Below, one piece after another: positions 1 to 64,000 of a stretch of 64,000 nucleotides of DNA. The stretch covers positions 1,499,001 through 1,563,000 of the forward strand of contig JAYJMM010000119.1 of assembly GCA_037349105.1 (NCBI GenBank). The letters are read 5' to 3'. Made by a program: the position numbers and the translations under genes. This DNA is from Limnomonas spitsbergensis (lineage: Eukaryota; Chlorophyta; Chlorophyceae; Chlamydomonadales). Within the stretch, counting starts at the first letter, position 1, and the number at the start of each line of letters is the position of its first letter. The notes below the pieces were generated by a model. It saw only the letters and a list, made by a program, of their open reading frames with translations. It ran no database searches and had not been told where the DNA came from.

Positions 1-790
1 GATGGAATACATTATAGTCCTGGCACACAGTTCGGTGACACATGCCAGCTTTTGACTATCGGTGACGGTGTGTGCAGATTGCAATTGCCAGTGTCAGCTT
101 TCCCAGTGAAGTCCATCAGCATGGTGCAAGTTTGCAACCCTGTTTGCAACTGCCACCTACTACCAGATGTGAAAATAAGTGGGGCATTTCTGCGGTCAAT
201 ACGAAATCCAGATTCAAATTACAGGTAGGGGCAGCTTCATGGCTGGCGAAGAGCTATACAGCTAGGGTAAGTTGATGGCTCGTGAAGACCCATACAGCTG
301 GGGCACTGTATGGCTGGTGAAGAGCACTGAAGCATTGACCGTTATGGCAGCATGTGTCATTGGCCTATATTATGGGCTACCTCAGGGCGGTATGTTCGCA
401 AGCTTGGAAGGCCACTGTGGCACCATCTGCCTGTAAAACACACCAGACCTGTTTGAGAAATTTACTTTATTCGCGGCTGGGCTGTCCAAGCAAATGTAGC
501 AAGGTTGGCTACTTCTTGGCTCTTAGCCCTGCTCTCCTCCAACTCTCTGCTAGAGGCGTACCACAAACCCGGCATGCTGAGTTGCATTCCTGCCTTTCAA
601 ACCTTGCACCCGTCACCTCCCCTTTCCTGCCAGCCCACACCTATCGCCAGCTCTTAGTAGCACGATATTAACGCCCTACCCTCCTTAAAGCTTCCATACC
701 GGGTATTTAGTGAGGACACGTACCCGCCCAGCACACTCCCCTAGTCCCCTGATCTGGGCCAAACCACCCCATGGTTCCTCTGCTGTTGCC
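1..790. other. Non-coding 3' flank of the kinase gene
   Basis: No reading frame here has a recognisable domain or consistent splice sites. It lies downstream of the stop codon of the minus-strand kinase gene and probably includes its 3' UTR. A TGTAA pentamer, the usual poly(A) signal of chlorophyte algae, is present on the minus strand near 217-221, about 570 bases past the stop. That link is inference. Confidence 0.4.
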
Positions 791-8093
<7,303 letters not shown>

Positions 8094-9466
8094 TTTTAAG
8101 ATGGGCCTATCTGCTGGAAGCCAAGCTAAAGAGAGATGCGTAGCTTATTGCTTCTTCTGCGAACTCCCGAGGTTCTGATCACGAATAATATCCGGAAATC
8201 GTGGCGTCCTGAACGTAAGGATTAACAATGCATGGTCGAGTGCGTAGGACAGTTTTCGCCAGTTTGGCTGTTTCAGCTGTTTGAAGGTTTGGGGCAGACT
8301 GGGGTTTGGAGGTATAGGATCTTCAGATTTGGTGACGCGGTGCTCATTCCGTCGTTGCTGGCCCCTCCGCTGGAAGGGATATTCAATAAAAACAAGAGGT
8401 ATTACGCGATGCCAGGTTGAGGTCCAGGCTAGGTTGCCGTACTACATCGTCGCCCTGCGCCCTCGGCATCGGGGCATCCAGCGGTTCAGCGACATAACAC
8501 GAGGTGCAGTGGATTGAATCTGCCTGACTTTTAATTTCGACACCATGCCTCAAGGAGCTGTTTGGCTGGCTGGTTGGCGCCCTTCACCTTGCAAAGTGGT
8601 GGGTTCATTGAAATCATGGCTAATGCCAGGCACTGGGGCGCATGGCCCCAGGTGGGTGCCATGCGCCCCCATGCCCTCCCATTTAGCCAATATAGGCATG
8701 CCATCCAGTGCGTCCCCAGATTCGCTAGGTATATTTTGCTTATACTGTCCGAAGCACTCTACACGTAAAAGTGTTTCATGTCGCGCTTCACCCGCATTTC
8801 TGCATGCTGCATGTTGCAGGATGTTCAAAGTTGCCGGTTTTAGCTGTCATTTTTGAGCCGGTGGAACGTTGCCCTGAAGATGCTCACCTGCAGCGCCAGT
8901 CTGTGCTTCATCAGTCACAGTGAGTGGCCTATCAGAGGGTGCATACAAATTGCAGCATAGGACGGAGTAGCTTAAGTCCAGTCGTGCGCACTTGCATGTC
9001 TTTCACCTGGGAAGCCTACCTCATGGAAGGTCAACATCTGTTTGGAGCGCCTCGTGTCTGTTGTCCATGTGGCTTAGTCCTGTTTGTGCCCTTGTCGCTC
9101 CCTGTTGCGTGTATTTCAGTCTTCCCGCCGCAGTGATTATCAGAGCCGCAAACAGTTACATAAACAGACATCCCGTCAACATCCCGCCGCCTAATGCTGC
9201 CTTGGATAATTGGATGGCCCTTTTCCGCCCGCCCTCATGCTGCCTCATCATGGAATGTCCCTTCATGGAATGCCCCTTCATGGACTGCTTCCTCTTCTTG
9301 GTGCAGCCTCTTCATGGACTGCCGCCCTCATGTCGACTGCCGCTCTCATGCTGACTGCTTCTCTTCTTCTCACTGCTGCCCTCGTGCTGGTTGATGTTTG
9401 CGTCCCCCTCCCATTGTTGTGTGGTGGTGACAGTTTATCCCATCTTGCGACCTGCTTGAGGGATAC
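8094..9466. promoter_or_regulatory. Divergent intergenic region between kinase and KH genes
   Basis: The kinase is read leftward from 8093 and the KH-protein gene rightward from about 9467, so this 1.4-kb stretch must hold both promoters and 5' leaders. I see no clear TATA box. Around 9235-9370 there is a degenerate short repeat based on TCATGGA/ATGCC and CTGC motifs on the plus strand. The role is inferred from position only. Confidence 0.4.
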
Positions 9467-12400
9467 ATGCGCTCAGTGGACAAGAGCCCGCTGTCCAAGC
9501 TGTTTGGCTGTGGCAACCAGGACCCGGCCAACGCGCCTCTGGATGGCATAAAGGTGGACCTGCAGCGCCCTGATTCGTTTGACAGGCAGCTGCATCTTCA
9601 GGTGGGAGATGGCTGGGGTGTGTGGGCGGACATGTCTGGAGGGTCCGACCTGAGGGCCCCAGCCCCAGCCTGGGAGAAGCTGAGCGTTTGAATGGGTATC
9701 GGGTGGAAATTTTGATTATGGCGTGGGATTCATTTCTGCTTGGGGGATGCTGCTGTGCATTGTGCAACTTCTTTGTTGTTACTGTTTTTCATTCCCCAAA
9801 AGCCTGCATGTGCCAGAGTTCTTGTTACGCCGGCATATCTGAGCAGCAGGGTATCTTAAGATGGCATGATGTGACCACAAAGTTGTTTGATCCTTTCTCC
9901 TTTCCCTTGATAGCAGGTGCTCCTGGATGAGCCAGATGTCCCCGGCTTCCAGCCTGTGGCTTGAGGATCTTGACGCAGAGAGTGTAGCTGGCCAAGGAGG
10001 TGCAGGAAGAGGCCAAAAATACGTGATCTATGTGGCAGGCATTTCTATACTTTGGGTTAGTTAGGATTGGACCTAGGCTTAATACCAGAGGCAGGTGGTA
10101 AACCATGAACTGCTCACAAGTCACCAGTCTTTTGGACGACTCGCTGAAGGAAAAATGTGTTCATCAAATCAATCTCCGAAACCCTGCTGACTCGGACAGT
10201 ATAAAACCAACTTCATGCTGCAACGGCGATAGATCCCACCCAAATTCACAACCCTGCACCTGGCTGGCTTGATTTTCGTCCCTGACATCTAACATCCTCT
10301 GTTGATTGATAGACTGGTAGTTGGGGAATTGAAAGCCCTGACCGCAGTAAGGTGATCTGATTATTGATGGATGCCCGTCAGCAAGGGCCTGCCAAAACGT
10401 TCATTTCTTTGCTGAGCCCGATCCATGAGCCAAAGTAGTTCAGTTGCTCGTTGGCAGATCATTGCCTGAGATTGAATTTTACAGCAAATTGTCCTTTGTG
10501 CATTGTTTTGAAGTTGAAGTTTCAAACACAATTGACAGGCCTGTGTGTTTGCTCTATATTCCTCTGTGTTGGTCGCATAAATCACGTTGGTCTAGTGTGT
10601 GTAGTGCTGTTGGAATTTGGAAAGCATTCAATCAAGCACAGTGCGCGCGTTGATCGAGTCCAACGCACCGCTCGGTGAGTTCCGCAACAGTGTCGATCAA
10701 TCACAAGTGCACACGTAGGTAGATGTATTAAGTGATTAAAATGCGTGGGTCGATTTTAAAACATCCAATCACAAATGCTGTGCTTTCAACGACCTTAGCC
10801 CTAGTCATCAAGATCACGCGTGGCAGACGGCCGCGCCAGTTGCGTGAAGACCCCACGCTCTAGCACGCTTGTTCCGCTTGGAATGCTTGCGAGTAGGCAT
10901 GAAATAGCACGCATGGAAGTAGGGAACTCATCCCTAGAGCTTTAAGAGCCCCAGGACAGAAAGTCTGCCTCAAGCAGATAGCATCATAGGATTCAAACCA
11001 AATACCGTCTCATCTGCAGCTGCTGTATGTCTTCTGGCCTGTATTTGTCAAGACTTGGCACTCACTAATGCAACTTTTTGCTTGATCTCAGGTTATCTAT
11101 ATTACGCAGATCCAGTTGACCTAATTACCTCTACTGATCGCTTCGCTCAAGAAATGTGGAATACAGAGATGGGAGATGGGAGCATCCAGCAGTCCCATGT
11201 TGATGCGACTGCAGAATTAACACTCAGGTGGGTGGCCAAACTCCGGTGGGTGCCTAAGTATAAGATGTTTAAAATTTGGCGACATGTCTTTTTGTTGCCT
11301 CCACTACCCACTGGCCACCACCACCTACATTCAAGCGCTCGTACGGGCTATGCATGTGTGATCCTTGCCCGCCAGCTTAAGCTGACTCGGAAAGTGCCAT
11401 TATTCCGATGGAAAGGATCGTATCGTATGCTAGGATTTACGCACTTCGAGTGCTTCGCTAAGGTTTGCATTGCCTGTGGATTCATGGGATGAGAGCGACT
11501 AGTAGCAGTCACACACACCCCTTAAACCTGTGCACCTCTTATTATATTGCATTTCGAACATAGGAGGCACCTATCAGCTCCATCTGTGGCCTGGGACCAG
11601 ACTGCATCCAATGGCGACTCTGCTGCTTTAAAGGCAGGAGCTGCGGTTGCACTGAATGGCCAATCCTCTGGCGGCCTGCGTCAGTACTCTATGGAGCCTG
11701 ATGCTGTATCTGGATCCTCTGTGGAAGCTGGTCCTCTTGACTCGGAACTTGGACCAGGCTCCTCCATCGCACAGGTCAGTGCGACACTTTTCAAATTTGA
11801 ATGCAACTGCCTTCAGGCATTGATTGTATGACCTGTCACAAACTTGGCAAGGATTTTCTGGGCTCTATCATTCTGTCCAAGGTGGTCCTGGCAGGGTCCA
11901 CATGGTTCTGCAAGTGCTGCTTGAACACAAAACACACGATAATACAGCGTTTGTTTAGTGATGACAGCTCACTAAGCTCAGTACCGGCAATTTCACCTGA
12001 AAGGTTTTATTGAACGGAACCTCTTTTTCACAATCCAAAATCCTGACATGATCTGGTTCAGTGGCTCTGACCATTGGCTGTTTTCTGAATAGGCTCTCGG
12101 CTTCATCAACACCAACAAGCTTGCTGTGAATCGGCCTGTTGTGCCTGCTGCCGGTAGCAGCAGTGGCGGCATTGGGGGTGGCTCGGGCAAGAATTCAAGC
12201 AACGGCAGCAGCAGCGGTGCTGTCAAATGGATCCAACCCAGTGGTGAGAGCACGCGCTGCAGCTGCTGACTCCATTGTAAATTAGGCAAGGATCCAGGCA
12301 TTTGAAGCATGATCTGGAATGTATCAAATGAATGGGCAAACGCAAGGCATATGAAAAGTAGGCATGCCTGCCATATTCACAGTCATGGTGATCTGTGACT

Positions 12401-15400
12401 GCTGGACTCAATCGACTTATTTTGCGGCTTCAGCCATAATGTTCTGGCTTCCTGATTACAGTTTCTGGTAAATGTGTTGATCAGCAGCCAGCCAGTTAGA
12501 CTAGAGCGTCGAGACATCTCATATTCTCATCCTAGGGTCCCGAAAACATTCCTCAGACATCTCATGAGCCTACCCTTGGACACGCATCCTTCACCGAAAT
12601 ATCTACATGTTGCAGGCCCCCGTAGGCCTGGTGAGGGTGTGGAGAATGAGGAGCAGGGCATCATTTCGGCCGAGCAAGGAGGAACAGGGTAAGCAGACAA
12701 CCTGTGTGGAACATGGCATTGACGGTTCAGCTCTCAATGTGCTTCATGCTGAGTTGACAATCCATTTGTTTTCCCTTTTCTAGGATATCTTCATTGCTGC
12801 CTATCTTGTCAGACGAACCTTGCACCAACATCCTGGTGGTGTTCCTATTTAATGGATTTGGGTTATGTGCTGTACATGAAACCTGCAGCCTTGCCAATTT
12901 AGTTGCCTTGCCATCTTCCATGCTCACTCACACTACTGGCGTACAACTGTTGCCAATGCAGCCCTGAATTTCTAGCAGACCAATTCCATTTCAATCATTG
13001 CAGGGCTGTGGTCCTGCGCATCACGCTGCTGGCTGCAGGCTTTATCATCGGTGGGTGTCCGCATACGCTGGTTTGTCATTTAGGATATCGTGGCGATGCC
13101 AGTCCCTGGATAAATGTTTTGACATATCACACCCAGCTGAGTGTGCTGTGGCAGATTGCTGCCTGTTTCCCTTATTCATAAATCACCCTTGCTTCATTTT
13201 TGTGGAGAACAAGATGATATACTTTGCCTCCTGTTCTAACGATTCCATAAATCATCCAATCATCACACTATCACAATGCCGCATGCACCAAATCTGCCTG
13301 TGCTCCTCCCTTGTGCTCATTCTGAAAGATAGCGATCGTCTGTTCAAAGTTTCAATTTCCCATCATTCTGTCTCCTCCAACCTTGATAGCTACACATCCT
13401 CTACATCCTTGAGCATCCAGCCGCAAGCCATGCCCAACTGCCCACCGGCACCCTCTTCCCTTCCTGCTGCATCCCCTTCCTACTGCAGCCCCCTCCGGCG
13501 CAACAGTAGACATGCTCCTCACATCCACCCTGCTTCACTTCCCTCGCATGCCACAGTACGCGTGCTCACTCCCTCCACATCCTTATTCCAGGCTAATTTG
13601 GCACCACGGTAGGCGTCTTGACCCCGCCCCCCCCTACCCCTGCTTAAGGCCCCTGGGGTGCCAAAGTAGGCGTGCTCACTCCCTCCACCTCCCTTATTTC
13701 AGGCTTCTTTGGCGCCACGGTGGGTGTCTTGACGCCCCCCCTCACACCTCCCCCCTCCCCCCTGCCTCAGGCCCCTCTGATGCCACGGTGCGCGACATCA
13801 TGCGCCCCCCCCCTCACACACCTACCCCTCCCTGCTTCAGGCCCCTCTGGCGCCACGGTGCGTGACATCATGCGCCTCAGCGGCTGCGACATCAAGAGCT
13901 GGACGGACCCGAGAGCACGCCGACCCTGCCGTGTCTTCGTCCTAGAGGGAGATGACGCGGATGTTGTGGCCGCTGTGGCTGTGATTACGGCAGCCATCGA
14001 CCGGTACAAGGAGCTATGCGAGGGGAGGTGCAGCGGTAAGGTTAGGACATAGGAATATGGCTCGTGAGACAAAAACTTCATAGGGTGACTTGCATTACTA
14101 CTCTTCAGCAACGTGAGATCCCTAGTGGCTTGTGAGATGCTGCTCAAGTCACCCGTTGCTGCATGTTCGGGATCTGGATTTTTTCAGTGTACGTATATCG
14201 CCAAGGCTCCCAAGAGAGGATCTACTGCATAGCTGCTGTCTGCCTCCCTGGAAATGCAGACCAAACAGTTAGGGTCGTGGCAGATGCCAGACGTGGCGGC
14301 TTCATGCCGCGAGCCGTGAAGCCCAATCCTCCGCCACATCCTACCCTGGCTGCTGGCACCTGGTAGCTACAGGTACTGCCTGCACTTGGGACAAAAACAA
14401 GAAAATGCATTTGTGAAGTTACTGTTTTTCTGACCAAAGCTTGTGAAACAGGTCATGATAACTGGAGCTTTTGGCAAGGTAGTCAAGGCGAGGTCCATGA
14501 TTGCCATGAGGGGCATGAAGGGGCCTAGACCTTTCTTGGCCTCACTTGGTGCACTTGGGTCATACATGGCGTCGTCTAGAAATATTTCGTGTCATTCTGT
14601 ATGCATCCTGATTTTTGACCTGCAGTTTAACTCCTGATTTCTGACACTCCAGGAATGCACCTTCTTCCTCAACTATGCGCAGGCCAGGCAGTGGGTCGAT
14701 CTCAACGCGTGATGGGAGTTGAATTCAGCTACCAGCCTCCCCCCAAGAGCGTTGTCCCCTTTGCGGCGGCTCTTAAGGGCCACGTCCAAAGGTGGGAGGC
14801 CGGGAAAGATGCGGACTGGTTTGCTTGGCCATGCGAGCGGCAGGGGGGCTATCCCTGCATGAGAGGCTATGGGCTCTTGATCCCTTAGTTGATGAGCATC
14901 TGGTCTGCCAGCAGCCTTCCAAGTGCCACACCAACTCTGGACCGGCCAAATGAGGTTCTGTCCAAGGCAGTTGTCACAGCCCTGTCTTAAACGTTGGGCA
15001 CTTGAGGGACGGAAATGTTTTCTGGATGTATTCCGACTAGCACCACAAGTTTTTGGGGCTGGGGCGAGCAATTCTCCGTCCACCAATGAGCTTGTTTGCT
15101 CCCCACACACAGGCCAGGCCGCACGTCCGCGGGCGCTGCCTATGATATCCTAGCCCAGTCCCAGCAGCACCAGCAGCAAGCCGCTGCCATCATTGCAGCC
15201 GTGGCCTCGGGCAACACCGCTGGAGGCTATGGGCAGATGGGGCCAGTGATGGGGGGCGCAGACGGTGGGGGCTATGGGCCCATGGGGGGAGCTGGCGCAG
15301 GAGGAGGATACCCTATGATGATGCCTGCTATGGCCATACCCCCTGGCAGCCCGTACAGCGGGGGCCCACCCTCTCCGTATTACGGAGGCCCCGCCCAGCA

Positions 15401-18400
15401 TTATTTTGGCAACGGAGCAGGAGCTATGGGACCGGGCTTCCTTGTCCAGCCCCCGACCTCACCCCTGATGTACAACTCATACATGCAGCAGCAGCAGCAG
15501 CAGCAGCCACAGCAGCAGCAGCGCAAGCATAAGCCGCGGGGAGGTGGTGGTGGGGGATTCGGAGGCGGTGACGGGGCTGAAGGTGGAGGCGGAAGCAACG
15601 GAGGCGGTGGAGGTTGGGGCAGCGGCGCCATGGGTGGGGGCGATGGGGGATCTGGTGGTAGCAGCATGTACAACTATCCACCTCCAGCGAGCGGAGGCGG
15701 CATGGGTCCCTTCCCTGCCCCTGAACCTGGAGCGTACATGTACCCCAGTCTGCACGGTGGTGGCGGTACACCCTGCTGGTCTGTGGCCGAGGAAACTAGC
15801 CCGGGAGGCAGCGGCATGATGATGATTCCGGCGTCGCCGGTCAGGTACGGGGTGCTCAGCTCGGGCTTGCCCCCAGCGGCTCGGCAGGCTCCACTGCCCA
15901 ACCCTGCGGCGAAGCAGCCCCTTGCGCGCGACGCTGCTGCCGGAGGCGGTGGTGGCGGTCAGACCCTGCCACCGCCTGACCCTCACGAGCAGATGAGCGG
16001 TGCGGGAAACAGCTCTCAGGGAGGGCTGGGTGATCCCTCCCTGGCCACGGCTGGTGGGGCCGCGTATGCCAAGCCAGCTGCTGGAGGTTCAGCCCCAGGA
16101 ATGGCTGCAGATGAGGAGACACGCGGGAGCTTTGGCCCGAGCGGCCCTGCCCGCTCGCACGCGGCTCCGATCTGTTCCCCTGGATCCAAGGGAAGGCGCC
16201 GTGGAGGGGGAGGAGGGGGAGGGGGGGCAGGAGGTGCATCGTCTGGCTCTGCAGCTTCCTACCAGCATGGCGGAGGCGTGGCGGCGGGTTACGGCTATGG
16301 GGAGATGGATGGCGGCAGCGGCGGTCATGGCAGTGGCAGTGGCTACATGTCAGCAGGATATGGTGGTGCTGGACTCTTGTACAGCCAGCCAGCAGCTGGA
16401 GATAGCAACGGGGGTAGTCTACTCTATGGCCAGCCAATGATGCCTTGGTGAGTTGGGAGCCAGCGAGCGAGTGATGTACCAGTTGTTAGGAGGCTGAATG
16501 GTAGAGGCTCGAAATGAGCTGGCTGGAATGATATTGCCCCAAAATATTTCACTCGTCACCCCCAGACTCGCTAGTCCAAGACCACAGCTTCTGTCTAGTG
16601 TTTTTAGTGGTTACCAGACCACCTTTGATGGGCCGCGCTGCAGCCACCCCTGGGCCGATTGACACCAAACCTGGACCGGCCTCCAGCCGGAGGCCTCAAT
16701 AGGAGGGCTGGCCGGACCAGGGGCTGGTGGCCGTAGGCCACAGTGTAGCTATATTGTAGCTGAAAGTGATGCGGTAACCACTGCAAAAACACTACTATCA
16801 TTTCTCCATCTGCCATCCCGTGACACTTTTTTGCAGGTATGGAAGTCCTGCTATGGGAACGACGTACTACGGGGCCTGCCCGCCGCCACCTGGCAGCCCA
16901 TACTCACAAGTGCTAGCACAGCAGCAACAGCAGCAACAGCAGCAGCATCAGCAGCAACAGAACCTGCAGGGCTTGCCGGAACACATGAAGCCTGTGTACG
17001 GTGCGCTGTTGAAGGCTGCATGCTTTTGTGGCATGCTTGTGTGGCATGCTTGTGTGGCATGCTTGTGTGGCATGTTTGTGTGGCTTGTTTACTAGTTGGT
17101 CTAGTGGAGCATCCCCCTTGATGCATGGGGTTAGGTGCCCGCAAATCGGTTGGACATCGAGCAGAATTGCTGTGGGCCCCCTGGGTTGGCACCTAACACT
17201 AATCAGTGGTCAGTGGCGTAGGAATACAGCCCACTGGCGGTGAATTGAGAAGGATTGTTAGCAGAAAAACAGTGTCTCCCTGCCCTTGGGTCCACGTCTC
17301 TCCCTGCCCTTGGGTCCACGTCTCCCCTTGCCCTTGGGTCCACGTCTCCCCTTGCCCTTGGGTCCACGTCTCCCCTTGCCCTTGGGTCCACGTCTCCCCC
17401 TGCCCTTGGGTCCACGTCTCTCCCTGCCCTTGGGTCCACGTCTCTCCCTGCCCTTGGGTCCACGTCTCCCCTTGCCCTTGGGTCCACGTCTCCCCTTGCC
17501 CTTGGGTCCACGTCTCCCCCTGCCCTTGGGTCCACGTCTCCCCTTGCCCTTGGGTCCACGTCTCTCCCTGCCCTTGGGTCCATGTCTCTCCCTGCCCTTG
17601 GGTCCACGTCTCCCCTTGCCCTTGGGTCCACGTCTCTCCCTGCCCTTGGGTCCACGTCTCCCCCTGCCCTTGGGTCCACGTCTCCCCTTGCCCTTGGGTC
17701 CACGTCTCCCCTTGCCCTTGGGTCCACGTCTCCCCCTGCCCTTGGGTCCACGTCTCTCCCTGCCCTTGGGTCCACGTCTCCCCCTGCCCTTGGGTCCACG
17801 TCTCTCCCTGCCCTTGGGTCCACGTCTCTCCCTGCCCTTGGGTCCACGTCTCCCCTTGCCCTTGGGTCCACGTCTCCCCTTGCCCTTGGGTCCACGTCTC
17901 CCCCTGCCCTTGGGTCCACGTCTCCCCTTGCCCTTGGGTCCACATCTCTCCCTGCCCTTGGGTCCATGTCTCTCCCTGCCCTTGGGTCCACGTCTCCCCT
18001 TGCCCTTGGGTCCACGTCTCCCCTTGCCCTTGGGTCCACGTCTCCCCTTGCCCTTGGGTCCACGTCTCCCCCTGCCCTTGGGTCCACGTCTCTCCCTGCC
18101 CTTGGGTCCACGTCTCCCCCTGCCCTTGGGTCCACGTCTCTCCCTGCCCTTGGGTCCACGTCTCTCCCTGCCCTTGGGTCCACGTCTCCCCCTGCCCTTG
18201 GGTCCACGTCTCTCCCTGCCCTTGGGTCCACGTCTCTCCCTGCCCTTGGGTCCACGTCTCTCCCTGCCCTTGGGTCCACGTCTCTCCCTGCCCTTGGGTC
18301 CACGTCTCTCCCTGCCCTTGGGTCCACGTCTCCCCTTGCCCTTGGGTCCACGTCTCTCCCTGCCCTTGGGTCCACGTCTCCCCTTGCCCTTGGGTCCACG

Positions 18401-21400
18401 TCTCTCCCTGCCCTTGGGTCCACGTCTCCCCTTGCCCTTGGGTCCACGTCTCTCCCTGCCCTTGGGTCCACGTCTCCCCTTGCCCTTGGGTCCACGTCTC
18501 TCCCTGCCCTTGGGTCCACGTCTCCCCCTGCCCTTGGGTCCACGTCTCTCCCTGCCCTTGGGTCCACGTCTCCCCTTGCCCTTGGGTCCACGTCTCCCCC
18601 TGCCCTTGGGTCCACGTCTCTCCCTGCCCTTGGGTCCACGTCTCCCCTTGCCCTTGGGTCCACGTCTCCCCCTGCCCTTGGGTCCACGTCTCCCCCTGCC
18701 CTTGGGTCCACGTCTCCCCTTGCCCTTGGGTCCACGTCTCTCCTTGCCCTTGGGTCCACGTCTCCCCCTGCCCTTGGGTCCACGTCTCTCCCTGCCCTTG
18801 GGTCCACGTCTCCCCTTGCCCTTGGGTCCACGTCTCCCCCTGCCCTTGGGTCCACGTCTCTCCCTGCCCTTGGGTCCACGTCTCCCCTTGCCCTTGGGTC
18901 CACGTCTCCCCCTGCCCTTGGGTCCACGTCTCCCCCTGCCCTTGGGTCCACGTCTCCCCTTGCCCTTGGGTCCACGTCTCCCCTTGCCCTTGGGTTCACG
19001 TCTCTCCCTGCCCTTGGGTCCACGTCTCCCCTTGCCCTTGGGTCCACGTCTCCCCCTGCCCTTGGGTCCACGTCTCCCCCTGCCCTTGGGTCCACGTCTC
19101 CCCTTGCCCTTGGGTCCACGTCTCCCCCTGCCCTTGGGTCCACGTCTCCCCCTGCCCTTGGGTCCACATCTCCCCCTGCCCTTGGGTCCACGTCTCCCCC
19201 TGCCCTTGGGTCCACGTCTCCCCCTGCCCTTGGGTCCACGTCTCCTCTGCCCTTGGGTCCACGTCTCTCCCTGCCCTTGGGTCCACGTCTCTCCTTGCCC
19301 TTGGGTCCACGTCTCCCCTTGCCCTTGGGTCCACGTCTCTCCCTGCCCTTGGGTCCACGTCTCCCCTTGCCCTTGGGTCCACGTCTCTCCCTGCCCTTGG
19401 GTCCACGTCTCCCCTTGCCCTTGGGTCCACGTCTCTCCCTGCCCTTGGGTCCACGTCTCCCCCTGCCCTTGGGTCCACGTCTCTCCCTGCCCTTGGGTCC
19501 ACGTCTCCCCTTGCCCTTGGGTCCACGTCTCCCCCTGCCCTTGGGTCCACGTCTCTCCCTGCCCTTGGGTCCACGTCTCCCCTTGCCCTTGGGTCCACGT
19601 CTCCCCCTGCCCTTGGGTCCACGTCTCTCCCTGCCCTTGGGTCCACGTCTCCCCTTGCCCTTGGGTCCACGTCTCCCCTTGCCCTTGGGTCCACGTCTCC
19701 CCCTGCCCTTGGGTCCACGTCTCTCCCTGCCCTTGGGTCCACGTCTCCCCCTGCCCTTGGGTCCACGTCTCCCCCTGCCCTTGGGTCCACGTCTCCCCCT
19801 GCCCTTGGGTCCACGTCTCCCCTTGCCCTTGGGTCCACGTCTCCCCCTGCCCTTGGGTCCACATCTCTCCCTGCCCTTGGGTCCACGTCTCCCCTTGCCC
19901 TTGGGTCCACGTCTCTCCCTGCCCTTGGGTCCACGTCTCCCCTTGCCCTTGGGTCCACGTCTCCCCTTGCCCTTGGGTCCACGTCTCCCCCTGCCCTTGG
20001 GTCCACGTCTCCCCCTGCCCTTGGGTCCACGTCTCCCCCTGCCCTTGGGTCCACGTCTCCCCTTGCCCTTGGGTCCACGTCTCTCCTTGCCCTTGGGTCC
20101 ACGTCTCCCCCTGCCCTTGGGTCCATGTCTCCCCTTGCCCTTGGGTCCACGTCTCCCCTTGCCCTTGGGTCCACGTCTCCCCTTGCCCTTGGGTCCACGT
20201 CTCCCCCTGCCCTTGGGTCCACGTCTCCCCCTGCCCTTGGGTCCACGTCTCTCCCTGCCCTTGGGTCCACGTCTCCCCCTGCCCTTGGGTCCACGTCTCC
20301 CCCTGCCCTTGGGTCCACGTCTCCCCCTGCCCTTGGGTCCACGTCTCCCCCTGCCCTTGGGTCCACGTCTCCCCCTGCCCTTGGGTCCACGTCTCCCCCT
20401 GCCCTTGGGTCCACGTCTCCCCCTGCCCTTGGGTCCACGTCTCCCCCTGCCCTTGGGTCCACGTCTCCCCCTGCCCTTGGGTCCACGTCTCCCCTTGTGG
20501 AGGTCGCAGGTCTGCCTGTCAATGGTAGCCCCGTGGTCAGAAACAAGTATTGGCCACCGCGCATGGGGACATCTGTTCGCCACTAGAACACAACCCTCTG
20601 ACCAGTGGTATACCAGTGGGCATCGATCCAATGGATGTCTATACTAGGGGAGGCTGAGACGTCCCTCATAGCTCCACTGTTAGGGCATCCAGGGAGAAGC
20701 CTGTAAAACGTTGGGGGGGGCTGGTGGCTACTGGAGCTGTTGCATCATCTGGCTGAGAAGGGCCTCAGCCATGGAAAATAAGCTTAAACCGAAAACCCCA
20801 AACCCTCAACCTCTGGAAAATACCTACTTGACTGATGTCGCTGCCGGTGTACACTTTCCTTTGATCTTGTTCAGGGGTTTGTGGATCATATCGACGATGA
20901 TGGAGGCAGTGCCTACTCTGCCTCTCTCACCCCTCTTCCAACAAACCAATGAAACGCAGGCCCACCGGGATCGCCCACCCACTCCTACGCATCCTATTTC
21001 CCCGCACCCCCCCCGATGAGCCCCAGCAACCTCAACCCGAGGTGAGCACAGGAACTGCTGGCTGGCTGGCTGGCTGGCTGGCAGCGGTGCGCTAGGGACT
21101 GCGACATATCTGGGGGCAGGGATGCCTTGTGATGAGCAGCGTATGGGTTTGAAAGGGTGTGCAACAGTGTGGCATGTATGCAGGGCTATTTTAGGGTTTT
21201 GGTTTGGCTAGGGTATGAAAAGTTGCATGCATGCTTGGCTAGTTCAGAATGCGCGGTTTGGAATGGACGGGGCATGCTTCCGACAACATGTTAAATGCGT
21301 TTGCTTGGCTAGCTTACCTAGCTCATTCTGGGGCGGCCCAGGAAACTGTGTACCTTGTTTTTGTCAGCAGGGCGGCACCATGGAGTGCTCGGCAGCAGGC

Positions 21401-23270
21401 AGAGATGGAGCAGAGGCAGCGCCAGCAGCAGCAGCAGCAGCAGCAGCACGAGCGCAAGCCTGAGTTGTGGCGTCAGCAGGATCAGCCGTTGCAGGGCCAA
21501 GAGAGAAAAAATGGTAGTGTACATGCCCCAATAGGCCTTTCCTCGCAGCTGCCTTTGATGGCCGCTAAAAGCGCTAAGTCTGCCGAGCTGCAGTCTTACA
21601 CAAGTGTGCCAGCGTCCATTGGGTCTGCAGAGCCAACTATTTCATCTGGGGGGGAGGTGCAGAAGCAGCAGGAGCAAGAGCAGATGACGCAAGAGCAGCA
21701 GCAGAAGCTGCAGAAGCAAGAGCAGGAGCTGCAGGAAGAGCAGCAGGAGCAACAGAAGCAGCACCAGGACGTTCAGGGTGCCGTGACTGGCGAGGGCGGG
21801 ATGGATGCCTTTCTGCCCGTCTCGAGTTTTGACGAGGAGGGGAAGGTGGGGAATTCGGTACTGTGTCTTCCGAATTATCGGAAGAAGAACCTGGTGTGAG
21901 GCACACAAGGAAACACCCAATAACACAACAGAAGATGCACATCGCCTAACCACAAAACGCCTGTTTGGGTTGGTTGCGTTAGGAGGGTTCATGTGGCACC
22001 CAAGGGCATGTGCTGCTGGGGTATTTTGTCATATTCTAACACTTTCCGCATCATATTTTCCGTTATGTTCCGGCATGTGTATATGGTAGACATATCACTT
22101 CACCCACCACATCTGCTTGTTTGCATGGAGCATCCTGCATGTTAACCCGCCCTCACGTTACTCCTTCACGCCCTATGAGCTGTAAAATATTATGTTGGGT
22201 ACCTAAGGCAAACGCTGCAGATTACTTACGTCCTGTCAGGGTCACCTGCCCTTCCCCTCCCTTTCACTGAACTGCTTTTGTTGTCTCCCTAGCCGCGTGA
22301 TTATCTCCTCCCTCCCTTGCACTGGATTGCTTTTATTGCCTTTCTAGCCGCATGCTCCTCTCCCCCTTTCCTTTCACTGCAGAGCTTTGACTCCCCACCT
22401 AGCCGCACGTCAATGAGCGGGATGGCTCATTCCAAGACGCCCAAGCGCTCTACAGGCGGCGTCAACAGCGTCGACACCTATGCTTATGTTACCACCACTC
22501 CCAAGGAATACAAGGTGCTGCCGGGCCTGCGTGTCTGTGTACCTAATTCGTCTGCAAGCGCAAGTCACTTTCTATTCGACACAATCATCTTACAGCTACA
22601 AATAGCATGAAATCTGTTTCCTGTGTTTATTTTGCTGCATTGGCTGCTGCTGCTGCTGCTGCTGCTGAAGCACCGCAACCACTCTACTCATCCTGAAGGC
22701 TCCTATAGACTGGTGGGCACATTTGTTCCTTAGATTTTGATGTTGTACCCAATCAATGTTTGCGTGCATGTTCCAGGTTGGCCGGAGCCTGGTATCCCCG
22801 TCTGACCCTCTGATCTCTCCCTCTAGCTTCTCATCGCACCCCAAGGCACATCGCCGTACGGCCGGGCGTAGAACCAAGTGAGCCTACATCTGTCCATTCT
22901 GGGGAAGGCTGGTGTGGTTTTCTTTAGTCAGGGTGGGCCTGGTAGATCTGATGTTGAACATAGCGTCATTTAGTTATTCATTCGTAGAGCTAGGCAGCCG
23001 GGACAGAGACTTGGTTCTTTGCAAATCGATGTGTTTGGGGGGGCATCTGTCAGTATGTTTCTCCCATGTTTCAGCACGTCAAAACTAACATAGCAGTTGC
23101 CCTCTCACCATTTGGGACCACTGATCATGCCGAATTGAAGCTGCCACTACCTCCTGCTGCTGCATTGCAGGCTCTCACAGCCTGACTTCACCACCGCCGC
23201 CGAGAACTCCCCAGCCAGCCCAGATACAGAGCCCCCACATATTCAGCAGCAGCCCCAGCAGCAGTCGTAG
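9467..23270 (+). CDS. KH-domain RNA-binding protein with Gly/Gln-rich tails, many exons
   Basis: Probable single-KH RNA-binding protein. Phase-consistent exons: 11092-11227, 11564-11774, 12093-12243, 12616-12688, 13004-13050, 13841-14035, 14683-14791, 15113-16447, 16837-16995, 21371-21845, 22383-22514, 22777-22877, 23171-23270 (TAG stop); together about 1,073 codons. An earlier coding exon, 9467-9601, starts with ATG; its link to 11092 (perhaps through an exon at 9917) is unresolved. The KH fold is split over 13004-13050 and 13841-14035: VVLRITLLAAGFIIG, then the GPSG loop (GxxG), IMRLSGCDIKSW, CRVFVLEG and a C-terminal helix ending RYKELCEG. The next exon reads GVEFSYQPPPKSVVPFAAAL. Exon 15113-16447 encodes 445 residues rich in Gly, Pro, Gln and Tyr; later exons are Gln/Glu-rich. 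Such tails suit RNP-granule behaviour, which is inference. Confidence 0.8.
13555..13885 (+). repeat. Tandem decayed copies of a KH-exon 5' edge
   Basis: Five imperfect copies, spaced about 65-85 bp, of a block made of a C-rich tract, a CAG acceptor-like site and the first codons of the KH exon (GGCCCCTCTGGCGCCACGGT). Copies sit near 13588, 13642, 13700, 13770 and 13841; only the last leads into the full exon. The fourth copy also keeps the next 20 bases almost unchanged. Most copies lie in the intron upstream of the true acceptor at 13840. Confidence 0.8.
16598..16792. mobile_element. MITE-like element with 18-20 bp terminal inverted repeats
   Basis: A 195-bp element bounded by GTGTTTTTAGTGGTTACC on the left and the inverse of GTGTTTTTGCAGTGGTTACC on the right (a 2-base indel apart). 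It lies in the 16448-16836 intron of the KH gene. Possible TA target duplication. The interior (ACCAAACCTGGACCGGCC ... TGTAGCTGAAA) is related to sequences at 45825-45990 and 54730-54915, so this is a dispersed non-autonomous family. Confidence 0.7.
17274..20498. repeat. 24-bp minisatellite, about 134 copies
   Basis: Uninterrupted array of the unit TCTCCCCTTGCCCTTGGGTC + CACG (24 bp), with C/T variants in the first ten bases (chiefly TCTCCCCTTG, TCTCTCCCTG, TCTCCCCCTG). It occupies most of the 4.4-kb intron between KH-gene exons 16837-16995 and 21371-21845. One 23-bp unit near 19244 shifts the register. As the unit is eight codons with no stop in any frame, the array is open in all six frames and yields several spurious ORFs of about 1,000 codons. 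The minus strand has GGG and GGGG runs in each unit. Confidence 0.97.
20836..21020 (+). repeat. Dispersed repeat, copy 1 (partner at 57747-57937)
   Basis: About 185 bp that match 57747-57937 at roughly 85-90% by eye, including the block GATGTCGCTGCCGGTGTACA and the block AATGAAACGCAGGCCCACCG. It sits in the same KH-gene intron as the minisatellite, just after an AACCC-rich stretch; the partner follows CCCTAAA repeats. No coding capacity or terminal repeats are evident. Confidence 0.75.
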
Positions 23271-24000
23271 GCTCCAGAATAGGACCAGGTACAGTCATGG
23301 GGGTAGCAGAAGCCCCATCAGGAGGATCCAGCTGGTAACAGTGCCATCAAAACTGTGGGGGCTGCAGCAGAGCCTGCCCCCTACAGCTGCCTCAGCTATT
23401 GCCAGCGGGGGTCAAAGGTTGGGAGCCTTAGCAGCAGCCTGGGCCAGCCAGAGGACTGCAGCCTATTCTGCGACAGCAGTAGAGAGGCAACACGAATACA
23501 GCTGGGCTGTGTTCTTTCTTCGAGTGGTTTTGCTGCTGGCACATGACTCTGGATCTTAGACACTTGTTTTCCAGGTTTGTACCCCAGTATCCCGTTCCCA
23601 GTGCACGATGGATCCCAGATGCAGATAGTACTCATAGCTTCCCAACGAGTGCAGTAGGCAGGTATATCGCTGATAATAATGTGTTAATGTTTGGTGTGGA
23701 TTAGAGCATTGCTGGGCAAGCCCCCCGCAGCCTGCTGGACCGTCATCAGGCCGTGCACTCACATCTAGCGCATCGGTCGGGAACTTTGCCACTAGTGGCT
23801 TTTCAGTCGGCAGCCACCAGGACATCAGTGGATCGTACTACGGATCGTACCATGGGGCGACGACAATGGCTGGCAGTAGCGGCGTGCCAGCGGGCGGATG
23901 CGGAGGCGGTGGCGGTTTTATTCTCCGAGGGCCGGGTGCACAACGGGAGCAGACGGGCAAAGCCAGAGGGCAATGCAATTGTGTGCTGAAAAGGAGAAAT
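23271..24000 (+). other. Coding-like sequence after the KH-gene stop
   Basis: The frame of the last KH exon continues past its TAG in a protein-like way (APE, DQVQSWG, then QKPHQEDPAGNSAIKTVG), broken by two more TAGs at 23283-23285 and 23307-23309. Around 23705-23985 another frame reads SVGNFATSGFSVGSHQDISG then GSYYGSYHGATTMAGSSG, compositionally like the KH protein's own tail. Either the gene has further alternatively spliced 3' exons or this is eroded coding sequence. I cannot place splice sites with confidence. Confidence 0.35.
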
Positions 24001-24129
24001 TTCGTGTATTAGTGCAGGTGCTCATGTTCATGGTTCCAATGTTTTGCCTGCGCTTCCAGGCTTTGATTCAAACCATCGTTCATCTGTAAACAGATTTTCA
24101 ATATTGTACTCGTGTCAAACCTTTGGACA

Positions 24130-24610
24130 CTGACGAGTCAAACTCTCGAGAAGAAAAAAAGCAAGAGAGGAAAGGGAAAGGATCAAAGGAAGCCAAGGTC
24201 CACCCCAAATGTGTGGTACGGTACCGTACGTGTCAATGTCGTTACTCTTCTGGGCCCTGCTCAAGAAAAGGCTCGGCCGCGTGGGCGTCTAATTTTAAGG
24301 GGGCAGGACAAAAGAAAAGTGAACAAAAATAAACATGGGTTACAAATAACAGCATGCACTAGGTGCAGCGCCGGCTAGACAGTTAGCATGCCTAAACCAA
24401 AGGGCGAAACAATTCACAACAGTCCTAATCAGAGTCTGGAGTCTGACCAAATAATCTGACACATGAAGAGATCACACCCAGATTATTGACGTTACACCTC
24501 TGGGCGATGCTGAAATGAAGCTCGGCCACGTCGGCAAACAAAAAGACAGCTAGGAAAGTCAAGGGAGAGGGCAAAAGAGTAAAGAAAGGATCACGCCCAG
24601 ATGTGCGATT
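24130..24610 (-). repeat. Dispersed repeat family, copies in tandem
   Basis: At least one clear copy (about 24485-24595) matches 43035-42926 on the opposite strand at about 85-90%, with the shared block GGAAAGTCAAGGGAGAGGGC and the block GAAATGAAGCTCGGCCACGT. A more decayed copy lies at 24130-24290. The end motif CCCAGAGGTGTAACGT (reverse orientation here) also recurs in the tandem repeat at 52512-52771. No coding capacity was seen. Confidence 0.7.
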
Positions 24611-25876
24611 GGACTGGGGGGCTGCAATAATGTCCGTTGGATGATGTGCTGAACCTCGGCAAACGAATAATGAAAGATGGGGGCCTCCAGGGACGGATAT
24701 ATACCATCAGAGGATGGCTTCATCCCTCATGGTGGGGAGGATTCATTAGAGGAAAATACCAGTGCTTAACACGTGTCTGCGGCTGGAACATGAATAGACA
24801 GGGGGGGCAGCAAGCCTTGTTGTTAAGAAAAGTGAGGCAGCGCATCTCGGTGCCCCTGGAGTTATTAGAGCTGAAACGGCTAATCTAGGCGCCCTCGGGC
24901 TTTCTTCCGGTCCAGCAAGTCTCCAGCAGCCAAGCAGTTGATTCCTAGGGCCAGCACTGGCTGCAGGCCTACTTCCCGCCTGGCACGTCTCCGGCAGAGC
25001 AATTTGTACCAAGATCCAGGACTGACTTTGGATCTGCCACCCAGTCGATAGGAGAGCAGAACACGGGGCCTGCGCGACAGGGAAGAAATGACATTTGAAA
25101 GGTTAGCCCGCCTTCCCGGTTCCTCATGTTGGCTCTTCCCAGGAGAGAAGAGCTCGGGGCCCATCTGACAAGGGGACGTCACATTTCCAAGTTTTGCTTC
25201 CTCTGTTCCCCCTGTAAGCTCTGCCACCCGATCAATCAGAGAGCAGAACAGCAAGCATGCACGACAGGGTGCGAAAGGGTCTGTGACATCACACCTCTCA
25301 GCCCCGCTGAAAAAATACGCGGCCGAGAGGCAACAAGATTGAACAGGGTCACAAGCTGTCATTCGTGACCAGCAGCGCATCGGGTTCAGGGTTCAGGGTT
25401 ATACTACAAACATGAAACACCAAACCCCTGTCGATGGTACAGCGAAATCCGGGCTTGCAGGACCAAAAGATAGAGGGGCCTAGACAGGACATCTCAAGAT
25501 AATCCTGTTTTTATGCTCCCTCTGCTCCTCCTGTACGCCTGCTTGACCCCTTAAAAAGGCTGATTGGTGGATGCAGCAGAAGCAACAACATAATCCGTGC
25601 CATCACTTGAGGGCCTTCATCCCCCTGGCGAGGCAAAACCAGCTCTTGGCCAGCTGACGTATGATTGCATACATGAGCTAGGCATTGAAATGTCTCTCAT
25701 GGCCTCATTGCGGACAAAATTGCGACAAAATGTATGATTGCCTCCACTTAAAGGAACGCGTCTCCGGGGTGGATGGGTGGTCAATCAAAGGCTCCCCAGA
25801 GGGGGACCCTCGGGTTTAAAAAACATGCACACGCACCAATATTCATTAAAAGCTGCTATAGCGAAATTTCACGTAC
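24611..25876. other. Spacer with degenerate repeats
   Basis: No supported gene. Blocks around 25040-25110 and 25225-25330 share short motifs (GAGAGCAGAACA; GACATCACACCTCT) that look like further decayed members of the neighbouring dispersed repeat. Open frames here lack domains. Confidence 0.4.
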
Positions 25877-27200
25877 CGTCCTCGACGATGAGCATGAATG
25901 CAGTCATGATTGACCGCCCGTCCGGGGAGATCATAGGCACCCGTGGGTTCCACGACTGTGGGGCAGCTCCCCAGATAATGCCGGGCACGCCGGCCGGGTC
26001 GGTCATGTTCATGCCCTCGCCGATAATGCCCTCCGAGTTCCAATAGTGCATGTTGAAGCGGCTGTCCCCCAGACCTGTGTCGTTCCGGTACAGGTCGCCG
26101 GGCGAGTTACAGTCGCCTGAAGTAAGCAGCGACAACACAAAATGGGCAAGATTGGGAGGGAGTTCGATCCAGTGTGGTATCACGCTTCGGGTCGCTAAAC
26201 GCAGTACAGTCGACTGGTGTGCATTAAAGAATGTACAAGCGGGCACCCTCAGGGCAAAATTGGGCGGCCAGAATGATCAGGTGCTCTCTGCATCTAGGGA
26301 GGGGCCATCAGGTTGAGGGTTCAGGGTGGGCCGGTTGAGAGGAGCGGGCGGACAGCCATGGGGTGAAGGGTTGACAGTTTCGAGATTGCAGCCGCAGAGT
26401 TTAGGATATTCTGAGACACAGCCGCAGAGTTGAATTATAGTCAAGGGAGAAGCCTGAAAATTGAAATCTCAGAAGGGGCGTTCATCAGAGGTGTTCCTGG
26501 CCCACTGGGAATCTGGGATAGATGTTTGCTTTGATATGTCATCAAGTTCGTGAAACAGGACAAACAATTCATAAAACAAATCACTTGATAACAAAAAATA
26601 ACTTAAAGACCTCCCTTCATATGAATGGCTTGATTGAAAACAAACCTACAAGCTCATGTTCTGCTGCTCCATAGCCCCCCCTTCCAGCACACCTGTAAAA
26701 GCATAGCCAAACACGGTCTTGTTGCCATACCCATAGGGCACCGTGACCTGCTTGGTGCATGTCCTTGTTTTGTTGTGGAGCTTCCTTGTCTCGTTAACCT
26801 CAATGGTGGTTTCCAGCTTGGTCTCGGAGAAGCTAAGAAATGGAAACAGCCCCGAGCTCAGGCTGTCGGTACAGGTGCTGGTGAGGTAGCTGTACACGCT
26901 GACCGTACCAGCGACCGAAATATTGGCTTTCGGAGTGAAGAAGGGCAGTGTGTAGGATTGGTACAGCGCGGTTGTGTCCAGGACCTGTGTCAGGGGGCAG
27001 CATGGTGGCAGAAGAATCAACAAACATTGCACTGTTCGGGGAGGAAGGGCGGCGATCAGGATTGGTACAGCGCGGGTGTGTTCAGGACCTGCGGCCTCAA
27101 GTTTACTAATTCAGGGTTGAAAGGAGCGGGCGCTGTAATTTGAGGGAAGGAAGGCAGCTTTACTGATTGGTACGGCACGGTGGTGTACAGGATCTGCTGG
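25877..27200 (-). CDS. Fragment of an unrecognised multi-exon gene
   Basis: Two well-behaved exons: 26984-26693 (acceptor CAG, donor GTGTGC, phase 0 to 1) and 26116-25877 (phase 1 to 1, donor GTACGT). They join in frame to about 177 residues. The protein has several Asn-x-Ser/Thr sites, a Cys pair, and blocks such as LYRNDTGLGDSRFNMHYW, GIIWGAAPQSWNPRVPM and SPDGRSIMTAFMLIVEDG; composition suggests an extracellular or lumenal domain. I do not recognise the family. Upstream lie two more copies of the first exon's start (near 27092-27055 and 27199-27163), so exon duplication has occurred. The start and end of the gene were not found; it may extend to the exon-like units at 29.5-30.0 kb. Confidence 0.4.
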
Positions 27201-29570
27201 GACGGAGGCAGGAGGGTGGCATGGTCGCAGAGGGTTACAGTAATCGTTGCGTCGTTCGTTCGTCTTCCCATACCCATGTGAATATATAATGTTACACTTC
27301 TGTAAGCGAAAGGGCGGGATAAGAAATGTGTGAAAGGGAATCTCTCATGAGGCAGCGGGTGCAGGGTGTGCAGCAAGCCGTTAAGCAGGGCCGGCACAAG
27401 AAGCTTCTGGCAAGTCTGTGCTCGCCCAGGCGGCATGCACCATGCAGTTTGCCCATGCACCCATAGTCCCCATACTGAATTGGATGCGATTCGAGCCCAC
27501 ACAAGTTACTGCACCTGTCATTAGGGTTCGGGGTAAAGATCTGGGGTGTAGGGCATGGCATCCTGTGCCATGTGCGCCCATGCAAGACGCTTTACCTGCC
27601 ATCTGTTCATGACTCCTACGAGGAGGTTGGAGTAGGGGCGCATGACTGCAGATTTAACCACTGTGACAAGGTGGGGAGGTGGGTACAGCGAGCGTGTTTC
27701 CAATAAGCTGGTGACAGAGAGCGAGGTGACATGACAGATGAGGCCTTGGTGGATGTAAGTCTCAAGCAGGATTACTTGTTATCACTTTACCCAGAATGAC
27801 CAATGCTAGCGATCAGAATGTCAGCAGTCTGATGGACGAGGCTTGGGTGGACGTGTTTCAAGCAAGATGAGGTGAAGCCAGCAGGAAGGTAGCAAGGCGA
27901 GAAAAAAGCTGGGCTGTGCGGTGAAGTACAATTTACTTTCAGCGCAGTTTTGTTACATCTCAGCTACATCCCAGCCTGCAGCCGAGGGGTTCTGTTCCAG
28001 CATGCCCTGACGCATAATCCATCGTCCTTAAGCCGGCTAAGGTTTGGTGGCATGCCCACATGATGATCAAGTGTGCACGTCATCAGTGCATCTCAGGGGA
28101 ACCATACCACATGACGACACCGGACGCTTCTTTATTTTCAACTAATGAGCATGGGCGGGGCAGGGGCAGCAGTTATTCTGCTGAGCCTCAGGACATGACT
28201 AGCACGGTCCTTTAAAACAAGTTATTTTGGTGGTTGCATTGAAACTGTTACAATAACAGCAACACAAACACACGTGACTGTGCGAGGATGGGATGCATGT
28301 GCAGCAAGTGGGGCAGGGTGTGCACCAGGGCGTGTGCACTTAACAGATCCAGTTCATGATTCCCAAGTGATATACGGTAACATGCGATCAGAATGGCATC
28401 CTGGCACTAACCTAGGGGCACATTCTTGTTCAGGGTCCACCTGTGTAATCCGCCCCTGCGATCAGGGCGGATTCGGAATCTCAGAATTTCAGATGCTCAA
28501 ATCAGGTGCCGGGCACCATTCAGTGGGTGGGTTTGCCAATATCAGACGTTGGTCGCTGTCAGACATGTGATCACGATCGGGTTACACATCCAAGATATTT
28601 CGACAAATGAAGTTGCATGCATTTGTGTGCTAGCGATCTTCCGCAGAGGTTGTTTTGCCTGTTTCTGGAGCAGCTGTTCGGCAGCGACCAACAGACGGGT
28701 GAGCAAGATGCAAGCTAGTAGCATCATAATACTGAAATATTACATACAATTTCGTATTTGCTCACCCATGGGCATGTGCGCCCCCTAACGTGACCGCGAT
28801 AGCCATCAAAACGAGACATCCAAAGTAGGTCATCATGCTGGCTGGGCGGGGTGTACAAGGTTCAAAATTTACAAGGTAAAGTGCAGAGGCTTATAAAGAA
28901 AACGGTAGTCGGCCAAGTCTATCGAATCTGGCATGTACATCTTTATACTTTGGCCCTGACCCGCGGCTTTGAGTCTGCATAGGTCACCCATGAGAATTAT
29001 CTTCGGCAACAACCCTGGCCCTCGGGCCCAACCGGGTGCCTCGGGCCATCACTCAAAGTCTGGGCTAAGCCCCCGAACTCCCAAATCTGCGGTCTTCACT
29101 CAGAAGCAGCACATCGAGGGATTCAATTTTGCCAGCGTGGATACTCGACGGCTTCGTCACACCGCTTTGACACTCTTCTTGTTTGTTCACTCCTTGTGTA
29201 CTAAAAAATGCTTCAGCAGTGTAAAAAACAATGGATCACAAACAGGACCATACAACAACCTCCCAGACAGCAGCAGTTCTCCCGTGCTCCTGACCTCTAT
29301 CTCTGTCGAGTGGCACCCCGTATCGTCTACAGAGATTGTGGACGGCGCATGGAAGTACGGTAGTGATCAGCAGTGGGTGATTCATCAGTGACCGGTAGAT
29401 GAGATCCAGACGACATGTGGAGATGGTGTATTCCATCAGTAGTGAACTCCGAACTGTGAGGTGAGGGCCACCTCATCCAATACCAGACTCGGGTACCTTC
29501 CCTCAAATGAGGAAATCAATGACCACCACGCACACCCGCACCGCCTCCCACCGCCCAACCCTACCACCTG
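27201..29570. other. Spacer or long introns, no gene recognised
   Basis: Only short frames without domains or paired splice sites. It lies between two sets of exon-like units on the minus strand and could be intronic to a single gene there. Confidence 0.3.
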
Positions 29571-29574
29571 CAAA

Positions 29575-30045
29575 TCATGCCCCTCCCAACAGAACGCATC
29601 CTCGGGGTCGCTGCTCCCTGATTGGTCCGGCACCAGTCGAGTGTGCGAGTGATTTGCTGTCCGCACGGAACTAGTACCGTATATACACTGCCCATCATCT
29701 GCCGCCTCATTTACGACCTGCCCACTCCACCAGTATGCATCATTCAGGGCATCACCACCTGACGGGTCCCATGGCCTGATACCAGTCTTGATCTGCACCC
29801 ACACCTTGTTGACAGTATGGTGTTATACTGTCCAGTTCTGTGTGTTCCCCTTCTAGGGTTCAGCTCAGGGTCTTAGGTTTGGTCTGAGCTTGTTGGTTGC
29901 TACGTACGTTACAGTATATGTTTAGAGCCTGATTCGTTGGTGTCAATACCCCTGTCTGCTATCAACCTGAATGCATTATTCCGGTCACTACCACCTGACA
30001 GGTCGAGCACCAGATGCGTGTGCACCTGTGCCGGTGATCTGCACC
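29575..30045 (-). repeat. Three related exon-like units
   Basis: Three diverged units on the minus strand read as short exons: HTHLVLDLSGGSDRNNAF (about 30030-29975), GIRPWDPSGGDALNDAYWW (about 29795-29735) and HTRLVPDQSGSSDPEDAFCW (about 29650-29590). Each is preceded by a CAG acceptor-like site and followed by a GT donor (CAG/GTTGAT, CAG/GTCGTA, CAG/GTGGTA). The shared pattern is S-G-x-x-D-x-x-x-A-aromatic. They may be exons of the gene whose other part lies at 25.9-27.2 kb. Function unknown. Confidence 0.4.
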
Positions 30046-31484
30046 AATGCGCTTAGCCTTCCGCTAGGATCAGGACGACAATGGCAGCATGAAACTGAGG
30101 GGCCAGGGGGCGAGAATTGTGAGCACGGGAGGAGGTTGTGCGGATCAACTAGGATCAGAGTGCCACTAATGACGTGGCACTGCAGGGTGAGCATGAGAGG
30201 GGGGATAGGGGAGGGAGGGAGGCTAGGGGAGGGAGGGATAGGCAAGGATCAGGCTGCCATTATTGGTGGCTTGAAATAGTGGGAACCTGGAGATAGCGAG
30301 ACTGGGGACGGGAGTGGGGGATCATTGGCGGCATAGGGCTTAGAAATCAGAGGGGTACAAGGGGGAGAGGAGGTGGTGTGGGGCATGAAACTGAGGGAAG
30401 TGGGAGGGAGCAAGGGAAGGAGAGAGATAAGTGGCATAGAACGGAGGGAACAGGGAGCAAAAGAGACAGGGAAGGCGGTATGGAACTGAGTGCACAGGAA
30501 GCAAAATATAGGGAGGGAGGACGAGAGGAGGGAGGAGGCGGAGTGGGGCAAGAACATGCAAGGTAGCTGTGACACATCCAGTAAGAAATCCAGACAGCAG
30601 CAGACAACCCTGACTTATCCCCCACGCCATATTTGGGACTCGGAGGGGAAAGTCCTGACCATACACTCCCAAAACGCCATCTAGTCATTATGAGTGTGAT
30701 CCCGTCTCGTCCTCTCGTCAGTGCAGGTCGGCAGGAGCGAACACGCCCTGCCATCAGAGCTTCCTTTACGCAAGAGCACTCAAGGGCGCTGGTTCCCACA
30801 CTTAACAGCCCTCCTCCAAACACAACCTAAAAGACAGAGCCAGTGACTATCATCGACAATTTCAAATCTCTGGAAAGGAGTAACAAAACATATGCTGTCT
30901 GGCAGAGTAACAGAAATCTACGCTGTCTGACTAATAAACAAATGTGCGGGTGCTTGCGCCACCGCCTACTATGTTACTGCCAGCATACCTGCTACTTAAA
31001 CTGCCAGTTTTCCACCTCAGGCACAGCTGCCAGAGGCTCGGCAGGTGTGTTTCCAGGCCATTACAGCTTTCCCCAGCCTCGTCACCTGCAGCATGCGCAG
31101 ACTGTGCATGAGGCCTAGGATGGAGTGCTCTAGGTATAAAGTGAATATACTGTGGATAATGTAGGGGGTGTCAGGCTGGTGAGTCAGTAGTGGAGGGTTG
31201 AGCATTACGATGCACGTGGGGGGCGGGGAGAGGGGTAAGGTGCATGGTACAGCTGTGGTCGGAAGATGGGGCGGAAGAGGGTGCGGGTGCAAATGCTTCT
31301 TAAGGATAGGGGTCAAGTAGGTCAAGAGTTCACTTGTCCAGCGCCCAACCAGAGAGAACGTTGGAGAGTCCGCAGGCATGGTTGGGAGGCCCTGGTTTTC
31401 TGCAACTTGTAGTTGAACTTTTTGAGGCAAGTCTCTTCAGGGGCAGTGGATACGCTTTGCCTAACCTTTGTGTTCTTGTTGTTT
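30046..31484. other. Spacer left of the retrotransposon, purine-rich
   Basis: No gene supported. The plus strand is strongly G/A-rich from about 30185 to 30560. The sequence runs directly into the left end of the retrotransposon at 31485. Confidence 0.4.
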
Positions 31485-31545
31485 TGTCGCGGCACAGAGG
31501 TGCACCCTAAGGAATGGGTGCACCAAGCGAAAAGAACACAATACA
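31485..31545 (-). repeat. Split repeat B2 (61 bp, outer left end)
   Basis: Copy of B1 (32279-32339) with one difference (ATACA versus AGACA near the right edge). It directly abuts A2. It contains the perfect inverted repeat GGTGCACCC / GGGTGCACC with an 8-base loop. It marks the left end of the element. Confidence 0.9.
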
Positions 31546-32277
31546 TTCTTAAACAAGTACTAATAAACTCTTACAGAGCTTATAGTAAGAGCTTCTCGAT
31601 CCACTGCTGTAACTCAGTGAAATCAGCTCGATAACAGGTGATAGCTCTTGCTACTTCACCTGGACTTCTTCGATACTGTTGACAAGATCTCGTAAAGCCT
31701 CGACACTTGAGGTACTTATGGGTTTCTTGGGACGATCTTGGGCGATTGTGGCCGTTGATCTGTGGTGATGAGTCGCTTGCTTGGCGACTTCTGGTGACTG
31801 CAGATATCTCTGATAAATCAGATGGTCGACTTGGAGCCAAAGGAAAGGCTGTAGATTGGAGGTGTGATGGTGGGTTGGTGGTAATATCCAGCTGTAGACT
31901 GGAGATATGCCTTGTTAAGAGGCAGGAATAACGCTAATTGCTGCAGATGGTCGACTGTTGGCCTAGATGCTCTGCCAGCTTCGTATCAGGAGACTTGTTG
32001 ATGCTTATAGAGTCGCTGTTGGCCTAGTTGCTCTGCCAGTTTCCCCTTAGTAAGACTTGGATTGACGATTAACTTGCAGATTGATAATCAGGAACAATAG
32101 CTAGAAACGTTAAGAGTCTATTGTAGGCCGTGAGATCTAAGTAAGAAAGAAAAAGTAAAGGACCCAGATCGGAATCCTCTAAGACGGCACCCACACTTGT
32201 TCAGGTTCACACATAACTTCCAACCGAAAAAGCAGTTGGCGCAGTCAAACGCACGGTGCAGTCATACATCGTGACAG
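31546..32277 (-). repeat. Split repeat A2 (732 bp)
   Basis: Identical to A1 at 42168-42899 apart from one base. It corresponds to the body of an LTR and presumably carries transcription signals. The antisense frames at 31580-31840 and 31707-31931 recur in A1 and look non-coding. Confidence 0.95.
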
Positions 32278-32278
32278 C

Positions 32279-32339
32279 TGTCGCGGCACAGAGGTGCACC
32301 CTAAGGAATGGGTGCACCAAGCGAAAAGAACACAAGACA
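32279..32339 (-). repeat. Split repeat B1 (61 bp, internal)
   Basis: Lies one base from A2 and next to the polypurine tract. In the element's direction B1 + G + A2 reads as one 794-bp LTR-like unit beginning TGTCTTGTGTTC. It contains the same GGTGCACCC / GGGTGCACC hairpin as B2. Confidence 0.9.
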
Positions 32340-32352
32340 TTCCCCCCCCAGG
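32340..32352 (-). promoter_or_regulatory. Polypurine tract beside B1
   Basis: In the element's direction this reads CCTGGGGGGGGAA, directly before the TG that opens B1. This is the position and composition expected for plus-strand DNA priming in an LTR retrotransposon. Confidence 0.6.
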
Positions 32353-33039
32353 TCGAAAAACACTGGAGGCAAGAATAAACAAGTACGACAGCGTTTTAAG
32401 AACTGCGTATTGTTATCAGACTTCCCACCCCTGGGCCCTGCCCAGAGTCCATGGGGCACAAGTACCGGTAGGAAAAATAACCTCCGATATAATGCGTACG
32501 TTAGCTGTGACTTTTACGCATTACCGTAACTCGCCACAGTCGCTTTAAGGGACCCTCTTCAAGCTGAAGAGCCCAGTTCTCGTCACCATCGGTACTGTTC
32601 ACCTTCCCCCAGGGCCCAATCGACCCCAAGTCCAGAAGACTACATCAGCCCTGCTCTAGTGCAATTGGTTTCCCAATCCACACCATCTCAAACTTCCCGA
32701 CCACCTAACTAACACCTGATCGGGGATGCCTATAGGCTCGCGCCAGACATATGAGAATGTCACCTCACGGTAGACACCTCCTAAACCCTATAAGTGCGTA
32801 TTATGCACAACAACCTTTCCCCCCCCAGATATTGAAAACTGCACACAATTTTTGTTTTGTATTGTTTGAAATCAAGTATCATCCTAAATATCAGTTTCAG
32901 CACCAGTAAAGTCAAATCCCATTTCCCCGAAGCCCCCCCCAGATCCAGTGAAAAGTTCGCTCAGGTACACAGTCAATTGTCAAAGTCAACGAAGGAAACT
33001 CAGTTAAATTCTGTCACAAGAAAGCAGTACGCTAATGTA
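32353..33039 (-). other. Untranslated 3' region of the retrotransposon
   Basis: About 690 bp between the pol stop and the polypurine tract. No ORF with a domain was found in either direction, and in particular no tyrosine recombinase. Confidence 0.6.
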
Positions 33040-36000
33040 TCAACGGATGAACGTGTGCATTGGTGGGATCATCCGAGCGCGGATAGCTGCCGATGCAAAC
33101 ACAAGGATCCATACTTTATTGCTACAGCAACCGTGAATGGACCGGTTAACTCCCAGACCTGCTGTGAAGCTGACAGACTGCAAAATGACAAGCCGCCTTT
33201 CTCTCCGTAGCTGGGATAGCCACTCAAACCTTGCAGGATGGCACTTTAGGAAATCTTGGGTGACTAGGCAGCAGGCCACATGACGCGCGTACTTGACCGC
33301 AAAGGCACATGAGATATCAGCATATTCAGCCGGAGGGTTTGTGATAAGAACGTGCAGCCCATGCTGTCGCAGCAGAAACTCGTAGGTGGAGGGTTGCAGC
33401 GGATCAGAACAGTAGTCTGCAGGAACGTTGACACCGATGCCCGAATTGGTAAGAACATGGAGGGATCGAGGGTAAGGGTAAAGCTGGCTGTTCTGCAGAA
33501 GTTCAGTGGCTTGCCCATTATCCTTGAACAGCAAAAGAATGCTGGGGGACAGGGATAGGTCAAGGCAGTCCAGTAGGGTGTTGCAGTCGCTGTCTTCAAT
33601 GGTGAGAGGTGAAGGAGGGTGGAATTGGTACGACCATCCTCCCGGCACCCTGTTGCCCAAGTAGACTGCAGCCTCATCGCGCTCTCGCCACACCCCAGGC
33701 ATCAAGGACTTGAGAGCATCCACCGCATCTCTGCGGACACCCCAGTTGATGAAATCTGAGGGCACCCAAGGATGAGTGACATGGCTTTCAAACCTCTTGT
33801 TGGGGACGCGTATTCTCACGGACGCACGGGTAGGGCGCTGATCATCAGGTTGCGCCTCCTCAGCGATTTCCTCCTTGCTGACAACTGCGCCGGTCCCGGC
33901 AAGCTCAATCGCATTGCTTCCGGCACCGCCCGCGGCGGTCCCGGCAAGACAATCTGCGTCATCCTCCCTGTCTACAGCGGGTCCTTCTCCTTCATCCTCA
34001 ACAAGGCCACCGCCATTGGCGGCTCCCATCACCCTTCCTGCCTTCTTTTGCTTAGCAGGCCGCAGCTGGTAACCTGTCACGGCAGCCGCTGGTTCCTCCA
34101 GTTCCGCCGCAACATCACGCCTTGCAGCACCAGTAGCATCCGCTCCAGCAGTCCTACATTGCTCACAAATCCAGTAACCAGCGGGGACAGTAGTAAGCCG
34201 TGGTACCAAACAATACGTGTGAGTGCCTCGACCACAACTGCCACACAGAATCATTTTCTTAGCGTTATCAGGCAGCAGACATCTCTGACAAGGGAAATCT
34301 AGTGCTGGCTTTTGCCATCTTTTGGATGGGGGTAAGAGTCCCTCTATGGGCAGATGACATGGTGCGCAGTTAATGGCGTTCTCAGCCACAGTCACCCCAT
34401 TGCGACCAACCAGGATAATGACTCCACTTGGCCGTACATCAAACACCCGAAGCACGTAAGGTCTTGCAGTGGAGTGCAGCCGGTTCTCATCCCGCACATA
34501 CACAAACTGCCCCTCAGTATACTTAGCTATTGATGGGAGGTAACCTCCACTACGAAGTCTTGCGTAACGCAGGGTATCTCGCTGTTGAGCAACCAGAAGA
34601 TTCTGGCCGACCATCACACAGTTCTTGGCTAGCAATTCAGAACGGGACAGTATAAGTTCAGCAGCAGAATCCACATCCAGGTAATCCACTGCCTGATCCC
34701 CATTCAACCTTTCCATGATAGCGGGAGGGATGACTGGTTCACAGGAAAACAGCAGCTGGTAGGGACTCATCAAGGTGCTAGCATGCTTAGTGACTCGGTA
34801 CCCGAGTGCTATCCAGGGTAAATACATGTCCCATTCTCGAGGCTCTCTTGAAACGTGCAAGTGCCTTGATAATGCAGTTTTTACAGTCTTTACCAGCCTT
34901 TCCGCTTGCCCATTGGCTTGGGGATGGAAAGAACTGGTGACTCTATGATCAATCATGGCACGGACAAGCAGCGAGTCCATTTCACCCTGAAACTCCCCAC
35001 CACCGTCTGTGACAACTTCAGCGCATGCCCCAAATCGTGCCAATATGCCGTGCAGGAAATGGTAAGCTACTTCTTTAGATGATTTAGCAGTCATAGGAAA
35101 TACCTCAACCCATTTAGAGTAGCTTTCTACAGCTACCATAACATAGGTGTGGCCACGGTTAGAGGCCGTATAAGGACCAGAAAGATCCAGGTGCCAGCGG
35201 TACATAAGTCCTCTGATGGGTAAGGGATGCATAACGGGCTGCATAGCATTAAACGATACTTTAGTGTAATCACAGGCCTCGCAGCACTGGACCACTCTTT
35301 TGCAGTCGTTATATAAACCAACCCACCAGTGAGTCATCATGACAAGCCCCGTCGTGCGGCGCCTGCCATAATGACCATTTTCTACATGCATTTTGTGCAC
35401 AAGTGCCAACCGGTCACCAGGGGGTGGTACCACCTTGGTTGTACCGCCTGGCATTCGTCGATATAGAATATTCTTTTCCGAAGACCAGAGATAGAGCGCA
35501 GCTCGTCGTTGAAGACGCTTGCGTTCTACAGGGGTCAGTATGGGCAACATTGTGTCAGTGGAACGCCTCAAATATTGCATAGCATTGTTATCCAACCAGA
35601 TATCTGCAAATGACTGAGACTCTTCCTCACGAGTCATGGGTTGCTCTATGAACTCAGCCGCTAAGGACTGAGCTGCATGTAAGATCAGGGAATCTCCAGC
35701 AGCAAATAAATGATTAAGCTGCTGAGATATCTGATCACTATCCCCCCCCAGCTCCAGTCCTGAAGTGGCAAAGGAATGAGGGAGAAAGTTATTGAATGCA
35801 GAAAAAAATTCCTGCGAAGGCGGAACATCTGCAAATCGAATTGCAATTCCAACAGCAAGCAGGTGACTGACAGCATTTGCATCAAAAGCGCCTCCAACGA
35901 TCCTGTGACGCACAGAAAAGATCAGGTCTTTACCCGCAGTACAGTCAGTCGCATATCCCATGGCACGCTCCCGTTCATGAATAGTCAAAGCATGTCTGGT

Positions 36001-39000
36001 GACAATTCCTGTTTGATCAGTTTCCAAAACAAGTCCAGGTTCATATTCAGGATTTGGACGAAAGGCATAAGATTCAATCCTTGCAACCATCGTAGGAAAA
36101 ACTCGTAGAGGTTCGTTCAATATGTTGGCCGGATGATATGGGTACCTGTTAACTTTGAAACAAGTACGGGGTTCTCTTCCATGATCCAGGATGTCAGTCA
36201 GGCGCAATGTATCATCACGGACAAAGGACATCATAACCAACTGCAAAGAAGCGGGGGAACATATATTTTGCCAATAATTATGAAGCCTGTGGGCATAGCT
36301 ACCTACAGCAACAGCGTCAAAGCATACTGTGTGTCCCAGTCTCTCAGTAAGTTCCTGGAATCCTTCTGTCATAGCCTGCGATTTTGCAATAGCAAATTGT
36401 ACAGCAACATTCTCAATGAGGTACATGGGTGGTCGTCTCCCTTGTTGCATATGCTGTAGAGATCCTAGAATTTTAATAAGAGGGGAAAATGTGGAACTTT
36501 TCTCTCCTTGTAATCCTGTACGTTTCCCTGCAGAAGACAGGTCAGTGCACATAAACCCTGCTGTTAGCATCCACTGGGTACCATCAAGACATCCAATGTT
36601 AATGAGATGTCTTTCATTTATATCGTACACATCTTGCGGCAGTTGGTTGAATGTGTCAGCAATAGCATCATGACCCAACAGATTGGGATATTCCTCCATG
36701 AGCAACTTAAGTCTGTGCTTGGCACAAACCCTTGCGCCATTATCAATGTCAGCATAGTAATAGTGGTTGATGCGGATGCCATTTCTCAGCATGCATTCTA
36801 ACCCTCCGCACATACCACCAAACAGCTCAATCAATGACACACCTTCTTGCACAGCAGTAAGAATGCTGGTTTGAGGAACAGGTGTAGAATTTATTGATTG
36901 AATCCCTTTTCCAGTAAGATTGCCCTCTTTCGACAGTTCTTGCACCTGCAGTGAAGTATAGTGGGAAGGAGGCAAATCCTGCAAAAGCAAGCGGCAATCT
37001 TCAACTCTTGAAGAAGCTCTTCCTCTGAGAGCTTTTTGTTTCTCCGACAGCGTTTCCATGTGCGGCACATGAATGCGAGTGGAAAATGAAGAAATACCAT
37101 TAATTTCGAAATCAAAAGCAGCTGCAGTATCAAATGCATTACAGCAACTCATATCATCCATGTCGTCAGGAATCATCAGTTTAGTAGCCAACGAATGAAT
37201 GTGGTTTGTAAGAGATGAGCCGAAGGTGGGAGAAGGCCAAATAGCTCGGGTTCTAGGTAGACCTGGCCACTCGGTAGGTGAAGGAAAAGTCATTTCAGCA
37301 TCCTCAGCAATCATTTGCAATCCAGCAACACCTTGCTCCACATCAGGAGCTGGATCAGGATCAATTGCGGGGCCAAAGGGTTCTATGGCAAATCCCCACG
37401 GGACTGCACTCTGGGGAGTTCTTGACAAACAAGCAGCCATAAGGGAATACGCTCTTTTAGAACTATTAGCAGTCAAATCAGTGTCTACACCTGATCCACA
37501 GAATGCAGAGTTGTAGTAAAAGGGCCACGTCGTTGCGAAGTGACTCTCTTTTGTGCCTGTCCAGTCCAGATCTGACTGAACAGGGAACCTGCTGGGGACA
37601 TCAGCAACAGTATGTTTAACTCCTGGTTTGTATTCAAGCTCATATGAGAATGGCGAAAGCATGACAGACCAGCGAGCATACTGCCCCTCTAACTCTTTAT
37701 TAGACATTAACCAAGACAATCCTTTATGATCGCTTATTATTAGAAATGATATTTTAGCCCCAAGCAGATAATAGCGGAAGGCTCTCACTCCCCATACTGC
37801 GGCCAACATTTCTCCCTTGTAAGACCCATAATTAGCCTCATGCACATTGCAAGTCCTGCTGATGCAGGTTACTAGATATTCCTTTCCATCATCATCTTTT
37901 TGACCCAGAACGGCTGACATGCCTTTCTGGGACCAATCTGTGTGAAGGATGTAACGGCGATTTTTATCAGGTGTGCGCAACGCGTTACCAGGTTTGCAGA
38001 GTTCATCTTTTAGGTGTTCCCATGCCTTATCCCTCTCAGCTGTCCACAGCCAAGGAGTGTCCTTCTTAAACAACTCTGTAAGGGGGCTGGAGATGACAGA
38101 AAAGTTAGGAACATAACATCGGTAATAATTAGCAAAGCCAATGACACGACGCAGTTCATGCACAGTAGTGGGCGTGGGTAGAGCCCTGATTGCCAAGACC
38201 TTGGTTTCACTAGGTGAAGTACCTGTGGTTCCAATCATGTGGCCCAGGTACTCCAGGCTGTTAAACAGAAACTTGCATTTTCCTGGATGCACCTTCATAT
38301 GACAATTCTTGAGGGCAGCAAACAGCAGTTTAAGTGCAGCTTTGTGTGATGCAAGATCTTTGGTAAAGACCAGGATATCATCTATAAAACATACACAACA
38401 GTGATCAAGGCCTGCTTCAGTTATTACAGTATTCATGACTCTCTGGAAGTATGCAGGCATATTAGTAAGGCCAAAGGTATTTCGGTTAGTCTTCCAACAC
38501 CGATCATTCCACCAGAACGCAGTCATGTCCCTGCATTCTTCAGACAGTGAAGTTTGACCGAAACCTGATTTCATATCACAAACAGAGAACACAGTACAAC
38601 CTTCAGTCCTTCCAAACAATTCTTCAGGCAAGGGTAGAGGGTACACGTCGGGAGGTGTAAAGGCATTAATGCCTCCAGATGCTTTACCATAATTAATACA
38701 GCATCTTTTATCAGTCCAAGCGCCAGTCACGGGATCCTTCTTGGCAGCTATAACTGCTTCATGTATCATAAGGGGCCGAGGACACTCACTGATGAATCCA
38801 GCTTCCATGAGAGGGGTCATGTGTTCGTCCATAACTTCTTTCTCCATGGGTGACCTCCTGCGAGCCTTTCTGAGAATAATACCTGGGGGCAAAGTTATAG
38901 TCTCTCCAGGGGGACCTATGGTGAAGGGAAGAACTGATCCTTCATAACCTGTCAAGTCAGACAATTTATAAGCGCTTTGTGCCTGGATAATATCTCCTAG

Positions 39001-39348
39001 TTCATCCTGGAACTGCTGCCTCTCAATCTCACTAATATCAGCATGATTGCCCAGGGTCCAACCTTGTTCCATCTTGAAATGTTTATCAGGTTCTACAGGA
39101 TCTGCTGGACTATCAGGTGTCATATTATCTAAAGACCAAGATCCCTCAATAGGGACTCCTTCGTGAAGCTCATCAGGTGACAACAGGTCATTCAACAACG
39201 CTGGATCTGTGTAATGTTGAATATCTGCTGAGTAAGAGATACCTGTCTGCGTGATCAGTGAAGATCCTAATACTTCTCTTGAATACTGGTCTCGTGCGAT
39301 GCTGCGGGTTAAATCAAAAAACTGAGCTGGGGCATTGTGAGTTCTCAT
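33040..39348 (-). CDS. pol: Pol polyprotein: RT, RNase H, C5-DNA methyltransferase, integrase, PHD finger, N6-MTase-like domain
   Basis: 2,102 aa, replicates and integrates the element. Reverse transcriptase about 155-375: first Asp in SVCDMKSGFG (D258), FIDD at 321-324. RNase H about 463-590: D471, E513, D540. C5-cytosine methyltransferase about 836-1185: motif I ELFGGMCGGL (841-850), catalytic Cys C934 in GFMCTDLSSAG, ENV (979-981), AHRLHNYW (1019-1026), ERERAMGY, and ANAV near 1157-1160. Integrase: HHCC zinc finger (H1321, H1326, C1356, C1359), then D1388, D1448, E1483. PHD finger: C1687, C1690, C1702, C1705, H1710, C1713, C1728, C1731 (C4HC3). C-terminal domain about 1925-2090 has a TNPPAEYAD motif like motif IV of N6-adenine methyltransferases, with Ala where an aromatic is usual. 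No D-S/T-G protease was seen. The start is the ATG 35 bases after the gag stop, in another frame. Confidence 0.93.
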   Translation of the reverse strand: MRTHNAPAQFFDLTRSIARDQYSREVLGSSLITQTGISYSADIQHYTDPALLNDLLSPDELHEGVPIEGSWSLDNMTPDSPADPVEPDKHFKMEQGWTLGNHADISEIERQQFQDELGDIIQAQSAYKLSDLTGYEGSVLPFTIGPPGETITLPPGIILRKARRRSPMEKEVMDEHMTPLMEAGFISECPRPLMIHEAVIAAKKDPVTGAWTDKRCCINYGKASGGINAFTPPDVYPLPLPEELFGRTEGCTVFSVCDMKSGFGQTSLSEECRDMTAFWWNDRCWKTNRNTFGLTNMPAYFQRVMNTVITEAGLDHCCVCFIDDILVFTKDLASHKAALKLLFAALKNCHMKVHPGKCKFLFNSLEYLGHMIGTTGTSPSETKVLAIRALPTPTTVHELRRVIGFANYYRCYVPNFSVISSPLTELFKKDTPWLWTAERDKAWEHLKDELCKPGNALRTPDKNRRYILHTDWSQKGMSAVLGQKDDDGKEYLVTCISRTCNVHEANYGSYKGEMLAAVWGVRAFRYYLLGAKISFLIISDHKGLSWLMSNKELEGQYARWSVMLSPFSYELEYKPGVKHTVADVPSRFPVQSDLDWTGTKESHFATTWPFYYNSAFCGSGVDTDLTANSSKRAYSLMAACLSRTPQSAVPWGFAIEPFGPAIDPDPAPDVEQGVAGLQMIAEDAEMTFPSPTEWPGLPRTRAIWPSPTFGSSLTNHIHSLATKLMIPDDMDDMSCCNAFDTAAAFDFEINGISSFSTRIHVPHMETLSEKQKALRGRASSRVEDCRLLLQDLPPSHYTSLQVQELSKEGNLTGKGIQSINSTPVPQTSILTAVQEGVSLIELFGGMCGGLECMLRNGIRINHYYYADIDNGARVCAKHRLKLLMEEYPNLLGHDAIADTFNQLPQDVYDINERHLINIGCLDGTQWMLTAGFMCTDLSSAGKRTGLQGEKSSTFSPLIKILGSLQHMQQGRRPPMYLIENVAVQFAIAKSQAMTEGFQELTERLGHTVCFDAVAVGSYAHRLHNYWQNICSPASLQLVMMSFVRDDTLRLTDILDHGREPRTCFKVNRYPYHPANILNEPLRVFPTMVARIESYAFRPNPEYEPGLVLETDQTGIVTRHALTIHERERAMGYATDCTAGKDLIFSVRHRIVGGAFDANAVSHLLAVGIAIRFADVPPSQEFFSAFNNFLPHSFATSGLELGGDSDQISQQLNHLFAAGDSLILHAAQSLAAEFIEQPMTREEESQSFADIWLDNNAMQYLRRSTDTMLPILTPVERKRLQRRAALYLWSSEKNILYRRMPGGTTKVVPPPGDRLALVHKMHVENGHYGRRRTTGLVMMTHWWVGLYNDCKRVVQCCEACDYTKVSFNAMQPVMHPLPIRGLMYRWHLDLSGPYTASNRGHTYVMVAVESYSKWVEVFPMTAKSSKEVAYHFLHGILARFGACAEVVTDGGGEFQGEMDSLLVRAMIDHRVTSSFHPQANGQAERLVKTVKTALSRHLHVSREPREWDMYLPWIALGYRVTKHASTLMSPYQLLFSCEPVIPPAIMERLNGDQAVDYLDVDSAAELILSRSELLAKNCVMVGQNLLVAQQRDTLRYARLRSGGYLPSIAKYTEGQFVYVRDENRLHSTARPYVLRVFDVRPSGVIILVGRNGVTVAENAINCAPCHLPIEGLLPPSKRWQKPALDFPCQRCLLPDNAKKMILCGSCGRGTHTYCLVPRLTTVPAGYWICEQCRTAGADATGAARRDVAAELEEPAAAVTGYQLRPAKQKKAGRVMGAANGGGLVEDEGEGPAVDREDDADCLAGTAAGGAGSNAIELAGTGAVVSKEEIAEEAQPDDQRPTRASVRIRVPNKRFESHVTHPWVPSDFINWGVRRDAVDALKSLMPGVWRERDEAAVYLGNRVPGGWSYQFHPPSPLTIEDSDCNTLLDCLDLSLSPSILLLFKDNGQATELLQNSQLYPYPRSLHVLTNSGIGVNVPADYCSDPLQPSTYEFLLRQHGLHVLITNPPAEYADISCAFAVKYARHVACCLVTQDFLKCHPARFEWLSQLRRERRLVILQSVSFTAGLGVNRSIHGCCSNKVWILVFASAAIRARMIPPMHTFIR

Positions 39349-39383
39349 ACTGTTAACAGGTGTGAACAGGAATGCTGTGGCTA

Positions 39384-41573
39384 TCAGCCTGCACTAGATC
39401 TCACCTCCGTGGCATGACTCCGGGGTGTAGCATGCTGACCAGAATTCTGGTTTCTTCTTCCAGCATCCTTGCTTCCCTCTGCAGTCAGGTCCTCATACCT
39501 GATACCCTTCCTGACCTGTGTCCTCACACGGTACTCATAGGCATTCTGCATGGCCTCAATGATCACACTTGCCTGGACCCTGAAGTTGTCATCTTCAACA
39601 CCCAAGCCCTGCAGCTCTCTCTCACACACCTCCTGGAGGTACACTGGTACACCACGCATGATCACATCAATGATAGATGTCCTCTCAATCGTCCCGTTGT
39701 AAGCGATCTTGTTAGACCCCTGAAACGCTGAGTAAACTGACAGACACCTGATCCCAAACTGCCTGGGGTTCTCGCTGACAAGTACCGTCCTGTCAAGCTG
39801 ATTCTGCTTACCCATGATGCAGCCCTGGGTCCAAATAGCCAATTCAGCTGATGTCGCAACGTTGAGGTAACGCTTGGCTACCATCAACAGGGCTTCGATA
39901 AAGCTGTACGGCTCATCCTGTAATGGATAAGGCTCGTACTCTCGTACCCCAGCCTCCTCGACCCCCATCAGGATCATTTTATTCCTCCTCATGTTCCCCA
40001 TGATGGTCTGAGTGCCATCCTGCAGGAAATCATTCCTGGTACTGCCGTCCCTGCCCTCAATGGCTCTCATCAGGGGCGGCATTGCACTGGGGCACAAATA
40101 CTCTAGCTCTGCGAAGTGCTTCTTGAGAAAAGCAACCCCTGCTGACAGAATAGTGCTCATGATGATGCTCACATGGGCAGACACAGCATCGTGCAGCCTG
40201 TGCACGTTATTCCCCCAGAACAACCTGAGTGATCGGTCCCATATCCTGTGAGAGATAATGCTCTCAGTCGCTGAGAACTCAACAACCTTGGACGAGTCAA
40301 TCACAGTCTTCCCATCTAGCTTGACATCAGTCAACCAATTTACTGGTCCTGGTGCGGCACTCTCTGAACCAGGGCGTCCACCAGGATCACCTCCTGTAGG
40401 AACTTGGCTCCTGGCAGGGTCTACTGACCCGTGCAACACACCATGTCTTGACACCCATCTGTGACCGGGAGGCTGACCCCCACCCGAAGGTGGTCCACCA
40501 TTAGGTGGTTGGTTACCTCCTGCTGGCCCCTGACTATAGCCAGTTCCTGTCCCACCTCCGTGGAACTCACCTCGGTCTTGATGTCCATGCCGCAGGTTCT
40601 GATTCGTGCCCTGCCCTTGCGACTGACCTTGATATTGATCATGCCCTTGACCCTGATTGGTGCCTTGACCTTGGCCAGAGGACCGGTGCTCTCTTTGATT
40701 CTGACCAGAATCTCTCACAGGTGGAAACCCATTCCATGTTTGCTCTCTAGGTACCTGCTGAACAGGCCTGAACCTACTCTGGTCCTCTTGAGAAGGCTCT
40801 TGGTAGCTGCGTTCCTGGGACGGTGCAGCTGCCGTACCTCTGGTGCCTGCCCGCAGGGGCTCACTGGTCATTGCAGCCGCTCTAGCTGCATCCTCACCTT
40901 GCTGTCGGCGATCATATTCCAGTAGCAGTCTCTGGCCAAGCGCCGCCCTATCACGGGCTGCTCTAACCCTGGAGCTATCCAGACCAGAACCACCTAGACC
41001 CTGAGTGACAGGAGTATTCCAATTGGAATGCTCGGTGCCCGCAGCCGTATGAAACGACTGTGATCCAGCAGGTCCCGTGAAACGGTTACCTTGTTCCTGA
41101 GGTTCTCCAGCGGTGACATCATCCCCGGTACTTCCCCCAGATCCTTCAGGCTCTTCCGACACGGACGTCAAACCTTGCATCCGCGGAACAGAATCTTCAT
41201 TTCGTCCAGACTGTGGGTAGCCTGGTACGTTATGCGTCTGTCCAGCCGACCTCGCAGGAACTTGCGTCGGCGGTGGTGGTGGTGGTGGCGGTGGCGGACG
41301 TGATGATCCGGATTCCGCACCATGACCTTCTCTTCTCACAGATGCACCCTGAATTGGCGCAGCATTGGAGGGAGGGACAGAAGCGGCAGCAGCAACAGGC
41401 ACGAATACTGGGATGTCCGCAACAGGCGCATGCACAGGCGCTGCAGACTGCATTGGAACAGTGACCTCGGGAGCACACGTGGATGCTGTTACTGACTCGA
41501 CAGAGCCAGCCTGTGAACCACCATCACTAGCAGTGTCAAACACTGGTACTGCCAGTCGTGTAGCAGCCGTCAT
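39384..41573 (-). CDS. gag: Gag-like structural protein of the retrotransposon
   Basis: 729 aa. The first 400 or so residues are low-complexity: a nine-Pro run, then Gly/Gln/Asn-rich QGQG repeats. The remaining 320 are structured and mostly helical in appearance, beginning near NWLTDVKLDGKTVIDSSKVV and running to the C-terminus; this is the likely capsid-type region, inferred from position. There is no CCHC zinc knuckle and no protease motif. It ends TGA; pol opens 35 bases downstream in a different frame. Upstream, ORF0 is in the same frame and separated from gag by a single TAG and 17 open codons. Confidence 0.75.
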   Translation of the reverse strand: MTAATRLAVPVFDTASDGGSQAGSVESVTASTCAPEVTVPMQSAAPVHAPVADIPVFVPVAAAASVPPSNAAPIQGASVRREGHGAESGSSRPPPPPPPPPPTQVPARSAGQTHNVPGYPQSGRNEDSVPRMQGLTSVSEEPEGSGGSTGDDVTAGEPQEQGNRFTGPAGSQSFHTAAGTEHSNWNTPVTQGLGGSGLDSSRVRAARDRAALGQRLLLEYDRRQQGEDAARAAAMTSEPLRAGTRGTAAAPSQERSYQEPSQEDQSRFRPVQQVPREQTWNGFPPVRDSGQNQREHRSSGQGQGTNQGQGHDQYQGQSQGQGTNQNLRHGHQDRGEFHGGGTGTGYSQGPAGGNQPPNGGPPSGGGQPPGHRWVSRHGVLHGSVDPARSQVPTGGDPGGRPGSESAAPGPVNWLTDVKLDGKTVIDSSKVVEFSATESIISHRIWDRSLRLFWGNNVHRLHDAVSAHVSIIMSTILSAGVAFLKKHFAELEYLCPSAMPPLMRAIEGRDGSTRNDFLQDGTQTIMGNMRRNKMILMGVEEAGVREYEPYPLQDEPYSFIEALLMVAKRYLNVATSAELAIWTQGCIMGKQNQLDRTVLVSENPRQFGIRCLSVYSAFQGSNKIAYNGTIERTSIIDVIMRGVPVYLQEVCERELQGLGVEDDNFRVQASVIIEAMQNAYEYRVRTQVRKGIRYEDLTAEGSKDAGRRNQNSGQHATPRSHATEVRSSAG

Positions 41574-41624
41574 CTTTGACGGAGTTCCAGTATTTGCACA
41601 CCTGACACTCTCCCTTCTAAGGTA

Positions 41625-42095
41625 CTAATACACAGGGTTGGGCAGCAGCATGTTTAGTTTCTCTGAAGTCTCATCGTCAGTGACAGCCCTTGTCACCTTT
41701 TTAGGTGACACTGCCAATGCAGCCTTTAACGCTGCATTCCTTTCATCTAGCAAGAGATCCTTCTTGTCATTGAGCTCGTCGTACTCCTCCTTGCTACAGT
41801 TAAGAGCTAGGTTTTTCAACTCCATCTCTGCCAAGTCCACTGCTTCCTGCTTGATCCTCACGGAGTCCATGCATGCCTGATCAGTTCCGGCCTTGTTATA
41901 AAGCTTTTGCCAATTAGATATGAATACCTCAATTAACGGTACAGGGAGAGACGAGGGTTCTCCATTACCCTTAGGCTGCACCTTTGCAGCTCCCTTTGCC
42001 GCTAAAGCACCCCTCGTGTTCTGAGCAACACTATCCGTTGCTATCTCCTGAGCGACTTTGGGCACTTCTACAGCCCCTGATCCGCTCATCTTCAC
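41625..42095 (-). CDS. Small ORF0 upstream of gag
   Basis: 156 aa, the first ORF after repeat A1. Lys/Glu/Asp-rich, with a probable helical or coiled-coil stretch (SVRIKQEAVDLAEMELKNLA, then KEEYDELNDKKDLLLDERNA). It ends with TAG at 41625-41627. The frame then stays open into the gag ATG at 41573, so one stop codon separates the two. It may be an N-terminal part of gag made by stop-codon readthrough or separated by a mutation. No known family recognised. Confidence 0.6.
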   Translation of the reverse strand: MKMSGSGAVEVPKVAQEIATDSVAQNTRGALAAKGAAKVQPKGNGEPSSLPVPLIEVFISNWQKLYNKAGTDQACMDSVRIKQEAVDLAEMELKNLALNCSKEEYDELNDKKDLLLDERNAALKAALAVSPKKVTRAVTDDETSEKLNMLLPNPVY

Positions 42096-42167
42096 CTTTT
42101 TATCGGCTTTAGGACGACCGATTTTCCACTACAGTCGACTAGAGGCGATCCTAATCGGACTTTTTCT

Positions 42168-42899
42168 TTCTTAAACAAGTACTAATAAACTCTTACAGAG
42201 CTTATAGTAAGAGCTTCTCGATCCACTGCTGTAACTCAGTGAAATCAGCTCGATAACAGGTGATAGCTCTTGCTACTTCACCTGGACTTCTTCGATACTG
42301 TTGACAAGATCTCGTAAAGCCTCGACACTTGAGGTACTTATGGGTTTCTTGGGACGATCTTGGGCGATTGTGGCCGTTGATCTGTGGTGATGAGTCGCTT
42401 GCTTGGCGACTTCTGGTGACTGCAGATATCTCTGATAAATCAGATGGTCGACTTGGAGCCAAAGGAAAGGCTGTAGATTGGAGGTGTGATGGTGGGTTGG
42501 TGGTAATATCCAGCTGTAGACTGGAGATATGCCTTGTTAAGAGGCAGGAATAACGCTAATTGCTGCAGATGGTCGACTGTTGGCCTAGATGCTCTGCCAG
42601 CTTCGTATCAGGAGACTTGTTGATGCTTATAGAGTCGCTGTTGGCCTAGTTGCTCTGCCAGTTTCCCCTTAGTAAGACTTGGATTGACGATTAACTTGCA
42701 GATTGATAATCAGGAACAATAGCTAGAAACGTTAAGAGTCTATTGTAGGCCGTGAGATCTAAGTAAGAAAGAAAAAGTAAAGGACCCAGATCGGAATCCT
42801 CTAAGACGGCACCCACACTTGTTCAGGTTCACACATAACTTCCAACCGAAAAAGCAGTTGGCGCAGTCAAACGCACGGTGCAGTCATACGTCGTGACAG
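42168..42899 (-). repeat. Split repeat A1 (732 bp, outer right end)
   Basis: First element repeat in the transcription direction. It lacks the 61-bp B segment expected at the start of a full LTR-like unit; the flank (TTTGGTGGGTG on the plus strand) follows directly. Next to its inner edge the sequence (AGAAAAAGTCCGATTAGG in the element's direction) does not resemble a tRNA 3' end complement. Confidence 0.95.
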
Positions 42900-42925
42900 T
42901 TTGGTGGGTGAACTTGCTATCCTTT

Positions 42926-43035
42926 TTTTCCTTTGTGCCTTCTCCCTTGACTTTCCTAGCTGATTTTTGTTTGCCAACGTGGCCGAGCTTCATTTCAGCA
43001 TGGCCCAGAGGTGTAACGTCATTAACTTGTCCAGC
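42926..43035 (+). repeat. Dispersed repeat copy next to the retrotransposon
   Basis: Matches the reverse complement of 24485-24595 over about 105 bp. It ends with CCCAGAGGTGTAACGTCATT, a motif found again in the 59-bp tandem repeat at 52512-52771. The retrotransposon inserted about 25 bp to its left. Confidence 0.7.
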
Positions 43036-44622
43036 GCGAGCTCCTCCGCAGCACCGGAAGGTGCGGCACTTTCATCAGAGCGCTCCCCTGGGGGCTACAC
43101 ATACAGGTATGCAACGTTGCATAGCCTTGGATGATGATCTTGTGGTCAAAGTCAACGTCGAGGACGAGAAGAGAGGCCGGCCAACTGGTCAGTTCATACC
43201 GTTTGTGTTTCATTGTTTTTGATTTTTCTGGCTTCCGCCTTGCTGGGTATTGAATAAAAAGTGCCTAGTGTACTCTTACTGGTAGCAATTCTTATAAGAA
43301 ACGAAACAGTATTTTTACACCGAGCTGGTCGGGGAGGGGTACGTGCATGGAAGCTTTGGGCTTGATTTGGTTTCGCGGGAGTCACTGGAAACAGCAAAAG
43401 GTCGTTCGTTCAGCAGGTGTAGGAAGGTGGGCAGGAGCAGGGGCGGGACATACCTTAGGGTACACAAAGCACTGTGCAGTGAAAACAGTCCGTCGTGCGT
43501 TTGTATTCGCCATTTCACACTGTTTGTGTCTTAGAAGCTGCCTTGAACATGCACCAGGTACAGCACATGACCCTCAATGCCTCACTCTACCTGGCCCATG
43601 CCGTGGGGTACCGGTATAGGACATCTGAAGTCCAATCATGCATGCAACAGCAGCGGGAGTGTGGATGCATGCCATGTGCGCCTGACCGTGCGAGCTTAGC
43701 CTGACCGTGCGAGCTTACGAAGGCTGGTATGGTATGGATCCATGATTACCTCATGTTGCGGTGACTCTGACAGCCCCAAAGTTGGAATGCAGGGGGGATT
43801 CAGAAAGAAGCGCATGGGTGACGCGTTATGGCCTTTGCGGGCATGACGACATGACGTTATGAGAGTATGAGACCAAGGGGGAAATCGAATGCAGGGAGGA
43901 CAAATACTATATGAGTTATGTATGAATATCTAAAACTGGACATAATTGAGGCATGAGAGAGACAATACAGCGCAATGTGCTGGCCACTGATCCCGTTGGT
44001 GTGTACTGTGTATCCAGAGACCTCTGCTGATATTTGTATTTGTATATCCGTACTCTAGGCCTTGGAAATTGGAATGATGTAAATACTTGCGACGAGCCTT
44101 CACCAATCCAAAGCTGGTGCACATGGCCCGATGCTGGCCTGCGAGTTGCAACCCTCGACAACGTTTAAAATCATGATTTGGTCGTGCGCAAAGCAATCAT
44201 TAGTATACAGCAGGATAAAATGCTGTACATTTTTGCGCGAAGCAGAGATTGCGCAGGGAGATCGATATCGGGGGGAGATCGCCTTCGGTAAATAGCCAGG
44301 ATTTGAACCCTCGCCCGAACCACGAAAATTGCGGCTCACGATTGGCGCCTGATTGGCGCATTGCAAATGCGCGCATTTGCATGCTTATGTGCAGCATTTC
44401 AAATGCATGTGTTGTCACCAATCCAGTATAAGCATATGATCAGCTTATATCGACGATAAAGAAGAAAAATTCCATTCCAAGGGCATACGTTACTACAAAT
44501 CTTCTGAGCAGCAAATCTCCCTTGAAAAAATCCCAAGGTGGAGTTGGACATAGCAGTGCAGCATCCGAAAGTACCAACGAACAGAACAAGCTTCACTTTC
44601 CGGCCCTGTATAGCATGCTGAG
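43036..44622. other. Spacer between retrotransposon and the acidic-protein gene
   Basis: Short frames only, no domains. It must contain the promoter and leader of the plus-strand gene at 44623. Confidence 0.4.
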
Positions 44623-47600
44623 ATGGTCCGACGAGGAAAACGCCCTTCGGCTCCCTGCAGCAGAGCGAGTCACCAATTGCGTCCGCAACTGAACGAGCCC
44701 AATGTTTACGTCTGCTCCAGCGCCCCTCCGTCTTCACACGGGAAGCATCCGAAGCGCCCTCTCCCCCAGGATGCTGCTGCCTCGTCAGCGACACCGCACG
44801 AACAGCAGCCCGAAAAGCTCCATGAGAAAATTCACGAGGCGCTCGACAATTTGAAGGGCAAATTTCAGAAGCCGCTGCAGCTGAATGCGCTCTTCACGCT
44901 GCCATCTTCCGCTAGCAGCTCTAGCGACAGGTCCGATGCGTCGAGCGACTGGTCCGACGCCCGCGCTGACGACGCAGTCGACGAGGACGCCACTGACATG
45001 TTTAGCGATTGCCACTGGCTGCTCCAGCCCCCCTCTTCCATCGTGGAGTGGCGCCTGCTGCTCCATACAGACAAGGCTGATGAGCTGCACGCGGTCGTCG
45101 ACGCCTTGGACGACGCATTCCAAGACGACGACACCAGCACCGACCTGTTCAGCGACTGCCACTGGATGCTCCAGCCCCCCTCTTCCATTGGACAGTGGCG
45201 CCTGCTGCTTAGCAAAGGCATGCCTGATGATCAAGAGGCAGATGGCAGGCTTCAAGCTGCCACTTGCCCAAGCAGCACCGTATCAGCGGCCGCCTGGCTC
45301 GTCCAAGGTAGGCATGGCTCATGATCTGTATGGCTGGCCAAGGGCTGCCGTCTGCTTAGGCAACAGCAAATAGCAGCTGCCTTCTTAAACAGAGGTAAGC
45401 ATGGGCACGTTCCTGCTGTAGATCAACACCGGCCTAGTTGATGGCTGGCCTCGGGTAGTCACAAGCCCTGGCAGTCACACATCAGCTCCTGCCGTCCTTG
45501 TCAAAGGTAGGCGTGTGCAAGATTCAGCAACAGCTCGATTTAAAAGGAGGCGCTGAATTTAAAGAGACACAGACTAGAAGGAGATACGGATCAGGAGATG
45601 TTGTTGACGGCCTTCCTGTCTATGCGTCTAATGAGCGAGGCCCCACTATTCCACTACATCGGCTGCCTACCTTGTCCAGGGAGTGCAAGCCGCCCCTGGC
45701 CCTAGAAGGTAACGAGGAGAGTCCATGATCAGGCCGTCGGCGTCCCTCCTGCCGCCTGAGAGCAATCAATGCGGCCCCACCCTCACTGCGAGGGCCTGAC
45801 ACATGCATGGACAACAGGGCTGCGCCACAACCTGTTTATTTTAGGGGGTTTCAGCTACAACTCAGCTACATGATGGCCTGTTGCCGAGGTGGCCTGGTGC
45901 AGCAAGCCCTGCTGCTTGGACCACCGACCACAGGCCGGTCATGGTTCGGTCCCCGGTCAGCCCAGAAGTGGTTGCATGGGGGCTGCTTCTGCTTCTGCTA
46001 CTGCTTTAGTTGTATTTACCTTAGTCAGCAGCTGCTGATTTATCTGTCTGCAGCAGCTGGTTTATCAGCCTGCTACTCTGAAGGCTTGCTGTGGTGTTGC
46101 CTCTTACTCCCAGCCCCTCTCACATGCAACCCTCTGGTCCACACACCAGCCAGTCTCAGCTCCTCTCACCTTCAAACCTCTGCCCCCCTTGCAGCCTCGC
46201 TCTCGCCTGCAGAACACAACGGCATGCCGCTACCCCGGCCGGACGGATGGGGCCAGGCTTTGGGCCCCGAGCGCCAGCTGGCTGTGGTGTCCAAGCTGTC
46301 CGGGCATTGCCGGCTGTCTGCCTCGGACCTACCCGTTTCCCAGTCTCAGCTGCCGGAGGCCGAGTCGGAGGGCTTGCAGGGGGAGGAGGAGGAGAGCTCG
46401 TCCCGGCACTGCCTCAGAAGTTTTCCTGCGCAGCCCGAGCGCTGCCGTTTGTTTACCTCGGGCCTCTCCTTTCCCCCGGCCCAACTGCCTGGGGCCAAGT
46501 GGGAGGGCTGGCCTGAGTTGGAGGAGGGCTCGCTGGTCGAGTACGAGGCCTTGCCGGTGGAGGGGGAGGAGGAGGGCAGCTCACCCTGGCACTCCCTTGG
46601 CAGAATAAAGTCCAGCACTTCTAGCTACCATGAGGAGGCATACCCGCCTCGTCCCCCTCCTCCTCTCAGCAACCCTGCTGTCCAACAGCCGCCCAGCGGC
46701 TGCTGCTGCGAGGAGGCTCATCAGGAAGTCGGCTGGTGCCGCCTACTCCCCCCCCAGGCTCTCCTCAGTCCTGCTGCCGCGGATGCAGGTCCACAGGGCC
46801 TCGGTGGAGAAGAGGGCGGGCCGGACCAAGGAGGCCCAAGTGGCGACGACGGCTGGCTGGATCAGCGGCAGCAGCTGCAGCAGCCTATGGGGGCAGCCGT
46901 AGGAGCTGGTCAAATGGGGCTGCAGCAGGCACCATCAGGGGACCTGCTTGAGGATCCGCTTTGCTGCTCGCTGCTGATGGTTCAGAAGTGCAAGCAGTGT
47001 GTGCTGCCTTGGCAGGATAGGCTGCACGTGCTTCTGGTGCGGCCGCTGGCCCCTGCCATTGAGCCCGATTTTGAATCTGTGGCAGAGGAGGAGCGGGTTG
47101 CAAACGAGGTAATAATCGAGGAGGTGGAGGTGGTGGAAGAGAAGTGGGACGAGAATGACGCGGGGGAGCGGGGCGTGCATGAGGTGGTGGTGGATGAGGT
47201 GAATGGTAGTGTGGGTACAGACTTCGCAGCATTGCAGCTCTGGATATATGAGGATGAGACAGAGGAGCAGGAGCAGCAGGGTCAGCAGGCGGGTGGAGAT
47301 GATGAAGGGGTGGATGGTGATGCGGGGTCAGACTGTGCACAATTGCATCTCTGGACTGAGGTGCAGCAGCAGGAGCAACAGCTGGTGGGCATGGAGGAGG
47401 AGGTGGATGGTGGTATGGGCTCTGGCTGTGCAGCAGTGCAGATCTGGAGATGTGAGGATGAGTCTCAAAGGCAGAAGCAAACGGTGGTGGTGGAGGAAGA
47501 GGAGGTGGAGGTGGGGTCAGATTGTGCAACATTGCATCCGTGTACTGAGGAGGCCCAGCTGGAGGAGCAGCAGGTGGTGGTTGAGGAGGAGGTGGATGGC

Positions 47601-49973
47601 GATGCGGGGGCGGATTGTGCAGCATTGCATCAGTGCTGTGAGGATGAGACTGTGGAACAAGAGCAGCAACATCAGCAGCCGCAGCAGCTGGTCAAGATAA
47701 CGGCTTCGGGATCATGTGAGGCCTTGAAGTCCTATGCTTTGATGGATGAGTCCGAGGCAGAGGAGGGGATGGAGGATGGCGAAGCAAGTTCTCATCTGAT
47801 GGCCTCGCATGCGTTGCTGGATGGTTGTGAGACAGAGGAGCACAAGGAGAATGGGGATCAGGGAGAGAGGGAGGAGCGCAAGGAGGATGGGGAGAAGGGA
47901 GAGAGGGAGGAGCGCAAGGAGGATGGGGAGAAGGGAGAGAGGGAGGAGCACAAGGAGGATGCGGAGAAGGGAGAGGAGGAGGAGCGCAAGGACGATAGGG
48001 AGAAGGGAGAGGAGGAGCGCAAGGAGGATGGGGAGAAGGGAGAGGAGGAGGAGCGCAAGGAGGATGGGGAGAAAGGAGAGGAGGAGGAGGAGGGCAAGGA
48101 GGATGGGGAGCGAGAAGAGGAGGTGGAGGAGGTCGAGGAGGAGGGGGAAGACGAGGCGGGTGAGGCTGGAGCCGGAGGCGAGGGGAGTGCTGCTGAGGAG
48201 GGATACACCACGGAGCCTGAGTTGAGGGAAGAGCTGGAGGCTGAGGGAATGGAGAAAGAGGAGGCTCGTGAATCTGCCGAGTCTTCTTCAGATGATGAGG
48301 TGAGGCAGATCATGATGCAGAATGAAGGGTTTAGGCCTTTAGGGTTAAGGGTTTAAGCCTTTAGGGATAGGATTGGTGACATGAATTGCGTTGCGTAAAT
48401 GAGCGCTGCTACATGAACATGTGACTGTTCACCCTACTTTCACACTTAGGCCCTCGTGGAAGCCACCTATACGCTGCAATATCAAAGATGCAATTTATAA
48501 TCACTCCTACCACACCGTCCTCCTAAAGCATCAACTGGGCTATATAAAGTGTTGAGACAGTAGAACCCCTTCGGTGAATTTCGGGACAAAACTGCCAGAC
48601 TTGGGTGGGAAGTCTCAGTCTCAGTCCATACTTGTCTGACTGGTTCTTGAAGACGTGATCCAAAATCCATGAAATGGGGCCCTTCATGATATCTGAGATT
48701 CAAAGGCAGTGAGAATCTTGCACTGGGGACAGCTCCTGACCTTTCGGTGTCAGGGGAAAGAGGACCTCCCTGTACATCTTCGATTTGCATCAACCAGGCT
48801 CTTTTCTCCGCTCCCATTGCGCAGGCCAAGCATCAAGCACCGCCCGCAGCCGTCCCCAGCCAAGCCTCGTGCGGCCTAATGGCCAGCGGGGAGTCCGTTG
48901 GTGCTGTGACGGCCGCCATGACGACTACGGCCTCTGCCGCTGCAAGCGTGGCAGCCGCCGCGTCACTATTGGCAGGCAGCGCGGCCTTGGCGGCCGCTGC
49001 AGGCACCGCTGCACTGTGCTCTAGCGGCGCGTACATAGCCTTCCGCTGGGTCCGCAACAGGCGGCGGAGCCGTGCGCCGGCCACAGTGCCGCCGGTGCCA
49101 CCCATCATGGAGGCCATCTTTGAGGAGACGCCGGCAGAGGGGGGGGCTGTTGACAAAGAGACTTATTGCGGTGTTGGACGGCCGAGCTTGCTCTCGTTTT
49201 CGACGTTAGCTCCAGACGCGACGGCCGCGGGCGTCACGCAACGCCTGGGCAGCAGCGGCGGCGGCGTGGGCAGAGGCGGCTTCCTGCTTGATGCCCTATC
49301 TACTGCTCCAAGCGGCCCTGTCAGTGATGGCGGCGGAGAAGCTAGCCCGGCCAGTGACATGAGCAGGGAAAGGGAGGGGCGCAGACTCGGGAACCGGCGC
49401 TGGCAGGTGACAAGTATTGGGAGGTGGATACCCAAGGCCGTGAACGAAGCGACGAGCTCGATATCTGCGGGCCAGACAGAGTTCAGCTCTGGCAGGCCCA
49501 GGTTTAGCCAGCAGACCAGCCTGGATCTGTCTGACTTGACGGATTTGGGCCGCAGCTGCACCAGCAGCTATCCCCTAACAGGCTTTAGTGATGTCAGTGA
49601 GACGGAGGCTTCGGGTTGCCAACGAGGCTTCGGGGAGGTGTCTGATTTCCTGGGACGCTACTGCCCCAGCGGCGGGGCTGATGCTGGGAGGAGCGACCGA
49701 GGGGTCGTGGTGAGGGCGTTCAGCAGCAACAGCCACGATTGCTTGCCATGCCCTGCATCAGCCGGGCTGCTGCTGCAATGCGGCGCCGACAAGATCCCCA
49801 GAGAGGTTAAGTGCAGTGCTGGCAAGGTACTCGGTGTGGTGCAGAGCAGCAGGGGTAAGATCCCGGGAGTAGAGCTGGGCGACGCGGTTGGGATGTTGAA
49901 TGCTCTTATGCGCAATGACAGCGTGGCCAGCTTCGCCCTCACCGACATGGCATGTGATGAGGGCTGGATGTAG
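44623..49973 (+). CDS. Unknown acidic repetitive protein, three exons
   Basis: Exons 44623-45307, 46195-48299 and 48825-49973 join by GT-AG introns with matching phases (1, then 0) into 1,312 codons plus TAG. I recognise no family. Residues 123-147 and 172-196 are a duplicated block built on TD(M/L)FSDCHW(L/M)LQPPSSI and WRLLL. Exon 2 encodes Pro/Ser-rich blocks, a long Glu/Gln-rich stretch, then about ten copies of a 10-12 residue repeat based on EERKEDGEKG (47840-48110). Exon 3 has an Ala-rich hydrophobic stretch of about 45 residues ending AYIAFRWVRNRRRSR, a possible membrane segment with a basic stop-transfer end, and a Ser/Gly-rich C-terminus. The ATG chosen is the first in the exon-1 frame. 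Function unknown. Confidence 0.6.
45825..45990 (-). mobile_element. MITE-family relative in an intron
   Basis: On the minus strand this shares GGGACCGAACCATGACCGG, AACAGGCC and TGTAGCTGA blocks with the elements at 16598-16792 and 54730-54915. It lies in intron 1 of the acidic-protein gene and makes a misleading in-frame extension upstream of exon 2. Confidence 0.55.
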
Positions 49974-51175
49974 GTTTAGGTGGGCTTCTCAACGCATGGG
50001 TGGGTGCAAGTTTTGTTGGGAAATCTTCTGCATGGTCGGCCCGATCTAGATCCATATTGGATGGCTGCTTAGTGGATCTGCTGCTCCCAACATGGTTGGT
50101 TCAGGGGTGAGAGACAAGGCTAGATTTGCTTATAACCTGGACTTGTTTCTATTTCCTTCACCACATGATTGATACCAGAAGGGGGGCCGATATTTCATAC
50201 TTTGCCAACACATCAAAACAATTATTTGTGACGAGACAGCAGACGAGACAGCCTGCTTGGCTCTGCCCCTGCCAAAGAGAGATGGTTGAAGAAGCTCTGA
50301 AATACCGATTTCTGGTTGAGTTGAGTTTTAGCTTGGACTTCTAGGACATAAGCAATGGAGCAATTGTTTTATTGAGAAGAAATTGACCTGTTTTTGCCTG
50401 TTTTAATTGTGAATTGTTTTGTCTGTTTGCGGAGGGTGTCCATTGCCATGAGCAATTACCTGTGCTGAACCAAGCATGTAAGAATTTAGCCTGCTCGCTG
50501 CATATATTTGACATGGAGAGAAGCATTTCGCAATTTAGTGTGGCTCCGCTTCTTTTCTTCTACCTGTATTTAGAGATCATGCTGACCAGAGCTGTTTTCG
50601 TACCTCGCAGTGCCCCAAGTGTCACAATATATTTCACCACATGAATTCGAAGCAGAGGCCTATGAAGATGGACATGATTCTCACAACGAATCGTATTTCT
50701 TGCTGGCTGAGTGTAATTTACCTCGTGTTTTTTTAACCAAATACCTGTCCGCTGTCAATTTGTATCAGAGGAAATTGGGTCCAAGTAGCTCTTGGCTATC
50801 AAGCCGTTTCCCTTATTTCTGGCCGGCTTCTTTCTGCCGCAATGCAGCTTGTTCCATTTGTCGATTATTTCTGTGTCCAATGGACGATCCCAGTCCGTGA
50901 GTTTGGGGAAGAACCTGTCTGCCAGATTGGATATTTCTTGTTGCAATGCTGATGAAAGCAAGATAAAATCATCCTGTCCACACCTCGTCTTTATCACACT
51001 ACTGTAATCACCTGCTAAAATGTGAGGCAATACTAATGTTTAGGCTTTCACTGTAATCGCATATTTCCACATCAAATTTGGCAGACTCGTACTCTGCATC
51101 GAAATTGATGAATGAATGCTGTCTAGTGTACCACTATGTGTTTAAGCAGTCAGAGCGAGGCACAGGCAAAGTCCC
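49974..51175. other. AT-richer spacer
   Basis: No gene supported. A minus-strand frame at 51030-50755 (91 codons) looks protein-like, with LAGDYSSV at its start, and might be a remnant of a retroelement nuclease; this is too weak to call. Confidence 0.3.
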
Positions 51176-51189
51176 AGTTTACCCGGGGC

Positions 51190-51362
51190 ACTAAAAGCGC
51201 ACAGAGCCACGGTGGTGGATCCCAGGGCGGCAGATCCGAGGGTGGCGGATCCCAGGGTGAGGAATCTCAGGGCGGCAGATGCGAGGGTGGCGAACCCCAA
51301 CCTGGCGGATCCCAGCATGTTGGATACCAGGGTGGCAGATCTCAAGGTGGGGGATCCACTGC
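51190..51362. repeat. 15-bp GGTGGCGGATCCCAG-type tandem repeat
   Basis: Roughly eleven degenerate copies of a 15-bp unit. The plus strand reads as Gly-Gly-x-Ser-Gln/Glu repeats within a 91-codon frame (51136-51411). With no flanking coding evidence it is treated as a minisatellite. Confidence 0.7.
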
Positions 51363-52511
51363 CACGGTAGTGCCAATGTTAGTAATGTATAAATGCTTTG
51401 CCTTACCTTAAGATTAACGTTGTTCAGGGTTGAGGAAAGCATTAAGATGCTAACTATCTTATCTACAGCAGTATTCAAAATTATGTATTTTCTTTATTCA
51501 CGCAACATCAAAATAATTAAAAAATCGTCCGCGCAGCACTTCAGTCTGACGCGCAATATCAAAAGTCGTCGTTAGGGTGTGCAATATAAAGGAAGGTTGA
51601 CAGGGGCAAGAGCAATTTGCTGCCAGCGAAGAAAAACATACTGCTCAGTCCCCATACGAAAGCTTTCCTGAGGGGCAGCATGCCCACTAGGGAGCGAATG
51701 GCATGGTTCTGTACGGCCTGAGCTTATGACACTGAGGGCTTTGGTACTGGCCAGCGAGAGGCCAGTTTTGTTCTTTAACTACCGATAACTGAACTCAAAG
51801 CCGGCATAGGCTTTGCTGGGGTGACCTAGGGACCCTGTAGCACCGATAGGGGCCGCTCGTGGACCAGAAAATAGTTATCCCACCCCGCAAAATTAGCGCG
51901 CACCAACCGTTTTGAAATTATTTCGTAGCGCACATGATGTCAGCGCAACCCTTTTAATTAATATTTGTTAACGTAGGCAAACCATCAGTACGGTATCATA
52001 ATATGGTACATACAAACCGAATAACATGGACATATCGTACATACATACCGAATCGGTGATGGAATACAAATATATTAAAATATCTTAATTACTCCGAAGT
52101 GCGAGTGTGGGTGCAGATGTAGGCATAGGCTAAATCACAGCACTTGGAGACACCTAGCAACCAGCAGCAGCAGCAGGGGAGGGGGGGCATGGTCTGATGA
52201 GGGGCCTGGTAGGAGGACACGTGCAGACACGTGTTTTTGTAATTGTAGATGAAGGACGGGGACGATCACGGCTGAAATGAGGGCTGAGATGAGGGGACCA
52301 GGGGGCACCTGCCCAGCGTCTTTTACAGCATGCACAGCTCTCTTAACCCCCACACCCTACACTCCAGACACAGCTTCTTCTACTCCTGGTTCACCTTAAA
52401 GCGACCAGCGCTTTGTCCAGCATGCACAGCTCCTCCTCGTCCCACTCATGCATGCCCGCTATCGTATTACGCATGTTGATCCACCACAGGTTGTGAGGGA
52501 CGCACATCCAT
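51363..52511. other. AT-rich spacer, no gene recognised
   Basis: Nothing coding. The block 51600-51880 is more GC-rich than its surroundings and contains several short complementary segments (for example GGCCAGCGAGAGGCC), so a structured RNA or SINE-like repeat is possible but unproven. Confidence 0.3.
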
Positions 52512-52771
52512 ACATGCAGCATGGCATAGGTCCCGCAGCTTTGAGCGGGCCCAGAGGTGTAACGTTATTGACATGCAGCATGGCATAGGTCCCGCAGCTT
52601 TGAGCGGGCCCAGAGGTGTAACGTTATTGACATGCAGCATGGCATAGGTCCCGCAGCTTTGAGCGGGCCCAGAGGTGTAACGTTATTGACATGCAGCATG
52701 GCATAGGTCCCGCAGCTTTGAGCGGGCCCAGAGGTGTAACGTTATTGACATGCAACATGGCATAGGTCCCG
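52512..52771. repeat. 59-bp tandem repeat, about 4.4 copies
   Basis: Near-identical copies of ACATGCAGCATGGCATAGGT + CCCGCAGCTTTGAGCGGGCC + CAGAGGTGTAACGTTATTG. Each unit holds the inverted repeat CCCGC...GCGGG and the motif CCCAGAGGTGTAACGT that ends the dispersed repeats at 24.5 and 43.0 kb. Confidence 0.9.
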
Positions 52772-53462
52772 CAGTTCAGGTTCTTCATCTACAAAGCGCA
52801 GTCTTTTAACCCTAAACCAGACCTAAGGTGGCCAAGGCGATATCGCAAATGCAGCAAAATGTGTCTCCTTGAGCCCCTTTCTTGTTCCCTTGCCCACCTT
52901 CTACACAAAAAGGGGGAAACGTACAAATGCCCTCATAGTACGGCACCTATCGTGCGTATGAACTACGTGAAGGCAGCACATGCTACGCACCGGACGGTAC
53001 CGTGCCCTTAATTAAATAAGAAAACTGCAGCCCTAAATACCGTATAGTGTTGGCCTCAAGTAATGTTTAGTTGAAACAGAGCGTTTCCACAAAATATAAC
53101 TTAAACAGGAGGGACAGAAGCATATGCCAGTACGTGACGTTCCGCACATTTCACATAGAAAGCCGTGCGCTGGGACTGCCGGCGTGCGGCTGGTTGTTTT
53201 GACGGGCTACGGGTGCCGTCATCCCTATGGAGTTTATGTCAATCCCTGTCTCAGTCTCACGCTGCCTAGCTCAGCCCAGCCCTACCAGCATTACAAGCAT
53301 CCGCCACTCCCATGATCACAATCTAACACCGGCATTGGCATTAAGTTCAGAGCAGTGGATCGCTTCTTCTGGAGCCCAAGGGGGGCCGCCAGCCCGCCAC
53401 CCGAGGCCCTGCCATCAAGGCGCCAGGGGCTTATATCCTCCCCCTCCCCCTCCTCCTCCTCC
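52772..53462. other. Spacer downstream of the J-protein gene
   Basis: No ORF with a domain. It probably holds the 3' UTR of the minus-strand J-protein gene ending at 53463. Confidence 0.4.
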
Positions 53463-56400
53463 TTATGTATCCTTCTCCTCCTCCTCCTCATGGTGCTGCT
53501 GCTCCTCCAGCTGCTCGTCAGTGGGTTGCCTTATTGGACCGTAGACGGCCTTGATATTAGCTACCGCCCGTTTGCTCTCCGCTAGGCATAGAGCGCAGGC
53601 TTGGGACCAATCCAAACCGGCAGGCCAAATTCAAATTTGAATCATCTGCACTGCGAGCGCCGCCTCTGCCTCCTTGCGCTCCGTCTCGTGTGTGTGTGCC
53701 TGACCCCCCTGGGTGCGCATCGCAGCCTCCAGCCGCGACCAAACCAGCCGGCGCTGATCCTTGCGGCTCAGGCCTGGCTTGGCCAGAGATGTACACAGCT
53801 CCTGTAGGGCCACAGGGGTGGGGGTCGGGGGGCTTCAATGGGAAAAGCAGGAGCGGGGAGCACACATGGGGCTGGTCATAACTGTGTGCATGTGACAGTT
53901 ATTGACTGTTATTTTGTGTGCAGGCGTTACAGGCCCATGCTTGTGTCATTTATAAAACACTGCAGACCAGTAATTGCTTTTTGTACATCACTAAGAACCC
54001 TAACTACCGAGACAAAGTAAGCACGTGTCGGCAAGGTGGGAGGAAACGGAATCCAAATGAGACAAAATAAGCTGCAGGTCTGGCCTGGGTCCACATCCCT
54101 CTGAAGCAAGCATTGCCACCGTCGTCGTCAGACTCACCTTCAGCCCGGCCAGCTCTAGGTGTTGCGTCAGCTTGTCAGCCTCCTCCTCAGTTAGCAGCGG
54201 GTCTGGGCCTGAAGGTGGATCAGGGACCAGCGCTCAGTTTTCATGAGGCCATAAGTTGTTTATTTTATAGATCTCAAAATGTCAAAATATGTGAATCGTA
54301 GCTGAAAATCGCCGCCTCCAATACCTGTCCAAGGGGACATTCAGCCTTTCCTTGGCAGTGGCGGCGATGGGGACAAAGCCTCTTCCAAGTGAGGGTCGAA
54401 TAATGCAGCAAGCAAGCAATTGTGTTGGCTGTTTATGAGTAAATACCGCAGGTTCATTACAATTAATATAATTGTAACGATTACAAATAATTTGCGAGGT
54501 AGCTGAGAGAGGGCTTGGTGAATGCTTGGTGAGGCCTCCGGATCCCTTCAGGAGGAAAGTACCAGGGGCAGATAAGTCATTGATGCTTCTCACAGATTCC
54601 TGCCGGACTTCTTCCTCAGTCCCCCATCAAAATGCCAGGCACTCTCAACACAGCCATCAGTCGAGTAGCGTAGATGCAGAATGAAACAACAAATGTCGGG
54701 CCAGACAGCCATCACTGGGTCTGACAGCCAGCATTCATACTGGGTTCGCACCAGACCCTCTGGGGCATACTGCTGGGCGGCAACCACTCGCCCGCTGTGG
54801 GACCAAACCTTGACAGGCTTACAGCCGGTGGCCGTGGTAGCAGGGCCTGCAGCAACAGGCCCCCACGCCCGTAGGCCGTAATGTAGCTGAATGGTAGCTG
54901 AATACAATAAACAGTGAAGTGCAGCTGTTGTAACAAAAAACCACCAGGTCAGACTACCGTCCTTGGGGATAAGAGTTGAGCTCCGCTGCTGGCCGCTGCT
55001 GGCCGCTGCTGCTAACTCTCTCAGACCATCAGGTTATAACATTGACTGCATCGAATCCGGGAGACATTGCTTCACTCTCTCCCACACCACGACCGATAGG
55101 ACGTGCTCGTGCAGGTTCAGCAACAACAACAACACCAGCAACACCGGCAACACCTGCAACATAACCACCGAGGCTGTCCCGGTGGTTATGTTGACAAGTT
55201 TCTTACCAAGCCCACCTCCGACGATGCCCTCTAAAAACAAAAACACCAATGACAGCTACAACACAAATGATCAGCAGCAGCTTGCATCGAGATCACCTCC
55301 ATCGAGATCACCCTTTACCACCAACAAGAGCAACAGGAACAACGACAACATCCGTGACAACACAAGCAACATCAGCAGCTTGCACTGAGCTCACCTCCAC
55401 CAACGCCCTCCAACAAGGCCCGCAGCTTCTGCCGCTCCGCCCGGACAGCCCTTTTAGCCGCCTCGCGGCTGCGCTTGGCCGCCTCCCTCTCTTCCTTTAT
55501 AAGGTCCTCTGCGGCCTGGCGCACGGCAGCCGCGGCTTCCTGCTCTGCGGCTATCCGCTGCGCCTGGGCCTCCCTCTCGCTCCGCTTATGTGCGTCTCGT
55601 GTTTCCTTCTCTGACCGCCTGCGCTCCCTGAGAATCAGGCAGGGGTGACAATGCCAGTGGAAAACGCAAACAGGATGATGGCGGTGACGGATGGGCATGT
55701 GCAGATACGATGGGAGCGTTGCGAGCGAACCTGTGTAGAACACGCTTTCCTCTCTATTTGACGGCGCTGCCTGTGCAATTGTGATGATGCGGGCTGGAAC
55801 GTGCAAACAGGAATAGTGTATATAAACTGGATCCAGTGGGCAATTGTATTATTTGCCTCATCCTCCCTCCGTCAAAGCTAAATATTTTTCTTATTCTAAC
55901 AGAAAACACCCTTTCACTGGTATCGTATAATGTAGTATCAGTCGGACTTGTTTGTTTGACAAAATTTAAAAACCATCATAAGAACCAAATCCGACTGATC
56001 CCATTCTGCGCCCACTGCGACAAAATTTTATGTAGAATGATGAGGCAGAGGCAGTGCAGAATGAAGAGGCAGTCCATTTCCGTCCCCATTCTGCGCCCAC
56101 TGCGACCAATCTCTACCCGGTATCTAGAATGAGGCAGTTTGGATTATTTAAATCATTTGCTGGAGCAAAGGTAAGGAACGTAGAAAGGCTGCACAAGTTG
56201 CTCGGCTAGAGGATGAGGTGTTTCCTTGCACCAGGAGAGGAAGGGCCCCAAAAGCCGTAGTCCTCTTGTCCGTGCTTTAGAGGTGGATGGGGCAGAAGCT
56301 GGTGAAGCATGTCTGACAGCCACTGACTGCCGGTACGGCACCATCTTCATACATATATATATTTTTTTACCCGGTAGCAACTTCAGCTTCAGGTTCCTTT

Positions 56401-59400
56401 CTGACTGTCAGTACTGGCTGCAGGGCTGAGGCTCCGTGTAGGAATTTCCCAGGTAATAAACCAAATTTCCAGACGATTTATTGTTTTTGTAATAAAACTT
56501 ACCATTGACATAAGTTTATTTCAGGTACCAAAAGATAAAAACCAACCATTAAAACCAATCAAGTGAATGTGTAAAGTTGGGGTACCAAAAATAAAATAAA
56601 ATCCGACCGATACTACGGTATTGAAGTACTGGCAGGCTTAGAATTCAGCATCACGATATTAAAAATAAATGCAAAGATGGCAGCTGTTCAATCTGTCGAC
56701 GGCAGATTGAACAGCTGCCGTCGACACCCTCTGCAACCTCGAGGTTAGTTTGGATGGGCAACACTATTTATTTGCAAACCTGAAGAACAAAGAAAAACAC
56801 CAAAGCAAGCTGAAGATGGAGGTGTGGTTCAGGATGTTAAGTCATCATGGTCAAGGTGCATGGGTGCAGGGGAAGGGCAGGGGGGGGGAGCATCCACCAT
56901 GAGCCAAGCCCAAGCCCAAGCCCAAGCCCAAGCCCAAGCCCAAGACAAACCAGCACCCCCGATCTCCTGCTCACCTCCACCTCCTCCTGCTGATGCAGCG
57001 GCCCTGAATCCCCCACCAGCCCACCAGCCACTCATTCGTCAGCCATCAGGCCAACCAGAAGGCTAGCCCCACCCTCCAGCCTTACCTCCGCCCACCACAC
57101 AAACACCCACACCTGTTCTCCTTATCCTCCTGCTCCTGATGGATTTGCTTTTCTGGTTCCTCCGTCAGCTTGCGCTCCTCCCAACATCCCCCCTTATCCG
57201 TACACACATGTGCGCTGACACACACGCACACCCACCCGAATGTTCTCTTCAGCCTCGGCCCGCCCCCGCCCCCCACACCTGTTCTCCTTGTCCTCCTCCT
57301 GCTGGCGCAGCTTTTCTGGATCCTCGACGTCCAGGCCCTTGAGCCACTGCTTAAAGGGCCCCGACAGACCCTACGGCACCGAACGAGCAATATCATCAAT
57401 TAATAGAATAGAAGTGCCGGCGCTAGGAAAGGGGCAAGTCACACAGTTTGCCTATTAGCTTGCTCTCCTAGCCCTTCAGCCCCTGCTTGATGGGCCCTGA
57501 TGGTCTCGGCAGCAACGACGCAGCCATAGTAAATCGAGAGGACAACTGTGCTGGTGCTAGGGAAGGGACACATCACGTAGCCTGTCTACAAGCTTGCTCT
57601 CCAAACCCTTGAGCCACTGCTTGATGGGCCCGGACAGACCTTATTTTCGAAACATAGGGTTCAAATCTGGACACTTCACCCTTGATGATAGACCCAGACA
57701 AGCATATAACCCTAAACCCTAAACCCATGGAAAATAACCTAGCCCAGTGATGTCGCTGCCGGTGTACACTCTCCTTTAAGCTTGTTCAGGGATTTGTTAA
57801 TCATACGACGATGATGGAGGCAATGCCTGCCCTGCCTCTCTCTCAAGTTGTACCCCTCTCCCAATAAACCAATGAAACGCAGGCCCACCGGGATCGCCCA
57901 CCCACTCCTACGCATCCTACTTCCCCGTACCCCCCCCTGCCCTGCCTCTCTCTCAAGTTGTACCCCTCTCCCAACAAACCAATAATGGACCCAGACAAGC
58001 AGTGCAGCACCAACCAAGCAATCATGAATAAGGAGTACAGCGCCCGCTGAGCCGACCCAACCATTGCAAATCACGATACCGGTACCAACGACAAACAGTC
58101 AGCACCGTCTCTGTCTACACGTCTGAGTGATCGTGGTGCAGTCCGCAGCGCACAACGCGGCACTCAGTTCCGCGCTGCACTACGCAGTGAGGGTGCGTGT
58201 GGTATATTCTGCACTGCACTCGCCCTCACTGCAGTGCAGCCCGGGCACTAGTCGTCCCCACCCGACACCCCTGCGCTGCAGCCCCCCCGACATCCACACT
58301 ATGTCACACTACCCCTAAAAGTGTGATGTGCTGCTGCCCCCCTCCCTGAAAGCCTCCATCAGGGGGTCACGACCCCTGCGCTGAGGCCTCCAAACACTCA
58401 GGCTTCAGCTCAACAAACCGCCTGCTGCCCCTACTAAAACTCACCATGTACGAGGCCATCCCCATGAGCCACTGCCACCTCCACACCCTTGCATCCGGGC
58501 TGCCACCCTGACAAATACAGCTGCCACTCCCACACCTACCATTTGCAGGTTCCTCACCTTCAACTGCCGCCCCTCCAAGACAATCCCCCCCTGGCTGTAC
58601 CCCCCGACGCCCACTACTGCCACTCCCACACCTACCATTTGGAGGGTCCTCACCTTCAACTGCCGCCCCTCAAAGACAAACCCACCCTGACTGCCCCCCC
58701 TGACACCCTCTGCTGCCGCTCCCCTCCGGACCCACCATCTGGAGCGCAATCAGCCCGGCGATGATGATGATGGCTAGCAGGGACTGTAGCGGGCAGCAAC
58801 AGAAAGGGGGGGGAGGCATGGTGGGCAGCTATTGGGTGGGCAGAATGAGCATGGTAAGCAGCTATTGGGTGGGCAGTGTGGGCATGGTAGGCAGCTGTCA
58901 GGTGGGTAGAATGAGCATGGTGGGCCGCTATCTTGCGGGTCGAATGAGCATGGTGGGCCGCTATCTGGCGGGCAGAATGAGCATGGTGGGCCGCTATCTG
59001 GCAGGCAGAATGAGCACGGTGGGCAGCTGTATGGCGAGCAGAATGAGCATGGTGGGCAGCTCTCTGGTGAGCAGTGTGAGCAGGGTGTGTACTGCAAAAG
59101 CAGCAACAGCAGCAGCAAAGGAGGAGGCATGCAATGTGAGCAGTGTGATCAGGGAGCACTGCGGCCCTGTTCATTTCCCCCCTCCAGATTGGATAATTAA
59201 TAAAAAATCCCAAGGTGTAAAAAAGTGTGGAAGGCGCGGCGAAGCCGCGCAGGGGGGTACGGGGGCCCTCCCCCCGCCTGGGGGTCCGGGGGCCAGCGGC
59301 CCCTAATGGGGGTTTAGGGTGAAGCCCCCAAAGCTCAGAAACAGTGCGTAGCATGTACTTGAGAATATTGTCCCACACCTGTTGCAATTCGACTTATTAA

Positions 59401-61820
59401 AGCCAATCAGTCCATGTTTAGAGCCGCAATGAAACAAGAAACCTCAAGACATTCGAGCCTACAAACTGGCCTTATACTTGAGCCTACAAACTGAAAGTGA
59501 AATAAATATTTAAGTTGATGGAAGCAAGACCAGTAATCATTATAACCGAGTTATGGCCGAGTTCGGAACCAAGCTGCAGCCGCTCTGCGGCAGCAAAAAG
59601 CCCCGGGCCATTTAACAGTCAGGATTTTTTGTCACTTCATAATCAATTGTTCATGGCCTCAGACCATCTATGGCCCCAAAAAACACTGGACACCAGTGTT
59701 CCTTTTTTCGGCTACGAGGCCACCATCAGCACACAAAAAGTCCCCTTGAGCCCACATCAAAATGTTTCAACAGGCCCCCCCCCCCACACACACACACTCA
59801 ACCTCACACGTACATCCTTTAACAGGTTGCCCTGAGGTGTTGGCGTCTCCTCCTGTTGGCTCCTATAGTAGCTGGAGGGCCGGCCCTCATACGCACGTTG
59901 CCTGGGGGCAGATCAAAGGGGCCACTTGCTTTAAAAAAGAAAGAAATGGTAGCTCACCTAACGCTACAGCCAAACAGGTGGCTTCCTTAATCCACGCCTC
60001 AGGGCGTATCGTTTATTTATTTATTTATAAAAAAGAAAGAAGGTGATCGAGGTCGGACATCTTTACAACCAGATAATCAGATTGCAGAGACAGGAGGCCT
60101 TACAACAAAACGTAGAGGGCAATGGCCACAGTTGACTGAGGACAAAGGAGGGGGTCTGAGGTCAGTGACCACAGGCAAGACAAGCAGGCAGGCCAAGACA
60201 AGCAGGCATGATCAGTGAGTAAGGTAAGGGACCGCCCAGCTCTTCATTCCACCATGCTCATACTGCATGCTGCATGATGCATGGCAAGATGCATGGCCAG
60301 ATGAATGGCACGATGCATGGCATGATGCACGCCGCACTTCAGCAGCAGCAGCAGCAATGCCCGGAGCGAACAAGTTTTCATACGTTCTTGTGAATGACTC
60401 ACGAGTCATGAGCCATGGAGCTTAAGTGTAGCTTAAGTGTAGTTGAGCCCCCCCAAAGTAAACACTGCTTTCCCCTCAGCTCAACCTGGGGTTGAGGACC
60501 TGGGACAGCAACCCTGATACTCGAGCCACCGTACGCCGGTCAAAATTTGGTCCCCCATTGGCCCAGTGGAGGCCGGAGGCCGCTTGGCGGGCCCCCAAAG
60601 GTGGGCTGCTGCACATCAAACATAACGCAGCCCTCAGACCCACCTGGGGTCATGGACCTGTTCTACATAGCCGCCGGAATCCCAGCGCCGCCTCTTGATA
60701 GGGTCGCTCAAGATCTCGTAGGCCTCAGCAACCCCGTGGAACTTGGCATCATTCCCAGGGGCCTGCATGCATGCATGGCCACCAGCGCCAGGATCAATCA
60801 CCATGTGCGGTGCATGGCAATAATAATGTCCATTGGAGCCGCAAGTGGCTGTCGAGAAAATACAAGCTGGCCTTGTTCCCAGGGCTCTGCATGCATGCAA
60901 GGGCAGGATCAAGCACCATGTGCTGCCCATAGAACTTGGCCTCTGCTCAAGGTTCTGCATGGATGCAGGGGCATCAGCGATTCAGCGGCAGGATTGAGCA
61001 CTAGGCACTACCCACGGTAATGGGGGCAGACAGTTAAAAAAAAACTTATCGAGCTTGGCTTCCCTCCCAGAGTTCTGCATGCATACCGGGGTATCGGTGG
61101 CAGGTTCAAGCACCATGCGCTGCCCATGGACACTAAGGTTACAAGTGATTTGCAAGCCCTTGCAGCCCCGTATGGTTGACTGGCTCAGCCACTTCGAGAT
61201 TGGCTATGTTCTCAGGGCCCCGCAAGCATGGAGCCTTGGACAGTATCTTTTTATTGCACTAAAGCTACAATTCTGCTACGACCTGGCCTCCCACAGATGG
61301 ATCCTGGTGCAGTGAGTCCTATTGCTTGGGACGCCTGCCGTAGGTCTGTCACAGTTCAGACCCCATTGAACCAATGCTGGCCACCCAGCAGCCTCCGAAC
61401 ACTTAAAAATAACGCTGGCCATGCATGGAGGGGCACTGCAAGCGGCAGAGTGAGCACCATGCACTGTCCATGGTACTTGGAACTGCCATGATGGGCAAAG
61501 GGGATGGGCAAATGGCGCTGACAGCAGGATCTGTTGATTCCAGTTGATCTCATGCAAACCCTTGGGGCGGAGCAGCGCATCTACGGCGTTATGTATTCTG
61601 CCCGCCGCCCAGACCAGGCACCAAGCGTAGCAGCGGTGGCATCTAGATCTGCTTAGCGACCTGCCTTGTCTGGGTGGTATTGTATAGCTAGCTTGCGGTA
61701 CGCCTTCTTGATGTCCGCCTCGGAAGCGCTGTGCCGCACGCCCAATGTTTTGTACACATCGGGGATGGCGAGCAGCGCGGTCGGGCACGCACACAGCAAC
61801 AACAATAAGAGTTGCATCAT
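53463..61820 (-). CDS. J-domain co-chaperone, secretory-pathway type with zuotin-like charged region
   Basis: Hsp70 partner. Exons placed with confidence (minus): 61820-61665 (start [20 protein letters not shown], signal-peptide-like, then J helix I-II and the HPD of YHPDK); 60762-60667 (J helices [32 protein letters not shown]); 57370-57279 ([18 protein letters not shown]); 55627-55395 (78 residues of charged coiled coil ending [20 protein letters not shown]); 54208-54138 ([20 protein letters not shown]); 53801-53652; 53576-53463 (acidic tail, TAA). Phases match from 57370 to the stop. Likely further exons near 59.9 kb ([16 protein letters not shown]) and 58.78 kb ([13 protein letters not shown], a membrane helix). 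The C-terminal half resembles zuotin/DNAJC2; the leader and helix suggest an ER-membrane J-protein such as DNAJC1/ERdj1. The exact family is open. The first intron looks GC-AG. Confidence 0.75.
54730..54915 (+). mobile_element. MITE-family relative in a J-protein intron
   Basis: Shares with 16598-16792 the series GGGACCAAACCTTGACAGG, GCCGGTGGCCGTGGTAGCAG, ACAGGCCCCCACGCCCGTAGG and TGTAGCTGAATGGTAGCTGAA. Clear terminal inverted repeats were not found, so it may be truncated. It lies between J-protein exons 55395 and 54208. Confidence 0.55.
56679..56725. repeat. Two overlapping, mutually exclusive hairpins
   Basis: GGCAGCTGTTCAATCTG (56679-56695) pairs perfectly with 56703-56719 across a 7-base loop. 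GTCGACGGCA (56695-56704) pairs perfectly with 56716-56725 across an 11-base loop. The two stems share bases and cannot form together. Located in a J-protein intron. Confidence 0.8.
56901..56944. repeat. CCCAAG hexanucleotide repeat
   Basis: About seven perfect copies of a 6-bp unit, in a J-protein intron. Confidence 0.9.
57100..57640 (-). repeat. Decayed copies of a J-protein exon
   Basis: The exon at 57370-57279 has relatives on both sides. Two upstream copies of its beginning (minus near 57635-57600 and 57510-57465) read as GPIKQWLKG and [10 protein letters not shown] copy of its end at about 57180-57112 reads [17 protein letters not shown] against [16 protein letters not shown]. Only the 57370-57279 copy joins in phase to the following exon from the upstream side. 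Confidence 0.65.
57747..57937 (+). repeat. Dispersed repeat, copy 2 (partner at 20836-21020)
   Basis: Matches 20836-21020 along its whole length. It follows three CCCTAAA-type units (57702-57725). A 49-bp part (CTGCCCTGCCTCTCTCTCAA onward) is repeated again at about 57938-57986. Confidence 0.75.
58500..58750 (-). repeat. Tandem copies around a splice-donor-like site
   Basis: Two close copies of about 100 bp and a third partial one. Each has, on the minus strand, GGCGGCAGTTGAAGGTGAGG and then CAAATGGTAGGTGTGGGAGT, i.e. two donor-like GT sites. They sit directly beside the probable membrane-helix exon of the J-protein gene, whose end (CTCCAGATGGTGGGTCC) resembles the repeated block. Confidence 0.6.
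58812..59080. repeat. 33-bp minisatellite, about eight copies
   Basis: Unit AGAATGAGCATGGTGGGCCG + CTATCTGGCGGGC, with central copies nearly identical and outer ones degenerate. It lies in a J-protein intron; the 11-residue repeat in the overlapping frames is an artefact of unit length. Confidence 0.85.
59228..59332. repeat. GC-rich island of small palindromes
   Basis: About 105 bp, nearly all G and C, made of short hairpins: GCGCGGC-GAA-GCCGCGC, GGGGGCCC/CCCCCGCC and GGGGCC-AGC-GGCCCC. It stands out from AT-rich sequence on both sides. Such clusters resemble the palindromic repeats of some chlamydomonadalean organelle genomes; an organelle origin is only a guess. Confidence 0.5.
60735..61240 (-). 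repeat. Tandem copies of the acceptor side of the J-domain exon
   Basis: The block around the acceptor of J-protein exon 60762-60667 (minus: GCATGCATGCAGGCCCCTGG, followed by AATGATGCCAAGTTC) recurs in decayed form near 60875, 60935, 61065 and 61215. The block just upstream of each (AGCACCATG(C/T)GCTGCCCATG on the plus strand) recurs too, giving a spacing of about 60-150 bp. All extra copies are in the intron upstream of the exon. Confidence 0.65.
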
Positions 61821-62138
61821 GGCTAGGTCGATTATTCCGCCATGCCTACTAAAAGACAGAAATATGCTAATTGTAGATCCTCCACCTTCAAGAACCGAAA
61901 CCATTGTGAGATGCCGGCATCCAGTCATATGCCGGTGTACGGCATTTAAAATCCCGTATTCCTCAAGCCAAGCTCAGGCGTTTTCTTTCTTTCTTTCTTT
62001 CCAGGATTGCCAGCATCGGCCACAGCACTTGGCATACACATTGATGCGATGCTGTTAACTGGCGCCCCAATTTCACAGGACTGGCCCATGGGCTCCCGAG
62101 GTACCCTGTTCCATCGTTTCCCTGAACCGTAAGAGCCA

Positions 62139-62338
62139 ATTCACACCTAGTTCAGTTCGCCGTTTCGGTTGGTTGGTTCGGCGTCAGAAAGCCCTCCTGC
62201 GGGATGCTCAGTTTGGCGAAACCAAAGCAATGCGAAACCAACCGAACTGAAACTGGGGGTCGGACCCCAGGTTGCGAAACCGTGCGAAACCGAGGTACCC
62301 AAACCGGCCAAACTCGGCAAAACCAGCCAGGTGTGAAT
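62139..62338. mobile_element. Short inverted-repeat (MITE-like) element
   Basis: A 200-bp segment bounded by ATTCACACCTAG and the inverse of ATTCACACCTGG. The inverted similarity continues imperfectly inward, with GGTTGG/CCAACC and GCGAAAC motifs inside. No ORF. It is upstream of the J-protein gene. No clear target duplication was found. Confidence 0.5.
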
Positions 62339-64000
62339 CCGCTCGAAGCGCTTAGCCTTTGGCTGAGCTCCCAAGCCGAGATGGTGTTGCGGCCTGTATT
62401 GCAGTCGATGGAATGGCACGAGAACATGGATCGTACAGTTCAGACATACCGGTAATCCGGTATACGAGCCCCATCCGAATCAGAGCAAGCCATTCATCCA
62501 TAGTGCATGACATCTCCTTTGTTTACCATGCATGCCTGTGAACTGCTTCTTACATCCACTGTGCATAGCTGATGCACACCATTGCCTACTGTGCAACAAA
62601 TATTCCCCATGCATGCACCTGCGCCATCTATCCTACCAGCATCATGCATTGCCTAGCAACTTGCACAATACACCATTACAGACAGGCAGCAGTACTCGTG
62701 TGGTTCCTAAATGTGACATATCAATGTATCATGCACACCTTCTGTAACATTTGTTCGTGCGCACCCATGCGGCCATGCTAGCTTTGATGCATGACCTCAT
62801 CAGTGCATGACGCATACCAGGTACTCCAGGGAGGATGTGCTGTCATGGTATCATGTTGGGGGGTGTCCATGAGAGTGGCATGTTCCATTTTAGTCACTCG
62901 GGAAGAGGATGCTGCCCCGCCCACCCGATACTCTGACTCGTGGGCACAATTGTTCTCATGCCATGCCCGCGTGTATCCCAGCTCGCGGGCGAGCACATGG
63001 CTTGCAACGCCGGTGACTGCGCATTAAGCAAGGCTAGCATGCTTGATCTTCTGCTTACTGCAGGAGTTCTTCCCACTGCTGAGAATGGCTTTTGTTCCAC
63101 TCATTGTGCATGCCTGTTGCATGCATGCCGTGGGCCAGCATCTGCTTTCAGTTTGAGTACTGAACTACTGACAAGTGACAAGCCACCTTGAAACCTACCC
63201 ATCTGGCCCTCCATCAGTTGTTGTTGTGCACTGTCTTCCTATTGCTTTGCCCTTACCTCAGCATGGGGAAAACTGAGATTTGGACGTTTTAGCCATATTT
63301 TGTGTGAGTGGATGCGTGCCTTGCAGGCATTGCAAGCCCCTTGCGCAATATTGGCTCCCAATGGATAACAAATTGTAAACTTAAACTGTGCACGCTACCG
63401 AATATGCTTGTGCACCAGCAGCAGGCTTATTTTCGCGCATGCAAAGCATGGTACCGGTAGTGAAAGGGTATAAGCAGGTATTATGTTAATGGGATGAAAC
63501 ACTGGCATGCACGAGTGTGTGTTGCATCAGAACACTGCACTGGCAGTTTAAAGGCGACAGTGCACCATTGGGTTGTTTGTTAATATTTGCATATGAGAAG
63601 GGGGTCAGAAATCATATTTAACAGAACCGGTGCATGGGTGTTGTGGAGCTGCCCCCTATCCCCCCATGCAAATACAGCATGCCAGGGTGGTATGCATTGA
63701 TGTCATGTCATGATATATTTCATGTTGGAAACCGGTTGCACTTGACGTGGGGAATGCAGTGGTGTAGTTATATTCTCAATCTGATGACTAGAAACAAACT
63801 TTTTTTCTTTCTAAATTGTCATTTTTTTGTGACCCCCCAGCCAACCCCCCAACTTTGCCGCCCTTTTCGCTCCAATTCCCCCGGGCCCAAAACATTTTAA
63901 CGAACAGTTATGAATAACTCTTGTCAAGCTCTACAACTTTTAAGGATGGAGTACATAATTTTACTTTTTGCCCCCCCCCCTTGTTCCCCAGTCGGAATGA
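62339..64000. other. Spacer, no gene recognised
   Basis: Short frames without domains. TGCATGC-type motifs are frequent between 62520 and 63140, and C-rich runs occur near the window end. Confidence 0.4.

Follow-up and report, generated by a model that had tools for sequence, protein, structure and literature searches.

Why would a transposon encode a type of enzyme with which hosts silence transposons? This puzzle is raised by the window, that is, the whole 64,000-nt stretch of Limnomonas spitsbergensis DNA analysed here, in which positions 31485-42898 of the minus strand form one Ty3/Gypsy-type retrotransposon flanked by a 4-bp target duplication (Table 1). Its Pol runs from reverse transcriptase (RT) through RNase H, a C5-cytosine DNA methyltransferase (DNMT), integrase and a PHD finger to a second methyltransferase-like domain. 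The original prediction, a complete cytosine methyltransferase between RNase H and integrase of a retrotransposon pol, holds in these respects: the domain looks complete, matches PF00145 and has its motifs in order. The pol is of Gypsy type and its named relatives are chlorophytes; a green-algal host agrees with these names and with rbcL-like fragments of the green (form IB) type.

Table 1. Features of the element and its borders, in positions of the window
Feature	Position	Strand	Remark
Target-site duplication GTTT, 3' side of element	31481..31484	.	repeated at 42899-42902
Repeat B2, 3' end of element, ends ..GCCGCGACA	31485..31548	-	1 mismatch in 64 against B1
Repeat A2, 3' copy of 731-nt repeat	31546..32276	-	1 mismatch in 731 nt against A1
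Repeat B1 (internal), GC between it and A2, palindrome GACAGCTGTC	32279..32342	-	
Purine run GGGGGGGGAA at B1 start	32340..32349	-	read from sequence
Pol open reading frame, 2117 aa (P0001), single open frame	33040..39393	-	
Degenerate class I methyltransferase-like domain, residues 1868-2117	33043..33792	-	NPPAEY at 2019-2024
PHD finger, PF00628	34156..34290	-	E 2e-8
Integrase, H2C2 zinc domain and rve core, D1403, D1463, E1498	34924..35424	-	Pfam; spacing D-34-E
DNMT3-like C5-cytosine methyltransferase domain, residues 820-1190	35824..36936	-	PF00145, profile, predicted fold
Motif VIII SYAHRLHNYW, residues 1032-1041	36271..36300	-	His at residue 1038
Motif IV GFMCTDLS with catalytic Cys949, residues 946-953	36535..36558	-	
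RNase H, PF17919 / PF17917	37648..38046	-	Pfam
RT, PF00078, FIDD motif	38233..38610	-	E 1.5e-20
Gag-like open reading frame, 746 aa, 3' end shortened by internal deletion	39384..41624	-	aligns to 1151-aa frame of longer copy
Deletion junction, about 5.1 kb absent against longer copy C41	39388..39389	-	
Upstream open reading frame, 167 aa, same frame as gag-like one, one stop between	41625..42128	-	
Repeat A1, 5' end of element, starts TGTCACGAC.., no B after it	42168..42898	-	
Target-site duplication GTTT, 5' side of element	42899..42902	.	

The methyltransferase domain and its neighbours in Pol

A search with the C5-methyltransferase profile, earlier suggested as a check, placed PF00145 above its cut-off on the whole Pol protein (E 3.1e-5, 24 bits against a cut-off of 22), with E 1.8e-6 on the DNMT domain alone. 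This match is not due to chance, given the predicted fold with its DNMT3 matches and the 109 matches scored in the genome. The genome's best PF00145 match (L001) was rejected as part of the element, being a HhaI-like enzyme separate from it. Motifs I (LFGGMCGG, residues 857-864), IV, VI (LIENV, residues 992-996), VIII and X (HRIVGGAFDANAV, residues 1163-1175) follow one another in linear order. The catalytic cysteine, originally numbered 934, is residue 949 of the stop-to-stop open reading frame, a shift of 15 that fits counting from Met16, and the ENV is present as predicted; the extent first given, 35794-36843, was roughly right, the domain (about 35824-36936) reaching slightly further at the 5' side.

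By profile and predicted fold the domain is closest to DNMT3. Its model (388 residues, mean pLDDT 86.2) gave 50 listed PDB matches in Foldseek, all of them DNMT3A, 3B or 3C entries, some being complexes with DNMT3L, and a profile of the domain searched against the PDB reached DNMT3A at 2.3e-25, 4onj, presumably a plant DRM, at 2.9e-16, DRM2 at 4.4e-13 and HhaI at 2.8e-11, with DNMT1 absent among the 57 PDB sequences at E <= 0.01. The domain had been assigned to the DNMT3/DRM side of the family, of which the DNMT3 half stands; the DRM half was dropped because the motif order is not circularly permuted, as it would be in a DRM, and the DRM2 match is much weaker than that to DNMT3A.

Among the 12 copies printed, AHRLHNYW is private to the window copy: the 11 others all have Arg at residue 1038 and read AHRLRNYW (eight copies), AHRLRNFW, ANRTRNYW and AHRTRNYW (one copy each). 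The residue before the catalytic Cys is Met in the window copy, Glu in 44 and Pro in 14 of the 68 aligned domains, the proline of the PC motif being absent from 54/68. A proline at this position is usual in the C5-methyltransferase family; it is not a catalytic residue, hence its absence excludes no domain from the family. The three catalytic residues (Cys, Glu and Asn) and the first Arg of motif VIII do not vary among 14 aligned rows (window included), and the three are present in 40/40 own-genome rows (one copy entered twice).

With RT, RNase H and an integrase that has an H2C2 zinc domain and a DDE core, Pol is that of a Ty3/Gypsy element. No Pfam match to PWWP or ADD was found in pol, and the gag-like frame has no Pfam match; Asp_protease_2 was seen in a longer copy only, below its cut-off (E 0.0016). 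The model of the C-terminal domain (pLDDT 75.7, pTM 0.78) has structural matches mainly among class I SAM methyltransferases, which assigns it to that fold. Neither SAM-binding motif I nor [DNS]PP[YFW] is found in the window copy and, going by the model, the domain is an N6-adenine-type methyltransferase fold, degenerate because it has NPPA and no GxG motif; the relatives P0009 and P0014 have DPWCGTG and DPWCGSG, respectively, and SPWF in both.

Split repeats and deletion derivatives

At first look the element seemed to be bounded by identical 722-nt LTRs, but a simple LTR pair was rejected, as the 64-nt repeat B lies on both sides of A2 and none lies at A1. The layout is one of DIRS-like split direct repeats, A-coding-B-A-B, with A only at the 5' end and B-A-B at the 3' end; because there is no full identical LTR pair at its ends, I describe the element as Gypsy-type by its Pol, with split repeats. 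A genome search found the same split-repeat forms at other places too, the B1-A-B2 form at 14/40 scored A-repeat places (window counted in), and B2 stands at the 3' end of 5 further element copies read. The termini are of the TG..CA type (TGTC..GACA). Matching 4-bp target duplications are present in 5/5 copies with both ends read, namely the window and four others (copy C3 was left out of this count). Their position beyond B2 and A1 led to the rejection of another reading as well, that of a solo LTR with a very long target duplication. The split repeats agree with the DIRS order, but the tyrosine recombinase of that order does not appear: the Pfam matches of the window frames and of the six longer-copy frames scanned include no tyrosine recombinase family, and the element has rve and H2C2 instead. 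The purine run GGGGGGGGAA would by its function possibly be a polypurine tract; a TGG directly after A1 (tRNA primer site) was not seen on reading past A1, no Rfam family matched in 31000-43500, and no viral contigs were found.

Split repeats on an element with a DDE integrase raise the question of how such ends form. The TGTC..GACA ends could be made by opening the B/A junction of the repeat in a circle-like intermediate, and such an origin would account for the order A-coding-B-A-B.

The window element is probably a recent insertion. It is an internal-deletion derivative with its own change in motif VIII, and it is probably not autonomous, because the roughly 5.1 kb missing from it are coding region present in the longer copy. 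Derivative copies with a common junction at residue 628 have an open DNMT frame (pooled pN/pS 0.169), and there are derivatives that retain the DNMT although their surroundings showed no RT; copy C20, in which the 7 kb examined (all but the final 2.9 kb on the 5' side) gave no match to gag or RT, is likely RT-less.

Copies, relatives and selection

More than 100 whole or partial copies of the family are present in the genome, and 109 of 944 candidates were scored as DNMT-domain matches, 93 of them at an identity of at least 84%. A DNMT follows downstream of RT in 52/57 close RT copies (rows of at least 93% identity and at least 240 aa among 138 scored, the other 81 not being counted), with the usual gap of about 604 nt in 46/52 and gaps of 746 to 4,710 nt in 6/52; the five RT copies without a listed DNMT were judged from the match listing, not from their DNA. 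The original prediction had suggested looking for the same fusion in other copies and named copies lacking the domain as the sign of a one-off insertion, which is rejected by these counts. Judged from the aligned copies, the DNMT domain is under purifying selection (pN/pS 0.132, 435 pairs of 30 copies), the values for RT-RH, IN and the linker being 0.077, 0.109 and 0.205, respectively.

Decayed frames occur: a stop inside the DNMT domain at 1/29 loci, stops in several of the 109 matches, and loss of the Glu of ENV in C36, a derivative. These would fit a captured domain that serves no role and has spread as a hitch-hiking passenger. However, such a passenger is already disfavoured, and seems highly improbable to me, in view of the pN/pS of the domain, its retention in derivative copies, its presence in 76/82 RT-nearest database proteins and the groups that the DNMT and RT trees have in common. 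As most of the nearest relatives carry it, the DNMT probably has a function in the element and is no accident.

Named hosts of these proteins include Chlamydomonas, Haematococcus and Pleodorina; 6/82 have no DNMT match, among which P0091 and P0115, also without an integrase match, may be truncated records. The trees cover close relatives only, that of the DNMT being built from rows similar to this domain and own-genome copies, and the strongly supported groups that they have in common are those of the own-genome and C. eustigma elements. A row from Klebsormidium nitens stands in a separate supported clade (100/99) of the DNMT tree, which has no outgroup, and the K. nitens proteins P0025 and P0041 were reached by the DNMT-domain profile. 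P0012, from the clade of the K. nitens row, found HhaI only (5e-4) as a single query against the PDB, with no DNMT3 at E <= 0.001, an outcome at odds with calling that clade simply DNMT3.

Of the 68 aligned DNMT domains, 60 retain the catalytic Cys as well as the E-N of ENV. The other 8/68, including those from C. reinhardtii and Pleodorina, have lost the aligned Cys along with ENV but still stand in an open polyprotein, and one change on the RT tree suffices for the live and dead states. Catalysis is therefore not needed everywhere, and from its motifs the DNMT has apparently been inactivated in the clade with C. reinhardtii and Pleodorina. These domains could mean that the main job is non-catalytic, that of a DNA-binding or scaffold module of Pol or of the integrase complex with catalysis as an option, and the motif decay of the second methyltransferase fold in the window polyprotein points the same way. 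A purely structural role, however, needs neither the Cys nor the E-N, kept in most aligned domains and in all own-genome rows, and in three of the eight (P0084, P0085 and P0093) the preceding position is a Cys, so that these may be an unusual active form, so that I regard this reading as unlikely.

A possible role, and known systems

I predict, with an even chance of being right, that the Pol-borne DNMT3-like domain methylates the new cDNA of the element before or as integrase inserts it. The enzyme would be active in intact family members and, as part of Pol, would stay with the cDNA inside the particle; the cDNA, marked as self-like, could then evade host reactions against foreign DNA that lacks methylation, or else the copy might be set into a tolerated chromatin state. 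The PHD finger may guide the complex to chromatin. Alternatively, the PHD finger and integrase could direct the methyltransferase to host chromatin in or around insertion sites, where it would silence or shield insertions and limit host damage. DNMT3-type enzymes are de novo methylases, and a PHD finger, placed between integrase and the C-terminal domain in the window Pol, is listed for 61/82 RT-nearest proteins, both of which count for an action on host chromatin. However, no element-specific CpG depletion is seen and the flanks are no different (CpG observed/expected 0.554 in the element, between its flanks at 0.520 and 0.593), and I consider such an action rather doubtful. As CpG lies between that of the flanks, and differences of the C-to-T type at CG (0.082) go up along with other changes at CG, there is no clear scar of self-methylation either.

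The pairing of transposon and DNMT is widespread in the RT neighbourhood and selected, and the DNMT persists in derivatives that showed no RT close by. A joint reading, which I offer as a tentative and on balance improbable one, would be that a long-lived green-algal clade fused a de novo cytosine methyltransferase (and in more than half of the known members an N6-adenine-type one too) into Pol before the Chlamydomonas-Haematococcus split, that cDNA receives a self mark from this enzyme and is inserted by the DDE integrase out of a split-repeat intermediate resembling a circle, and that the C. reinhardtii/Pleodorina clade made the dead enzyme a structural part of the integration complex. Live and dead enzymes could be compared in culturable algae, including the model alga C. 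reinhardtii.

The bare fact of such retrotransposons in green algae is not new, as one sentence in PMC6338049 (2019) states that DAM- and DCM-encoding retrotransposons occur there; no description of a chlorophyte Gypsy-DNMT family was found in the portions of the literature searched (including PMC12477816, PMC12730594, PMC10538959 and PMC11453091). KnitGypsy-Dnmt3 of K. nitens, described by de Mendoza et al. (2018, PMC5890265, here and below in the portions consulted), resembles the window element in its Gypsy-type Pol, its unpermuted Dnmt3-like domain, purifying selection and, according to the legend of Fig. 4 there, a DIRS-like repeat layout. It differs in its charophyte host, and the portions consulted name no PHD or second methyltransferase domain for it; it had no activity in yeast, a result inconclusive according to its authors. 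In P0012 and P0013, of the clade with the K. nitens row, the DNMT lies behind a zinc knuckle and an apparent protease-like sequence and has the canonical PCQ, whereas window-type elements have the order RNase H-DNMT-integrase and Glu or Met before the Cys. SymbioDIRS-Dnmt3 of Symbiodinium, whose enzymes gave CG methylation in yeast (PMC5890265), likewise has a Dnmt3-type domain inside Pol and split A-B repeats, but it is a DIRS element with tyrosine recombinase, in contrast to the DDE integrase and 4-bp target duplications seen here. The DIRS elements with a Dam-like adenine methyltransferase (PMC5890265) are likewise retroelements in which split direct repeats occur together with an N6-adenine-type methyltransferase, whereas in the window the N6-type fold is degenerate, follows a PHD finger and belongs to a Gypsy-type Pol with a C5 enzyme as well. 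Mammalian DNMT3A and DNMT3B differ from the window domain in sequence (16-19% identity in structural alignments), in length (the model presented here exceeds the DNMT3 catalytic domain), in the replaced PC proline and in that Pfam gave no PWWP or ADD match in pol, yet they are its best profile and fold matches and share the AHR..W form of motif VIII.

A DNMT3-like methyltransferase in the pol frame

The pol frame of the window element carries, in the order of its Pfam matches, RT, RNase H, DNA_methylase, an integrase H2C2 zinc domain, the integrase core (triad D1403, D1463 and E1498) and a PHD finger. The original prediction of a cytosine DNA methyltransferase inside a retrotransposon pol was right, and its case is stronger than could be known from the first reading. 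The DNMT domain (METHYLTRANSFERASE) matches PF00145 with an E-value of 3.1e-5, or 1.8e-6 with the domain alone as query, and at E <= 0.1 PF00145 matches 12 of the 14 aligned DNMT rows. DNMT3A ranks first in a single-sequence PDB search with the domain (E 2.2e-5), and a profile of the 14 rows finds DNMT3A at 2.3e-25, DRM2 at 4.4e-13 and HhaI at 2.8e-11, with DNMT1 absent among the 57 PDB sequences listed at E <= 0.01. The 50 Foldseek rows listed for an AlphaFold2 model of the domain (mean pLDDT 86.2, pTM 0.87) are solely entries of DNMT3A, 3B or 3C, some with DNMT3L. As the motifs follow the linear order I, IV, VI, VIII, X, the domain is not a permuted enzyme of the DRM type.

Four residues do not vary among the 14 rows: the catalytic Cys, E and N in the ENV motif, and the leading Arg of motif VIII. 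The residue before the catalytic Cys is Met instead of the canonical Pro in all 40 rows from the same genome (family A and the 55-75% copies, one copy entered twice); it is Glu in 44 of 68 aligned domains (67 from database relatives, and the window) and in two copies of a more distant family of the same genome, in both of which motif IV reads GWECQDLS. In motif VIII, residue 1038 is His in the window copy versus Arg in all 11 other copies compared. On these sequence data, the claim of a methyltransferase is well supported for the family, and the enzyme would presumably have a target and bring a benefit to the element; the activity and autonomy of the window copy itself are doubtful.

Within the element the CpG observed/expected ratio is 0.554, against 0.520 and 0.593 in the flanks to either side, and C-to-T-type differences between copies amount to 0.082 at CG, 0.041 at CHG and 0.050 at CHH, other types of change at CG being raised as well. 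No clear trace of self-methylation is seen in either the CpG ratios or the between-copy substitutions, and the values are compatible with either case.

Copies, constraint and derivatives

The genome (260 Mb in 124 contigs) holds at least 109 scored matches to the DNMT domain among 944 candidates, some of them partial or with stops, of which 93 show at least 84% identity, four 69-75% and 12 55-57%; because the best candidates alone were scored, these copy counts are lower bounds. In the more distant DNMT-bearing family, of Gypsy type and about 39% identity, single open frames reach as much as 5,315 aa. A pattern of 29 bases from the start of the A repeat occurs 511 times with at most one mismatch, its reversed control not at all. 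DNMT lies downstream on the same strand in 52 of the 57 RT matches with at least 93% identity and 240 aa (out of 138 scored), at the usual spacing in 46. Conversely, when the first 97 listed DNMT rows are checked for an upstream member of this set of 57, 45 lack one; nine of the 45 have an RT row nearby that is shorter or less similar, leaving 36.

Coordinates of the window element, its frames and related copies in the same genome
Feature	Location	Strand	Remarks
Retroelement	31485-42898	-	11,414 bp, flanked by two GTTT copies
gag-like ORF	39384-41624	-	further in-frame ORF at 41625-42128
pol	33040-39393	-	2117 aa
Longer element copy	C41:2817401-2833946		16.5 kb, about 5.1 kb extra between gag and pol
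39% family, example places	C40:531980, C36:3739800; L011, L019

Two other sequences of this genome deserve mention. Its best PF00145 match, L001 (G000:C30:293433-294374), is a compact HhaI-like C5-methylase (HhaI E 1.2e-37) that differs from the retroelement DNMT and is not part of the element; judged by its look, it could be of bacterial or viral origin. The rbcL-like fragments L093 and L094 (G000:C39:3753401-3753843) lie within a 7.8-Mb contig and probably represent plastid DNA inserted into the nuclear genome.

Among 30 copies, the window and the next-best 29 matches (L022-L050), pooled pN/pS rises from 0.077 in RT-RNase H through 0.109 in integrase and 0.132 in DNMT (435 pairs) to 0.205 in the linker, so that DNMT is less constrained than RT and more than the linker; synonymous sites show saturation when the comparison is with the 57% copies. 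Both the DNMT and the RT tree recover the groups window with L051, L053 with L055 (all loci of this genome), five own-genome copies, the database proteins P0004 with P0007, and all seven (93/88 in the DNMT tree). They conflict in the placement of P0002, P0005 and P0006, with one node weak each time (81/78 or 87/81), and their deeper forks lack resolution.

The extra stretch of the longer copy on C41 includes the remainder of a 1151-aa gag-like frame, in which CQICHGDHYLDKC resembles a knuckle. It also contains a frame of 335 aa whose match to an aspartyl protease falls below threshold (E 0.0016), another three frames and the opening part of a longer frame for pol. The window copy is without this stretch at about 39388-39389 and, from the sequence comparison, is a derivative of a longer element. 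The three frames of the C41 copy (L073), of 271, 254 and 303 aa, have the protease-like frame on one side and pol on the other, are absent from the window copy and gave no convincing Pfam match.

Other derivatives form a second class (C20, C38, C104, C111 and C41:4290855, with C36 similar), in which upstream sequence unmatched to the window element is fused to pol at residue 628, with an identical junction in all five, and DNMT is retained as its own frame together with the integrase region. Among these five, pN/pS is 0.070 for integrase and 0.169 (pooled) for DNMT, with nine DNMT pairs ranging from 0.129 to 0.301 and one without synonymous change; given these low values, both regions appear to have been selected even after the junction formed. 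Upstream of the junction (L089-L092, L074) are TTTTAAATTGCAG-like stretches resembling a splice acceptor, and the DNMT frame may be reached by splicing.

Relatives and previously described elements

Ranked by RT similarity, the closest 82 proteins (E <= 1e-40) come from hosts including C. eustigma, C. reinhardtii (CHLRE_09g398141v5), Pleodorina starrii, Tetrabaena socialis, Gonium pectorale and Haematococcus lacustris. DNMT is present in 76 of them (profile E <= 1e-5), with at least 300 aa matched in 67; the second, N6-adenine-type methyltransferase-like domain at the C-terminus of pol, degenerate in the window copy, extends over at least 150 aa in 48, and 45 have both, although the earlier hits match by construction, since the profiles were built from them. 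The Gonium record, which stops soon after RT, has no DNMT match, the Haematococcus records match partially, and in P0117, P0118, P0014 and P0015 DNMT stands before RT, not after it. The Cys and the E and N of ENV are retained in 60 of the 68 aligned domains; in the other eight (P0078, P0081, P0084, P0085, P0090, P0093, P0094 and P0119) Cys and ENV are both missing at the aligned places, with a Cys one position earlier in P0084, P0085 and P0093. On the RT tree, for which seven of these eight proteins were long enough, one change suffices for the catalytic state; the enclosing fork (SH-aLRT 85) comprises nine rows, two of them with short or missing DNMT matches.

DNMT retroelements of dinoflagellates and K. 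nitens are described as independent captures (de Mendoza et al. 2018, PMC5890265), and in the text of that paper a word search found chlorophyte, Chlamydomonas, Volvox and green alga zero times. Two proteins of K. nitens, P0025 and P0041, are within reach of the DNMT domain profile; as the clade holding P0025 is separate (100/99), one capture shared with the K. nitens elements is only a possibility. PMC6338049 counts green algae among the organisms that carry Gypsy or DIRS elements with a methylase. The open-licence literature, a scope outside which most subscription journals fall, yielded no account of the window element family, nor a description of split repeats on a DDE element, of the second methyltransferase fold or of the clade lacking Cys and ENV.

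Split repeats and their resemblance to DIRS elements

In element orientation the order is A1, gag-like ORF, pol, B1, GC, A2 and B2, with A repeats of 731 nt, B repeats of 64 nt and B2 overlapping A2 by three bases. A single mismatch in 731 nt separates A1 from A2, and a single one in 64 separates B1 from B2, which suggests a recent insertion. The outer termini are TGTC..GACA, a palindrome, GACAGCTGTC, forms the inner junction of B1 with A2, and target duplications of 4 bp match in all five copies with both ends located (window, C41, C24, C39 and C20). A B2-A-B1 query finds all three parts in 14 of 40 scored places, the window among them, and A-B2, B1-A or A alone in the remainder; the A-B2 form would be the expected leftover of recombination between A1 and A2.

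Inverted repeat pairs of 62 and 46 nt lie at 24483-24586 and 42923-43025 of the window, their right arms just past the 5' end of the element, and the insertion site may be another repeat. Elsewhere in the window, 18001-20000 is pyrimidine-rich and strongly strand-asymmetric over 2 kb (GC skew -0.386, AT skew -0.736).

If a B-A repeat unit in a two-repeat circle were opened at the B|A junction, exactly the order A-coding-B-A-B would result. DIRS elements show this layout, and PMC5890265, in its Fig. 4 legend, ascribes a DIRS-like arrangement of repeats to KnitGypsy-Dnmt3 as well.
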